NCBI GenBank assembly: GCA_014905825.1
Contig: JACGCN010000003.1
Span: 2,108,001 to 2,172,000 of the forward strand
Length of the DNA: 64,000 bases
Direction: 5' to 3'
From: Lyophyllum atratum
Taxonomy: Eukaryota > Basidiomycota > Agaricomycetes > Agaricales > Lyophyllaceae
Positions within the stretch are counted from its first letter, which is position 1. Every line of letters starts with the position of its first letter. Positions 1-64,000 of the stretch are shown here, in pieces. Under the pieces are notes generated by a model. The model was not told the DNA's origin, ran no database searches, and was given only the letters and a program-made list of their open reading frames with translations. A program made the translations under genes and the position numbers.

Positions 1-367
1 CCGGCGACCACTCTGGTAAGCTCAACTTATCCTCCGCCTGTGCGGTATCCTGGTATTCGATGTCTGACCATGTTGGCGAGCAGGTCCCTATGATGGTGTC
101 TCCATGGGTTGCTGAACGAAAACCTTTCAAAAGGCTTCATGAATACCGTGTCTCTTATGTCAGTGTTGGGAATATGGGGAATATGAATATCAGTATACAG
201 TCCTGTGTCACCTGGGTTGAGCGCTCAAGTCACCCCAAGACGCGTCAAATCTGTCTGAGAGCATGAAGTTTCGGCCTGGCGAGAATGCGAAAGAGCGGAA
301 GGATGCGCATCTGTGCCCTCGAGTGATAGCGCGGTAACTGATTGAAGAAGTATTACAAGTCCATCAC
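1..367. other. Intergenic, downstream of the acyltransferase gene
   Basis: No supported gene is visible. Only short open frames without codon-like composition occur. The stretch includes the 3' flank of the leftward acyltransferase gene whose stop codon lies at 368-370. It could hold the 3' end of a neighbour beyond the window edge, but nothing recognisable supports that. Confidence 0.5.
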
Positions 368-2219
368 TTAGTCTATAATATTAAGTTCCCGCAGACGTGC
401 TTTGGCGAACTCGTCTTTGTAAGTATTCCAGATCCTGTCATGACATCTTCTCAGTACACAGCCAGAAGAGGGAGAGTACAAGGGAGAACGGACCGCGTGA
501 GCTCTTCTATGTACATCTCTTGCACCCGGACAATCTCGTCCAAACTCGGCTTTTCACACTTCTCAACATGGATGGGTTTTCCAACTTATCGCGCGAGGAT
601 GTCAGCAGTTGAATAAGGACTGACTGGGAGGTCACTTACTAACTGCGACTATCTGCCGCCGATAGGGCATTAGACCGAGATTGTCTAGGGGCGAAGTGAT
701 GTTAGATCGGATATTACACATCAAACAGGATTAATGCATACAATTTAATAGCCCTCGGCCGTGGAATAGTGGTAGGGTAAAGCCGAATACCGACTGGAAC
801 TTTCTCTGGAGGGCATACACCGTCGTCCCTCTTTCGTTCGGCATTTGTTCATAAATCTGTAACCACTCCCATCAATTTTAGTCGCATAGGGAGCGATGGA
901 GGGCGAAACTGACGTCATTTTCACCAAAGGAGAAGACGGGGACAAGGTCGGCTCTAAGGTACGGTGTCAGACAACCAATATGTGAAGCGAGAGGGGGGAA
1001 GTGGCACAAACCCGTGCTGGATCGCCAATTTGATAAATCCCAGTCTAGGTGGACACACTTGAGCATATCGGCGGCATTGAAACGAGAACCTGCTCACCGT
1101 CTTCGTAATGTCAAGTCAGCGGTCCCGGGACGCGCACTCAAGCTCTCCGCCGCGCCTCCTACGACGATCGTGATAGCGTTTCCAGGACCAGCCTTGAGAA
1201 TATTGGAACAGGACTGTTTACTGACACTGCACACCCCCAAAGCAAGTAGGATGTCCCGGTAGAAAGGCATGTTGAAGTTAGTCGTGAGGGTCAGAAGATG
1301 TGGCTTAATTCCTGGGAAAGCAGTCGAAAACCCTGTGGCTATGGGATTTTTTAGGACTCGATATGGGCAAGGAGCGCGCAGGACGTTACCATCTGTCGCG
1401 AAAGTCGCCAGAGCACCCCTGCGGCGAAGGATTGGTCAAATAAGACAGCATATATGCAGCAATATCTTACATTCCAATTATTCCTGTGGTAGCCAATGCA
1501 TCGTGAGCAGCTCCGGTTACGCAGGAGCACAGGCGAGCATACCATGCGGATGATAACCAAATACATATGGCCGGTCAGCGGGAAGGTCGGCCTCCTAACC
1601 CCGCGCACGACATGTCAACGTCCCGCGAAACATGGAAGATTCCAAGCATACCTTCAAGAATCTGTTTTCGGCACTAAACGTGAACGTCAAAACAAGAAGA
1701 CATAATTTCTACTCACGATGCAGGATAGTAATCAGCAAAGTACTTCCAGTACCTCAGCGAGCGGAACCAGGGGCTCATCCTCCCTCCGTTCTCGGGGCTT
1801 TTGTCGAAACAACGCGCCCATATCAGGTATATCGCCAAGAACGGCCAAAGGGGCGGAATCGAGCTGCAACCATGCGCGAATTAAGATCCTTTCATATAGA
1901 TGCGGGTGCATGGAAAAGAGGGCGCACCAGAGTAGCAGAAACAACACCGTAGTTATCACAATCATAACAGACCACATGGCGACAGCCAGCATCTGTAGCC
2001 TCCGCTTCCTAGGTATCTTCGCTGGGACAAAACTGAGACGTGGAATATTAGGTGCCAGCATAGGCGAGAGATAAAAAGACAGTACTTGACGTTTGCATGG
2101 AGAGCAGCTACTGGATTTATGGGCGAGGCGGTCAGCATCTGGAGACGGTCTCGGAGAGAGGTAGCAGAGAGGTTCCTTGAGGCTGGGGACAGTTTCTCCT
2201 CTTGCTGGGGCTCCTGCAT
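368..2219 (-). CDS. DGA1: Type-2 diacylglycerol O-acyltransferase (DGAT2 family)
   Basis: This enzyme makes triacylglycerol from diacylglycerol and acyl-CoA at the ER and lipid droplet, the final step of storage-fat synthesis. The gene is split into about nine exons. Joined by GT...AG introns they give an N-terminal cytosolic tail, a hydrophobic hairpin (around 1930-2000 and again near 1840, containing LWPFLAIYLIW), the signature RPYVFGYHPHG near 1541-1580, then PHLLTL, NFNMPFYRD, GGAAESLSARPG, VPVFSFGEND and GFTLPLFHGRG. The C-terminus reads YIEELTRIWNTYKDEF and ends LNIID. The YHPHG motif is split from the following GIIGMGAL by very short exons. Start chosen at 2219 (MQEPQQEEK); an in-frame ATG at 2315 would add 32 residues that look unlike the family. 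All family motifs are intact, so the gene is probably functional. Exact borders of the mini-exon near 1660-1715 are less certain. Confidence 0.9.
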
Positions 2220-2319
2220 GCTGAGCTCAGCGCAAAACGGAGGGCGCTGGTTGCGCACGAGATAATGAAAAGAGTGACGACGGGGACCGGTGAACCCTCC
2301 ACACGTGAATCGCACATCT

Positions 2320-2711
2320 CCTTTCGGTCATTTGGTCGTGTGTGTCAACACCCTTAAGTGGAGCACTGTCCATGATCGTGGCGCATATTATTCATGTTGG
2401 CAAGACTGGGAACTCCATATTGACATCAACCCCCTCCTGTAGGCATCCTAGCGTCGCCCATAGCATCTTCAGTGAAGCCATAGTTATCCGAGGCGGTGCT
2501 AAAAGATGCATCAGGGTCGCCTTCTGCCATTGGATTGCGAATGTTGCAGGTTCTGATTAAATAAACGCAGATAAGCCGGGTACCCAGTCTAGACTAGTGT
2601 GCATCGAAAATCCTCTAATCATTCATGGGCACATGCAGTACAAGACTAAACTAGGTAAGGTCATTTACAAGACAAAAGAAACGTTCCAGTTTTGAGGCCA
2701 ACTCCCCCTCC
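2320..2711. other. Spacer between CDC48 3' end and the acyltransferase promoter
   Basis: About 390 nt. It must contain the promoter of the leftward acyltransferase gene and the terminator of CDC48. It also holds a decayed copy of the CDC48 last exon (listed separately). No other gene is visible. Confidence 0.6.
2455..2575 (-). pseudogene. Decayed tandem copy of the CDC48 C-terminal exon end
   Basis: Read on the minus strand, this stretch translates to AEGDPDASFSTASDNYGFTE followed by DAMGDA. It aligns with the true CDC48 tail at 2712-2850 ([20 protein letters not shown] then DAQDDD). The similarity continues across the 3' splice site into the preceding intron (ggttctgattaaat against ggttctgatgaaat), so the copy arose at DNA level, not by retroposition. 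About 22 nt are missing relative to the functional copy and the final LYA codons are lost. There is no upstream reading frame, so it cannot encode a protein alone. Confidence 0.75.
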
Positions 2712-5715
<3,004 letters not shown>

Positions 5716-5946
5716 GTTGGATATGAAGGAGGTAGTACGGAAGAATGTGCAGTGCCCGGGCTTATGAAAGATGAATGAGAGAGGACGCGCGTCCACGACG
5801 TGGTCTGACAAACACAGCCAAAGATTTTTCACACGTGGCCCGTTCCGTTCACCTTCCCGTTCCTTCTCCCACTTTCTAGCTCATTCATGATCATCAGTGT
5901 GTCGACTCCAGGTAACGACTGCGGGTATACAGCATGCCAGTCCTAT

Positions 5947-6880
5947 CTACATCTCCTCGTCGTCCAAGTCAAGCTCCTCGACCGGATAATCCCCAACCTT
6001 CACTTTATCCGGGTGAACGAACACCCCGTACTTTGGTCGGCATGTAAAGTATCGCTCGCCTTGTACGCTGAATGACTTATCGTCAGCGGCATGAAAATCT
6101 GCAAAATATTACACGTACGATCCATCGTTTTTGCCCATGGGCTCGTCGTACTCGATCCCCACCCACACGCCTTTCCCGAACTTGGTCGTGCCAACAAACC
6201 GCACTGTGCCTCTTTTGCTTAGCCCAGCTTCCGTCGACTCCACCTCACACCGCGAATTGATAATGATGTCCGCGGGCACCTCAGGCTCGGCCTCGGCGGC
6301 CTCTTCTTTTGGTGCGAATCGGCCCATTTGGTTTCGCTGCTTGTACGCCAGGACGGTGTCTGCAGGAAAGGCGATGTTGACCAATGCTGTGGATTCAATA
6401 TCATGTTTGTGAAATTACCTTGGCGTTTAGCGTATTCATCTGTCGTTAATTCGAATTTTTCTACTTGCGACACATCCGTCATTTGCCCCGTAAATGAGAT
6501 CGAGGGATTCGTATCCTCCACCTAGCACAGGCCGATCGTAAGACGATTTATAAATGCGCGGTCATTGGGCCAACCAACTAACCTTGAGGACCTGGTAGTC
6601 CCTCAGTCCATAAAACCCAATCTGCTTTGAGTCATCGGAAAGGGTTGCTACAGCCTCTGGATCACTTTCAGAGTTGTACAGAGAGATGATCTGGTTTGCC
6701 GCTGGAATGCCTGTGATGAGCTCGAGGTTTCCCTGTTTAGAGATATCAGTTCAAAGGAGAAAGCGACGAGGATAGCAATATTATCAGAACCTTGAGCTTC
6801 TGGACTGTTATATGTAATTCCAAGCGACGCTCCGAGTGTGTGTCTGGGGAAATAACCCAAAGGCGAACTACACCTGACAT
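5947..6880 (-). CDS. ALP11: Tubulin-folding cofactor B (CAP-Gly, Alp11/TBCB)
   Basis: Cofactor that captures alpha-tubulin and, with cofactor E, dissociates or assembles tubulin dimers in the cytosol. The spliced product starts [20 protein letters not shown] (6880) with an N-terminal ubiquitin-like domain, followed by an acidic linker and a C-terminal CAP-Gly domain. CAP-Gly landmarks are [29 protein letters not shown] and [20 protein letters not shown]. The protein ends [13 protein letters not shown], and an acidic tail ending in Met or Ile is typical of TBCB. About six exons with short introns. It is transcribed in the same direction as CDC48, whose start lies about 230 nt beyond its stop codon. 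The symbol follows the fission-yeast orthologue. Confidence 0.93.
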
Positions 6881-9281
6881 TGTAGCTTCCCGATGGTTCG
6901 AGGTATATAACAGCGTTGGACGCGTGTCTTGCGAAGAGCATCATTCCGTGGAAGGGTTATCGCTTTTCGATCGATCTTATCTTATCGCTTATCTTTTCCA
7001 CCTGTTGCCATGCCCAGAAGTCAACCTGAGCTCAAGGCTTCTTACATAGGAAATATCAAACTCCTTCTTCTCCACACGCAAACAATCAGATAAATCTTTC
7101 TGGTCCCACCGCACAACATATATAAGTGCATAATCTCAATGAGGCTCTGGTTGTCTGATTAGATGAGAATTGGATCTGATCTATCGAGTCGACGTCACAT
7201 CTGCAGCCGTCATCAACCAACTTGAACAACATCGACGCACCCTGCAAGTAACTTGGAACGGATCCAGCTCAAGGGCGCACCATTCCTGTCTGTTCTCGGC
7301 GTATTATGGATCTCGCATCCCGAAGATCCCAACCCTGCCGGACTGCGGTGGTGGTACTAGCGTTTCCAAGATGTAATCACCGATTCAATTCTTGTTCAGC
7401 ATTTCCACGTTCGTTCTAGGCGTCGACGGGAACACACTGCTGTGGGCTAGTATTCTGTCTCATCCTGCTGTTGCCACTTATGCCGAGGAAGCCTTAAATC
7501 TGGACGGACTTCGGACAGGTTCTGGTGCTGTCGTCGGAGAGTGTGTCAGGCCGTTCAACGGTATCCATCCCTAGTAGTCCCTGAAGCCTCTGAAACTAAT
7601 AATGTATCGAGTCCCGCTCCCGTTCATCCAAGTTTCTCGCGACCCTTTGGGGCATAGTCATGACAATGCTTGTCGACAGAACTCCCCTACTCAGCTCTTC
7701 GACTGAGCGGCATCCGGAAAATTTGGGGATCCAAGCTATGGCTGCGCTTTTGACCCAGAAATCGTTATCGCCACCTTGGTCTCTTGCGCTGCTGTTCGGG
7801 CGACTGCTACCCGGAAGATATCACGGTGAGGTCGCGCACGGTCGCTTCTGGGATGTTTCACAACATTTCGTCGTATCGTAAGACCCGATGAATTGATCGT
7901 GCAGCGGTTACCAACCCGCATCAAACCGACCGCGCACCTTACCGTTTCTGGCACATTCTGCCAGTTCATAAGATGGCATGGAATCAGTTTCATGTTGGTC
8001 AATCACTATCATCTCAACTTGTTTTTACTAACCAGACATGTCCTAGGGATCTTAACAATATCAGGAAATTGTAGACGCCTCCGAGCCGACTAATCCGACA
8101 TTTCCTACAATCCCTGCAATATCAGGTGGCCATACGAATGTTGAACTTCGGAATCAGCAGTGAGAACCATAGTCCTGTCAAAAGGTACAATAATCTTCTG
8201 TCTCGTTTCTGGAAGATCAGGCGAGGCTCACTCCTGAAGTTGATACTTTTTCACCCAGAGAAATGAGCACATCGCTGCTTCGGCGACATTGACGTGGGAC
8301 GCAATCATACGACCAGCCTCGGAGAGAAGGACTCATCCACTAGAGGGCGCTTCTTATGTTACTCGACGCCCATGTTCTAGAGTTCAGAGACCCACTCTAT
8401 CTGTTTGTTGTGTCGCGGTAGTGACTGCTCCCGGTGACAGGCTCACGGATCCGCGATCCGTGCTTAAAAACACGAATCTGCTCCTTTCCTCGTTCCATAT
8501 GACAGTCAGACTGACAGCCGCCCAGGAATAAGCCACACGCAGACGCATAGCAACGAAGAAGAGCTCTCCGCCGACCTCGGAGTGATATTTGCGAAGAATC
8601 GCAAGGCGTAGCACGCGAGCTTTCATACATACAGCCCGATTTCATATAAGATAGTAATGATTACAAACATATTTTCCAAGTCTGTCAACCTTTAGATTTC
8701 TTCGTATACGAAGACCAAGCCCTTCAACCTCTGTAAGGATTATTCCACTGACAAATGTAGATTCTGTGAACCTTCCGCACCTCTAACTGCTCTGCGACGC
8801 CATAGATAGCCAAAGCTCTCCCAAAGGATTTAATCTTGTCTGATGGTGATGGTGAATCCCAGTGATGCATCAAGCCACTGACAAAGGTTCCATAAACCTG
8901 GTGATCCCTGCTCGACTCGGCCCGGCGAATTTGACCTTCACAATCCATCATCCATTCATCACCCGTGCTTGTACGGGACTTTGGATCCCAAATGCGCTCA
9001 AGCGCCTACTTCTATCGATGAAGATTCTGGATCCATACACAAAATGACATGATGCCAACATGGTTAATTCCGGAGCAGAAGATTGGGGCTGAGTTCACGA
9101 GGCAGAAGTACTCAGACAGAGGTCGCCCATGGAAACAGAAGTCCCTTTAACTCAGGCTTCCTCCTGTTGTACTATCTAGCTATCTCCCCACGCGCTTGAG
9201 CTACGGACTAGCCTCAGGCCGCGGGGCAAGTTCTACACTAGCTGAATCTCGTTAAGCCTCCTCGAGCACCCCTGGCCTTGG
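6881..9281. other. Gene-poor 2.4 kb interval with possible gene relics
   Basis: No intact gene could be assembled. Some stretches read like protein but are broken by stops and frame changes. On the plus strand 7255-7420 includes GAPFLSVLGVLWISHPEDPN, and 7392-7574 reads VDGNTLLWASILSHPAV in another frame; 7840-8010 also looks protein-like. On the minus strand 8724-8951 reads as a 75-codon frame with no recognisable family. These may be remnants of one or two dead genes. The right end must contain the promoter of the rightward gene at 9282. Confidence 0.35.
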
Positions 9282-10396
9282 ATGTTACAGGCCACCTACC
9301 GTTCCACGCGTAGCTGGGCTTGGCTCCCCTCTGTTCTCCTTCTTCTGCTATCTCTTGCACAATGGACGCAAGCTCAGTCTACTCGTCGCAATGTCACCGT
9401 ATCCAGTACCACGCCTCAGATCGTATACACTCCTTCTGTCTGCGATGCCTCCACCCCAAATGCTAACGAGCAATGTAGCGGTGCCTGGTGAGTAACTCTC
9501 GTTCACATCAGAGCTGATGAATAGCTTCTGAGAATGGCGTCGTTAAAAGGCAAGTCATCGATCTGAATGGCACAACACTCGTTTCCACCAATGGGCCGGC
9601 ACCCGATCGCGACTCTATCAGCATCATACCGCAGATGTTCTTCAAGTTTCGAGGTGCGCTTTTTCCCTCTCCGCTTCATCATCTTGGCCGTCTTACATAC
9701 ACCGACCTGTGTTTTAAAGCCTCCGCTTTGTACCTCTCTACCTCCTTCCAGTCAAATGCCACCACCAACATCACGGTGTCAAACAACGGCACAATCAGGT
9801 CTGCCGTGTTCAACTCCTCCGCCGGCATGGTCTTTATCCTTAATCTCGTGGAATCCGAAATCTCGACCGTAGCCGTCACTTATGTCCCTGAGGCGTTTCC
9901 AGCACGGCTGGACATCGGCGACCTCTTATTAACTGTCACAGATGACCCGTATGTCCCCCTTACTATCCTCTGTATCTAGACGCTGACAACTAACCATCGA
10001 TTCAATTAATTCATTAGGGCAACCTCGGTATTCCTCCCATCCATGACTCTCCCGCCCACCGCCTCCCTACCCACCATTGGCAGCCCTGAGCCTACCATCT
10101 CGTCAGTACCTGTTCGAGACAACGCGAAGCGAACGTTGATCGCACAGGCCGTGGGCATCACGTTAGGACTCTCTCTCGGGCTCACCGCCGTCGCAGTGCT
10201 CGCGTACATTTTCTGGCGGCGCAGGCGGCGACGACACTCATCTGGGGACAGCGATACCGAAGCCTCGCGATCCACACAGTCCCCGTGGCCGCCCATGCGC
10301 CAGGATCAACCTACCATGTACATCGGACCGGATTATCAGCGCGGGAACCGTCGGGATGAGAATAAGACGAGCTCTTGGTTCCGGCCTTGGTCGTGA
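9282..10396 (+). CDS. Secreted-type single-pass membrane protein, unknown function
   Basis: Starts with a signal peptide (MLQATYRSTRSWAWLPSVLL continuing through LLLLSLAQWTQAQ). The ectodomain has several N-glycosylation sequons (NVT, NGT, NAT, NIT, NSS), then one transmembrane helix near 10150-10220 (AVGITLGLSLGLTAVAVLAY) and a basic stop-transfer run (RRRRRR). A short cytoplasmic tail ends SSWFRPWS. At least three exons: an intron from about 9488 to an AG near 9550 joins CSGAW to QVIDLNGTTLVSTNG, and another (9957-10018) ends in attag. A further intron between about 9650 and 9752 is in frame and therefore uncertain. The layout resembles the many fungal cell-surface proteins with beta-rich ectodomains and one helix. 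No family name can be given. Confidence 0.8.
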
Positions 10397-11427
10397 TTCA
10401 CCCGTCGACCTTTTCTTTTGGATACTGGGATACTCATACCAGGGCGTGCTTATAGTACATACATCTTAAGACTCTTTCCGACTAACACCCTCCAGTCTTC
10501 GCACCTTCCCTATTCGATCCTAGCCTGCATATCGTATACTCTTATGAGATTCCAGAATGCGTGTACTTGTACCTCGCCCTTACCCATGTCCGAGTCATCC
10601 ACCACTCTTTTGATCTCCTTCCACAGCTCCTTACCATACTTATTGTCGGATTAGGTATCAATAATATGTACAGTGATGATCCCAAGCACGCATATCTGGT
10701 GGAATGCCATGATGGTCAGGACACCGGTGTTATAATCCAGGTAGTCGATGATCGGAGCATCCGAGTCAAGCACGTACTATTCCAAATATCTTCACTTCAG
10801 AGCATCGGCTGATGAGCTCCCACAGCTCCGGCAACTTCTTACTGCACGACATTCTTAAGAAACAACACTAGCATTAAATTGTATCAGGAATCACCAGGGT
10901 CCCAAAAGAGGAAGAAAAAAACAAACTTCCCCAAGGGCACCCAAAGAAAAATTGGCCCTGGAGGTTTTGTGAAAGAAACACAGATGCCGTAAAAAGGGGA
11001 ATAATAGTATAATATAGACATTACAAGAAAGGTACACACACCACGAGCCATGCACGTACTTGACAAGTTGGTATAGAGCGGCATGGGCCTGGAAAGTGGA
11101 AGGGGACGATGGGCGTGACATACAGGGGAGGAAGACGTGCCGGTTGGCGTGTGGAGGTGATATCAGTGTAGCTGGTATACTGTATACTTGCAACATGCGG
11201 GGATCAGGATCGGGTAGGCAGTCGGCAGGAGGAAGACAAGGAAGGGGTAGAAGTCACAGGTATACATGTGAGGATGCAAGTCTCTGCACGGAAGGTGACG
11301 CGGATAGAACGGGAAGGTGAACTTGAGGGAAGAAATAAATAAGCCAAGTCATGGTAATGGAACACACAACAGGGTAATCGGAGCATCGGGGAATCGTCAA
11401 CATCGTAAACGCCATCATCGTATCTCT
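10397..11427. other. Convergent 3' intergenic region
   Basis: About 1 kb between the stop codons of two convergent genes. I see no coding signal; the open frames on both strands are short and of biased composition. It presumably holds both 3' UTRs and terminators. Confidence 0.55.
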
Positions 11428-12735
11428 TTAGATCCCTCCATACGCGTCATTGTGGTCGACGACGTGAGCGCCTCTGCCTGCCGCAACAGCAGGCGCGCCT
11501 GCAACTAGAGCCGGCGACGCGTTGTCCTGATAATGGGCCTGGTATTCTTGCGCCGAGTAGGGATGCCCGTATGATTGAGGCATGGCAGCATGTTGACCCT
11601 CAGTCGAGTAAGCATACGACCCATAAGCCTCAGCATTATACGGGGCTTGAGCCTGTGGCTCCGAGCTGTAAGCCCCGCCGTGCGCGATCTCGCCTTCGTC
11701 ATCGTCCCTGAAGCCGTTGGGCTCATATCCCTGGCCGTACGAATATTGTTGGCGCTCCTGCACGGCGGCGCCACCGTTGTATGGGAACGCGCCTTGTCCG
11801 GCCATGTTGGTACTACCCATGGATGGGCTGACGTTATGACCGCGGTGCGCCATGCTGGGGGGCACGGGGTCGAAGGTGCTTGCGCGGTAACCCGTGTCTG
11901 ACATGTTGGGGGTACGAACGAATTCGTCTTGATTGAAGTCTTCGTCAGTGATGCGGTTGCGACGCCAGCGGCGCTTAAATAGGCGAGGATGTTAAGGCGA
12001 CATTTGAGGTAACGTTAGCTGTGTTCACTTACTAAGAAGAAGGCGATGATAAGACCAATGAAGGCAATTGCAACGATGCCTCCTGCCACACTCCCCACAA
12101 TGGCTCCCGTACTCATTCCGCTCGAAGCAGTGGGAGTCGCGCTGGCGCTGATGCTCGCGAAAGAATCATCAGTGCTTGTAGATGTAAATGATCCGAAGGT
12201 GCTCGTTTGTGTCAGGGTTTTGGGAGTGCCGGTGATAGTAACCGCCTGGAAGATGTTAGGATGGGTGATAATGTAGCGAAGGTACGACACTCACGCCGGC
12301 GCCTGTGGTCTTCGAAGAGATTGTCGTCGTGGCGGAGGTACTTGACTCTGTCTTGGATTCAGAATGAGATTCGGACGAGGTGGAGTGAGACTGAGTCGAA
12401 GTTGCCGCAGCGGACTTGCTGGTGGACGTGCTGGAGGGAGGCGGCGGCGGCGGCGGCGGTGAGCTACTGGGTGTGGGGGTAGGCTTGTGGGTCTTGCTGG
12501 TGGTCGGTGGTGGCGGTGGCGGGGTAGGAGACGAGGCTGAACACAAGGTGTAAGTGACAGGAAGAATTGTATGTTAAGGTAGTTTCGATCTGAACGTACA
12601 CGGTGCGGTTGGGGTCGTAGCAGATGTTGTGTCCGTAGGGTCACCAGTGGGATCACCAATACCAGGAAACAGGAATGGTTTTTTTTGACGAGCTTTGAGC
12701 TGACGATGAGCTGGTGAATTGTGGTGTAGAGTCAT
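11428..12735 (-). CDS. Mid2-like Ser/Pro-rich single-pass surface protein
   Basis: The spliced protein begins MTLHHNSPAHRQLKARQKKP (12735), with no clear signal peptide. It then has a long mucin-like Thr/Ser/Pro region with two proline runs of eight or so (12430-12540), a segment VTITGTPKTLTQTSTFGSF, and one transmembrane helix (GAIVGSVAGGIVAIAFIGLI at about 12050-12110). After an intron (about 11979-12033) follow RRWRRNRITDEDFNQDEF and a 150-residue tail rich in Tyr, Gln, Gly and Ala that ends NDAYGGI. The arrangement (O-glycosylatable stalk, one helix, basic border, long low-complexity tail) is that of fungal cell-wall stress sensor or adhesin-like proteins. No catalytic domain is present, so the sensor role is inferred from layout only. 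Confidence 0.8.
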
Positions 12736-13738
12736 GATCGTCTAAGAGTAATAGTTGACTATATCAAAAGAGAGTGGGTATTAGAAAGAACGTGGAGTCC
12801 GCTGTCAGCGAGGGGGAGAAGTCGCTGGGGACGGCGACAACAAGAACAACAATCTGGGCAGCAACAAGGCAGGAGATGGAAAGCGGCCTGGGAACTTCCA
12901 ATGAATGGTTTGTCTGCGTGTGAAAATGGATGATCAAAACAGATTCAACTTCCCCTGGTGATGGCGGTCACACGGCCCGCATAAGCTCGCACATCCTCGT
13001 TGGTGACGACGACGACGATCTCTTCAAGTTCAAGTCCTTACAACTTCGAGCTTTCTTGTCATTTAGGAAGCGTGATCACTATTATCCATCAGCATTAACA
13101 TAGGCTGTGGATTTTGTGACTCTTGAGGCCCAATCATGGAAGAAACGATCCGAAAGCCTCCTCGGACCTCCCTTTTCTCTCGTCGTATACCGGCCGCAGT
13201 TGCGTAGATCACAGATTCACGATTATCAGGTGGTGCTGGACCATGATATGCCTGCAATATCGGTCGCAACCAATGAATGGATTGTTTGCCGAGTCGCGTC
13301 GTAACTTTGGCATCCAACATTGACAAGGACAAGGAACCGGTGTATACAACAACTCGTTCCATTATCTGCACAAGGGCGAGCCTTTTGAGCCTCCACGACG
13401 CGTCTACGTAGGTCACAGCTCAGTGCACTTCTTTCAAGGGCCATGTACTCGTAACAACTCGCAAATAGCGAGGTTGTGCCGAGTTGCATGGTGATAACTT
13501 TTTGCAAATTAATTACGTAATAACATCTGATTTTCCAACATCAGTTTCCGTGTGCCTTCTCCAGTGCCCATTGGCAAGTCTTTCTTCAAGTTTTCTTCTC
13601 TTGCTCTGCTTTCCCGTTGTTTTCGCGCAATATTCGCATTTAAACTGAAACTTACGGTCATCGCTGCCTGTTCACGATATTTAACGACCCATTCTGCCTT
13701 GAAATCCAGAACAAGCCGTGTCCTGTTTCGCGTTTAAA
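12736..13738. other. Divergent promoter region
   Basis: About 1 kb between two divergently transcribed genes, so it should contain both promoters. Two partial pyrimidine-rich tracts occur near 13545-13680, just before the rightward start. A 117-codon minus-strand frame at 13063-13416 has no protein-like features and was not accepted. Confidence 0.5.
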
Positions 13739-16597
13739 ATGGCCCAAGCTTTATTTGACGAACACCCACTGGAACAGTACCTGCGAAGTACTTGCTATAA
13801 AGACCGCTTTCTATAGTAGATTCTGACTCTGTTACAACAGATGCGGGTGAAGCACGAGACTTCATACCCGGGAGCTCGACCGAGCTTGAACTTGAACTCG
13901 ATCCGTGGTGGGGCATGGAAGAGGACGAGTATGAGGACGAAGAGATGGAGGAATGGCGTCCACTCTTTCTGATCGACATTCTGGAGGTATGTCGTTAAAA
14001 CACGTCTGCACATTCGCCACTCACTTGCCTCTTTAGATGATTATGGCTGCCATATCAGCGTTGGACCTCTCTAGCCATCCCAGCCGCTTCGCCGAACACT
14101 TCAAGTACGATGTAATATCTTCGTCACTTCTCGCAGTTTCTCTGCCATCTACACATGGTCGAATAGTACGGACACCGCAATCATTGCTTCCTGGACAATT
14201 GGATCACAGCCGGACTTCAAGCGTCGAAGCTCAAGATCATATCTCCGCACATCTACCGGTCGCCTCGCCCGACTCTTCCTACTTGATACCCTCTCTAGCA
14301 CTGCTAATGGCTGCTATTTTTTTCCATGCCGGATATCTACTTCTAACATTTGCATCACTCGGAATTACTTTGTATATTTTTAAAGCCTCCAACGAAATCT
14401 CCAAGCACGACACGGCACCCGTGAGTTCATTTTCCTTGTTTCAACTGTGCACCTTGCTTAGCGAATCTTCCTATAGTCTCTAGAATCCTTGAACGACTTG
14501 GTTGCGTCCAGTAATGACTGGGAATCTGTGGTCCAAGAGGCTATCAGCGTTCTCGAAAATGATGAGCGAAGGTTAGTCTTGTCATGGTTTTTTGGTTACA
14601 GGCTGGCACTGGCACTGACATGGGCCATCAGCACATCATATGGCGCCGCTACTCCTACATCTCCTTCGTCATCCATCCGTGTCGCACTGCACTCCTCATT
14701 GCTAACGACCCAAACCCAATGCGATAACGTTCGCCACCTCTTTTCGGCACTAACATCACCTTCAGAGCTCTCACAGCTGTCTGAGATGTATGCTCCCCCA
14801 TCACCTATGACATCTTCTTTCATCCAAGAAGGGAACACTCGGCCGCTCTCTCTCCCAGCGCGAAGGCGCACCTTGTCTATGCCAGCTGACCCATTTCTCA
14901 CGGTGGACAACAAGCGTCAGACCTGGAATGGCTCTTACACCAAGCTCGTTCAATTGGGAAGTCCAACCTTCCCAACCAACCAGGTGTTCAAACGCCGAGA
15001 GAAACGCCGATCAGATCTCTCATCGTTACTCCAAGTCTCTGGCAATCCATCTCTGAAGACTGTCAGCGCTCCGGTGACACCAATCCCACCTCCGCTGCCA
15101 TTCGTGAGCGAGGAGGCAGAGTCAGATTACGAAGATGCACCAGACCATCTCGAAGTCCCGCACACCGCTGATGGGACGGTTCCCTTTGGAGCAGCTGCCC
15201 TCGCATTACATCGGAAGCGAAAAAGTGCTGGCATGGAAGCATTCAAACTGCCACCACCAAGCTACTTTAGCCCTGTTTCTTCCCCTCCCCTTCCTCCACA
15301 AACCCCACGATCACCTCCTACTGCAACCCTTTCTTCCGGATCGCGATTCACACCTATCCACGCATCGCGGAATCCACTATCCCTATCGGCACTAAATCAT
15401 GCCCTACAAAGTGCCCTTGCGTCCAAACGATACGCGTGCTCGCATCTTCTCGCCCTGCGGTTTGCGGACGAGGACGATGAGGGGTACTGGGAGGATGTGC
15501 GGAGTGTGATGGGGCTATTGACGAGCACATTTGTGGATGCGTCCTCGAGGCTCTTAGAGGCACTCACTGAGGTGGAGCAGCAGAAACTACGGGATCAGAA
15601 TCCTACACCTGGACTGCAGAGCATGTTCCCCGGTTCCGAGGACGGCGATATGAGCATCGGCAGCTCGGACGGTGGGCTCTCCGCCCCGTCGAAGACAAAT
15701 AGACGGCCGATGAGCACTTCGTTCGCACCCCTCCCGAGCCATGTATCCAGATTCGCAGCACATGTAGAGGCGATCACGTCTGCCTTGGACGATGCGAGGG
15801 AAGACCTAGAGCAGTGTGTCATGTCCTTGCGGGAGGAGACCACCGCACCGAGCTCGACCGGTCATGACCCACAACGGCGGCGGAGATCACGGCCCATGTC
15901 GAATTCGTCCACTGAGGAGTCGGCTGGCTCGCCTGCGCTAGAAGCTTACGAGCGTCTGCGTCGTGAACTTGGGCTTGCTCTACGGGAGTGTGAGCGGGGC
16001 CGGCAACGCCTGCTCGACGTTGTGTTCCCCCCAGACTTGTGCGATGGCGAAGAGGATGATTCGGGTGACGATGTACCTGCGCTTGGACACGATGGGAGCG
16101 AAGATTCAGACAAGCCCGACCCCTCGTTCCCCTTTGATGATGAGGTCGAGCAGGAGCACCTGGGCGCGGAATATACTGTGGTTGCTGTTGAAGGAACTGA
16201 GGGGAATCTGGACGATGTTACGTCGCATCTGCTGCTCACGGCGTCGACGCAGCATCTACCACCGCCTGGGATTGAGCAAGTGTTTGAAGCCGATTCTGGG
16301 AACGTGGGCATGTTCACCAGGGAGCGGTCGAAGCTGACGCGGGAGGAACGAATACAGCTTGCCAAGACGCGAAGGGAGAGCGGTGGAGGCGTAATGGGCC
16401 TTGGCCTTGGCCTTTCACTGTCGATACCAGAACCAAAGCTCAGTGCTGGGATAGAGAAATGGGGCCCTGGAGGCGAGGTCGTACAGGAGCTTAAGGACGT
16501 GATTTGGAAGGTGGGGGAGAGGAGACGGAGGATGGCAGATGCACCTTCATCGCTGGATAGTGTCTCGCCGAGTGAAGCTCTAAGTGAGTCGATCTAG
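13739..16597 (+). CDS. Myosin-binding domain (vezatin/Inp2-like) protein
   Basis: Proteins of this type link class V myosin to organelles such as peroxisomes; that role is known for the family, not shown here. The frame runs through an acidic N-terminus (ELELELDPWWGMEEDEYEDE), EEWRPLFLIDILE, an intron at 13987-14036, two hydrophobic segments (around 14290-14390, including FHAGYLLLTFASLGITLYIF), an intron at 14421-14476, then LESLNDLVASSNDWESVVQE. A 60-nt in-frame intron at 14572-14631 probably joins NDERS to TSYGAATP; the family-like block ALHSSLLTTQTQCDNVRHLF follows. The C-terminal 500 residues are Ser/Pro-rich and acidic with scattered helices. The 5' end is uncertain because the first intron, ending near 13824, would be only 29-40 nt from the ATG chosen at 13739. 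The family assignment rests on the N-terminal third. Confidence 0.7.
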
Positions 16598-17860
16598 GTA
16601 ACACCTTGACCTCCGCATCGACTCGTACTTCGAGCCAGGCGCATTATTAGATCTGCAGAACATATTTTACCCACAATCGTTTATACCTCTATCATTATCC
16701 TTACTATATACTGTTCTCTGGGTGTAATTTGAATAATCATCCTTCAGTAAGTACGTGCCAACGCTCGGCGGACGATCTGAGCAAGATCATGCCTAAAGAA
16801 CGGAGGAACGACTGATTGTGTCTGTCTAGGAGAGACTAGATCATGCCCGTTTGCGCTTGTGTCATTTCAATGGTTGGTCTTTTCTTGACAGTTTGATCGA
16901 TTGATCATCAATGTTCTTGCCTTTCTATCTAAACGTTGACTTGACTTACCAAGCCACCGATGGTCCTCCTGCGGGGCATCGCACTGACCTACCTCCCCTC
17001 ATTCCCTCCCAAACGAGGTTAGGTATTTAGACTGTAACCCTGGAATGTAGAAGAAGCAAAGCATACTAGGAACTGTGCTGGAACCCGGAGTCACGATCTG
17101 CCATTAGTCGGAGCATCGAACTCCCAATCATCTCCAGTTCTCGTGACTCATATGTTCTCAGGCGCGCTCGTCGTGACCGCGGGACAAGGTCACCGCCAGC
17201 CATCCCCGATTCTCTCTGCTGCCCTGGCCAGCATTCCTTCTCCAAATCTGGCGCCCGGTTACTAAACCGGTCGTCTGTAGCATGTGTTAATTTCCTGAAG
17301 ACTAAAGCGACGTTTAGAAAGCACCCTCTATACCGAGCCTAGTAGTGGAATCCCTGAGATACCTTTGTCTAGCTTTGTGCAGTCCGGCTTCTTGTCTCGC
17401 CATATCTGCTGGGAATACGGCCTACCCCCTTGACAGACGCATCATACCAGTTCAACCCCACGACACGTGGTCAAGTTTTGACGCCAACAACTAACTATCC
17501 GATATCTGGCCCTCACAATTCACTGGCGCCATATATCCCGAGTGACGGATCGGCCTGTGACCACGGAAGACTGAAAGCGTCGGGCATTTGATACTCTGGC
17601 CCGCCTTCCTCCTTCATAGGTGATGCGGTCCAGCTGCTAGTCCTCCAATGGGTTTTGTACAAGGCCTTTTCCGATTTACGTGATCCATGAAATGGAATAG
17701 ATCGTAATGATCGATTGGTGTATGCAGCTCCATTTGCACCCACACACGCAAACGTTACCGCGCCACAGAAAACCAAGGCCCGCGACCATACCGGGATGCC
17801 TGGGGTGCGAGCCTTCGATGCTCTGGAATATATATAAACCACAATTCGTGCTCTCATCTC
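16598..17860. other. Intergenic region upstream of the P450
   Basis: About 1.26 kb with no supported gene. It contains the 3' flank of the preceding gene and the promoter of the P450; a TATA-like run (tatatataaacc) lies at about 17828-17839, some 30 nt before the P450 start. Confidence 0.55.
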
Positions 17861-19774
17861 ATGTATACCCGCTTGCTGTCTACTGCAAGAATGAAACCTG
17901 CCCAGAGCTCTGTCGCCATCATCTGCTGCTTACCACTGGTTCACCTTGTAGCTCATGGTATCTATCGATTTTTCTTCCATCGACTCGTCAAATTCCCAGG
18001 CCCACGTATTGCTGCGTTGACGCTATGGTACAAGGCCTACTACGACATTATAATGGATGGAGGCTGGTCTGAGCACCTCGAATCTTTGCATGCGAAATAT
18101 GGTGAGGCAAAGTCATTCTTGGCTTTACGTCGAAGCTGAAATTTATTCCGCAGGCCCCGTTGTGAGGGTAGCGCCTAATGAGGTAGGTGACGGTGAACAC
18201 ATTCAAGTTACAAATGCTCATCCGACCCTTAGCTCCACTTTAGTGATCCACGAGCCTATAGCGAAATCTATGGGATGGGGACTAAGTTCGCGAAGCAACG
18301 CCACCTATACAGCTGTTTCGCGACGGACCTGTCTGTTTTCGCTCTGACAGACCTCCACGAGGCCACCCAGAGGAGAACCCTCATCGGTCCATTTTTCTCT
18401 CGGAAAGCTATTTTAAATCTAGAGCATGTAGTCCAGACTCAGGTTCGTTTTCCAACGACTCCCGATTCCTCTCCCTTGTCTCAGAAATCCCCAGGTTGAC
18501 AATCTCGTTTCCCAACTACTCGAATACGAGCCAGCAAAGGAAGCGGCAAACCTCGATTTTGCATTTCGTGCCACCAGCCTCGACGTTATCACCGCATATT
18601 GCTTCGGACTTGAAGGCAATCTGACTGCCTCAAAATACTTCCAAAATGATGTTCTTCTTGCCATGGACGCTACCTTGCCTATGATCTGGATTTTCAAATA
18701 TTTCCCGCACATAAAGCACTTCCTCTTGAGCGTCCCCGAGTGGACTGCAGCTTATTTAAAGCCCGGGACGACTGGAATTCTCGAGCAGCGCCAGCAAATG
18801 GGCGCGCAGATTGATAAGCTACTCAAGGACCCCTCGAGCCTGGATGAGATAGGTCACGAAACCATTTACCATCACCTTCTTAACCCCCAGCCCGAGAATC
18901 AGCGAATGCCGCCTATTACTCGCTCGTGGCTTTTGGACGAGGGATTATATATGCGATTTGCGGGAAGCGACACGGTTGGAAACGTCTGCACAGTCGGAAC
19001 CTATTATATCCTCACAAATCTTTGGGTCTATTCTACGCTCGTCAAGGAATTGCAGGATGCCTGGCCAGATATGTCCTCGCGCATCGGTTACGAGGCATTG
19101 GAGAAACTACCATTTCTCGTAAGCGCATGGTGGTTCCCTCTATAATCTCACTGACAGGCAGTAATTCGTTAGACGGCGGTGATCAAAGAATCACTGAGGA
19201 TGGCCCATGGTGTTGTGACCCCCCTACCAAGGATCGTAGGCCCAGCGGACTCGGAGATATCTGGAATGACGGTTCCTGCAGGAGTGAGTCATGAGGATCA
19301 TATTCGCCCCACTCATCTCATAATGTATGACCCAGACTGTTGTCTCTATGGGCGCGACGATCGTGCATCGCAATCCGGACATTTTTCCCGAACCCTTCTC
19401 ATTTACTCCTGAACGCTGGCTTCAAGAGGATTCGCAGGAACTCGAAAAATACTTGGTTTCGTTCTCCAAAGGGCCGAGGAGCTGTTTAGGAATCAAGTAC
19501 GTGATACAGACTGTTACGCGCTTTCTGTCTAGAACTATCATCTTATTGGACTTCTTAGTCTGGCGTGGTGTGAGTTGTATCTGATTTTCGGTACTCTGTT
19601 TCGCAAGCTGGTTCTTGACGTCAAGGACGCTTCGTGAGTGAACTTCGAACAGAATGCTTGATTGTTTGTTGACATCTCTTGACCAGTATCGAAATGGTCA
19701 ACTTCCGAGAATATTTTGTGCCGATTCATCGTGGAAAGCATCTTGAGGCGTATGTCAAGGCCAAGGACTCTTGA
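17861..19774 (+). CDS. Cytochrome P450 monooxygenase (E-class, microsomal)
   Basis: Heme-thiolate monooxygenase anchored in the ER, of the fungal type often used in secondary metabolism or xenobiotic oxidation; the substrate is not predictable. The N-terminal anchor is followed by the proline-rich hinge FPGPRIAALT. After splicing the product reads YGPVVRVAPNELHFSDPRAY. The I-helix oxygen-binding segment is MRFAGSDTVGN, the K-helix is ESLRMAHG, PERW is present (FTPERWLQE), and the heme-binding loop FSKGPRSCLGI has its cysteine ligand near 19478. About eight exons; it ends VKAKDS. All key residues are present, so it is probably functional. Start is either 17861 or the ATG 30 nt downstream. No obvious pathway partners are adjacent. 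Confidence 0.92.
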
Positions 19775-20912
19775 AATTGTCGTATACAGCTGTGGGCGGC
19801 TTGTTTCCACCCCTTAGCGGCCAAATTTTGCATATGTATAATAACCATGAAGTGATCGAGACTGAATGTAATTCATTGGGAGGACAACCGACTGCCATAC
19901 GATGCTGTTATCGTTGTCGGGGCCTTTTCGATTCCCAAAAGCCTGGTATCATGGTCAAAGGTCGATCTTAAGCCAGTATGCTCCCCTCTCCCATTCAACC
20001 GCATTGCCCGACCTCTTCTACCCGGTCAAAAGTTTTCATGACGTATCTTTGTCTTTCCCTTTGCGGACGATCTTCTCCTCCTCATTCTCGGAAAGCTGGT
20101 AGTAAGCGGTGTGGGCACTAAGCTCCGCAACCTCATTTGTCAATTGACTTCACTCATCCAATTTCCCATGCTAGAAAATCGTACTTCATGATCATCTATC
20201 CTATTTTGAGGGGAAGAAAAGGCAGTAAGCGTACTTGACGAATTGATGCTTGACCTTGACCAGGCGAAGGCATGGTACTTACTGCAAAAAACTACAATTA
20301 CCTGTATTGTCCATTTGATTCGCTTGAAATTCTGATTGGACTCATTGTTCACGCGTTACTAGTCTCCTATCGTTCTGCTTCTGCGTCGTCAGAAGCCCTT
20401 CTTCAATTATTTCGTCGGCAAACGTATCAAGGCAGTGGCGCTCCATCCAGAAATTATGATTTAGGACAAATTGTACATGCAACAAGACAATTCAAGTACA
20501 ACCGCTCGTGTGAACGGACGATGAGATAGACGGATGAAGGGGAAGCAAAAGACAAGGGAAAATAACGTTAAAGCAGGATAGCAAACCGAGGGCAACGAGC
20601 CAAGACCATGACATATATGCGACTAGGAGAAAAAAAAACGAAGGACCGCAAAAAAGTAAGTGGACAATAATCTAGCAGTAAGACATACAAAGATACCACC
20701 TGCTCCAACACCTCAAAAGCTTTTGTTATAGTCACTAGCACCACCAGGCGGATGATCGTGGAGCGTCCCAGTGCTCGGAATTGAGCATATACACCATCGA
20801 ACAGGCGCCCACAAACCAACATGTAGTTCCCGTAGGGTGTCCCACGACTATCACTCGCTTCTCCACAGGTACGAGGAATCATCCTCGCGAAACGCCTGGC
20901 GAGCGACTCTTG
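19775..20912. other. Convergent 3' intergenic region
   Basis: About 1.1 kb between the P450 stop and the stop of the leftward LisH gene. No coding signal, transposon end or structured element was recognised. Confidence 0.55.
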
Positions 20913-23863
20913 TCACTTCATATCCAACCCCGTCACGTCATCTGGGTTGAACCACTGTCCAAAGTCCCTCTCGAAGTTGATGTCCCCGTCGGGGCGGAAC
21001 AGGGTTGTATCAAACTCATCCAGCGAGCTCGCCACGCTCTGTATGAAGTCCGTTGAAAAGATCCCCCCCGACATGTCTGCAGACAGCGATGGCTGGCCGC
21101 CCATAGAAGAGGTGTTCATTGGTGGCCCACCAAGTATCGACACCGGCGAGGGCGCCATATTCTGCAGTCCCCCTGGCCCTGGTCCCTGACCTGGGCCACC
21201 TTGGTTCGGGTTTTGCGGGTTTCCGGGTGCAGGGGTGGATGGGCCAGTGCCATTTGTGTTTGGCGTCTGCCCTGAGTTGTTGTTGGAGCCAGGCGGGGGG
21301 TTCCTCGGCGACCCGTGATTCACAGGCATGCCAGGGTTCTGGTTGGGATTCTTCGCGCTGTTCGAAGCACTTGGGCCATGCGAGTTCTGGTCTTTGGGAG
21401 GACCGTTCATTGCTGGAGACGGTGGAGGCATCATGTTCTTCTGTCCCATTCTGTTCGGTCCGGGACCAAAACCAGGTCCACCCCCCGGGCCTTGGCCGAG
21501 AGGACCCCCCATATTGAATGACGGATCACTCGACGACGGGGAGCCCGCGCTGCCTGTCATATTACCCATCCCGCCCGGCTGTTGCTGGGGTCCCTTCGGG
21601 AGCATGGCCTGCTGATGCTGCCGCATCACTTGTTCCCGGGCTTGTTGCATTTGCTGGCTCTGTTATGTTGGGAAACGAGAATGGACAGATAAAGGTGATG
21701 AGCTGTCTAAGTTGGAAATAACCAAAGAGGTAAGCGCACCTGCATATGCGGCGTGAGATTACTAGGATGGCCCATCTGGGGGTTCATCGAGCCACCACCC
21801 ATGTGCGACATTCCCATTGGTTGCTGTCCTCCCATACCCATCCCACCGAGGTTCATCACGCCACCCATGGGTGGCTGCCCTGGGTGCTGACCGCCGCCTC
21901 CATTCATCCCCATATTTGGTGGAGCGCGCATCATTACCATACCACCCTGGGTCGCCATCATCTGTGGCCCACCTGGCTGTTGTGGATGTTGTTGTGGTTG
22001 TTGTTGCGGATAGTTCATAGGTGGTACAGCGGGCTGTTCCATCGGAGAGCGGCGTACACGTTTGCGATCGGGCGGTGAAGACTCATTTCGCGGTAGATTC
22101 TCGTGCTAGTTAGAGAAGAGCAAAATTGGAAGAAGCGGTCATACATGAGTTCACGTCCTATCGTAAGGCGATAAGAAAACGTACCTCTTCACCAGGGGAC
22201 GTGCTGTTCCGTTTCCCTCGTTGTTGTGGTTGATGTTGCTGTTGATTCCGTTGTTGAGCATTATTTCGTTGTTGCTGATTCGGAGGCTGCATCATCGGGT
22301 TCGATGGGCCAGCTGCTGCATTATCTGGTGGTCCACCACCAGGCTTGCCCTGCTGTTGCTGCTGCTGCTGCTGCCTTGCCCGAAAGGTACCCACTATTCG
22401 TTGCTGAAAAATGATTGAAAAGTCAATATATATCTCTCCCATCGGAATAACGTCCAGAATTCTGGAGCGAAGGAAAGTCGGGAAAACATACCTTGTCCTG
22501 AGATGTCAAGCCAGATAGCTCCTTACTCTCGAGCCCAAGCTCCACCTTTATCTGGTGTAAAGCAGACGTCGGAATTTGCATAATCTGATTGTTCATGTTG
22601 TTATCCATTCCTCCGGACATCATCGGTCCAGGTCCAGGTGGCTGTCGGCTCGCCAACGACGGACTAGCATGCATCATCCCTGCCTGTCCTTGGCCCGGGG
22701 TGGTGGCCCTACTAGGCGACCGTTGGTAATGGGTAGGTGGTGGAGCATTATTACCCTGCTGACCTGGCGGACCCTGTTGTGGATTCATCGGGTTCATGCC
22801 CTGGTTTGGTGGAAGCATACCACCGCGGTTTAGATGCGTTAGATGAGGTGATGGTCCGCCGAGTTGGTTCATGGGAGGCTGGGAGAGCTGTTGCTGCGAA
22901 TGCGGAGGTTGCTGACCGGGGGGGTTCTGTGGAGAGTTTCCCATATTAGGTGATTGGAACGGACCACCAGGTCCTCGCTGTTGCTGCGGAGGCTGCTGTG
23001 GAGGCATGGATTGCTGCATCCCGCCACCAATCGATGAGCGCTGGCTAGAGAGTAATGGTTGGAAGTTCTGGCCCGGTGCAGAAGGTCCACCTTGAGGAGG
23101 TCCGGGCGGGCCTGGAATCCCGTTGGGCTGAGGAGCACCACCAGCCATGGAGAACGAGGTCGGACCTCCGGGCTGCATAGACCCTGGCGGTGGACCAACA
23201 CCATTAGGCATAGATCCATTACCCATATATCCAAGCATCCCTGGTCTGGGAGCACCATTTGCAAGACGGTTCATGGGCGGACCAGGTTGGGGGGGCATGC
23301 CGGGCGGTAGTTGTTGTCCGTGTTGAAGCGGTTGTCCGGGAGGCGCCTGTAACCGCTGCGTAGCCTGGCGCTGCAATAGTTGGTTTGCCTGATGCTGTAA
23401 AACGATGGGCTAGGTCTTAGGACAATATCGTGGCTGAGATAACAGGATAGACGCACCTGTGTATATAACATTGCCTCGTCCGGACCACTTCCATTGGCTT
23501 TCGCCGTAAACAATACCCAGAAAACACTCCACCATCTGAGATACCCTGATCGGTTTAGTAACCAGACAAACGAGATAAGCACATACTCGAATAAGAGACC
23601 CTGCCTGGCATTGATCGGGGGAGTCGAGTCGGGAGCGATATCCGCCTCGCTCATGAGTTCACGAGCGGTCTTCCGAAAGCCTCGTTTGAAGCAATAATCA
23701 TAGATATAGATGTTGAACCTATGTTACATGTCAGAATGAAAACAAGCAGAGTTGACAGCTGGGCGACGGACATCTTTTCGCCTTCCCATGACAATGACTG
23801 TGGTGAGTTGTCGGTCTGCGGCGGAGGTTGCTGGGCAGAGCCCGGCTGGGGGACTGTGGCCAT
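20913..23863 (-). CDS. LisH-domain transcriptional regulator (Flo8/SSDP-like)
   Basis: The spliced N-terminus (MATVPQPGSAQQPPPQTDNS, then EKMFNIYIYDYCFKRGFRKT, ARELMSEADI) is a LisH dimerisation motif followed by WWSVFWVLFTAKANGSGPDE, as in Flo8/Som1 of fungi and animal SSDP proteins. These are nuclear co-regulators of adhesion, filamentation and development. The remainder is a very long low-complexity tract of Gln, Pro, Gly, Met and Asn with few other residues, typical of activation or phase-separating regions, including a polyglutamine run near 22355-22375. The C-terminus is a short acidic/aromatic block (SSLDEFDTTLFRPDGDINFE, FGQWFNPDDV), a likely activation motif. About seven exons; the first intron splits EKM/FNIY around 23730-23770. 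Roughly 850 residues. Family assignment is firm for LisH; the Flo8 orthology is probable. Confidence 0.85.
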
Positions 23864-24259
23864 ATAGAGGGAGTCCAGCGAGGGCGCAGTGAGTTGTGGA
23901 AGCCTGAGTAGGCGCGTGGGTGCAAGTTTTCGTGTGAGAAATTAGGTTCCGAAGTGAGTGGGAGTAAAATAGACAAGAGATACACAGAAGAGGGAGATAG
24001 AGGATAGATATTACAAGGCCGACGACGAGGAGATGGATATGGTCGCTGGCAGCGACGGCGGCGGGCAGGGCTGGACGTCGGGGGGTTCAAGCACGACAGC
24101 GGCTACACTAATACTATCATGTCCATTTCAAATTCGTCCGCCGACCCAAAGTTCGCTACTTGCCGACAATCATTCATCCACAACTCCGAGGCGCAACAAC
24201 TTTTCTCTCCCGAGCGCCTCCAAAATCTCGTGTTGCTTTCTACTCCAGGATATCCTCCA

Positions 24260-27200
24260 CTAATGTCTTCTTACGACTGCTACCTGGAAGTCCCACCCAC
24301 CCACCAGATATTTCACCTCAAGCAGCCTACGAATCTCTCTCCACCCACCTCCATTACTCGCTTCCTCCGCATCCTTCAAGTCGGTGACGAAATATATGAA
24401 GTCGGCGGGTGACAGAAGTGATCGAAGCAACGAGCCAATTAGGAATGCGATTAAGGCAACCACGAGGACGGTTGATAGCGGATATTGTCTCCTCGTTCCT
24501 CCGTGTGTCGTATTAAGGATCGCTGTGGCTATGTCAATATCCCCCAACCCTCCAGGCAATTTCCGAGGCGGCATGGTCGGTGTCGTGGGTGCATCAGTCG
24601 CAGGTCCAAGTTTTATAGTATCAGTATTAGCTGGAGTTATACCAGTATTTGAATTCGTAGCGGTCGTTGCGGTCGTACCAGCCATCGTGAAACGCGCTAG
24701 CGGGTTGTTATATGCATGTAAGAAGCCGAGCAGGCCTCCAGAAGCCACGCGGGGGACATGAGGAGTTAACGTTGTGGGTGGAGGTAGTGCTTGCAGGTCA
24801 GGCTGCTGACATGAGGTCAACATCAGGTTATCGCAGAGGTAAACAGAACTTACATTGCTCGCTGTCCCTTCGCTAGTGCCCGAAATAGGAATGACTTCCA
24901 AAACTGGCTTCGATGCGTCAGGTGCCATGGAACCCGTGTTTGCAGGTTCCATCAAGTCGTCCGCAATAGCCACGGGAACTTTAAGCTCTTCAGGTAACGG
25001 TTCCGTTTCGCTCGGCATCCTATCCACAGGAAGAAATATCAACATAAGGTTTCGAGGCACCGAAATCGTTGAAAATGGACGCAAGAAAATGCAAAACGGA
25101 AAAGGAAGAACACATACCGTGAAAGAACGCTCATCTTAGAGACCCTGTCATCCAACAACTCCTCCCTCCCAAGACTCGTCAATGACTCCTTCTCGTCAAT
25201 CACCCCCACATCCGTTCCGTCCACCCTCACCTTCACCTTCGCCTTCCCACTTCCCCTCACCCCGTCTTTTCTCGGCCTCACCTCGACTTCAACAGTTGCA
25301 CCACCCTCCTGCATCTCGATCAGCCAGCCTGGCATTGGCGGCGCGCTGTGCATCTGCCCCGTCAGAGGATCCTGCACTGTCGAAACCCGGTACTGTGCAG
25401 TGGGCAAGCTCAGGCGTAACAGGTGTCTTGTTGGACTCTCGCCTTCGTTCAGCCCCGAAGAATGTAGCGGCGAAGATGGCATTGTATGGATTGTATAAGC
25501 TAAAGGGAGCACATTTTCAGTTTCGGTGGGTTCCGCGGCCGCCGTCAGAGGACTCCCGCCTGTCGTCGTTGCCGTGGAGGAAGAAGCGATGGGCTGAGTG
25601 GCCAAAGACCGGAGAGGAACGTATTCGCCCTTTTCACCTACTTTCCAACTCGAACGCATCCTCGACCTTAGGGCTACATCATAGCCCTCTGGGTAAAGCT
25701 TGGAGTCCACTATGATTTCGCCCACAACGAGATCCATCGGGGGACGCACTTCGCCCTTGACGGTGAACGCAGATGACGAGGCGCGGCCACGTATATATGT
25801 CGTCGATGCCGAGGGTGGACTCGTGGATGATATTGTGCGCGGACGAAGCGAAGGAGGGGAAGACGAAGAAGGTATTACGGTAGGGAGTCCAGGCATGATT
25901 GTTGCGTCGCTCAACATGGAACTGGAACTTGCTGCGCTGTCAGGTTGGGCGGAGTCAGAGGGTTCACGGCGCGACGGGCTAACAGCGGTTTGCAATCTGC
26001 TGGGATGTGGCGTGCGGTCTGCAGTAGGGCCATTGTCAACAATCCCTGAAGGGGGAGGAGAGGATTGGGCAGATTTCGCTGGGAGTGTAACGAGGATAGT
26101 TGCAGCGTACACCCGATCCTCAGATGTATATCTTGTGTTGACGAGTACTCGACTCTCATCCCTCTTTCTCAGCTTCCAAGCTGTGGTTGCTAGATGGCCT
26201 TCTGCCTTCTTATCCGTAATGACCAATCCCGGAGCCGGAAGACGTGTGACAGGGTGCGCCGAGAGTCCCTTAATATAAGACTCCACTGCTAAAATAGATC
26301 GCGGGAGGGTGGCGTTGATCATTGAATTCACCGCCGCAGGGATAGCGCCTGCATAGTCCACAGCGACAAGCCTCGTACACCGCGTTGAGGGAATTGCGTA
26401 GTTCTCCTTCGTGTACGGATCCAGTGTCTCCAGGATCCAAGCATCAATATAGACACGTCCAATCGGAAGTGCATACGAATTGTACTTCGCTGACGCGAAT
26501 GACGCAACGGAGTCTGGACTGAAGGATGCCGAAACACAGAAGATCGCGTTCCGTACGCCATGGGATTGTTCTGCCACCTCGCCTGTGCTCGTATTCCGCC
26601 GAGAGACAGATGGCGTTGCGAAGGCTCGTGCCATCACTGAAGCAATGTAGAACCCACGATCTCGCCACGGGAACCCCGTCTTTGACGCCATGAATGATGT
26701 GCGCGATTTGGCACCAAAAGACTCAAGAACAAAGCTCGAGTCATACCGGTCGTCCCACTTCCTTCGACAGTCCGGCTCCGTGATAACCGCAGCCAGCTCC
26801 TCGGCGGACACGCCCTCGATGACCTTGCAGCCCTTGTGAACAGGTATGACGGAGCAAATCTCAGGTGCCAGTTTCCTATGCACGGGTAGGCCCTTCTCGC
26901 TAACGAGCTCCCATCCAGTCGAAGGGAACAGGGCATGTGTTTCCTGCGTCCATGCTAGGGCATCCAGGGCATACTGCATGGGCGACTTCAGTGGGGATGG
27001 AACAGCTGCAGTAGCCAACGCAGCTGCAGGTGACATCGCTGCTACAGCCTGCTGCGTGGTCGTGGTCGCCTGATCGACAGCATAGTTAAATAGTCTTGTC
27101 AACGGGCTGGATATCCGTGGTGCCGATGCCCAAGTACTGAGGCTACTACTGGAGGTGTTGACGTGTATTCCAGTTACTCCCCCCGAATCCGCGTCCCACT

Positions 27201-30035
27201 CCGCCCTGCGCCGGCGAATGACGCCCATGACTGGTGGCTGGTCGAGCGGTATCCGCGGGGGCTTCACCCGTTTCTGTTTCGTAAGTATCTTGATCTCGTG
27301 CTCGGGGATCTCCTCCACGTCCACATGAACTTTTGCACCGTTCACCATAACGAGTCCTTTCTCCTTCCCAGGCGCACGTCGCACTATAGCGAGAAGTCTG
27401 TCGTCGTCAACAAACATGGCATCATGTGTCATCGAAATCCAGAGCCCTCCACCCTCACTAGACAACCGATGGCGACGCAGACATGAGATGGCCTGTGGCG
27501 GAGGATCCACGACGATATCCAGCGAAGGGGCCCACGTATCGATGTCACAGCGGATCTCACATTCAATAACTGGCAAGGTTACCGGCTCGCCTTCGTTCGT
27601 ATTTGGATCGGCCATTGCTGCCCGCCGAGCCGCCGAAGCTTCGTACTCGACCCGGAAGCTGGAGCGTTCATGATCATATCGCAATTCGTTCGCCTTGGCA
27701 CCCGCTAGGCGAGTCAAGACGGGCGGGCCTCCGCATTTGATGGCAAACTCCCCAATGCCAGCCAAGGTGTTGATCATCTGTGTGGGAATGGACGTCTTAT
27801 TTGTCCATCCCTTGGGGTCGGATTGTTCAAGTAAGGTGAGCAGTGTTGTCGTAGGGGATAGGGCCTCAATAGCCCAACCTTGGAGGTCGACCTGCGTACG
27901 GATGACATTGGCTTCAGCAGGAGGGATGTTTGGGAAAAGATGCGGATCTTCAGCGGAGAAGGAGAACACGTGGATGGTGGTGGGTGACTTATATACCGTC
28001 TTGAGCACGACAGCGTCACGGCCGCTGAGATATGAAAAATGAGCAGAGTTCGTTCAACGTGACGATAAAGGCTTACTTGACAGGCCACGCGGGTCTTGTC
28101 TTGTAATGCCAGAGTTCAGTAAGCTCGTTGACATCTTCTAACAATACCGCGTCCTCGTGCTGCTTATCCCAGTAGATCTTGGCCCCTGGAGATACGACAG
28201 CTCCGTATAGATCCCATAATCCAACACCGACGAAGGTGGCTTCAGCGCGGTAGACAACCAAAGTAGGATCAATGGAGTCAAGTTGGGTGATGGATACTCC
28301 TCGCGCCTCCGTGGCTACAAAGACGTTATTACTGATATGCTACAATATAAAATATGCACGTACTTCGCCTCCACTTGGCTTCTGGTTCTTGTAATAGCGA
28401 CGAGAAGTAGATGTAATTGCGACGCACTCGTGACAAAACAGATTTGTCTGCAGCCGGCGTGCGTTCAGCCGTCTGACGAACGAGAGTCTGTGTAGATTCG
28501 GTAGAAGCGGAACTGTTGACGGTGCCTAAAGATGATGCCGTGTGGAAACTAAGATCTACGGCGCTTGATACGTCTTGCAAGATCTGTTCGGATAGAAAGT
28601 AGGATGATGGATCGCGGTCCTCAACATCCTGGATGGTCTGCGGTAACCCATTAAGTCGAAGTCCACTAGAAGGCCCGGATATTTCGATTACGACCCTGAC
28701 TTTTAACACGGAGTGGTCGTCGATAAGCGCGGCATGAGAGAGTCGGAAGACGATTTGATCAGGCGGGAGAGATGGGGGTTGAGAAGATGAAGGAAATGAA
28801 CTACTCCGGATGGCATGTGCTGTCCAAGGTAGTTTTTCGACGTCTTCGGAAGAGGCCTTCGTGGTCACACGAACATCCCAACCTTCCGATAACGGCAAAA
28901 CACATTCGATGGAACGCGTCAAACGGCGGTGCTCACGTCGTGCATGCACTTCGTCCATTCCATGGGTACCTTCGGTCAACGTTGAGTGATCATCATCCTC
29001 GGGAATGATAGCATAGTCAACGGTGAGGGCTTCGCGGTCAATTTGAAATCGAACACGCTCAACGCTGACGCCGCTCCCGTACCCTATTAATTTCGGTACG
29101 TGACTTCCGCGCTTGAGAACTGTTTTCAGCAGTCCCAGGGTCATGGTGGAAAGTTGTTGCGTTAGATTTGATGGCGTTCCGACACCCCAGAGGGCTTTGA
29201 GGTCGTGTTGCCAGAAACAGGTGATGCGTATCTTCCCTCCCTGTGAGTTTCTCTTCTTATATGCATCTCCAGGGGCGTTGGAAGCGGGTTGTGGTTGAAT
29301 ATGCTGAATACACCAGGCGAACACTGACATAGAAGTTGTTTAACAATGCAAATTCGAATGCATTCAAATACATACAGGGAACGTGTGATCGAACGTAGGG
29401 AGGCGAAGGCCGTAAGTAGGCAGGCTCGTCGGGTGACCGGGGGAGAGACGTTGTTATATCGATAACAGTCGTAGCGTCATGGTATGAGCGCGATATCGTT
29501 ACGGCGTCGCGAGGACTTAGGTGCAAGCGGTTAGAGTCGTAGGTTGAGCACCATGCTTGCAGATACTCACTTTGCTGGCCATCCTAGTGTAAAATTTGTT
29601 TTTGATATCCGCGTCGTGTGGTCAAACGTCTCCAGCAAGTGTGCCTCTTCGACAGCAGGGTCCCATTCCTGCCTCAGCTCCGGTGTAGTTAACACAGCCT
29701 TCCAAGGTTCCAAGGACACCGATTCTTCAGTTGTTGGCACGTCCAAGACTAGTCTGTAGATATCATCCCCTCCTTTACTGGATTTCCGATGTACCATGAC
29801 GTCGGCCAGCTCTGGTATCGCAGACACCCTTGCCTTTCCCTTCTTTGCAGACGAACTCTCTCCCGTGTTCGTAATTCGTTTCCATTCGTTCGAAGAGGAC
29901 GTGAGCAGCTGTCGAAAGTGCACTTCAGCGTCACTCAGCGCAGTCGACCACGACTGTCGCAGCCTGAGAAGCTCCAGTTAGCTCAACTCTCAACCGTAGA
30001 CCAAGGGAATAGACGGACCTGGAGCCATCGGACAT
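24260..30035 (-). CDS. Giant protein with two START-like modules and C-terminal membrane anchor
   Basis: About 1,700 residues in roughly eight exons. It begins MSDGSRLRQSWSTALSDAEV (intron about 29971-30018). Module 1 (29960-29250) has the START-type pattern YRLVLDVPTTEESVSLEPWK, LTTPELRQEWDPAVEEAHLL and FTLGWPAKSPRD. A middle domain of unknown type spans about 29250-27200 and contains two related beta-rich blocks (LWGVGTPSNLTQQLSTM and LDIVVDPPPQAISCLRRH). Module 2 (about 26900-26200) repeats the START pattern: ITEPDCRRKWDDRYDSSFVL, SKTGFPWRDRGFYIAS, RCTRLVAVDYAGAIP. A Ser/Pro-rich linker leads to one C-terminal helix (LSTVLVVALIAFLIGSLLRS, about 24420-24480). START folds bind lipids in a hydrophobic cavity; lipid transfer or sensing at a membrane contact is the natural inference, but the ligand is unknown. 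Start at 30035 was chosen because the splice gives an uninterrupted frame. Confidence 0.8.
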
Positions 30036-30613
30036 TACGTGCCGATGATTGAGTGGGATGATGAGTGAAATGGAGTGTTGAGTGTGGTCGGCTGCAGCCT
30101 GTCCTCCTCGGAGTTGGAGTCAATGGCCTGGCCTCTGATTTTGGCGGCGCGTTCTCTGGGGTAGGTGGCGTGACCTGCGGAATTTCCTTTTATGGAACTT
30201 CAGGTCACCCCTCGAACGTGGGCACATTCAAGATGTCGGTACCTTTGGGTACCTTGCACCCTTGTAGGAACAGCAAAAAGTGAATTTTGCTGTGCCGGGA
30301 CATATGGATGCGAAACAATATGGAGTGCAAAATGGATTATCAGGAAACAAGATAGATTAATGTTCAGCATGGAAGATCATGGTGTCCTCCGTTGCATTTT
30401 AGATGCAAGACGCGCCGACATGCTAGCTAGTATAGTAGTGATGCCTTGTATAAATAAGTGGGTCCGGGTTTCATATCAAAGGGCTGCATCGGAGCATTGG
30501 ATTTTGCGTGACGTGATGGGTATATCGAAGACGAGAGTACAGGGAAGGGCAGTGGTCATCAGTGCCTGCCGTCCCATTCCAATATCAAGACAGAATCGTC
30601 ATAATAACACGTT
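30036..30613. other. Promoter region of the START gene and 3' flank of ILV2
   Basis: About 580 nt between two genes on the minus strand. No coding signal. A short direct repeat (gggtacct, near 30238-30256) is present; its relevance is unknown. Confidence 0.5.
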
Positions 30614-32929
30614 CTATACCGCTCTCGACTTTATTTTTAGAGATGGGTGCAGCAATTGCTCGTGGAGCGCCTTGCCCGCGGCTACCTATACATGACACAC
30701 CTTGTGAGCTCTGATCTACAAATAAGCAACGAGAAGGACAACGTACCATGGGAAACACATGCTCTTTCTTCGTGACCAAGCACTCCATCAGCACAGGCTT
30801 GTTGTTGTCATACTCCAGGAATTCCTTCATCTTGGCTGGCAGCTCCTCCGCGGTGTGGCACCGGATGGCGTGAACACCCATGGCCTGAGCGAGGAGCACG
30901 AAGTCCGGGTTCGTCATCTGCGTGTGCGAGTACCGGCGCTCGTAGAAGAGATCTATAGTGCGATTAAGGCTAAATCAGGCGAGCGCACAACGTATCTATG
31001 CCACATACCTTGCCATTGCAGGACCATTCCTTGAAAGTCGTTGTTCAAGACGAGGACTTTGACGCCAATGTTGTATTGTGAAGCGGTGGCAAGTTCCATC
31101 GCAGTCATGCTGAAGGAAGCGTCGCCGTCGATGTCAACGACAGTCTTGTGAGGAGCAGCGACCTTAGCACCAATAGCCGCTGGTAGACCGAAGCCCATTG
31201 TCTGGAGGAAGCAGTTAGGTCGTATACCGTAAGACTTAGCGAAAGAACATACCCCGAGACCGCCAGACGTGACCATCGACTGGGGATGTTTCCACCTGAA
31301 GTACTGCGCGGCCCACATCTGATGCTGGCCCACGCCCGTAGCAACAATGATCTCTTCTTTCCTGTGCGCCGTCTGGCTGTCGAGTTCTTCGATAACCTCC
31401 TGCGGCTTCATCTTCTCGCCTTTCTCGCTCTTCACATATGTAAACGGATAGCTCTTCTTCCAGTGCTGGATATCCTTGAACCACTCCTCGCGGGGCGCGC
31501 TCCTGATCATGGGCACCAGCGATGCCATGTTCGCCACCACGTCACCCAAGATGGGAATCGACGCCTCCACGACCTTGTTGACATTCTTCGGCAAAACCTC
31601 GAAGTGAATGATCCCACCTCTGCCTTGTGCAGCGGCAGCCCTTGCGGCGGGTGCGAAAGTATCAATCTTGCCAGTGACACGATCATCGAATCGCCCGCCG
31701 AGGGCAATGATAACATCAGCTTGCTGCATGGCGAGATTGGCATAGGCGCTGCCGTGCATGCCGAGCATGTGGAGGGAGCGTTCGTCGGTCTCGTCGAAGG
31801 CCCCGAGGCCTTGGAGGGTCGTGCACACCGGAATGTTACCCTTCTCTGCAAGTTGCTTGAGCAGTTTGGGGCCAAGGGGAGACGACAGAACGCCATTGCC
31901 AGCATATATGACGGGGCGCTGGGCTTGATTGATGAGATCAGCTGCCTGCTGGATGTACTTAGCATCAACGGGCGGCTCGAGGGACTGCAAGGGGTTCATA
32001 GGGAGTCCCAGATGGGCACCAGGCGTGGTGGCTCTGTAGGGGAGGGGCGTGCGCAGAATGCCGGCTGTGACGTCTTTGGGAAGATCCACGAGAACAGGTC
32101 CAGGCCGCCCCGAGGTCGCGATCTTGAAGGCCTCGTTAATACGCCGGGGAAGCTCGGAGATGTCTTTAACCATGACATTCCATTTTGTACAGCTACGGGA
32201 TATGCCAACGATGTCGGCTTCCTGGAACGCATCTGAGCCGATGGCTGAGGTAGCTACCTGCCCAGTGAAAACGACCATGGGTATACCGTCAGACAAGGCA
32301 TCCTGCATGGGTGTGATGACATTGGTGGCTCCAGGACCCGAGGTAACGAGGACGACACCGGGCTTCCCTGAAATACGGGCGTATCCCTCCGCCATATGAC
32401 CTGCACCTTGTTCATGCCGAGGTAGAACGAAGTCAAAGTGTTCAGAGTTGTAGATGGCATCGAATACAGGAAGAATAGCGCCTCCAGGATACCCAAAAAT
32501 GTTTTTGACATCGTGCCTAAGCATCATCTCATGGAAGATTTGTCCACCCGACAGACCGACGAAAGTGTGGTCCAGAGGTGCACTTGGGTATGGGCTGGGG
32601 GTACGCATAGGATTCGGGAAGTTGGCATTCACGTTATTCGGAGTAGGCACTTGCTGAAATCCTGGGGCCGGTGCAGGCCGTCTAATAGTCACGACAATAC
32701 AGAATTAGCAGGCTAAAAATAGCCGACAGTTAAGAACGACATACATCGGCGGGGAGACAGACGCGTTCTGTGACGTCGAACGGCTGATATTCCGTGCATG
32801 CACTCTTATACGGGATTTCGTCTCGATCATAGATGGTGAGGATGCGCCGACTTTGGTGGAGTGGCATCGAGCAAGTTTTGTAGATCTTGGTGCGACCTTG
32901 GCACGTAGGGTGGCGGCAGGGAAGGCCAT
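30614..32929 (-). CDS. ILV2: Acetolactate synthase catalytic subunit, mitochondrial
   Basis: ThDP- and FAD-dependent enzyme that condenses two pyruvates, or pyruvate with 2-ketobutyrate: the first common step of valine, leucine and isoleucine synthesis. The N-terminus (MAFPAATLRAKVAPRSTKLA, Arg/Ser-rich, no acidic residues) is a mitochondrial targeting peptide. After an intron at about 32688-32748 come NIFGYPGGAILPVFDAIYNS, RHEQGAGHMAEGYARISGKP (with the ThDP-activating Glu), GPGATNVITPMQDAL and FTGQVATSAIGSDAFQEADI. The ThDP/Mg site is DIDGDASFSMTAMELATA with NNDFQGMVLQWQ. The C-terminus is VFPMVAAGKALHEQLLHPSL and ends SRAV. A 51-nt in-frame intron (about 31202-31252) separates GGLG from TMGFGLPAA. 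Family motifs are complete. Feedback control in fungi comes from a separate Ilv6 subunit, not in this window. Confidence 0.97.
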
Positions 32930-33953
32930 GGTCAGTAAGACAACTGGCGACCAGCGGAGTGAAGGATCGAGCAGGATATCAGCTGTAAAGGCCCAAAAAC
33001 GAAGAAGATAGGAATCGAGTTAGCCTCCTCCAAGTTTTTCTAGTCCTTGAGGTCATCTTGGAAAATGACTCGCGTTGAATGCCGGCCGAAGTTTCACCCT
33101 CGGCCGATTTAATCAAAACTCGGATCACTAGATCATTCTGCGACTGGCTACGCCGTCCGACCTAGCAGAACCTCTAAGTAGTAGCTTCGCCCCCTTTCGC
33201 CCCTCAGGCCTCAGGCCTCGGGTACCTTTGACCAGGTCGTCTTACCTTAGACGTGATCATAACGGTTGTCTCGCCGTCAACGCCATCCGATGGGTCCTGG
33301 GTCAAAATTTTCAACATCCACTTTTATTGTCGCACATCCGCCAGGTCGAAAATACAAAACCACAGAATGTAACGGTTGTACTCGTGAGCTCGTGGTATGT
33401 TTCAGTATTTATTCATATAAGCTTAAGCTGGCAGCATCTCAAGACGATTGAACAGCTATAGCTCATTTCTAATGTCTGCACGCTGCGTAAGCGATCACTT
33501 TTCTACGGACTGCTGAGAAAGGTATCGGAAGAGAAGAGGCGTTCGCAATCATGGCCCTCCGGCTCCAGGAAGGTACGATAACGCGCCCAGCACGAATGTT
33601 ATTAGGTGGCATAACCCTCCGGCTCCATGAAGGTACGTGGGCGCTTCCAAACTGACATACAGTATGAATGATCTTTTATATGTTCGGCGTTAGCAGAGTA
33701 CGATACTCGCAGCCCTGGAACTGTGCCAGATCAACATCGTTCATCCCGGTCAGCGCTGTGTCTCCTGAGGTACATCTCAGCTTCTCAACGTGTGGCCGCA
33801 GCTGCCAGGACCTAGGAGAAGACACGCCCTCCTGAGCTATTCACAATTCGGTGTTTTTGTGGTCCAAGAGCCGGATGTTTACTTTCACCGACGAACAATA
33901 CTTGTATTTATGGACGTGAAATTTCTTTATCTCTGTCGCTCGCCAATATCACC
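32930..33953. other. Divergent promoter region (ILV2 / membrane protein)
   Basis: About 1 kb. No gene. It contains two copies of a 23-nt sequence (listed separately). The ILV2 promoter lies at its left end. Confidence 0.5.
33552..33639. repeat. Two-copy direct repeat, about 60 nt apart
   Basis: The core ccctccggctcca(g/t)gaagg plus tacg occurs at about 33554-33577 and again at 33616-33639, with weaker similarity just outside each copy. It may be a diverged tandem duplication; no function is evident. Confidence 0.55.
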
Positions 33954-35327
33954 ATGTCACCTGAAGAAGACATCCCTCTCCGAAACCTCGGCATATCGCT
34001 TCTGGGGACCACTGGAGCGATCATTGCTATGACTTTTTTCCTTGGTATGCAGCAATCCGGGTCATTTGGAACTACCTTCCTAAGCTGCATTGATTTCTCA
34101 TAGGCTTCCTTACCTTCTTGATGATGTATGCCACGGTCTTCGCATTGTTTCGTCTAGACGCTCAGTATAAATCCAGCCTCCAATATCGCTCATCTCGCCG
34201 AAAACTCAATATCCTTGCTATATCTTACTTCAGCTTCCTAATTGCGACTGTAAACTGGGCTTTGTGGGTGGCGCACAACGCAACGCTGATTCACGTGGCC
34301 CTCGTCGATAATCCAACACTACCGATTAATGCGAGGCTCGCATTAGGCAAAATTAAGGTGTATGAGCTTAACATAGCAAAGTCATGGTTTGCATCACTTG
34401 TGGTGGGTTTTATTTTTCTTCTTCCAGCTGCAGCGTCGATTTACATATCTCGTGCACAAGCCAATTGTCAATGACGCAGTCATTCTTTGGCGTAGCTGGG
34501 TTCTTTCCCCAGACCATAAGTGGGGGGTATTTGTTACGTTTTTTCTTTGGTCCTCCACTGTCGGTGAGTCGCTATCTTGGTGATTTCCCAATGTGTGTAT
34601 CCTAAGCGTGGCTGGGTATAGTCATTTCATTTGCACAACTTGGGTTGATATCGAACTTTCATGGGCTCGGTATCTTTAACGCTGGGACTAGTCAGCTAAC
34701 AGCCAACCTTTTCGTGGTCAGCATTGCCCTATCGCTGGCCACCAATGCTGCTGCTATAATGTCCATCACATATGGTCTCTGGTGTGTACTTATGTTCCTG
34801 TAACATTTAGGTTTCGCTTACGGAACCTTGTATATACTAGGGCGCACCGTAGATTTCTCGCCATCCATTTGGGCGGATATGAGGGAATTGATCGCGTTCA
34901 AAAGATCTTGGGCCTCCTTGTTGATTCGGGCGCCGTCTATTGCGCGCCACAGGTATGCTCACCATCAGATATACGATAATGCTTTATGGTTAAAGAAGCT
35001 CTATGTAGCTCATAACGTTGTTATTGAACATGTTCCCATTTCGTTCGCGATACACGGCGGTCAACATCGCAGCAGAGATTCTCTATACAACTTATACGGA
35101 GCTTGCTGTAAGTCTCCCGATGGTACTTCCTCCTGCAACGTCTGTTTAAAACGTCTTATCTCAAGGCAATGTACCCAACTCTTGTCATGTTCCTTGCCGA
35201 AGGTGAAGGCTCATTCGCGAAAAATTATGCTCCGCGTGCAGAAGATGGTCTTCGACCTACGAGCAGTCTCCATATATCATGTGCCTTGAAACACCTGGAC
35301 TTGGAGAATACAGTTGTCACAATATGA
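33954..35327 (+). CDS. Multi-pass membrane protein, seven-helix type, expanded in mushrooms
   Basis: The spliced product begins MSPEEDIPLRNLGISLLGTT. It has about seven hydrophobic segments, the block DAVILWRSWVLSPDHKWGVF, then WSSTVVISFAQLGLISN, a basic loop FRLRNLVYTRAHRRF, and the family-like KILGLLVDSGAVYC. The last helices contain YTAVNIAAEILYTTYTE and YPTLVMFLAEGEG; the cytoplasmic tail ends NTVVTI. The WRSWVL and LLVDSG.VYC blocks recur in a large uncharacterised mushroom family that resembles receptors; no ligand or partner is known. At least six exons. Two proposed introns are unusually short (about 29 nt near 34782-34810), so minor errors in the model are possible. Confidence 0.75.
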
Positions 35328-35392
35328 ACTAGCAACTGCTTCTTTGGTCAGCGCGAACTCTTGGTTATGACAGACCTCCACCAGATGCACAG

Positions 35393-35650
35393 TGTTAGGA
35401 CGGGCCTTCCGAATACATACTGCTCCTGAACCTTCGCGACACAAGTGTCACGATTAGAGGGACCCTTCTAACGGACGAGATCTCAGAGGATGTAGGCGGA
35501 TGATCTCGGATGTAAGATACATAGCGGGAGAATTGATAGTGGCAATCGTACATTTTGTACAGTCAAAGGGAATACAAGCACGATTGGTATCAGAACCCGA
35601 GTGCTCGAGATTGAAACTGTGACTGGGCGCCATGATGTCCGCCATGCACG
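35393..35650 (+). mobile_element. Possible Ty1/Copia fragment: LTR end plus primer-binding site
   Basis: The sequence tggtatcagaaccc at about 35585 resembles the primer-binding site (complement of a methionine tRNA 3' end) found in many Copia elements. It follows a 188-nt stretch starting tgttagga and ending caagca (35393-35580), which would suit an LTR. Two ATGs about 50 nt downstream could be a truncated gag start. No second LTR or pol sequence is visible, so this is a relic at best. Confidence 0.35.
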
Positions 35651-35923
35651 ACGAGAATGTCAATGGACGTCTCTGAAACATACATGTTCACTTTGAGAGA
35701 AAGTAGACAATCACATATTGGCCATGTGTAGGAGGCTGGGCAGCGAATAAACTTATGACAGGCTCCAAAATCGATGCCTAGCGGTGGTTCTCGTGGGATG
35801 CAATAACAATTCGACACGTTTGTTGATCTGGACAGGCAGGACGAATATGGAGGCTAGAATTCAGTGCTTGATCCAACCACAACAAAACTGAGCGCTAAGG
35901 CACTATATTGGGTGACGAAGGAC

Positions 35924-36290
35924 TGTTAGAACCGAGTGATAAATCAGGAATAAGACTTAGATGATGAGAACGACTTGGCTGAAAGAGATAACTGGGCAAA
36001 CACTGTGTTGATTCGATGTCCGATACAAGGTAAACTACGGGGCTTTTATAGGTAAGGATTTGAGTAAGTACTGTTTGAGTGAGCGGGTTTGAGTAAGTAA
36101 GTTTGAGTAAAGATGTGGAAAGTCTGTAGAATAGTGAGAGGTCTGTCTCTTATCTGTTATGTATCTGAGTGATATGTGAGAATGCTTGAGATGTTCGTGA
36201 TAAGGAGATAAGGAAGTCGAAGTGGAGGGACGAAGGGATGAAACGGAGGCGAGGTGTCGGGATTCGGAAGGGACTTAGCGGTTCATGACA
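35924..36290 (-). mobile_element. Solo LTR with 5-bp target duplication
   Basis: A 367-bp unit begins tgttagaacc and ends ggttcatgaca; its termini are imperfect inverted repeats of each other (TGTTAGAACC / TGTCATGAACC). It is flanked by AGGAC at 35919-35923 and again at 36291-36295. A TATA-type motif (cctataaaagcccc, minus strand, near 36041-36054) suggests the LTR is oriented leftward. There is no internal region, so it is probably the product of LTR-LTR recombination. A run of gagtaagt-like repeats lies at 36060-36110. Confidence 0.7.
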
Positions 36291-36794
36291 AGGACATGTA
36301 TCTTCACCGGAAACGTTGCCGGGCCTGGGCCACGGTGACGGCTGGGAACATCACGTGACGGGACCCAGGTAGCGGGCCTGGTGACATTGCCAGTTGAGCG
36401 TCATGTATGGTCGCGTTCGGGGCGATTTCCACGGTTCCATAGTGTCCTTAGCGTCGATAGTCACGAACGCGCACCCATTTTGTCGACCATGCCCTTGTTT
36501 TGAATCTCGATCGTGTTATTTGACAACGCACGTCACCGTTGCCATTCCTGGAAGTCCGGCAACTCAAGCGTGCGATCTCGTCTTCATTTGCTGAAACAAG
36601 ACCAAGACAGGTTCGTTCGCGCGCTCGTTATGCTCATATGGCTCATAGTTGACCTTCAAACTGACTCTTTTGCCTCTTTTGCCTCTTTTGCAGCCATGTG
36701 AACTGAACAATACTCGATATCCATGGCTGCATGCTCGTTTGGGGCCCTCCGAGTCCGAATGAAGGTCCCACTACCGTCTTTGACCTCTGCTGTC

Positions 36795-37119
36795 ATGAAT
36801 TACGACGGAGAATTGAACACCGCCCCCGACGAGCGTCGTTACCAGCTTTCTGACCTCAGGTGCGTCTCCCAATCCCGTTAGAAACAGCGGTAAAATGATA
36901 CTGATAATCAAATTATGATTTATTAGTGAACTGAAGCGCAAGGGACTGCTTGCTCTCGTGCAGAGACAGCGCGATAAATGGCCCAAGGAGCTTCGCCTTA
37001 ACTCGAAGACCACAAAGACCGAACTTCGCGACGCCTTGCTCGATCCTCGGTATGGCTTCACAACCGACAAACCGGCAAACGATCCATCACCTGCGACATC
37101 GATCACGTCTCATCCGCAG
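36795..37119 (+). pseudogene. Host gene of unknown function, 5' part, split by element A
   Basis: Exon 1 (36795-36859, MNYDGELNTAPDERRYQLSD...) joins by a 67-nt intron (36860-36926) to exon 2, which reads ELKRKGLLALVQRQRDKWPK, ELRLNSKTTKTELRDALLDP and RYGFTTDKP. The charged helix-forming block with TKTELRDALLDP recalls a poorly known protein group of mushrooms; no function is known. Exon 2 is interrupted after CAG (37117-37119) by element A and continues in frame at 63133. If the element were absent the gene would be intact, so loss is recent and may be strain-specific. Confidence 0.75.
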
Positions 37120-37587
37120 TGTGACGGTGGTGTATTCGGATATACCCCACGCCCACTCAGTCGCGTGTTCGATCGGGCCGGAGCCCTATATTTGTACATA
37201 TTTGCATTACCTACATAAACTGCTGTACGCGTGTCCTTGCTGGACACGCACAAAATACTATCAACATTCACCATCGACTACTCGACTAGCGTGAACGGTG
37301 AACCGTGCGACCCCCCCGACTCCAGGACGGCATCGTGGATCCTGTGCAGGGTGACAGCTCACCTTGCACAGGTCCACAGTGCCCCGGCGTCGGGTCATAC
37401 CGCCCCAAGCCATGGGTTACATGGCCTTCCCTCGATGCTGCGCCCCTTGCCGGGCAAGTGGCTCGAGGATGACCTTGACGCTGCGCCTACGACTAGGCAC
37501 GTAGCTCGAGGTCTAGGAGCGCCCTAGGCGCTCCCCGACGTCTGACTTCTACACGCGAGAAGACCCGTATTACACGGCCGTATCACA
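37120..37587 (+). repeat. Element A 5' LTR
   Basis: 468 bp beginning TGTGACGG and ending CCGTATCACA. It contains a TATA-like stretch (ccctatatttgtacatat, about 37185-37203). Identical to the 3' LTR except at 37162. A 98-codon open frame inside (37231-37527) is present in both LTRs but has no protein-like features. Confidence 0.95.
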
Positions 37588-38036
37588 ATGGTGGGGGCAC
37601 CGCGGACTTCACCAAACGTGTTGAAGTCCGTCTACTAGCCTCTATTGTCATTATAATTCTCGACGCTCGAATCCTCCGACCGTCGACGCCTTTACTCGAC
37701 GCTCGAATCCTTCGACCGTCGACTCCTGTTTTACTACGAGATTCGACGCTCGAACTTCTCGACCGTCGATCTCACCTACCTACATTCAGTCTGCTGCTAC
37801 CTTGCTTCATCCGGGCCTTGGACCGCTGGGATCGCGAGACCACGTTGGTTTCAAACGCGAAGCCGCGTTGATTTCAAATTCTTCATAACTACCAACGTGG
37901 TGCTACCCCTATCTCAGGAAAAACGTCGACCCGCTCGTCCCTCGCCCGATCCTGCCCTAAAGGTCCTCCTTTAAAATCTTCGTCTTTTCTATCATAAGCC
38001 ATCCGTTCAATCATCCGACGCTCTGAAAAACACGAC
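37588..38036 (+). promoter_or_regulatory. Element A primer-binding site and structured Gag leader
   Basis: One base after the LTR lies TGGTGGGGGCACC (37589-37601), a plausible tRNA-derived primer-binding site. It is followed directly by a 9-bp hairpin (CGGACTTCA 37603-37611 with TGAAGTCCG 37622-37630). Three copies of a roughly 28-nt two-tier hairpin follow at about 37658-37685, 37696-37723 and 37743-37770; the outer stem is TCGACG/CGTCGA, and the inner stem is TCGAA/TTCGA in copy 2. An 11-bp stem (ACCACGTTGGT 37839-37849 with ACCAACGTGGT 37891-37901) encloses a smaller one (AACGCG/CGCGTT). Such structures suggest packaging, dimerisation or translation control; the role is inferred. Confidence 0.75.
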
Positions 38037-40577
38037 ATGTTCGGTAAAGGACGACCCCCTCCAGGTCCGAAGATGACAGCTTCGGGAACCTCTTCCCCTT
38101 CTGCTGCTGCCGCTCCTGGCCCTCAGAAGAGAGTATCATCGCGTCTCAACGCTACCCCGGCCCTTTCTGCCGGAGGGTCCGTTGCATCCGCCAAGTCTAC
38201 CCCGGCTCTCGTCGAATTGGATACCAAGGGTAAAGCCAGAGCCGTCCCTGCCGGGAACAGGTCTCCCTCGGTGGAGACCGTCCCGGATCGTGAGGACGCT
38301 CCGACTATGCCCACCCTACTCCTCCAGGGACCGATCTTGGAGGAGGAATCGAACTTCATTCCAGCACCCAAGGAATCTCCCCCTCATTTCGATTTTGGTG
38401 GTCGAGTTCATTCCGAGAAGGCCTACGAGGGTTCAGCGACGAACGATCAAACGTTCCCTGCCCTCTCTTCCATGGTCGCTAGCGCGGCTTCAAGGATCTC
38501 GGATTACATGTCTACCGATGATCGCTCGGTCTCCTCAGCCCCATCGTTAGGTCACCTTCTCGATCCGTCGCCGACTCCCCCTCCCGAGAACCGTCGTATG
38601 CGTCAAGACTCGGACGCTCGCTCGGAGTCTGAGCCTGCGCTGTACAACTCGCATCCTTTCATCTTCGAAGGGTTAGCGAACCTCGGCTCGATAACACTTA
38701 GGAACGAGCCGCTCGAATGCTCGGTCTATAGGTTTCACAAGACCTATGACTCCTCCAAAGACTACGACCCGCTCATGCGCTATGGGGGCGTGGAAGGGAT
38801 ACTCCCAGGTCACAGCAAAAGGGAATCAGATATCGTCCGTAATCTGCTTATACGATGGGAAACCCCACACTATGACTTGAGGTGGGAGAACTTGGAGGCC
38901 GCGGTCAGGAAGTTAGGCCGAACTTCACTATCGGGCAAGGACTTAATCCACTACGAAGGATCGTCCTCTAAATATTCCCTGAATCTGCCTCGACTTGAGG
39001 AGATCGCCCATATTCTTCTTGCTGTCCACCAGATCCTCGACGGCTACGCGGAGTTCCTCAAACTAGGACCCAAAAGAAGATTCAGGCTGGACGTAGGGTT
39101 CCAAGCCCTTCGCTCGTTGGGATGGAACGACCACCGAACCGACATCCTCCTTACCGTTACTACATTCCAGGAGAGGACGATGGTCGCTGTCAAACATATT
39201 CAAGACTTCTTCAAAAGTCTGGATCGAATCTTCAACCGACCTGAAGACCTGGACTCGATCAGTTCCCATGATTCCACTAGGACGTCCATCAGGTCCGCGT
39301 TCGGAACTCGATCTCCTAGAGAAGAGTTGAAACAGCTTCTCGCCCGACTGAATTATCGACTCCCGGTAGACCATCCCCTCGCGGCCGCCCAGCGAACGCT
39401 TCTTGCTGGCGAATTCGAGTACGACGCAGGAGCTATATACCATCACCGTGCTCGTCAAACGCGAGTTACGTCTCTGACGTCTTCGTCAGAAGGAACCCGT
39501 ACCCCTACTGGAGACGGAGGTCGTTATGATGCGAACTCTTCCGTTAACTTCGCTCTAACCGATCCCCCTTCAATTTCGGCGGGACTTAAGGAACGAAACT
39601 TACGATTTCAAATACCGGAATCGGTGTCAACTATAACTAAGAATCACGCCATCACCAACTTGCCGGGCGTAGGCACTATCCTACCGTACGAGCGACAAGA
39701 CTCGGTCTTCTCTGCTCCGGAGGATGAAACCAGATCTGGGGGGCCATTGAAGATACAGCCTCCCGCTTCTCTCGCGACTATGCGCTTCCAGCCAGGAATG
39801 GTGGATCCTCACCGCATTCCCCCACCCACTGCCTGGACTAGTCACTCGTACCAAGCCGCTCCGCATCTGAACAACTCCGGTGGAGGCGGTCCCCCTAGTG
39901 GAGGTTCTTCTGATGGAGGTCCCCCTGGCGGAGGTCCCCCTGGCGGAGGTCCCCCTGGCGGAGGTCCCCCTGGCGGAGGTCCCCCTGGCGGTGGTCCCCC
40001 TGGCGGTGGTCCCCCTGGCGGTGGTCCCCCTGGCGGTGGTCCCCCTGGCGGAGGTCCCCCTGGTGGAGGTCCCCCCGGAGGAGGTCCCCCCGGAGGAGGT
40101 CCCCCTGGCGGAGGTCCCCCTGGCGGAGGTCCCCCTGGAGGAGGTGCTCCTGGCGGAAATCCTGGAGGAGATGTAGTGGCTCCTAACGCCAATCCAAACG
40201 CTGCGAATCACGTCGATGAATGGCAGCTAAACCATAAATTAAACCTCTCCGCCATACCCGTATGGAACGGATTCGGGAACGCCACTATCGACTACCTTAG
40301 CGCCATGAGCAAGCTTGCCGATTTAGGACAAAAAATGCGGGAAAACCTGGCTAAGATGGCTCCTTCGAAATGGTCTCACCGTGCCCTGGCTTGGTGGGAC
40401 GCCTTACCGCCTGCCGATCGCAGATATTTCAGCCAGGATTGGAACATTATGTTGCTCGGCATACGCTCTTTCTTCTTAGACGACAACTGGGTCCGGGAAC
40501 GCACTTTTGAGTTCGAGGAAATGCGTTTCCGACAGAAGGGAGAGGAGAAGGAGTTCCCCGTGGACTTTATTCAATGA
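38037..40577 (+). CDS. Element A Gag, N-terminal part up to an in-frame TGA
   Basis: 846 residues starting MFGKGRPPPGPKMTASG. It has a Ser/Pro-rich N-terminus, a helical central region (about residues 220-470), then a collagen-like run of about 17 five-residue repeats (PPGGG type, 39910-40150, a 15-nt tandem repeat), and a capsid-like helical block (WQLNHKLNLSAIPVWNGFGN, WWDALPP, FEEMRFRQKGEEKEFPVDFI). The frame stops at TGA (40575-40577) in the context CAA TGA CGA and continues open immediately afterwards. The stop separates capsid from the zinc knuckle. It could be a CGA-to-TGA mutation or a leaky stop; the position favours mutation. Confidence 0.85.
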   Translation: MFGKGRPPPGPKMTASGTSSPSAAAAPGPQKRVSSRLNATPALSAGGSVASAKSTPALVELDTKGKARAVPAGNRSPSVETVPDREDAPTMPTLLLQGPILEEESNFIPAPKESPPHFDFGGRVHSEKAYEGSATNDQTFPALSSMVASAASRISDYMSTDDRSVSSAPSLGHLLDPSPTPPPENRRMRQDSDARSESEPALYNSHPFIFEGLANLGSITLRNEPLECSVYRFHKTYDSSKDYDPLMRYGGVEGILPGHSKRESDIVRNLLIRWETPHYDLRWENLEAAVRKLGRTSLSGKDLIHYEGSSSKYSLNLPRLEEIAHILLAVHQILDGYAEFLKLGPKRRFRLDVGFQALRSLGWNDHRTDILLTVTTFQERTMVAVKHIQDFFKSLDRIFNRPEDLDSISSHDSTRTSIRSAFGTRSPREELKQLLARLNYRLPVDHPLAAAQRTLLAGEFEYDAGAIYHHRARQTRVTSLTSSSEGTRTPTGDGGRYDANSSVNFALTDPPSISAGLKERNLRFQIPESVSTITKNHAITNLPGVGTILPYERQDSVFSAPEDETRSGGPLKIQPPASLATMRFQPGMVDPHRIPPPTAWTSHSYQAAPHLNNSGGGGPPSGGSSDGGPPGGGPPGGGPPGGGPPGGGPPGGGPPGGGPPGGGPPGGGPPGGGPPGGGPPGGGPPGGGPPGGGPPGGGPPGGGAPGGNPGGDVVAPNANPNAANHVDEWQLNHKLNLSAIPVWNGFGNATIDYLSAMSKLADLGQKMRENLAKMAPSKWSHRALAWWDALPPADRRYFSQDWNIMLLGIRSFFLDDNWVRERTFEFEEMRFRQKGEEKEFPVDFIQ

Positions 40578-42120
40578 CGAATCAAGTATCACTCCATCCT
40601 CTACCCTCAGGATCATGAGATCGATGGTGCTCGAGCCGTAGCCCGGATACTGCGTACTAAACCAGTCGAGTGGGACAACATACTCAACGAAACGCTATGT
40701 CCCTCGATCTTCGTGCTACAAGCGACCGCTAACCGCATGGGTGACACCCTTGTGGGAGCTTGGTTGCTCATGGAGGCGAGGAAGGTCGAGCCTCACCGTA
40801 ATACATCTTTCCGGAATGGTGGTCGCCGCAATGCTCATGTTGTGGAAGCCGAACCCAGCGGCGAAGCTCACGTCGCAGAGGAGTCCTCCTCCGATGAAGA
40901 CAAGGAAGTTATGGCCGTTGGTACTCAGCGACAAAGACCTGGATCTAAAACGTCCAAAGAGAAACGTCCTTGGCCCGAAGGAAAAACCATCAACGGCTAC
41001 TCCTTCTCGCGAGACGACTCAGTTAAAAGTGCTAGGACTCCGAATGGATCCTGCTATATCTGCACTAGCCCTTACCATTTCGCTCGAGAGTGTGGTCATT
41101 ACGGTAAATGGGACTCCCTGCGCGCCGCGCACCTCATAACTGTTGATCTGGACCCCGATGTAGTAGCTCAACATGATCGCGAGTACTTAGCGATGCTAGT
41201 TGAATCTAAATCCACTTCTTCCGCTTATTCTGAGAGTGAAGGTCTACCTGAACATGAAGAAACAGCCTACGTGTACCTAGCGGACGCTTTCCCCAGTACC
41301 TTCTATGGTGACAACAGAAATTACCGCAGAAGAGTGATGTTTGCGGCTCGCAAAGAGGCGTTGAAGACGGCTCGTCAGACGAGCCCTCCGTCCCTGGATA
41401 CCACCGACTATGGACCTCCCCCGCCTTACGTAGAAATAGTAACGGCTCGGAAGGCGAGGTCCTTCCCTGATGGCTATGGGTCCTTGGGCACTAGAGCGTT
41501 ACATATCAAGGCTCGTGTAGGGGCCCTCGACCGCGAACCGGTGCAAGGGAGATTAGACTCGGGAGCTGATATAACCCTAATGTCGGAGGAGTACTGGGAG
41601 ACCTTAGGGTTGCCAACTCCCAAGGATGGACTTCGCATCAAACTATACCATCTTACAGGTAACGCTAAAGTATTGGGTTATGTCAAGACTACCCTATACG
41701 CGGAAACAGCGGATCATCGCACTGTTAGCTTCGACCTAGAGGCCTACGTGGTAAAGGATATGAAGGTCCCATTGCTCCTTGGGGAAGATTTCCAAACGAC
41801 GTACGAACTAGGCCTTACGCGCCATGCCACTGGACATTGCGAAGTGACGGTCGGAAACTCGGACCTTGTTATCCCCGCCTCGACCACACTAGGCGTCGAC
41901 CTTGGATTCGAGATTCGTAAAGCCTTTACGACTCAGTCTTTCGTGCGCGCTAAGGCGGTGAGAAGAGGTCGCGCGTTGGCCAAAGATTTTGGCCATTCCG
42001 ACCCCCCCGTCCTGGCAACAAAGGACGTCCTAATCTCGGCTGGTTCCGTGCACAACGTGCGGGTGGAAGCCTCGTTTGGAGACCAGGAGGATTGGATTGT
42101 GGAGAAGATCCTGATCGGCA
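40578..42120 (+). CDS. Element A Gag C-terminus (zinc knuckle) and protease
   Basis: Continues the frame of the previous entry without a shift. It contains the CCHC zinc knuckle CYICTSPYHFAREC (about 41052-41093; spacing CX2CX4HX4C), an acidic linker, and the aspartic protease with catalytic LDSGADITLMSEEYW (Asp codon at 41556-41558) and the downstream VPLLLGEDF block. The frame is cut at 42120 by the hAT-type insertion and resumes at 43383 (after the second TSD copy) with NPDASVMSAP. Confidence 0.88.
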
Positions 42121-43374
42121 TAGGCTTTCAAAGTCCGGTTCGGTCCGGTTGTTGGCCCATTTTGGCCGCAACCGGAACCGGAACCGGTTGCAAAACTTAC
42201 GAGCGAGGTGCGACTGACGACTGGACCGTGTTCGACCGGTTGTTATCGGTCGCAGCAACAGCAACGACCGGTCCAAACCGGTTCTGACTGGACCTGGTCG
42301 CAACCGGTCGTGGTCAGTCGCAACCGGTCGCGACCTCATGAAAGGGCCGCGAAATCATTTCAACCACTCAAAAGTATAACTAAAGCAAAAGTATATTCAA
42401 GTCTAATACATACATTAACAACTACCTAATACCAAAGAGCCTGGACTAGAGTATAGATGGTGTGAACGACTCGCATCGCAGATGATAATGAGCACCGCAA
42501 AAGTGACGCATGGTCGAGTCTTCGTCCGATCGAGTCTTCGTCCGATGGTATGTGGCCCCTGTATGCGACGGTTGGCCGTGGTCAGGTATGTAACGGCGGT
42601 CGGGGGACATGGTGGGGGTTCGGTGACATGGCGTGGATGTGGGAGAGCGGTGGCGACCTGCGCGGATGACGTGGCAGCCGTCATTATCTTCCAGACGCTG
42701 CGGTGGGCTGCCTCCGGGGTCTTGGCGGTTGTGGGCTGTGCCAGGAATCGTCGGTGACGTGGCAGTCGATGTCCTGGCTGTGGGTCGCGGTGTGTGTAGT
42801 CGGGTGACGTGGGTGTTGTCGGGTGACGTGGTGGTCGATGGCGGGCTTCAGGGAGCGCAGGGGGGGAGAGGCGGGGGCTGTGGCTCCTGAGTAAGATCTC
42901 CAAGTAGTTAGGAATTACTTGCGAGTCATGGTGGGGGCTCAGACGTACCTTGCGGCTCTCCCCCAACTGGGGTCTGCCCTGCTCGACTCCCTTGCCGTTC
43001 CTTCAGTGGTCTTCCTTCGAGAGCCCACGGACGCGTTGCGAGGCGCGGTGGGGTGCGCGGTTGGTTGCGAGACCGAGTGGATGGCGTCGTGGGACGCAAT
43101 GGCGGTGGTGGTGGTGGTGGCAGGACATCAACGAAGAGATTGATGGCAACATCGACAAAGTACATTGCTTGTTGACGCCCCGCGTGACTTGGTGCGGCTA
43201 TGACCGGTCGCGACCGGTTATCACCGGTTGCAGGAGGCATGCAATTTCTAAGCAACCGCAACTGGTGACCTCGGAAATCCGCCGCGACCGCAACCGCAAG
43301 TCCGGTTGTTTCCGGTCGCGGTCCGGTCAATTTCCGGTCTTTTGCGGTTGTTGCAACCGGACCTCGAAAGCCTA
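42121..43374. mobile_element. Non-autonomous hAT-type DNA transposon (1,254 bp)
   Basis: Flanked by a perfect 8-bp target duplication GATCGGCA (42113-42120 and 43375-43382), the hallmark length for hAT. Termini are inverted repeats: TAGGCTTTCAAAGTCCGGTT at the left against TAGGCTTTCGAGGTCCGGTT read inward from the right. Both ends are packed with CCGGTT/AACCGG and GACCGGTCGC motifs over about 200 nt, as expected of subterminal transposase-binding repeats. The middle (42480-43150) has no convincing ORF and contains repeated gggtgacgtgg-like units. It depends on a transposase encoded elsewhere. Excision with one TSD copy restores element A's pol frame. Confidence 0.9.
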
Positions 43375-43382
43375 GATCGGCA

Positions 43383-46300
43383 ACCCGGACGCCTCAGTGA
43401 TGTCGGCCCCTACGACTTGGATAACGAAGTCCGTACCTTACTTACCTATTGCCAATCCGGGCACGAATCCCTGGTACATCCGTAAGGGCGAGATCGTCGG
43501 ATACCTCAAGGATCCTGCAAAGTATGCTGACCAGCCCAAGTCTGAGGGCGAGTGGGCCAAAATGGCTGCCTCTGCGGAGAACCTCCGCACTGTCATCGAG
43601 GGAACTCTGCGTGCTCAGGACCTCGCTAACGCGAAGACGTCCGAGCCGCCCGCGACCGAGGATAAGCTCGGCGCGGATGACAATTGGGGTCCTAAAACGA
43701 CGGCGCTCCCGGATGAGCCTATAGACGGCGACATTGCTGAGCTGATTAACCTTGGCCCCGACATCCCGGACGACGTCCGACCCAAACTTCTAGAAGTCTT
43801 GAGGAGGAACAAGATGGCGTTTGGGATTGACGGAAGGTTGGGGAAGGTCAACGCTCAAGTTGACGTTCCTCTCCAACCGGGCACGAAACCCATATCAGTC
43901 CCAATGTATGGTGCGTCGCCAGCGAAGCGCGAAGTGATAGACAAGCAAATAAAAGCCTGGTTCGAGGCTGATGTGATTGAACCATCACGCAGTCCCTGGG
44001 GATTTCCCGTGGTCGTAGTTTATCGCAATGGGAAGCCGCGTCTAGTGGTCGATTATCGTAAACTGAACGCAAACACTATACCTGATGAATTCCCCATACC
44101 ACGGCAATCAGAAATCGTTCAAGCTCTGTCCGGAGCGCAAGTCCTATCCGTCTTCGACGCTCTCGCGGGTTTCACTCAATTGGACATGGCCGACGACGCC
44201 AAACCTCGTACAGCTTTCCGCTGTCACTTGGGTTTATTTCAATTCAAACGCATGCCGTTCGGCCTGCGTAATGGTCCCTCTATTTTTCAGCGCATCATGC
44301 AAGGGGTCCTATCGCCCTTTCTGTGGCTTTTCGCCTTGGTCTACATTGACGACATTGTCGTGTATTCTAAGTCCTGGGACGAGCACCTCATTCATCTCGA
44401 CCAAGTCCTCGGCGCTATCGCGGATGCGGGCATTACCTTGTCCCCCCCGAAGTGCTTCGTGGGCTATGCTTCGATACTCCTGTTGGGCCAGAAGGTCTCT
44501 CGTCTAGGCCTTTCGACCCACCAGGAGAAGGTCAGCGCCATAATGGACCTGGTTCGTCCACGCTCCGTGTCCGAGCTGCAGAAATTTCTGGGCATGGTCA
44601 TTTATTTCTCAGCCTACATACCCTATTATTCGTTCCTGGCGGCGCCTCTTTTCGGCCTACTTAAGAAAGGCGTGCGTTTTCAGTGGACGGCCGAGCAAGA
44701 GGTCGCCTTTCGGCAAATCAAGGAAGCTCTGGCGAGTGCGCCGGTGTTGGGGCACCCTGAACGTGGGCGACCTTATCGCTTGTATACCGACGCCTCGGAC
44801 TTCGCATTGGGCGCGAGTTTGCAGCAGGTGCAAGCCATAGCGGTGGGTGATTTGCGTGGCACCCCCATGTATGATCGCTTGTCTAAGGCTTGGACCGCCG
44901 GCGCTAGTGTCCCCGCTCTCGTCCCCGTTTTGTCTAAAGACGTCGACGAGGGGCTGGCTGATGATACTACGTGGGGGGCGACTCTGGATGAGACCATCGT
45001 TCGAGTCGAACGGGTGATCTGTTATTGGAGTCGGACTCTGCATCAGGCCGAGCGCAACTATAGCGCGACCGAGCGCGAAGCCTTGGGTGCTAAGGAAGCG
45101 CTGGTTAAGTTTCAACCTTTCATCGAAGGGGAGGTGGTGATTCTCGTAACGGATCACGCGGCTTTGCAGTGGGCGCGCGTGTACGAGAATGCCAATCGGA
45201 GACTGGCTGCGTGGGGGGCAGTGTATGCCGCTTACCCGGGACTTAAGATCGTACACAGGCCCGGGCGGATACATTCAAATGTCGATCCCCTATCCAGACT
45301 ACCTCGAATACCGCAGCACAATTCTCCTATGCGAGACGATATACCTCCTATCATACCAGATCAAACTACACAAGATCGAGCCCAATCGCTCGAGGACGCC
45401 ACTTCCCATGCTCCGGCTAAGAAAGCAGTCTTTTCAGTATGGTGGTGGGAAGACGTGATCGACAAGGAAGCCCACCCTGTCAAGACTCGCAGCGCCGCTA
45501 AAGGCCTAAACTCTATTATCAACCCAACTCGGCCAAGTGACCCTTCTGCTAAACAAGACGAGGACTCCTTCATCAACGAGGAAGATCTCCCGTTAGCAGA
45601 GGACGATGTTACTAAGCAAGACCCTTTCTCTCCCTCTAGCGACCCATCTACCGGCATGGATGCGGACTTCCCCGTTAACGAGGAAGATCCCCCTGCGATA
45701 GAGCCGGATGTTGCTGAATCAGAAAAGGATGACTTACCATTCCCAAACAACGATCCTTGGACGTACCCCATGGGCGTGAAAGCCCCTGAAGTCGCTCCTG
45801 ACGAGGATTGGTCAAAAAGGTCACATTTGCTAGTGTCTATGAGTCAAGAACTAGTAGATAAGTTCGTCAAGGCCTATCCTTCGGATCATAATTTCAAAAC
45901 TCGGTACTTGGAAGAGATACCCAACGCGGACAAACTCCTCACTCCATCCCGTTTCCAAATGGGAAGGAACGGATTACTATACTTTATCGACGCGGACTGG
46001 AACGCCCGACTATGCGTACCGAAAGCGATGATTAACTACGTCCTACGATGGATCCATGAGTCCCCATTCGAGAGTGCTCACGCTGGCCCTCGAAGATTTC
46101 TCGCTAGGCTCAAGGACCTATTCTTCTGGGCTTCCATGAGTAAAGATGTTTACGAATTTACCTTGTCCTGCGATGTTTGCCAGAAGATCAAAGTGGATCA
46201 CCTAAGGAAAATGGGCAGCCTTCGTCCCGCCCATATTCCCGCTAGACCATTCGCGACGGTATCCCTGGACATGATCACGGGCCTACCTCCCTCGGGGGAC

Positions 46301-47362
46301 GAACTATACACCGCAATACTAGTCATCGTGGATAAGTTGACTAAGTATGCGTTGTTCATAGCAACTTACGAGACATTAAACCAAGAAGGATTCGCCAAAA
46401 TATTCGTCGAGCGAGTCGCAAATGTGTATGGATTACCGGAGCGCATTATAGCTGATCGCGATAAACGTTGGGCAACAGCCTTCTGGAGGTCCGTCGTCGA
46501 GAACTACGGGAGTGTGATGGCCCTTTCGTCGGCCCACCACCCGCAGACCGATGGTCAAACAGAAGTACTTAATGCAACTATCGAACAGATGCTCCGTGCA
46601 TACGTGGCTACGGACAGAGCTTCCTGGGCGCGATGGCTTTCCGCTCTGGCACACGCTTACAACTCTTCCGTGCATTCATCCACCTCTTACTCTCCGGATT
46701 TCCTACTTATGGGATATAAACCTCGTACAACCGCCTCTGTTGTAGTGCCGCAATTGGATCCAGTTGCGCGTCCGTTTATAGCCAGTCAGAAAGCTGAAGA
46801 CTTTGTGGAAGCCATGGACTTGCACCGTAAAAGTGCAAGGGACGCTGTTGCTCTCGCTCAAGAACGACAGGCTAAGGCTTACAACAAGAATCGACGACCC
46901 GTAGTTGAGTTCAAGGAGGGAGAATGGGCTCTAGTTAATCCTCATTCCCTGGAGCTAGTCGATGTAAAAGGGACCGGCAAGAAACTCGTACAGAGGACTA
47001 TTGGACCTTTTGAAGTCATGGAGAAAATCAACCCCATGGTGTACCGCCTCAGGTTGCCAGACACTTACCCGATGCACCCCATATTCAACCTGGAACACCT
47101 TAGAAAATACACCCCGTCGGATCCCAAATTCGGAGAACGGACGACTTTACCCTCGACGCGCGACTTCATCGCGTCAGAAGAATACGAAGTGGAAGCTATC
47201 TTAGGACACCGGCTCACTGGACGTAAATCTAGCAATCGCCGGGAATATTTAGTTCGATGGAAGGACTACGACCCCGCCGATGACAGCTGGGTTACTGAGT
47301 ACGACCTCAGAAACGCCCCGCGCATGAGACGTGAGTACCTCACGGTGCACGGGCTCGCGTAA
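43383..47362 (+). CDS. Element A reverse transcriptase, RNase H, integrase and chromodomain
   Basis: Same frame as Gag once the hAT element is removed; the whole polyprotein would be about 2,686 residues. Reverse transcriptase: VVYRNGKPRLVVDYRKLN, then YIDDIVVYSKSW (44342 on) with the two catalytic Asp. RNase H: LYTDASDFALGASLQQ and VTDHAALQW. Integrase: zinc-binding N-terminus ending CDVCQKIKVDH, core with SLDMITGLPP, IADRDKRW and HHPQTDGQTEVLN (D, D, E). The C-terminus has a chromodomain (YEVEAILGHRL, EYLVRWKDYDPADDSWVTEY; 47180-47340), which classes the element as a chromovirus likely to target modified chromatin. All catalytic residues are present. Confidence 0.95.
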
Positions 47363-47784
47363 CAATCACGTGATGGGAATTCCGGAACTTACCGAACTCA
47401 CGCAAACACCGCCCTGATTTCTATCTCTCTTATCTCTTTCCATCTTCCTACCTTCCTTTCCTCTCCTTCGTTTACCTTACTACCTCGCCCGTTCTCGCGA
47501 CCGCGCTATAGCGTCGAAGTTGCGGAACGTTGGCCATAACTCGCGACCTCGCTACAGCGATCGACGTTGCGACAAGTGGGCGAACGCGACCACACTACTA
47601 GTGCTGACGTTGCGTCGCCATTCGCTTGCGGATCTAGTGACCACGCTATCGCGTTGACGTTACTATCCGTCTAGGCTCCTTTCTTTACGGATCTAGTGAC
47701 CACGTTCACGCGTCGACGTTACTATCCGACTAGATACTACACGAATTACCGTAATCCACTCCTAAAAAGCCGAATTCTGGACCC
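47363..47784 (+). promoter_or_regulatory. Element A inter-ORF spacer with five covarying two-tier hairpins
   Basis: Between pol and the third ORF. Five tandem units at about 47496-47528, 47541-47572, 47585-47615, 47629-47670 and 47688-47729 each have an inner stem-loop (CGC TATA GCG; TCGC TACA GCGA; CACT ACT AGTG; ACGC TATC GCGT; ACGT TCAC GCGT) inside an outer stem (CGCGAC with GTTGCG in units 1-3; AGTGAC with GTTACT in units 4-5, extended by CGGAT/ATCCG). The changes are compensatory. The array sits where a translation-start or subgenomic signal for the third ORF would be needed. Confidence 0.8.
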
Positions 47785-49173
47785 ATGAGCGCGTTAGACT
47801 CACGTAAATTCTCGACCGCCCGACTTCCCAGTTACGCCGGCTACGAGGACCAGCCAGTGATTGACCATCGCTTCCCTTTCCACCGAGTAGAAGCTCCTCG
47901 TTTCGACCAACTCTGCGGCCGGATAGTTCATACTCGACCTTATGCCCCGCGATACCTGTTATGGTCCTTCAATTCCCGACAAACTCCGTTCTTCCCGGGT
48001 ACTTCCGCTGAGGTAGTCTCTCTTCGTCCGGACGATGAGGTGTCTCATCGCCGCTTCGATGGACATCTCGGGCGATTCGACCCGACCGTCTCGCCGCAGT
48101 ACCTCAGCGAGAAGGTCTGGAGAGGTTTTATTCTGCGACCCACGATCGGATTTGCAAAACGCGAAACGCTACCAGAGTTCGAGCGAATCTACAAAGTCTG
48201 GGACTCCGCCATCAGTCGACTCAAGCCGAAATACGTGGAGGCGATGGTGAAACGCGCAGAGCTGTTGGCCACTGCTATCAACGCACGGGCCCGCCTGCAA
48301 AATTCCTTCACCAATTACTGGGATAGTCGACCGACCCTGCCCACAGTAGATCAAGTCCGGTCACTGGGAAATTGCTCGACTTACGAGGAAGCGGTTGACC
48401 TATGCGCTGAAGTGCAGCGAGGGATGAAGGAACAGTCCGCTTGGCTCGAGTTCGTCGAACGGCTGCGGGAGAATTGGGTGTCGGCGAAGGCGCGCCTGAA
48501 AACGGAAGGTGTGCTCCCCGCCCACGATGACTTTATTGGCGTTTGGATCAATGGAAACCGGGAAGACGACACCCTATGGCTAATGAGTCATGGAGTCCCT
48601 TGCTTCATCATTCACGAGCTCGCGCCTCTAGACGCATGGGTATGGTCCACCTCCCGCGACACTCGAAAATCGTGGGTAGTAGGTACCGAGGCCGACTTGT
48701 TGCGCAAGACGGAATATGACTCAATCGCCTTAGCCAATGGATCGGTAGCTGCCCCTTTTGTGGCGCCTAGACCTCACCCCGCCGTACCATCCCTAGGGGG
48801 CACAGAGTTCACTGCCTCGCCCATAGCGCTTGGATGGATATCTGATCAAACTGGATACACCTCGCATCGAGGCCCATCTACCTCGTGCCAGGTACCCGAT
48901 CGAGAAGTTACTCCCGTGGCGGACCCTGAGGAGTGGCCTCCTCTGTGTCCTACTCTCGCAGCCCCTGAGCCCCTAGCGGTCTGCTTGTACGAAGGACGCG
49001 TCGCTTGGATTAAACCGCCTCCCGTCCATAGCACCCGAAACCAGAAGGGTGGCTGGACTAAGTTTCTCGACGATGGAGAAGGGCACTTCGTGAAGATCAC
49101 CAGTACCAACGACGTCGACTCCGATGATGAAGGGCACGTCATTTACGACCGGCATCTTCGCCGCGAGCTGTAC
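47785..49173 (+). CDS. Element A third ORF, N-terminal 463 codons (split by element B)
   Basis: Begins MSALDSRKFSTARLPSYAGY. The first 320 residues look globular, with a hydrophobic core block WLMSHGVPCFIIHELAPLDA and many Trp and Arg residues; the rest is a Pro/acid-rich linker (TSTNDVDSDDEGHVIYDRHL). No reverse transcriptase, integrase, protease or envelope (no signal peptide or membrane helix) features are seen. It is interrupted after CTGTAC (49173) by element B and resumes in frame at 60677 (TEEKIPVLPG). Joined length is 1,092 residues with no stop, so it was intact and presumably selected before B arrived. Function unknown. Confidence 0.8.
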
Positions 49174-49359
49174 TGTAAGGGCCCCGCCCTTACTGGGCGT
49201 TGTTTGGCTTGTTTGGCGACACCTTCGGTGTCGTCTATAACAGGCCTGTAGTAAACATGTACAAACTAGACACTTGTAACCTCACGCATACGTAGCAAAT
49301 ACCAAGACTGGTCAAGCTTACGTAGCGTGAACTGCAAGACCCCCCGTAGCCACGCTACA
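49174..49359 (+). repeat. Element B 5' LTR
   Basis: 186 bp, starts TGTAAGGGCC and ends CCACGCTACA. It contains a short hairpin (GCGACACC TTC GGTGTCGT, about 49217-49235). No difference from the 3' LTR was found by reading, indicating very recent insertion. Confidence 0.95.
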
Positions 49360-49457
49360 TTTTTTTAAGCTATCCAGCTTAGAAGCTACGACGCGACCTA
49401 CGGCCGAACCCGCGACGCGATTTACCATCACGTCACCCAAAGAAGCAACGAGACCAC
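49360..49457 (+). promoter_or_regulatory. Element B leader without a recognisable tRNA primer site
   Basis: The LTR is followed by a T-run and a small hairpin (AAGCT ATCC AGCTT, about 49367-49380) instead of the expected TGG-initial primer-binding site. The 98-nt leader then runs to the Gag ATG at 49458. The priming mechanism is unclear: self-priming or an internal tRNA fragment are possibilities. Confidence 0.6.
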
Positions 49458-52400
49458 ATGGCGACGAATCCGGAACCCGACCCGACCACAGGTCCATCAA
49501 CAACCACACCCACGCAACAGGGTGCGACGCCGGTGACGCCCCCTCCGCTACTCGAAGCGGAGAGGCCACTGCGAACGTCACGACTAAAACAAGAAGACAC
49601 GGGTCCGGAAGAAGGGTCGTTGGCTAGGCCAACGACCTCAGCGCAACCGTCTCGTCCCGGAACGAGTCGGCCGAGGCACCCGGCATTGGAAACGATGCGA
49701 AGACAAGCATCGCAAGGGCGAACGCTAGCGCAGGAACTAGCAGACGCCTCTCAAGCCGGTGGTTCAGGAGGCAGAATACGTCTACCTCCTGTCAATATTG
49801 CCAGCCCGGCAATGCGACTAGGATCATTAGGACCAGCTCAAGGAGGTACCAGACCCTCCTTCGGCAACTTTTCGAGCGACGACGGCGACCATGGGGGTAC
49901 ACGACCCTCCCATGGCTTTCTAACTCCAGACCCGTTGGGCCTAGAGTCCTCGGATGGAGAGTTCGACGTACTCGAGGCCGACAGGCAGCTCGAACGCGAA
50001 CAGAGCAGGCTAGACGCCTTTTGGCAGGCTATCGGCATGGACAGTATCCGCCGAAGGGAACGACTGCAGGAGTGCGCCCAAAAGCTTCTATCCGTGAAGC
50101 ATGGGGTGACTCCCGCGAACAGCACTCGCGAGCAGTACTTCGAGAGGATGCTCGAAATCTTGCCTAGGGTTATCTACTTGTACAAGCAGAAGTACCCTAC
50201 GGGAACTTCGTCTATAGCATCATCAGTAATAAATTCGCCTGCTCCCTCCACTATCCGTCCGTTAGATAAAGGAAAGCAACGGGTGGAGCCAGTGACTCCA
50301 CAGGCCGTAGCGCAAGAGATGAGACAGCCCATAGACGAACGGGCTGTCGCAGTATCGATCATGCATCAGTCGCGCCGACCTGATGAAAGCACCAGCGAAT
50401 ACAAACGGCGCGAGCATGCAGCTCGACGTGAAAAGCGAGTACGCCACTCGGTGACAATCGACTCGCGCGTACCACGAACTAGCGACTCGTCGTATGAACC
50501 ACCGACGATCGCCAATTTAAAATATGAATCGTATAGTAGTTCGGATGAGAATGACGGCGACGCTGTCATTCAAATCCCACCAAAGAAGCGAAAGGCGCAT
50601 TTACCGGAGAAACTACTCCCCGATAGCGTACCTATCGCTGATACTTTCGATGATCGAGTTTCGTATCAACGCTTACGAATCGCCGATATCAAAAATGGGC
50701 AGAAATCCATATACTCGGACCAGGGAATCGTGTTCGAAGGGCGACAGCCCATAGACGACATGAAGCGACAGTGGGCTAGCAGAACGCAGACCCACAAGTC
50801 AGCACGCGGACAAAGCATAGCTCCCGTGCATCAAGAAGAGTATGCTGAACCCCGTCGATCGACGTCAGCATACACGCAATCAACTGCCAATGGCAGGGGA
50901 TTTTCGATGCCCGCACCGAATAGGCGAACCGCCGATATAGCGGACGGGATACAGCAGAATGAGGAGCGCTATCGCGCACTCATTCATGAACGCATCAGCA
51001 AATTGATCTTCATGCGTTTGGGAACACGGCTACACCTACCCGAAGGGTTAAAGCCTCGACGAACCGATTCAAAATCGGTTGGAACTTATTCCGGCAGTCC
51101 GAAGTTCCAAGAGCTAGAGACCTGGCTTCACAGCCTGGTCTTATTAATGGCAGTATCCAGACTAGGCGGTCCTGACCTCGAACAGGAACGTGTAATCATG
51201 GTACTAGAGTTCTTGGATGGCAAAGCCAAACGATGGTTCGTGCGGCATGTCATCCATGTCAACCGAACTCAAGAAGAGTGGAAGTTCGAAGAGGTTATAT
51301 TCGGTCTATATGATCGATTTATCCTACCGTCGACCATGCAAGACGCGCGTGACGAGTTCAACGCCGTCTCATATAAACAGCATGCCGACGTTCAAGACTT
51401 GTTCGACACCCTTGTCGATCATTCACAGAATATGGCCGTTAAGGTTACGGACTGGATGTTCTGTGACCGATTCGTGTCAGCAATGTCGACGGATATGCGC
51501 AATCATCTATTCGATGAAGGATTGTCGCCTGAAGTCAACACAGCCGAGGAATTCTTAGCGCTTGCTAAAGCCTATGAATCTGCTAAGAAGACGGCTAAAT
51601 ACTATGACAAGTCGGCTAGTGTAACTCGACAGCGGTACACTACGCCTTCCAGAGAAAGTCAGGAGCATCGCGAAGGTGCTCCTAGGAAAGCCTTTGTACG
51701 ACGTGGCGACTACAAGAAAGGATTATTCCGATCTAGTCGACCAACGCCGTTCAAGAAGCGAGACGATTATCGCAAGGATAATAAGGTGGACACGAAACCA
51801 CCTTACAAGTCCAACGATAGTAAGCCAGGCTATCAGCCGATGGCTAAGATGGATAAACCAGGCCATCAGAAAACCGCAGGTGGATCTAAATGTTTCAACT
51901 GCGGACGAACTGGTCACTTCGCGAAGGAGTGTCCAGATCCGAAGAAGCAGCAGCGGGCACACATGCGCGCTATGCGAACGGCTGTAGACGGAACCGAAGG
52001 CGAGTCGGATGACGACGACTCGGAATCTGCGCACGATGCAGATGCCGAAGACGATGAAGTCGATCGTCCTGAGTCCGAACTGGGCGAACATGATGACGAT
52101 ATGATTGAAGTCGAAGTCTACGATTACGACGAGTCAGACTCTGAGCATATGCACGGAATCTGGGAAGGATCGCCGACCGATAGCGATGCGTCACAACCGG
52201 AAATTGCGGATCGAGTCTTTGGAATTTCGGAGGCACCGCCGCCGAAAGACAAGAAGACGAATGACAAAGACAAGGTCATTCGAATGCGAAAGGTCCAATT
52301 ACACGCAGGAAAGAATAAGATACAACGACCTGTCTACCCTGCGGAGACCAAAGAATGTCTGGCTACCTACACCAACGTAGGTGGACAAGAGGCATGGACG

Positions 52401-52775
52401 TTATGGGATACCGGTAGTTCTACTACTGGTATGACACCTGCATTCGCGCAGGTGTCGAAGATAAAAGTGTACCCATTGGAGAACCCGATGATCCTGCAAC
52501 TGGGAACAACGGGTAGCCGCGCGTCGGTCATTTACGGTACCGAAGTGCAGATTGAAACGGCAGGGTTCAAAGGGCCAGTATACATGGACCTGGCGAACTT
52601 TGACCGATATGATGTAATTATTGGCACACCATTTATGCATGCCAATAACGTCATCCTGGACTTCAAGAACCACCAAGTGGTAGTCAATGGAGTCGCGACG
52701 CCAGCTGTGCGCGTGGCGTTAGAAGATACGGACGGCCGAGCTCGTCGGTATCGATCCATTGAGAAGCGCGAGTGA
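49458..52775 (+). CDS. Element B Gag and protease
   Basis: 1,105 residues. A disordered Thr/Pro-rich N-terminus is followed by a retrotransposon-Gag capsid domain (about residues 537-714: FQELETWLHSLVLLMAVSRL, WFVRHVIHVN, DLFDTLVDHSQ). Next is a CCHC zinc knuckle CFNCGRTGHFAKEC (about residue 811), then an Asp/Glu-rich stretch (51995-52145) and an aspartic protease with LWDTGSSTTGM (Asp codon 52407-52409) and YDVIIGTPFMHANN. It ends EKRE followed by TGA (52773-52775); the same frame stays open beyond the stop into pol. Confidence 0.93.
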   Translation: MATNPEPDPTTGPSTTTPTQQGATPVTPPPLLEAERPLRTSRLKQEDTGPEEGSLARPTTSAQPSRPGTSRPRHPALETMRRQASQGRTLAQELADASQAGGSGGRIRLPPVNIASPAMRLGSLGPAQGGTRPSFGNFSSDDGDHGGTRPSHGFLTPDPLGLESSDGEFDVLEADRQLEREQSRLDAFWQAIGMDSIRRRERLQECAQKLLSVKHGVTPANSTREQYFERMLEILPRVIYLYKQKYPTGTSSIASSVINSPAPSTIRPLDKGKQRVEPVTPQAVAQEMRQPIDERAVAVSIMHQSRRPDESTSEYKRREHAARREKRVRHSVTIDSRVPRTSDSSYEPPTIANLKYESYSSSDENDGDAVIQIPPKKRKAHLPEKLLPDSVPIADTFDDRVSYQRLRIADIKNGQKSIYSDQGIVFEGRQPIDDMKRQWASRTQTHKSARGQSIAPVHQEEYAEPRRSTSAYTQSTANGRGFSMPAPNRRTADIADGIQQNEERYRALIHERISKLIFMRLGTRLHLPEGLKPRRTDSKSVGTYSGSPKFQELETWLHSLVLLMAVSRLGGPDLEQERVIMVLEFLDGKAKRWFVRHVIHVNRTQEEWKFEEVIFGLYDRFILPSTMQDARDEFNAVSYKQHADVQDLFDTLVDHSQNMAVKVTDWMFCDRFVSAMSTDMRNHLFDEGLSPEVNTAEEFLALAKAYESAKKTAKYYDKSASVTRQRYTTPSRESQEHREGAPRKAFVRRGDYKKGLFRSSRPTPFKKRDDYRKDNKVDTKPPYKSNDSKPGYQPMAKMDKPGHQKTAGGSKCFNCGRTGHFAKECPDPKKQQRAHMRAMRTAVDGTEGESDDDDSESAHDADAEDDEVDRPESELGEHDDDMIEVEVYDYDESDSEHMHGIWEGSPTDSDASQPEIADRVFGISEAPPPKDKKTNDKDKVIRMRKVQLHAGKNKIQRPVYPAETKECLATYTNVGGQEAWTLWDTGSSTTGMTPAFAQVSKIKVYPLENPMILQLGTTGSRASVIYGTEVQIETAGFKGPVYMDLANFDRYDVIIGTPFMHANNVILDFKNHQVVVNGVATPAVRVALEDTDGRARRYRSIEKRE

Positions 52776-55700
52776 CTCCATGGCCCGGAAGAAGGATACG
52801 GAGGCTCTATACGAAAAGCCACCGTAGTCGATGATGACGAGCCAAGCACAGAGGGTCTCGCCATTAACAGTTTACCAAAGGACCATGGGGCCCTTTTGTT
52901 ATCGGAAGAAGAGTTTCAGGAAACTCTGAAAGGGGGGAATCCGGCATTACCCCCTAAAGAAACGAATAAGAAATCAGCGAAAAAGGAAGAGCGCCGATCG
53001 AAGGGGCTCAACCAACAAAAACAGGAACATCTACAACGAAAACCGAAAATCAAAAGGAAGTCAGATGAAGCACAACCAGTGGCGTCATCAAGCAAAGTGA
53101 CCTTGGATACGGTACCCGAACCGTCTTCAAGCGTGTTACGCGATCGCCTCAAAGAGATGATCGACGAAGACTTAGAAAACCAGGACGAAAAGTCACAGCA
53201 GAATACTGAGAAGAGTACGCGGTCCTTCTGGGACAGACCAACACCAAATCCACATTACGAGTGGATGTATGATCACCGCATGCCCGCGGAATGGAACGAA
53301 GTAGTCGCATCCATGAGGGCCTACGAAGGACAGCATAAGCAGCGGCCTGGAGAAGTTTATCGGAAGCCCGAACCCGATGAAATCTCCGAGGTTATGGACT
53401 TCACTGAAGCCAAACCGAAGCAGCCTTATGTGCGACCGAAGTATCGATTACCAGTGCGCGATGAAGGGGACTTTAGTCTTCATAAATTGCGTGCTCGGTT
53501 CGATATAGATTCGACGAAACGGGCCGAAGCATCTATTCGAGCTGCTCATACCTTACGGAAAGGCAAAGGAAAAGCTGACGATAGTCGTCTATCCGAAGAA
53601 GACTATCCTAGGCTCAGACAACAATGGCACGATGAATTTGAAGACATGGTCAGCGGTACGAAGCCGACCTTACCACCATGGCGAGAGGTTAATCACGAGA
53701 TTAACCTCATTGATGAATCAAAACAATATCAATACCATGCTCCAAGATGCCCCATGTCTCTTCGTGATGAATTTCATGCGAAGATCAATAGATATGTGGA
53801 TGCTGGGTGGTGGGAACATCGGCCAGTGAAACAAGCAGCCCCGCTGCTATGTATTTCGAAGAAAGATGGATCTCTACGTACGCCGCTCGATGCGCGGCAA
53901 CGTAACGACAATACCATAAAGGATGTTACACCTCTACCCGATCAAGAGGTCATCCGTGAAGATGTCGCCCGAGGAAAAATCCGCTCAAAAATCGATTTGA
54001 CGGATGCCTATGAGCAAGTTCGTGTACTGCTAAAAGACGTATGGAAAACGGCGTTCGCAACGATCGTCGGGACATACGTCAGCAATATCATGCAAATTGG
54101 AGACTGCAATGCTCCTGCGACGTTTCAAAGATTGATGACATCGATCTTTCGAGATGTTATTGGCAAATTTATGCACGTCTACCTTGACGACATATTCATC
54201 TTTTCGGAAACTATTGAGGAACACGAGCAACATCTCCGAGTTATCTTCGAACGACTCAGAGAATACTCGTTGTATCTAAAGTGGAAGAAATGTGAATTAT
54301 ACTCAGACCGAGTTGATTGCCTTGGTCATATAATCGACGACCAAGGTATCCATCCCGATGCCGACAAGCTAGCGCGCATCCGGGACTGGAGAACACCTCG
54401 GAATTACAACGACATTCAGAGGTTTGTAGGACTCGTGAATTATCTGAGCAGTTTTCTGCCAGATATTTCCGCCTACACTGGACCCCTTATGTCCATCACG
54501 CAGAACGGGTCTTCATTCTATTGGAGACCTATTCATCAGCGATGTTTTGAAATGATCAAGCGCATCTGCTGCAAAACACCGATCATTCAACCCATCAAGC
54601 CGAAGAACGACATACCGATTTGGGTGATATGCGATGCATCCAAATCAGGTGTCGGCGCCATGTACGGACAAGGGCCGACGTGGCTTGAATGCCGACCCGC
54701 TGGATTTATGTCCAAGAAATTTACCAGCGCTCAGCAGAATTACGCGGTACACGAACGCGAAACTCTGGCGATACTGGAATCCTTGATGAAATGGGAGGAC
54801 AAACTTGTGGGATATAAGATCCACATTATTACCGACCATAAAGCCTTGGAGTTCTTCCGAACTCAAGGAAATCTTACTCCACGTCAACGGAGATGGATTG
54901 ACTACATGGCTAGATTCAACTTCGACATTACCTACGTCAAAGGCGACTTGAATAAAGTGGCTGATTGCTTGTCTCGCTATTTCGAAAGCGATACAGCTAA
55001 TGATGTACATGATATACATGACTATGTGAATGTCGATGCCCGAATCGACCCTACTGGAGAAGATCTACCACCTCCACGATATAAAGAAGTCGTGGACAAA
55101 GTAGTTGAAATGCGTTCTATGCACGAAGCCCAACTTCGGCGTAGTAAACGCTTCCAAGAGCAGCAAGAAGATCGCGACTTAGAAGCGCAGATTATGAATG
55201 AAGCTACTCCTGGAGCGTCCCAACGACATAATGAACCGTCAATACGCGAGGGTTCAGTCAACATAGACGCAAGCGAGAACATGACTCTGGGAGAAGCACT
55301 TATGGGCAAGGCTACCGCGGCTTCTCCACCAGACTTAGTCGACACATCCTTTCGTAATCGTATTGCGAAGGGGTATGATGAAGATAAACTCTTCAACTAT
55401 ATTAAAGAAAAGCCTGAACGATATAAGCACTTCAATATGAAGAACGACCTTATATGGACTAAGAATCTCGCGGGCGAATCCGTTTTGTGTGTACCCCGTA
55501 TACCGGAACTGACTACGTCCATCATTGAACAAGCGCATCAGACGCTTGGGCACTTCGGAGACCAACGTACGTCCGAGTACGTTCGTCGATGGTATTGGTG
55601 GCCAAGCATGTCCAGAGACGTGCGAGAGTTCTGTCGAACATGCCAATCATGTCATGTTACGAAGACATCAAACCAGAAACCCTCGGGACAGCTCCACTCG

Positions 55701-56822
55701 CTGCCCGTACCAACAAAACCTTGGGACTCGATAGGAATGGACTTCGTTGGACCATTTCCGGAGTCTAAAGGCTTTAACTATCTATGGGTTATAATTTGTC
55801 GGATGACCAGCATGGTGCATCTGTTACCTGTAACTACGAAGAACACCGCGGCTGAACTTTCATGGATTTACCTTCGTGAAATAGTAAGATTGCATGGCCT
55901 ACCGAGCTCGATCGTTAGTGATCGTGATTCGAAGTTCACCTCTCGATGGTGGCGCGAACTCCACAAGATGATGGGTACAAAGCTACTCATGTCTACGTCC
56001 TTCCATCCTCAGACGGATGGTCAGACCGAACGCGCTAATAGGAATGTGGCCCAGATCTTTCGAGCCGTGGTACGACACGATCAGAAAGACTGGGTTGATC
56101 GCGTTCCGATGAGCGAATTTGCGATCAACGCTAGCATATCGGCCACGACGAAGTTTGCACCGTTTGAACTTAACGGTGGATATATGCCGTCAATGATAAA
56201 GGAGATTCGCTCCGATGAAGTGCTACCTAAAGGAATCAAAGCTTATGCCGAACAAGCTCTGAGGAATTTAGCAGAGGCACATGATAATATTATTGAAGCT
56301 CGCGTCTTTCAGACAGCGTATGCAAATACGAAGCGAGCTGCAGAACCGCAAATTAAGAAAGGGGACTTGGTTTACCTATCAACCAAGAACCTCAATTTGC
56401 CAAAAGGACGTGCAAGGAAGTTATGTCCCAAATACGTTGGGCCGTATAAAGTGTTGAATGCTATTCCGGCAAAGTCTACATATACATTGGAGTTGCCGAC
56501 AGCCTTACAGGCGCGGCGGATACATCCTACGTTCCATGTGTCATTACTACGGCCTTATAATGCTAGTAATGATGCGCTATTTCCCAATAGGGCTCAACCG
56601 GAGCCCTATGATTTTGGTGCTCCCAACGACCAAGAATGGTTCGTTGATGAAATCTTGGGTCACCGATGGACCGAAGATAAGAAATTAGAGTACGAAGTCA
56701 GGTGGAGTCTGGGAGACACCACCTGGGAACCTCATGATGGGTGCAAGAACCTTGAGGCCTTAGGCCGGTACCTTGAACTGCAAGGTGTCAAGACGCCGCG
56801 GGGACTCGCGAAACGCAAATGA
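52776..56822 (+). CDS. Element B Pol: reverse transcriptase, RNase H, integrase, chromodomain
   Basis: Continues the Gag frame directly after one TGA, so expression as a fusion would need stop-codon readthrough (context GAG TGA CTC). Reverse transcriptase: CISKKDGSLRTPLDARQRN and YLDDIFIFSE (about 54181). The usual VVDYR motif is replaced by TPLDARQRN. RNase H: VICDASKSGVGAMYG and IITDHKALEFF. Integrase: zinc finger with CRTCQSCHVTK, core GMDFVGPFPES, VSDRDSKF and HPQTDGQTERANR. A chromodomain (WFVDEILGHRWTEDKKLEYE, VRWSLGDTTWEPHDG) closes the protein at about 56637-56790. An acidic and Lys-rich N-terminal extension of about 300 residues precedes RT. Catalytic residues intact. Confidence 0.93.
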   Translation, partial: LHGPEEGYGGSIRKATVVDDDEPSTEGLAINSLPKDHGALLLSEEEFQETLKGGNPALPPKETNKKSAKKEERRSKGLNQQKQEHLQRKPKIKRKSDEAQPVASSSKVTLDTVPEPSSSVLRDRLKEMIDEDLENQDEKSQQNTEKSTRSFWDRPTPNPHYEWMYDHRMPAEWNEVVASMRAYEGQHKQRPGEVYRKPEPDEISEVMDFTEAKPKQPYVRPKYRLPVRDEGDFSLHKLRARFDIDSTKRAEASIRAAHTLRKGKGKADDSRLSEEDYPRLRQQWHDEFEDMVSGTKPTLPPWREVNHEINLIDESKQYQYHAPRCPMSLRDEFHAKINRYVDAGWWEHRPVKQAAPLLCISKKDGSLRTPLDARQRNDNTIKDVTPLPDQEVIREDVARGKIRSKIDLTDAYEQVRVLLKDVWKTAFATIVGTYVSNIMQIGDCNAPATFQRLMTSIFRDVIGKFMHVYLDDIFIFSETIEEHEQHLRVIFERLREYSLYLKWKKCELYSDRVDCLGHIIDDQGIHPDADKLARIRDWRTPRNYNDIQRFVGLVNYLSSFLPDISAYTGPLMSITQNGSSFYWRPIHQRCFEMIKRICCKTPIIQPIKPKNDIPIWVICDASKSGVGAMYGQGPTWLECRPAGFMSKKFTSAQQNYAVHERETLAILESLMKWEDKLVGYKIHIITDHKALEFFRTQGNLTPRQRRWIDYMARFNFDITYVKGDLNKVADCLSRYFESDTANDVHDIHDYVNVDARIDPTGEDLPPPRYKEVVDKVVEMRSMHEAQLRRSKRFQEQQEDRDLEAQIMNEATPGASQRHNEPSIREGSVNIDASENMTLGEALMGKATAASPPDLVDTSFRNRIAKGYDEDKLFNYIKEKPERYKHFNMKNDLIWTKNLAGESVLCVPRIPELTTSIIEQAHQTLGHFGDQRTSEYVRRWYWWPSMSRDVREFCRTCQSCHVTKTSNQKPSGQLHSLPVPTKPWDSIGMDFVGPFPESKGFNYLWVIICRMTSMVHLLPVTTKNTAAELSWIYLREIVRLHGLPSSIVSDRDSKFTSRWWRELHKMMGTKLLMSTSFHPQTDGQTERANRNVAQIFRAVVRHDQKDWVDRVPMSEFAINASISATTKFAPFELNGGYMPSMIKEIRSDEVLPKGIKAYAEQALRNLAEAHDNIIEARVFQTAYANTKRAAEPQIKKGDLVYLSTKNLNLPKGRARKLCPKYVGPYKVLNAIPAKSTYTLELPTALQARRIHPTFHVSLLRPYNASNDALFPNRAQPEPYDFGAPNDQEWFVDEILGHRWTEDKKLEYEVRWSLGDTTWEPHDGCKNLEALGRYLELQGVKTPRGLAKRK

Positions 56823-56967
56823 ACGCGTCGCGGTCATGTGCGTGTCACGTGAAGCATCAATTGTTGAGATCAGTGATGGCGCCCGCAAACCATAAATCGG
56901 TTAAGTCCTCTTTCGCTCGACACCCACAGTCGACACGTAGCACACCCATCCGATCCACCTCGATCCA
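56823..56967 (+). other. Element B spacer between Pol and third ORF
   Basis: 145 nt with no open frame of note. Unlike element A, no hairpin array is evident here. How the third ORF is translated (reinitiation, splicing, internal entry) cannot be seen. Confidence 0.5.
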
Positions 56968-57297
56968 ATGGAACAAGACGGAACCAACCAGCAAGAGCAG
57001 AACCCGAACGCCTGGGGCCCACACGGTGGCTCCAGCGCAGCATCAGGCTCGGGAACGAGCCTTATGGGGGGAGAAGGGGCTCAGGGCCGTGTTTTCCCAG
57101 AAAACACGGCGCAACAGCCACCTGTCCAACCCGCCAACGCGTACGCCCCATACGGGCAATATCAAAATCCGAACCAAATGCAGATGCCGACGGCTGGTTT
57201 CATGAACCAGCCGTACATGCAACAACCGATGGGCGGATACGGTCACCCGCATATGACCTATCTTCCCCAGCCGATGTACTTCCAACCACATCCACAA

Positions 57298-57337
<40 letters not shown>

Positions 57338-60087
57338 TCATGGGGCAGCCGCCCTATAACCAACCTCAGAACACCGGATTTTCAGGGAATCCGGTGCCTT
57401 ACCAGCAACCTGGGCAGGACTGGCACGCGCAGCCGGCCCTGCACTCAACTCAAGGAACATGGCCAGCGCAGCCGACCGACCGAATGGACGACACCCCGGA
57501 TCAGGGACGCCAGGGATCGCTACCGGAGCGTCCCATGGCCCCGATACCACCAGCACCGGTGCCTCGAGGGGATATTCCTCCCCCTCAAAGAAAAGGACGT
57601 GAGGACGACCGCACGGCGTCGTCCTCCTCCAAAACATCAAACAGGGAAACACTCATTCGAGACGCCGCTCTCGAACGGGTATTCCGACGACTTGAGCGCG
57701 CCGGATTTGCATCCGATATGGTGCAGTTCCTACGAAACGATGACGGAACGGCGCAGGTCGTCGTTGGGATGCTCCTCGATGACCTATTGGAAGCACGCGA
57801 ACGCGTGACCGAGCTCGAGCGCAGACTCGCTCGGCAGGAGTCCCTAGACTATGGGCGCGCCTCACACGAGCAGGCAGGCCCTAGTAGGAAAAGATTGGCG
57901 ATGTCTTCTCCGGATCGCGGAGGAGAATCTGCATATCGCCCACCGAAACGTCAAGAAGTTGAGAGCCTCGACCAAGCGAGGAGATCACACTTCGATGACC
58001 GACGACCATACGAGCGTCGCGGTTATCCAGAGCTTCCGTACGATGAGCGACGGCGTCCACGAGACGCGCGTCGAGATGGTCCAGGACGGTCTGATCGGCC
58101 TGTAGGCCCGGAGCCTACAAGGCGCGGACGGCAGCCATCCCCACTAGCGATGGATAGGCAACCGTCTGCATCGGAATCAGCGGACGTCCAGAGTACGTCT
58201 GGGGCATCTGCGACGCCCCAGACAAAACTATCCGATGTTCCTCCTCCACCTGAGCCAAGGGTACAGGTCCCGAATCGTAGAGGTGTCCAAGAGACCATAA
58301 CGATTCGTATCCCTGCGGTCGCGGTACGGCCACCGGCTCCTACACAGCAACCGCCATCGCCACCCCGGCATCAGTACAAACCAACTGGGGACACCGATTA
58401 TGGCGAGTCCTCAGGCGGTTCCGATGACGAGGACAAGTTGACCTCTCGTCAACGAGAAGACCGGGATCGCAAACGCGAAGAGAAAGCGGCAGAGCGTCGC
58501 CGCTTAGCTCAGCTCGAACGACCGGGACGCATCCCTGACAACGTCGGGGTTGTGTTCCGCGAGAACCGATGGGAGAGGGATAATTCATTCCTCGGCATGT
58601 TAGATTATAATATCTATCATTCTCCCTACAGCAATCGTGTGTACGCGGCGCACGAAGCTGCGGCCGCGTCACGATTTGAACTAGCGAACAATCGGGAGTA
58701 CGTCCCCCAAGGACGACTCTACAGCTTGTTACCACGAGGATTCCCCATGAATCCCCGCCAATTGAATCAATTGGTCAACCTCGTGCAGTTCCCGAAGAAG
58801 AACTTCCCCCGAGAAGATCGCCTGCAGGCGTATAAACTGCTGAAGGAATTCCTCCGCCTAGCATTGTGCCTACACTCGAGTTGGCACGATGCTACGTTGA
58901 ATGCGGCATGGGAAAATCCTGATATCCCGCGCCTTGACAATCCATTCCCCAAGGACGCGAGGTTGAACTCATTCCCTCCTGTTGAACGCCCAGCTGGCGT
59001 TCTCAAGACCAAATCGCGCAAGTCTGGCCATGGTGCCGGATTGCCGCCTCCGACGAGCGACGAGGCGTTCAATATTGAACGTTGGGCTCAGCAGGTCGCC
59101 CACCATGGGCGACCTGGCTCAGTTAATTCCTTCTCCGGCATCGCCATCGATTATGCGATGCGCGTTTACTACCCATCGATTTTTGGGTTTCGATTACTGT
59201 CTGTACTACTGCCGTCCGCGACGGCAGATGTACAATGGTTCACACGAATCTTCCTGGGCATACTAGCCCGACCCGGATTGTATGCTGAGGCCGTAGCGTC
59301 ATACTACGACGCACATCCGGATCGTCCTCATAGGACAATCACGGCCCTCCCAGGAGAAACAGTGACTGTGAATCGGTTCGTTCGACCAGACGGTGTCGAA
59401 CGCCTTACCGACTTACATGTGCTAGAGCACATGATTAATGTTGGAATACCCATCGCATGGGTAAACCATTCATATGCTTACGCCAACCGTTGGTGGGAGC
59501 ACCACTACCCTTACAACGCACAAGGTGGTCCTCCCTTACTAGAATTCTTCCGAACGATTGATGACCAACGTATCGAGCGTCTCCATCGTCTCGGGGTGCC
59601 CCAGACCATACCCGAATGGTCTGGATGGCGCCATCCAACCCAAGCCGACATTACGCGCATCCAAGCGCTAATGCGGCATGAATTTGATACACAATCTATT
59701 GACTGCTTTTCAAGTCGTCAATGGGTACGTGTTGGGGCTGACCCCCTATTTACCCTACTGCCGCGACGTGAAGATTACACCGCGGCACAACGCAACATGA
59801 TTGGGTCAACGTCATCCGTTAACGACGTTGCAATGACACCCGTCGACAACCCTGCCCTCCCTCCAGCGACTTCGACCACAGTCGCAGGGACTACTTCAGT
59901 CCCTGAAACCATTGTGGATCCCGCGACGGACCTTAATGGGCCCCTCGCGTCTGCGGTTACCACAACCAGCCCTGGTACGGACGGAACACGTCCGCCCTAC
60001 CAGGAGTCGACGCAAGGATCAACAAGCATGGAGGTCATACCAAATCCGACCGATGACATGCTTGAGGATACCGCGATGAAGGAGTGA
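56968..60087 (+). CDS. Element B third ORF, unknown protein
   Basis: 1,039 residues starting MEQDGTNQQEQNPNAWGPHG. In order: Gln/Pro/Gly/Met-rich prion-like region with a polyglutamine run (about residues 110-126); helical, probably coiled-coil segment (RETLIRDAALERVFRRLERA to ERVTELERRLARQ, about 228-290); Arg/Asp/Pro-rich linker; charged helix (LTSRQREDRDRKREEKAAER); then a 410-residue globular domain (about 521-937) rich in Trp, Tyr, His and Leu, containing FRENRWERDNSFLGMLDYNI, YSLLPRGFPMNPRQLNQLVN and LEHMINVGIPIAWVNHSYAY. A Thr/Pro tail follows. No membrane helix, so not an envelope. Complete and uninterrupted, implying a role in the element's cycle. The coding sequence is dense in perfect hairpins. 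Confidence 0.85.
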
Positions 60088-60485
60088 AAGTACGGGTAGG
60101 CGACCGACGGTTTAACCGTCATTGCGGTCCTCACTGACCCAGTCATGGCGCTGCGCCTATCGATACTCGAATCGATGGGCTTTTTTGGACATTATCGACT
60201 CATGCCCAAGGATTACTCGAACTATCCTTGGGTTTCTTGTCAGTACATAAGGACGACGGGTCCTCACTTCATGCTACGATCAATATGCCATACTGATCGT
60301 ATACTTTACTTTACAAAGTTACCGACTATACGCAGTCGGTACACTTTCAGAACCATGCCTAGGACGACGGGTCCTAGGCCCCATATATCATCAACTAGTT
60401 AGTGTATAAGTCTGTCCTACAGACTAATACACGTATATCTATATCCTCTCTGGAAGATTGCTGCACGCAATCTTAAAGGGGGGTA
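60088..60485 (+). promoter_or_regulatory. Element B 3' hairpin array and polypurine tract
   Basis: Between the third ORF stop and the 3' LTR almost every base belongs to a stem-loop. Stems include 60106-60120, 60133-60143, 60155-60180 (10 bp with a wobble), 60205-60232 (9 bp), 60250-60264, 60275-60301 (8 bp), 60320-60341 (8 bp), 60357-60379 (9 bp), 60403-60432 (two-tier, about 13 bp) and 60454-60474 (8 bp). Two hairpins share the loop GACGG and stem AGGAC/GTCCT; two share ACTCGA in the loop. The array ends at a polypurine tract AAAGGGGGG (60475-60483), the expected plus-strand primer. Confidence 0.85.
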
Positions 60486-60671
60486 TGTAAGGGCCCCGCC
60501 CTTACTGGGCGTTGTTTGGCTTGTTTGGCGACACCTTCGGTGTCGTCTATAACAGGCCTGTAGTAAACATGTACAAACTAGACACTTGTAACCTCACGCA
60601 TACGTAGCAAATACCAAGACTGGTCAAGCTTACGTAGCGTGAACTGCAAGACCCCCCGTAGCCACGCTACA
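60486..60671 (+). repeat. Element B 3' LTR
   Basis: 186 bp, the same sequence as 49174-49359 as far as reading shows. Followed by the second copy of the TGTAC target duplication (60672-60676). Confidence 0.95.
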
Positions 60672-60676
60672 TGTAC

Positions 60677-62566
60677 ACCGAGGAGAAGATACCTGTACTT
60701 CCGGGCCTAGTATCCCGCACTGACGTATACGGGTGGCCCGCGCCCCGAGCGACCTTTTGGGAGAAGATCGGACAGGGGAAGGTACAACAAGTTGCCTCCT
60801 CCTCCTGGGTTTACGGATCGGCCTACCCTAAGAAAGGCATCGCCCCGCGGCGTGAACCGACCCCCCCGCCCGCGGACAAACTGCCTCTCCTGAGTATTGC
60901 CACGCCTATTGTCTCGACAGCAAACGCGATGCCGCAGGGCTCTTCCTCAGTAGATGACGCTGAGATGCAGAGCCCGCCTCGTGGGTCTGCTGATCAGGAC
61001 GCTGTGATGGCGAGTCCGCCCAAGCCGACTCGCCCCGCATCCCCAGGCTCGGAGTCATCAGGGTCTGTGAAGCTTTCATGGGGTATGTCCGACGACGAAG
61101 ACGATACATGGACAGCGGGAGCTCAAGCGGCTGCGCCCAGTCCGTTAGCGAAGGCATATCTTCGGTCAGGAGATTTTGCCCCTAACGTGCCGTGGACGGA
61201 GCTGCGCGACGCGTTACTCGAGATCGCGAAGAGTCACCCGGAGATTCATATCGTGGACTGCGTTCAATCCAGTACGATGTACCGCCAAACGGTGTGGGTG
61301 TCGCTCACCAGTCAAGAGGGAGCTGAATTACTTCGCTCCTTGTTCCAACAATTGCCCGCTCCCCCTAGGGGTGCTACAGATTTGGTCCCGGTCGAGGCCG
61401 AACAGTTCGTGCAGGCACAGAAGGCGGCGGGAGCTTCGACAACAGCCTCTCCGTCCCCTTCCCGGGCTTCAGCCTCTGCCGCGTCTCTACACCCATCCGC
61501 AACGCCTGTTTGTCAGCGCTCACCTTCACCTGCTCGTCGACGCTCTCCTCGTCGGCGCTCTCCATCGCCGGTTCGTACTATCTCCCCTCCTCGCTCGCGC
61601 CCTATGCCCAGCCCCACGCGTCCGTCATCTACGTCCTCTTCCCCGTTGCGGCGTCGTCGGAACCCTAGTCGCCGCGTGGGCCCCACATATCTACCTCGTC
61701 GTCAGCATTATTCCCCTCCGGCTAGGCGGATGTCTGAGCTACCTAGTTGGGAAGCGCGTTCTCGACGTGGGCCTCCCTCTCGGGAAAGGTCTCCTCGTCG
61801 GTCTGTTCACATGTCTCCCCGTCGACGATCCCCGACTCCTCTTCGTTGGGGTCGAGGACGTTCCCGCAGTCCTCGCAGGAGCCGTGGTCGCTCCCCTAGA
61901 TCCTACGATCTGAGCTACGGCCGTCGGGGCTCTGGCGTCCGTTCTTCCCGCTCTCGCTCGCCTCGGTCTCGGGTCAGCTCTCTCAGCTCTCGGTCGACCT
62001 CATCCCGTTCTGCCAGCCCTCGCCGAACACCCTCGAGGTCGGAAGGCCCGACACCGTCTGCTGCGTCTGAGCTCGCGCCGCCCCCCTCGGTGTCGTCCCT
62101 TTCCGTGGAGGATCTGGCAAACCTCCACCGGTTGACCACCGTGCTTCTAGCGCAGTATGGTCACCCCACCCCAAGCCCCGCCCTCGGTGATCGTCTCACG
62201 CATCCCCCTCCACCGCTGGACGCGCGCCTCTCTAACCCGTTACCCTTGGCTGAACGCCTTCTTGCCGCGCCCGTTCCTCCTCCTGCCCCTGCGCCGCCCC
62301 CCCTGATTAGGCGCATGCAGGTTACTTTAGGCGAGCGCGTAGGCGACATCATGATGGGCCCAGCGGTTGCGGATGCGTCCTCAAGTGAGGCCCCTGCTAG
62401 CGAAGGTGCGGGTGTAGTGCCCAACCCTTCCCAGCGGCGACGGCCCAGACGTAACAAGCGTCAACGCGTCGCCATGAAGAAGCGCGAAGGTGTCTGGGAC
62501 TACACGAGAGCTTCCGGTTCTGGCAATCCGGGGGGCGATGACAGCGATGAAGAGTACGCGGGTTGA
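60677..62566 (+). CDS. Element A third ORF, C-terminal 629 codons with Arg/Ser-rich region
   Basis: Continues in frame from 49173. It begins TEEKIPVLPGLVSRTDVYGW, then has a disordered Ser/Pro/acid region and a short folded-looking block (VPWTELRDALLEIAKSHPEI, HIVDCVQSSTMYRQTVWVSL; 61180-61310). A long Arg/Ser/Pro tract (about 61500-62060) has many SPRR, RSRSP and SRSP units, like SR splicing factors. After a helix (SVEDLANLHRLTTVLLAQYG) comes a Pro-rich part with a basic motif (QRRRPRRNKRQR) and the end DDSDEEYAG. SR tracts usually bind RNA or splicing factors and are phosphorylated; a role in RNA handling or nuclear entry is inference. Confidence 0.8.
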   Translation, partial: TEEKIPVLPGLVSRTDVYGWPAPRATFWEKIGQGKVQQVASSSWVYGSAYPKKGIAPRREPTPPPADKLPLLSIATPIVSTANAMPQGSSSVDDAEMQSPPRGSADQDAVMASPPKPTRPASPGSESSGSVKLSWGMSDDEDDTWTAGAQAAAPSPLAKAYLRSGDFAPNVPWTELRDALLEIAKSHPEIHIVDCVQSSTMYRQTVWVSLTSQEGAELLRSLFQQLPAPPRGATDLVPVEAEQFVQAQKAAGASTTASPSPSRASASAASLHPSATPVCQRSPSPARRRSPRRRSPSPVRTISPPRSRPMPSPTRPSSTSSSPLRRRRNPSRRVGPTYLPRRQHYSPPARRMSELPSWEARSRRGPPSRERSPRRSVHMSPRRRSPTPLRWGRGRSRSPRRSRGRSPRSYDLSYGRRGSGVRSSRSRSPRSRVSSLSSRSTSSRSASPRRTPSRSEGPTPSAASELAPPPSVSSLSVEDLANLHRLTTVLLAQYGHPTPSPALGDRLTHPPPPLDARLSNPLPLAERLLAAPVPPPAPAPPPLIRRMQVTLGERVGDIMMGPAVADASSSEAPASEGAGVVPNPSQRRRPRRNKRQRVAMKKREGVWDYTRASGSGNPGGDDSDEEYAG

Positions 62567-62659
62567 CTTGGTCGATTTTTTTGGTACCTTTTTTTTTCTC
62601 TCTCTTTTTCCTGCGTCTACGGGCCTTACCTTGGCTCGATCTTGCACGCGGGGGGGCAC
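62567..62659 (+). other. Element A 3' untranslated region with T-rich run and G-run
   Basis: Contains long T/C tracts (62574-62612) and, just before the 3' LTR, gcacgcgggggggcac (62644-62659), whose G-run is the only candidate polypurine tract. It is shorter and less pure than in element B. Confidence 0.55.
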
Positions 62660-63127
62660 TGTGACGGTGGTGTATTCGGATATACCCCACGCCCACTCAG
62701 TTGCGTGTTCGATCGGGCCGGAGCCCTATATTTGTACATATTTGCATTACCTACATAAACTGCTGTACGCGTGTCCTTGCTGGACACGCACAAAATACTA
62801 TCAACATTCACCATCGACTACTCGACTAGCGTGAACGGTGAACCGTGCGACCCCCCCGACTCCAGGACGGCATCGTGGATCCTGTGCAGGGTGACAGCTC
62901 ACCTTGCACAGGTCCACAGTGCCCCGGCGTCGGGTCATACCGCCCCAAGCCATGGGTTACATGGCCTTCCCTCGATGCTGCGCCCCTTGCCGGGCAAGTG
63001 GCTCGAGGATGACCTTGACGCTGCGCCTACGACTAGGCACGTAGCTCGAGGTCTAGGAGCGCCCTAGGCGCTCCCCGACGTCTGACTTCTACACGCGAGA
63101 AGACCCGTATTACACGGCCGTATCACA
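62660..63127 (+). repeat. Element A 3' LTR
   Basis: 468 bp, same length as the 5' LTR and different from it only at 62702 (T instead of C). Followed by CGCAG (63128-63132), the second target-site copy, where the host gene resumes. Confidence 0.95.
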
Positions 63128-64000
63128 CGCAGCGGCTTCCACGCATCGAGGACATTCACCAACGCGTAAGTAGTCTGCCATTTTCTCTACAAAACGCTGT
63201 TGCAATGACCTCTACAGACTCTACACCTCTATGTCGAAGACCTTCGTTTCAACTCCTTCAATATGAAAACGTCGGTGGCGATCGCAGCCACAGTCGCTGA
63301 TCGAGTATGCTGCGCTCCCGGCGAATGGCGCGTTGAGGCAGTGAACGTCCTCAAAAAGTTGCAGGAAAGTATCGCAGAACTTCGTGGGCCAGGTACGTCT
63401 GGGAATCGTTCGGGACTTAGCTCGATTTCTCAAACAATTAACTAGGTCCAATAACTATTGGAGTTCCAGACGCTGTAATCCCGGAATATACGTCGTACTT
63501 CGTCGAATCATCCGTCAAGAATTTAACAAATGCGGTGACTAGCCCCACACACCTTGTGGTACCCGCTAGCGAGCGAGCGTCATTGACACTTCGTGTCAAA
63601 TTTGTTGAGTACTCTTTTCTAACCACAAATTACCAACATCTGATTGTTATTTCAGCTGGGTGGCGTTAAGGGACTGAAGATGGCCTGCGAGGAGATTCCT
63701 AGCGGTAAGTTTTCGGTCTCGAGTTTCCTCAGTCCTAATATGCTGTTAATGTGCTCAGAAGATGAAGAAGTCTCTCGCTTGCAAGTGGCGTCGTTTCCTT
63801 CGGATTTCAGACCACTGGAGGCTGCTCGTGCTCGTGTGGAGGCTGCTCGTGCTCGCGCTGGAACCTCAGCAGGGCGCCAATGGGATTCTATAGACAACCC
63901 AAGCGGTGAAGGGCCCTCGTCCTCCACTAGCTTTTCTCAAAACCCTCAGCTAGACCAAGCAGTCCTTCCCTCTTTGCCTCGTGCACGGCGACTCGAACAG
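63128..64000 (+). pseudogene. Host gene of unknown function, 3' part, runs off the window
   Basis: Resumes the frame interrupted at 37119: RLPRIEDIHQR to 63165, then exons reading TLHLYVEDLRFNSFNMKTSV..., VLKKLQESIAELRGP, PITIGVPDAVIPEYTSYFVE, SERASLTLRVKF and LGGVKGLKMACEEIPS. Introns of 50-70 nt have proper borders (63166-63217, about 63392-63446, about 63603-63655, about 63704-63760). A 21-nt tandem duplication near 63819-63860 encodes two copies of EAARARx. The protein continues beyond 64000. No domain recognised. The reading frame on both sides is intact, so only the retroelement disables it. Confidence 0.75.

Follow-up and report, generated by a model that had tools for sequence, protein, structure and literature searches.

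Is an LTR retrotransposon able to carry short perfect hairpins along its entire length, even within its coding sequence? This question is raised by element B, which occupies positions 49174 to 60671 of the window, the 64-kb stretch of Lyophyllum atratum contig JACGCN010000003.1 (GCA_014905825.1; 2,108,001 to 2,172,000) that was analyzed. Element B is a Ty3/gypsy LTR retrotransposon whose features all lie on the plus strand. Its two LTRs (49174 to 49359 and 60486 to 60671) are identical, measure 186 bp, begin with TG and end with CA, and are bordered on both sides by the 5-bp target-site duplication TGTAC (49169 to 49173 and 60672 to 60676, as read from the flanks). The raw LTR repeat measures 187 bp, one base of which belongs to the target duplication. 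No TGG start of a tRNA-type primer binding site was found after the 5′ LTR, and the first 101 nt past the LTR have no pairing match of at least 8 nt with the LTR itself.

The gag-protease ORF (49458 to 52775) encodes a zinc knuckle and a retroviral aspartyl protease, and the pol frame (52776 to 56822) encodes reverse transcriptase, RNase H, and integrase. An in-frame TGA CTC marks the gag/pol junction (52773 to 52778), and TGA CTN is common to all four families compared in this study. Pfam matches to zf-CCHC, RVP_2, RVT_1, RT_RNaseH, Integrase_H2C2, and rve follow one another in the expected order, all above cut-off, and a chromodomain (PF00385) at the integrase C-terminus is matched weakly (E 6.1e-4; 20.1 bits versus a cut-off of 25.1). 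The third frame, ORF3 (56968 to 60087; 1039 aa), lacks a Pfam match at E 0.01. A search with the whole ORF3 protein yielded no relative among 7999 scored candidates, whereas a region search yielded five among 8000; ORF3 protein relatives are present in Hypsizygus marmoreus and Tricholomella constricta. No relative of pol was recovered from viral contigs, in a search that may omit the source genome.

The original prediction held that hairpins run along all of element B, coding sequence included, and this was borne out. Perfect stems of 7 bp or more number 65, and the excess reaches into coding regions, untranslated regions, and LTRs alike. Thirteen stems of 9 bp or more with loops of 3 to 10 nt lie in element B, compared to two in the other 52.5 kb of the window. 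“At least eleven” such stems had been claimed; the eleven that were named (9 to 11 bp) are all in place, although two are 1 bp longer than described (53685 to 53708, 10 bp; 59092 to 59116, 11 bp), and those at 56587 to 56609 and 57190 to 57214 had been overlooked. Among six shorter stems that were named, those beginning at 59209, 59416, and 59885 are exact, two are shifted by one base (true positions 51062 to 51080 and 52910 to 52927), and 54332 to 54358 is not a hairpin, the nearest one lying at 54320 to 54346.

Individual hairpins include an 8-bp hairpin at the start of the LTR (49175 to 49193) and, in ORF3, an 11-bp stem with a 3-nt loop (57086 to 57110). The LTR also ends in a hairpin, GTAGC/GCTAC (49346 to 49358), which reads GTAAC/GTTAC in sister families S1 and S3 and GTAGCG/CGCTAC in S2, each taken from the LTR ends. 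The 3′ untranslated region is the densest part of the element, with six stems in 398 bp, and carries six perfect hairpins of 7 to 9 bp in a row (60205 to 60474). Insertion of one repeated palindrome was considered as an origin and rejected, because the listed arms are, by eye, unlike one another.

Local G+C content and codon bias can in general raise stem counts, and element B has 47 to 57% G+C. The contribution of chance, base composition, or coding constraint was assessed by counting stems of at least 7 bp (loop 3 to 15) in each ORF and in 60 synonymous-codon and 40 dinucleotide-plus-codon shuffles. The gag frame has 17 stems compared to means of 2.2 and 2.1 in the two shuffle types, respectively (largest shuffle, 5). 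The pol frame, with real and shuffled counts taken over 52896 to 56822, has 11 compared to 2.6 and 2.9 (largest, 6), and ORF3 has 23 compared to 3.2 and 4.2 (largest, 8). Shuffled sequences thus give one-quarter to one-eighth of the stems, and about one-sixth of the stems of element B are accounted for in this manner. No stem excess is seen in six of the window's eight control ORFs, nor, to any clear degree, in four more distant gypsy ORFs. The remaining two controls only equal their largest shuffle: the C-terminal part of gag from element A (4 stems versus 1.4) and the ORF at 47785 to 49251 (3 versus 0.9), the latter of which extends into the LTR of element B and gains two hairpins there. These counts rule out chance or composition, to which we assign a negligible probability, and they support the earlier suggestion that synonymous positions are tuned to pair. 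By loop size, the excess is strongest at about 1 to 17 nt, is weaker at 18 to 25 nt in element B, and is absent beyond about 40 nt.

Folding energies, whose comparison had been proposed together with the shuffle counts, agree. The z-scores per 60 nt for gag, pol, and ORF3 of element B are strongly negative (-14.1, -13.1, and -10.1), those for two ORFs of element A are slightly so (-1.8 and -2.7), and those for two host ORFs are positive (+1.2 and +2.6). Values in S1 and S2 range from -7.4 to -15.2, and those in S3 range from -6.4 to -8.2. In 350-nt windows, the folding-energy measure MFED is 22.6% for element B, with 64 of 64 windows below shuffled controls, 19.8% for S1, 22.5% for S2, 12.0% for S3, and 4.3% for element A (40 of 53 windows). 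Every 350-nt window of element B is positive (MFED range, 3% to 51%), and therefore the signal spreads over the whole genome of the element. With 240-nt windows, 93 of 94 fall below shuffled sequences in element B, compared to 39 of 99 in host sequence.

The original prediction also noted a resemblance to genome-scale ordered structure (GORS) of RNA viruses. In the sections available from two reports, the GORS threshold is an MFED of more than 3% for the native sequence, with controls that preserve dinucleotides (PMC3950689), and GORS viruses are described as having a whole-genome folding excess over dinucleotide-shuffled controls, with many consecutive stem-loops (PMC7642675, PMC3950689). The reference set consists of positive-strand RNA viruses (coronaviruses, HPgV, HCV, and caliciviruses). 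Element B exceeds the threshold, as does element A at 4.3%. The same sections give about 15% for SARS-CoV-2, 12.5% for HPgV, and 23.4% as the highest coronavirus value quoted (PMC7642675, PMC3950689). Element B, at 22.6% across its whole genome and with many stem-loops, is thus near the top of these values, with the qualification that the reports used another window step and another number of shuffles. The resemblance is therefore supported. Element B differs from these viruses in being a fungal LTR retrotransposon with a DNA stage, and its signal comes largely from perfect Watson-Crick stems of 7 to 11 bp that have no clear G-U preference.

GORS positions are described as poorly conserved between relatives and GORS strength as variable, from 8.6 to 17.5% in betacoronaviruses, again in the sections available (PMC7642675, PMC3950689). 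We compared family B with sister families S1, S2, and S3 from the same genome. Stem density is kept in three of the four families (B, S1, and S2), whereas S3 has few perfect stems and a weaker form of the excess. Most stem positions are not conserved between sister families, as described for coronavirus GORS, such that density is kept while positions turn over, more weakly in S3. Global covariation between families was not found: pairs changed on both sides are Watson-Crick in 122 of 357 cases in gag, 57 of 156 in pol, and 174 of 414 in ORF3, where chance is about one-third. Three hairpins do hold their position across families and show compensatory changes. The hairpin in the ORF3 tail (59885 to 59905) covaries across the four families, with 92.5% of cells paired and five of eight pairs changed on both sides.

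An array of packaging or assembly signals, in which Gag or the ORF3 protein binds hairpins throughout the RNA, would fit their distribution along the element, and ORF3 is conserved in all four families with an arginine-rich middle part. However, no loop motif or tetraloop class common to the hairpins is apparent by eye in the listed loops, loop sequences differ among copies, and S3 retains Gag and ORF3 despite its few perfect stems. We consider such an array quite improbable.

Stem maintenance was examined within family B using six copies, which are related, and thus pair counts are not independent. The third-position difference rate in arms is 0.0270 compared to 0.0490 with shifted annotation (none of 400 shifts as low), whereas in loops it is 0.0623 compared to 0.0491. 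In S1 the reduction in arms is less pronounced, with 19 of 400 shifts as low, and in S2 it does not reach significance (78 of 400). When 66 of 74 substitutions derived in one clade were put onto the family B sequence B_win, stems of at least 7 bp rose from 26 to 29, whereas random placement gave 21.5 and never reached 29 in 200 trials. Likewise, 91 ORF3 differences placed with synonymous class kept gave 27 stems versus 18.4 at random (0 of 200). Real substitutions exceeded the random mean in nine of nine comparisons in B and four of six in S1, but the real count was reached by at most 11 of 200 random placements in only six of nine and three of six, respectively. The gain is absent in two S1 comparisons and in all three S3 comparisons. 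A definition of stems by any copy also takes in those disrupted in some of the copies; with it, variability in arms is no lower than in background (93/1185 sites versus 579 variants in 8862 sites), and it lends no support. Stems in family B appear, from these alignments, to be kept by selection. The alignment of copies that the original prediction called for showed conservation and some compensatory changes within family B and no global covariation between families. Neither a lack of excess nor a lack of stem conservation in related copies, the two outcomes named in advance as speaking against the prediction, was observed.

Mismatches should reveal which strand folds, since selection on sense RNA is expected to favor G-U. 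This preference was not seen in near-perfect stems, where B, S1, and S2 together have 41 G-U and 59 A-C mismatches (12.7 and 16.0 in shuffles). At a minimum of 7 pairs, S2 has 31 A-C versus 18 G-U. Unique arm variants of B comprise 29 G-U, 28 A-C, and 28 others, and predicted folds have fewer G-U pairs than shuffles on both strands in all 12 ORFs. The mismatch counts therefore do not support a simple model of sense-RNA selection in which G-U is used freely. One reading of these data is that the minus-strand cDNA, alone or together with the RNA, is the folded molecule that matters, perhaps for cDNA protection or steering of reverse transcription, with RNA folding as a by-product. A plus-strand A-C is a minus-strand G-T, and in B, S1, and S2 such mismatches are no rarer than G-U; moreover, the two strands score about alike when G-U is forbidden. 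Against this idea, MFED of B is higher for the plus strand (22.6%) than for the minus strand (15.7%). Allowing G-U yields a smaller energy gain than in shuffles for 10 of 12 ORFs on the minus strand; the plus-strand gain falls short of shuffles in 7 of 12 and on average roughly matches them. Furthermore, arm variants common to at least two copies, and only these, lean toward G-U (18 versus 11 A-C), and S3 mismatches run in the opposite direction (9 G-U versus 6 A-C). We regard primary folding of cDNA as unlikely, and the mismatch types themselves would favor neither RNA nor cDNA clearly.

The same neutrality bears on a mutational origin, in which template switching at imperfect hairpins rewrites one arm from the other and perfects stems without benefit. 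The mismatch types in stems do not clearly lean toward G-U, and for that reason stem perfection by reverse transcriptase, which the original prediction had listed, stays a rival, though a disfavored one. It would also fit stems that are Watson-Crick and local, mismatches without strand preference, and hairpin positions that mostly turn over between families, and a stem gained in the C76 clade shows, by eye, an adjacent two-base change within one arm. However, by our estimate, unbiased template switching would leave about one in two repaired changes as a matched double change. The arms of B miss about half of the expected single differences, yet pair-cells with double Watson-Crick changes number 17 versus 376 with single changes. 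Among stems that were gained or extended, the altered arm was the 5′ one in some and the 3′ one in others, and at least one stem (alignment column 2832) had changes in both. In pol of B, moreover, arms hold codon positions 1 and 2 at least as well as background (0.74 to 1.00 in six arm-by-family comparisons versus 0.73 to 0.85), which is not so for S2 pol. The arm changes and the double-to-single counts disfavor template-switch correction as the sole cause, and we judge this origin rather improbable.

A subset of hairpins is associated with polypurine tracts (PPTs), which act during reverse transcription. The 3′ PPT module (60454 to 60483) consists of the hairpin AAGATTGC-TGCAC-GCAATCTT followed by AAAGGGGGG, 2 nt upstream of the 3′ LTR, and its hairpin is retained in all four families, compensatory changes included. 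Two candidate internal modules have the same arrangement, and element B thus contains internal copies of the 3′ PPT motif. The first, in pol (52910 to 52937), has the hairpin AGAGTTTC-AG-GAAACTCT followed by GAAAGGGGGG, and a hairpin-then-G-run module occurs there in all four families. The second, at the start of ORF3 (57045 to 57071), has the hairpin AGGCTC-GGGAAC-GAGCCT followed by TATGGGGGG and is present in B, S1, and S2. Runs of at least five G residues directly follow a hairpin in three of four cases in element B compared to none of 89, counting both strands, in the rest of the window. In lentiviruses, the central polypurine tract likewise repeats the 3′ PPT motif inside pol, but element B has two internal copies, each a candidate by sequence and each with an upstream hairpin. 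The hairpins at the 3′ PPT and the two internal G-runs are probably tied to plus-strand DNA priming. Their location at PPTs is also what cDNA folding might predict. A broader idea, which we hold as a doubtful possibility, is that a genome-wide Watson-Crick hairpin code operates in the genomic RNA as well as in the minus-strand cDNA of this clade, and that the hairpin-plus-polypurine modules flag several sites where plus-strand synthesis starts. If true, such a code would amount to a GORS analogue in retroelements, one not adapted solely to RNA, and S3, with its few perfect stems, would serve as a natural control.

We find it reasonably likely that a small Ty3/gypsy clade that includes element B keeps its whole transcript folded into consecutive short, local hairpins. 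Selection would act on the folded state of the whole genomic RNA rather than on most single hairpins, in which case hairpins relocate but their density is maintained, a property of the GORS type. With long single-stranded stretches scarce and long duplexes absent, the most likely benefit of such folding would be protection of the RNA against host RNA silencing or degradation; the folding may, in addition, make the RNA more compact for packaging. The minority of hairpins at fixed places resemble individual control elements.

Related observations exist for other transposable elements. SHAPE-mapped RNAs of yeast Ty1 and Ty3 have structured coding regions, with stable low-reactivity regions of up to 30%, according to the available part of that report (PMC11381356). 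Element B is likewise an LTR retrotransposon whose genomic RNA has structure, here predicted, in coding regions; the main text of that report does not contain the word covariation (PMC11381356). In maize, miRNA-like local hairpins in transposable element transcripts, also found by folding, correlate with small RNAs and methylation and look costly in the portion available (PMC10760457), whereas the stems of element B are short and apparently selected. Our literature searches found no description of genome-scale ordered structure in LTR retrotransposons. The best reading of the sequence data, and in our assessment a fairly likely one, is that this property known from RNA viruses occurs here in an LTR retrotransposon.

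Genome-wide RNA structure has been linked to the persistence of RNA viruses, mainly via escape from animal innate sensors. The fungal host is not known to have interferon. If our reading is true, a GORS-like property near the top of the quoted range in an interferon-free host would mean that the phenomenon is broader than the innate-sensor explanation. Four sister families that differ in perfect pairing within one genome would offer a ready side-by-side comparison, and the PPT hairpins would tie structure to reverse transcription in a concrete way that can be tested.

Element B, a Ty3/gypsy LTR retrotransposon on the plus strand (49174-60671), lies in the 64.8-Mb genome of an agaric of the Lyophyllaceae. 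Its 186-bp LTRs (TG...CA) are identical to each other, with TGTAC on both flanks. The element carries a gag-protease ORF (49458-52775), an open pol frame (52776-56822), and a third ORF without a Pfam match (ORF3, 56968-60087). Also in the genome are three sister families, S1, S2, and S3; protein identity is about 70% for pol and 35-50% for gag and ORF3. Stop-codon readthrough that looks programmed probably yields pol, because gag and pol occupy one frame and each of the four families has TGA CTN between them (TGA CTC at 52773-52778 in B; TGA CTC, TGA CTG, and TGA CTA in the sisters). UGA-CUA is a readthrough motif. ORF3 is likewise conserved across the four families, and scoring 8000 candidates gave homologs from Hypsizygus marmoreus, Tricholomella constricta, and two further records. 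Its C-terminal part is conserved, with motifs including RGFPMNP and HHGR, and the ORF3 sequence of the S3 copy on contig C97 equals the deposited Lyophyllum atratum protein FPV67DRAFT_1666937.

Just downstream of the 5' LTR (49360-49385), all four families have TTTTTTTAAGC...GCTT and a small hairpin. None of the four has TGG there, which leaves no evident primer site of the usual tRNA type. The 3' end of the LTR (49346-49358 and the sister LTRs) also forms a short hairpin, with matched differences between families (GTAGC/GCTAC, GTAAC/GTTAC, and GTAGCG/CGCTAC). Open frames flank B at 47785-49173, where the reading ends ...RRELY, and at 60677-62566, where it resumes TEEKIPVL...; judged by this reading, they appear to be a single host ORF interrupted by the insertion.

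The original prediction held that B is saturated with short perfect hairpins and that its synonymous positions seem tuned to pair. All 11 of the main stems it named are present in the sequence, and two more had been overlooked. Codon-preserving shuffles bear out the excess in each ORF: stems of at least 7 bp number 17 in gag, 11 in pol, and 23 in ORF3, versus 2.2, 2.6, and 3.2 in synonymous shuffles. By the same test, six of eight control ORFs in the window have no excess. Two controls, the C-terminal part of gag in element A (the other element in the window; 4 stems versus 1.4) and the ORF at 47785-49251 (3 versus 0.9), equal their largest shuffle, and the latter extends into the LTR of B. 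The gag region of element A also contains a 15-bp tandem repeat (40002-40181) encoding units rich in glycine and proline. Outside the ORFs of B, stem density is even higher: the 398-bp 3' untranslated region contains six stems and each LTR two, though the 97 bp upstream of gag and the 145-bp spacer from pol to ORF3 have none. In B and S1 the excess comes from loops of about 3-17 nt, and in S2 from loops of 1-8 nt; it is weaker in B at 18-25 nt and not clear for loops longer than about 40 nt.

Folding energies agree with a resemblance to genome-scale ordered RNA structure (GORS), which is known from RNA viruses. In 60-nt windows, B is more stable than codon- and dinucleotide-preserving shuffles (z of -14.1, -13.1, and -10.1). 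In 350-nt windows, its folding-energy excess over dinucleotide-shuffled controls (MFED) is 22.6% and is positive in 64 of 64 windows; element A reaches 4.3%, slightly over the 3% GORS threshold given in PMC3950689. For comparison, PMC7642675 puts SARS-CoV-2 at about 15%, HCV at 7.5-10.7%, HPgV at 12.5%, and the highest coronavirus at 23.4%.

We also compared related copies. Seven B copies with an intact pol frame were found, along with older or broken ones, and the analysis covered seven of B (plus the copy at locus L008 for ORF3), three of four S1, four of six S2 (three in variation tests), and all three S3 copies. The stem excess seen in B recurs equally in S1 and S2; it is lower in a single fragment of a broken S2 copy (L040). 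S3 is poor in perfect stems, with 27 of at least 6 bp in 8.0 kb at L031 versus 20.4 expected, yet its folding remains more stable than that of shuffles (MFED 12.0%). Because the S3 copy at L031 and L032 lacks short-loop perfect stems and has a mild excess at loops of 18-60 nt, it may fold over longer distances. Since the family closest to S3 in gag and ORF3 is S1 (by identity rather than by a tree), S3 has probably lost perfect stems. Four gypsy ORF stretches at about 35-45% identity have no clear stem excess; their folding z is -3.4 at L041 and -1.2 to +0.9 in the other three. As far as tested, the hairpin property is a trait of this clade, neither genome-wide nor general to gypsy elements.

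Conservation of stems among related copies, on which the original prediction depended, was observed within B. At third codon positions in six copies compared pairwise, stem arms differ at a rate of 0.0270 versus 0.0490 for shifted annotation (0 of 400 shifts as low), and loops differ at 0.0623. The arm effect points the same way in S1 (19 of 400 shifts as low) and lacks significance in S2 (78 of 400). If every stem that is perfect in at least one copy is counted, arms show no lower variability (93 of 1185 sites versus 579 variants in 8862 sites), as expected from that definition, which yields no support. Placement of real substitutions is a clearer test. Of 74 derived substitutions in the C76 clade (named for its contig; polarised with L008), 66 were placed on the window copy of B, and stems of at least 7 bp rose from 26 to 29; the same base changes placed at random gave a mean of 21.5, and 0 of 200 placements reached 29. 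Likewise, the 91 ORF3 differences leading from the window copy to that on contig C88 gave 27 stems versus 18.4 at random with synonymous class kept (0 of 200). Across 18 such class-preserving comparisons, the real count of stems of at least 7 bp was above the mean of random placements in all nine for B (in six, at most 8 of 200 reached it) and in four of six for S1 (in three, at most 11 of 200), and was indistinguishable from random in all three for S3. In family B, surviving changes tend to keep or create hairpins.

Covariation, which had been proposed as a check, is strong in a few fixed hairpins, but across the B, S1, and S2 stems pairs with both bases changed are Watson-Crick near chance (34% in gag, 37% in pol, and 42% in ORF3 versus about 33%). 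Three hairpins, picked post hoc from the list of both-changed pairs and the flank of the polypurine tract (PPT) and scored over six to nine related copies, stand out: one in the ORF3 tail (92.5% of cells paired, 13 double-changed, 0 of 500 shuffles), one upstream of the 3' PPT (100% paired, five double-changed, 0 of 500), and one in pol (100% paired, four double-changed, 4 of 500). Matched double changes also occur within B, for example TGCCGCGG/CCGCGGCA to TGCCACGG/CCGTGGCA in ORF3, and a strict count accepts four pairs. Stem positions mostly differ across families, and those shared are above chance yet a minority: 6 of the 51 ORF stems of B are common with S1 (about 0.6 expected), and 5 of 54 are common to S1 and S2 (0.7 expected).

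Because perfect stems pair on both strands, mismatches decide which strand folds. Near-perfect stems of B, S1, and S2 show no preference for G-U over A-C (41 versus 59; shuffles 12.7 versus 16.0); S3 has 9 versus 6. Arm variants in at least two B copies comprise 18 G-U, 11 A-C, and 8 other, and those in a single copy 9, 10, and 17. Whole-window energies favour the plus strand (MFED 22.6% versus 15.7% for the minus strand, 350-nt windows). On the minus strand, the energy gained from G-U pairs falls below shuffles in 10 of 12 ORFs; its plus-strand counterpart about equals them on average, with smaller values in 7 of 12. G-U pair number, however, is under shuffles on both strands in 12 of 12. These results conflict, and in our judgement sense RNA is a likelier target than cDNA or both.

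The B plus strand has exactly three runs of at least six G, at 52932 in pol, 57066 at the ORF3 start, and 60478 at the 3' PPT, each with a perfect hairpin 3-4 nt or less upstream. A hairpin precedes 3 of 4 runs of at least five G in B versus none of the 89 outside B (both strands of the window); on the B minus strand the count is 1 of 8. In pieces of one copy each, the fraction is 3 of 8 in S1 and 3 of 4 in S2, at the same three places as in B, and 3 of 5 in S3, two being the pol and 3' sites. The internal G6 runs look like internal copies of the 3' PPT, and these modules are candidate extra start sites for plus-strand DNA.

In the best matches from the open-licence literature (titles and abstract starts), there is no report of GORS in an LTR retrotransposon. 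SHAPE maps exist for the RNAs of yeast Ty1 and Ty3, in which stable regions make up to 30% (PMC11381356). Compact packaging is a second candidate for the purpose of the folding. The first candidate follows the GORS papers (PMC3950689 and PMC7642675), which argue that the folded state itself hides viral RNA from recognition. RNA silencing would be the nearest fungal equivalent of the recognition that GORS would evade. At 7-13 bp, the stems fall short of the length needed for long-duplex processing, yet they would leave few open target sites for RNA silencing.
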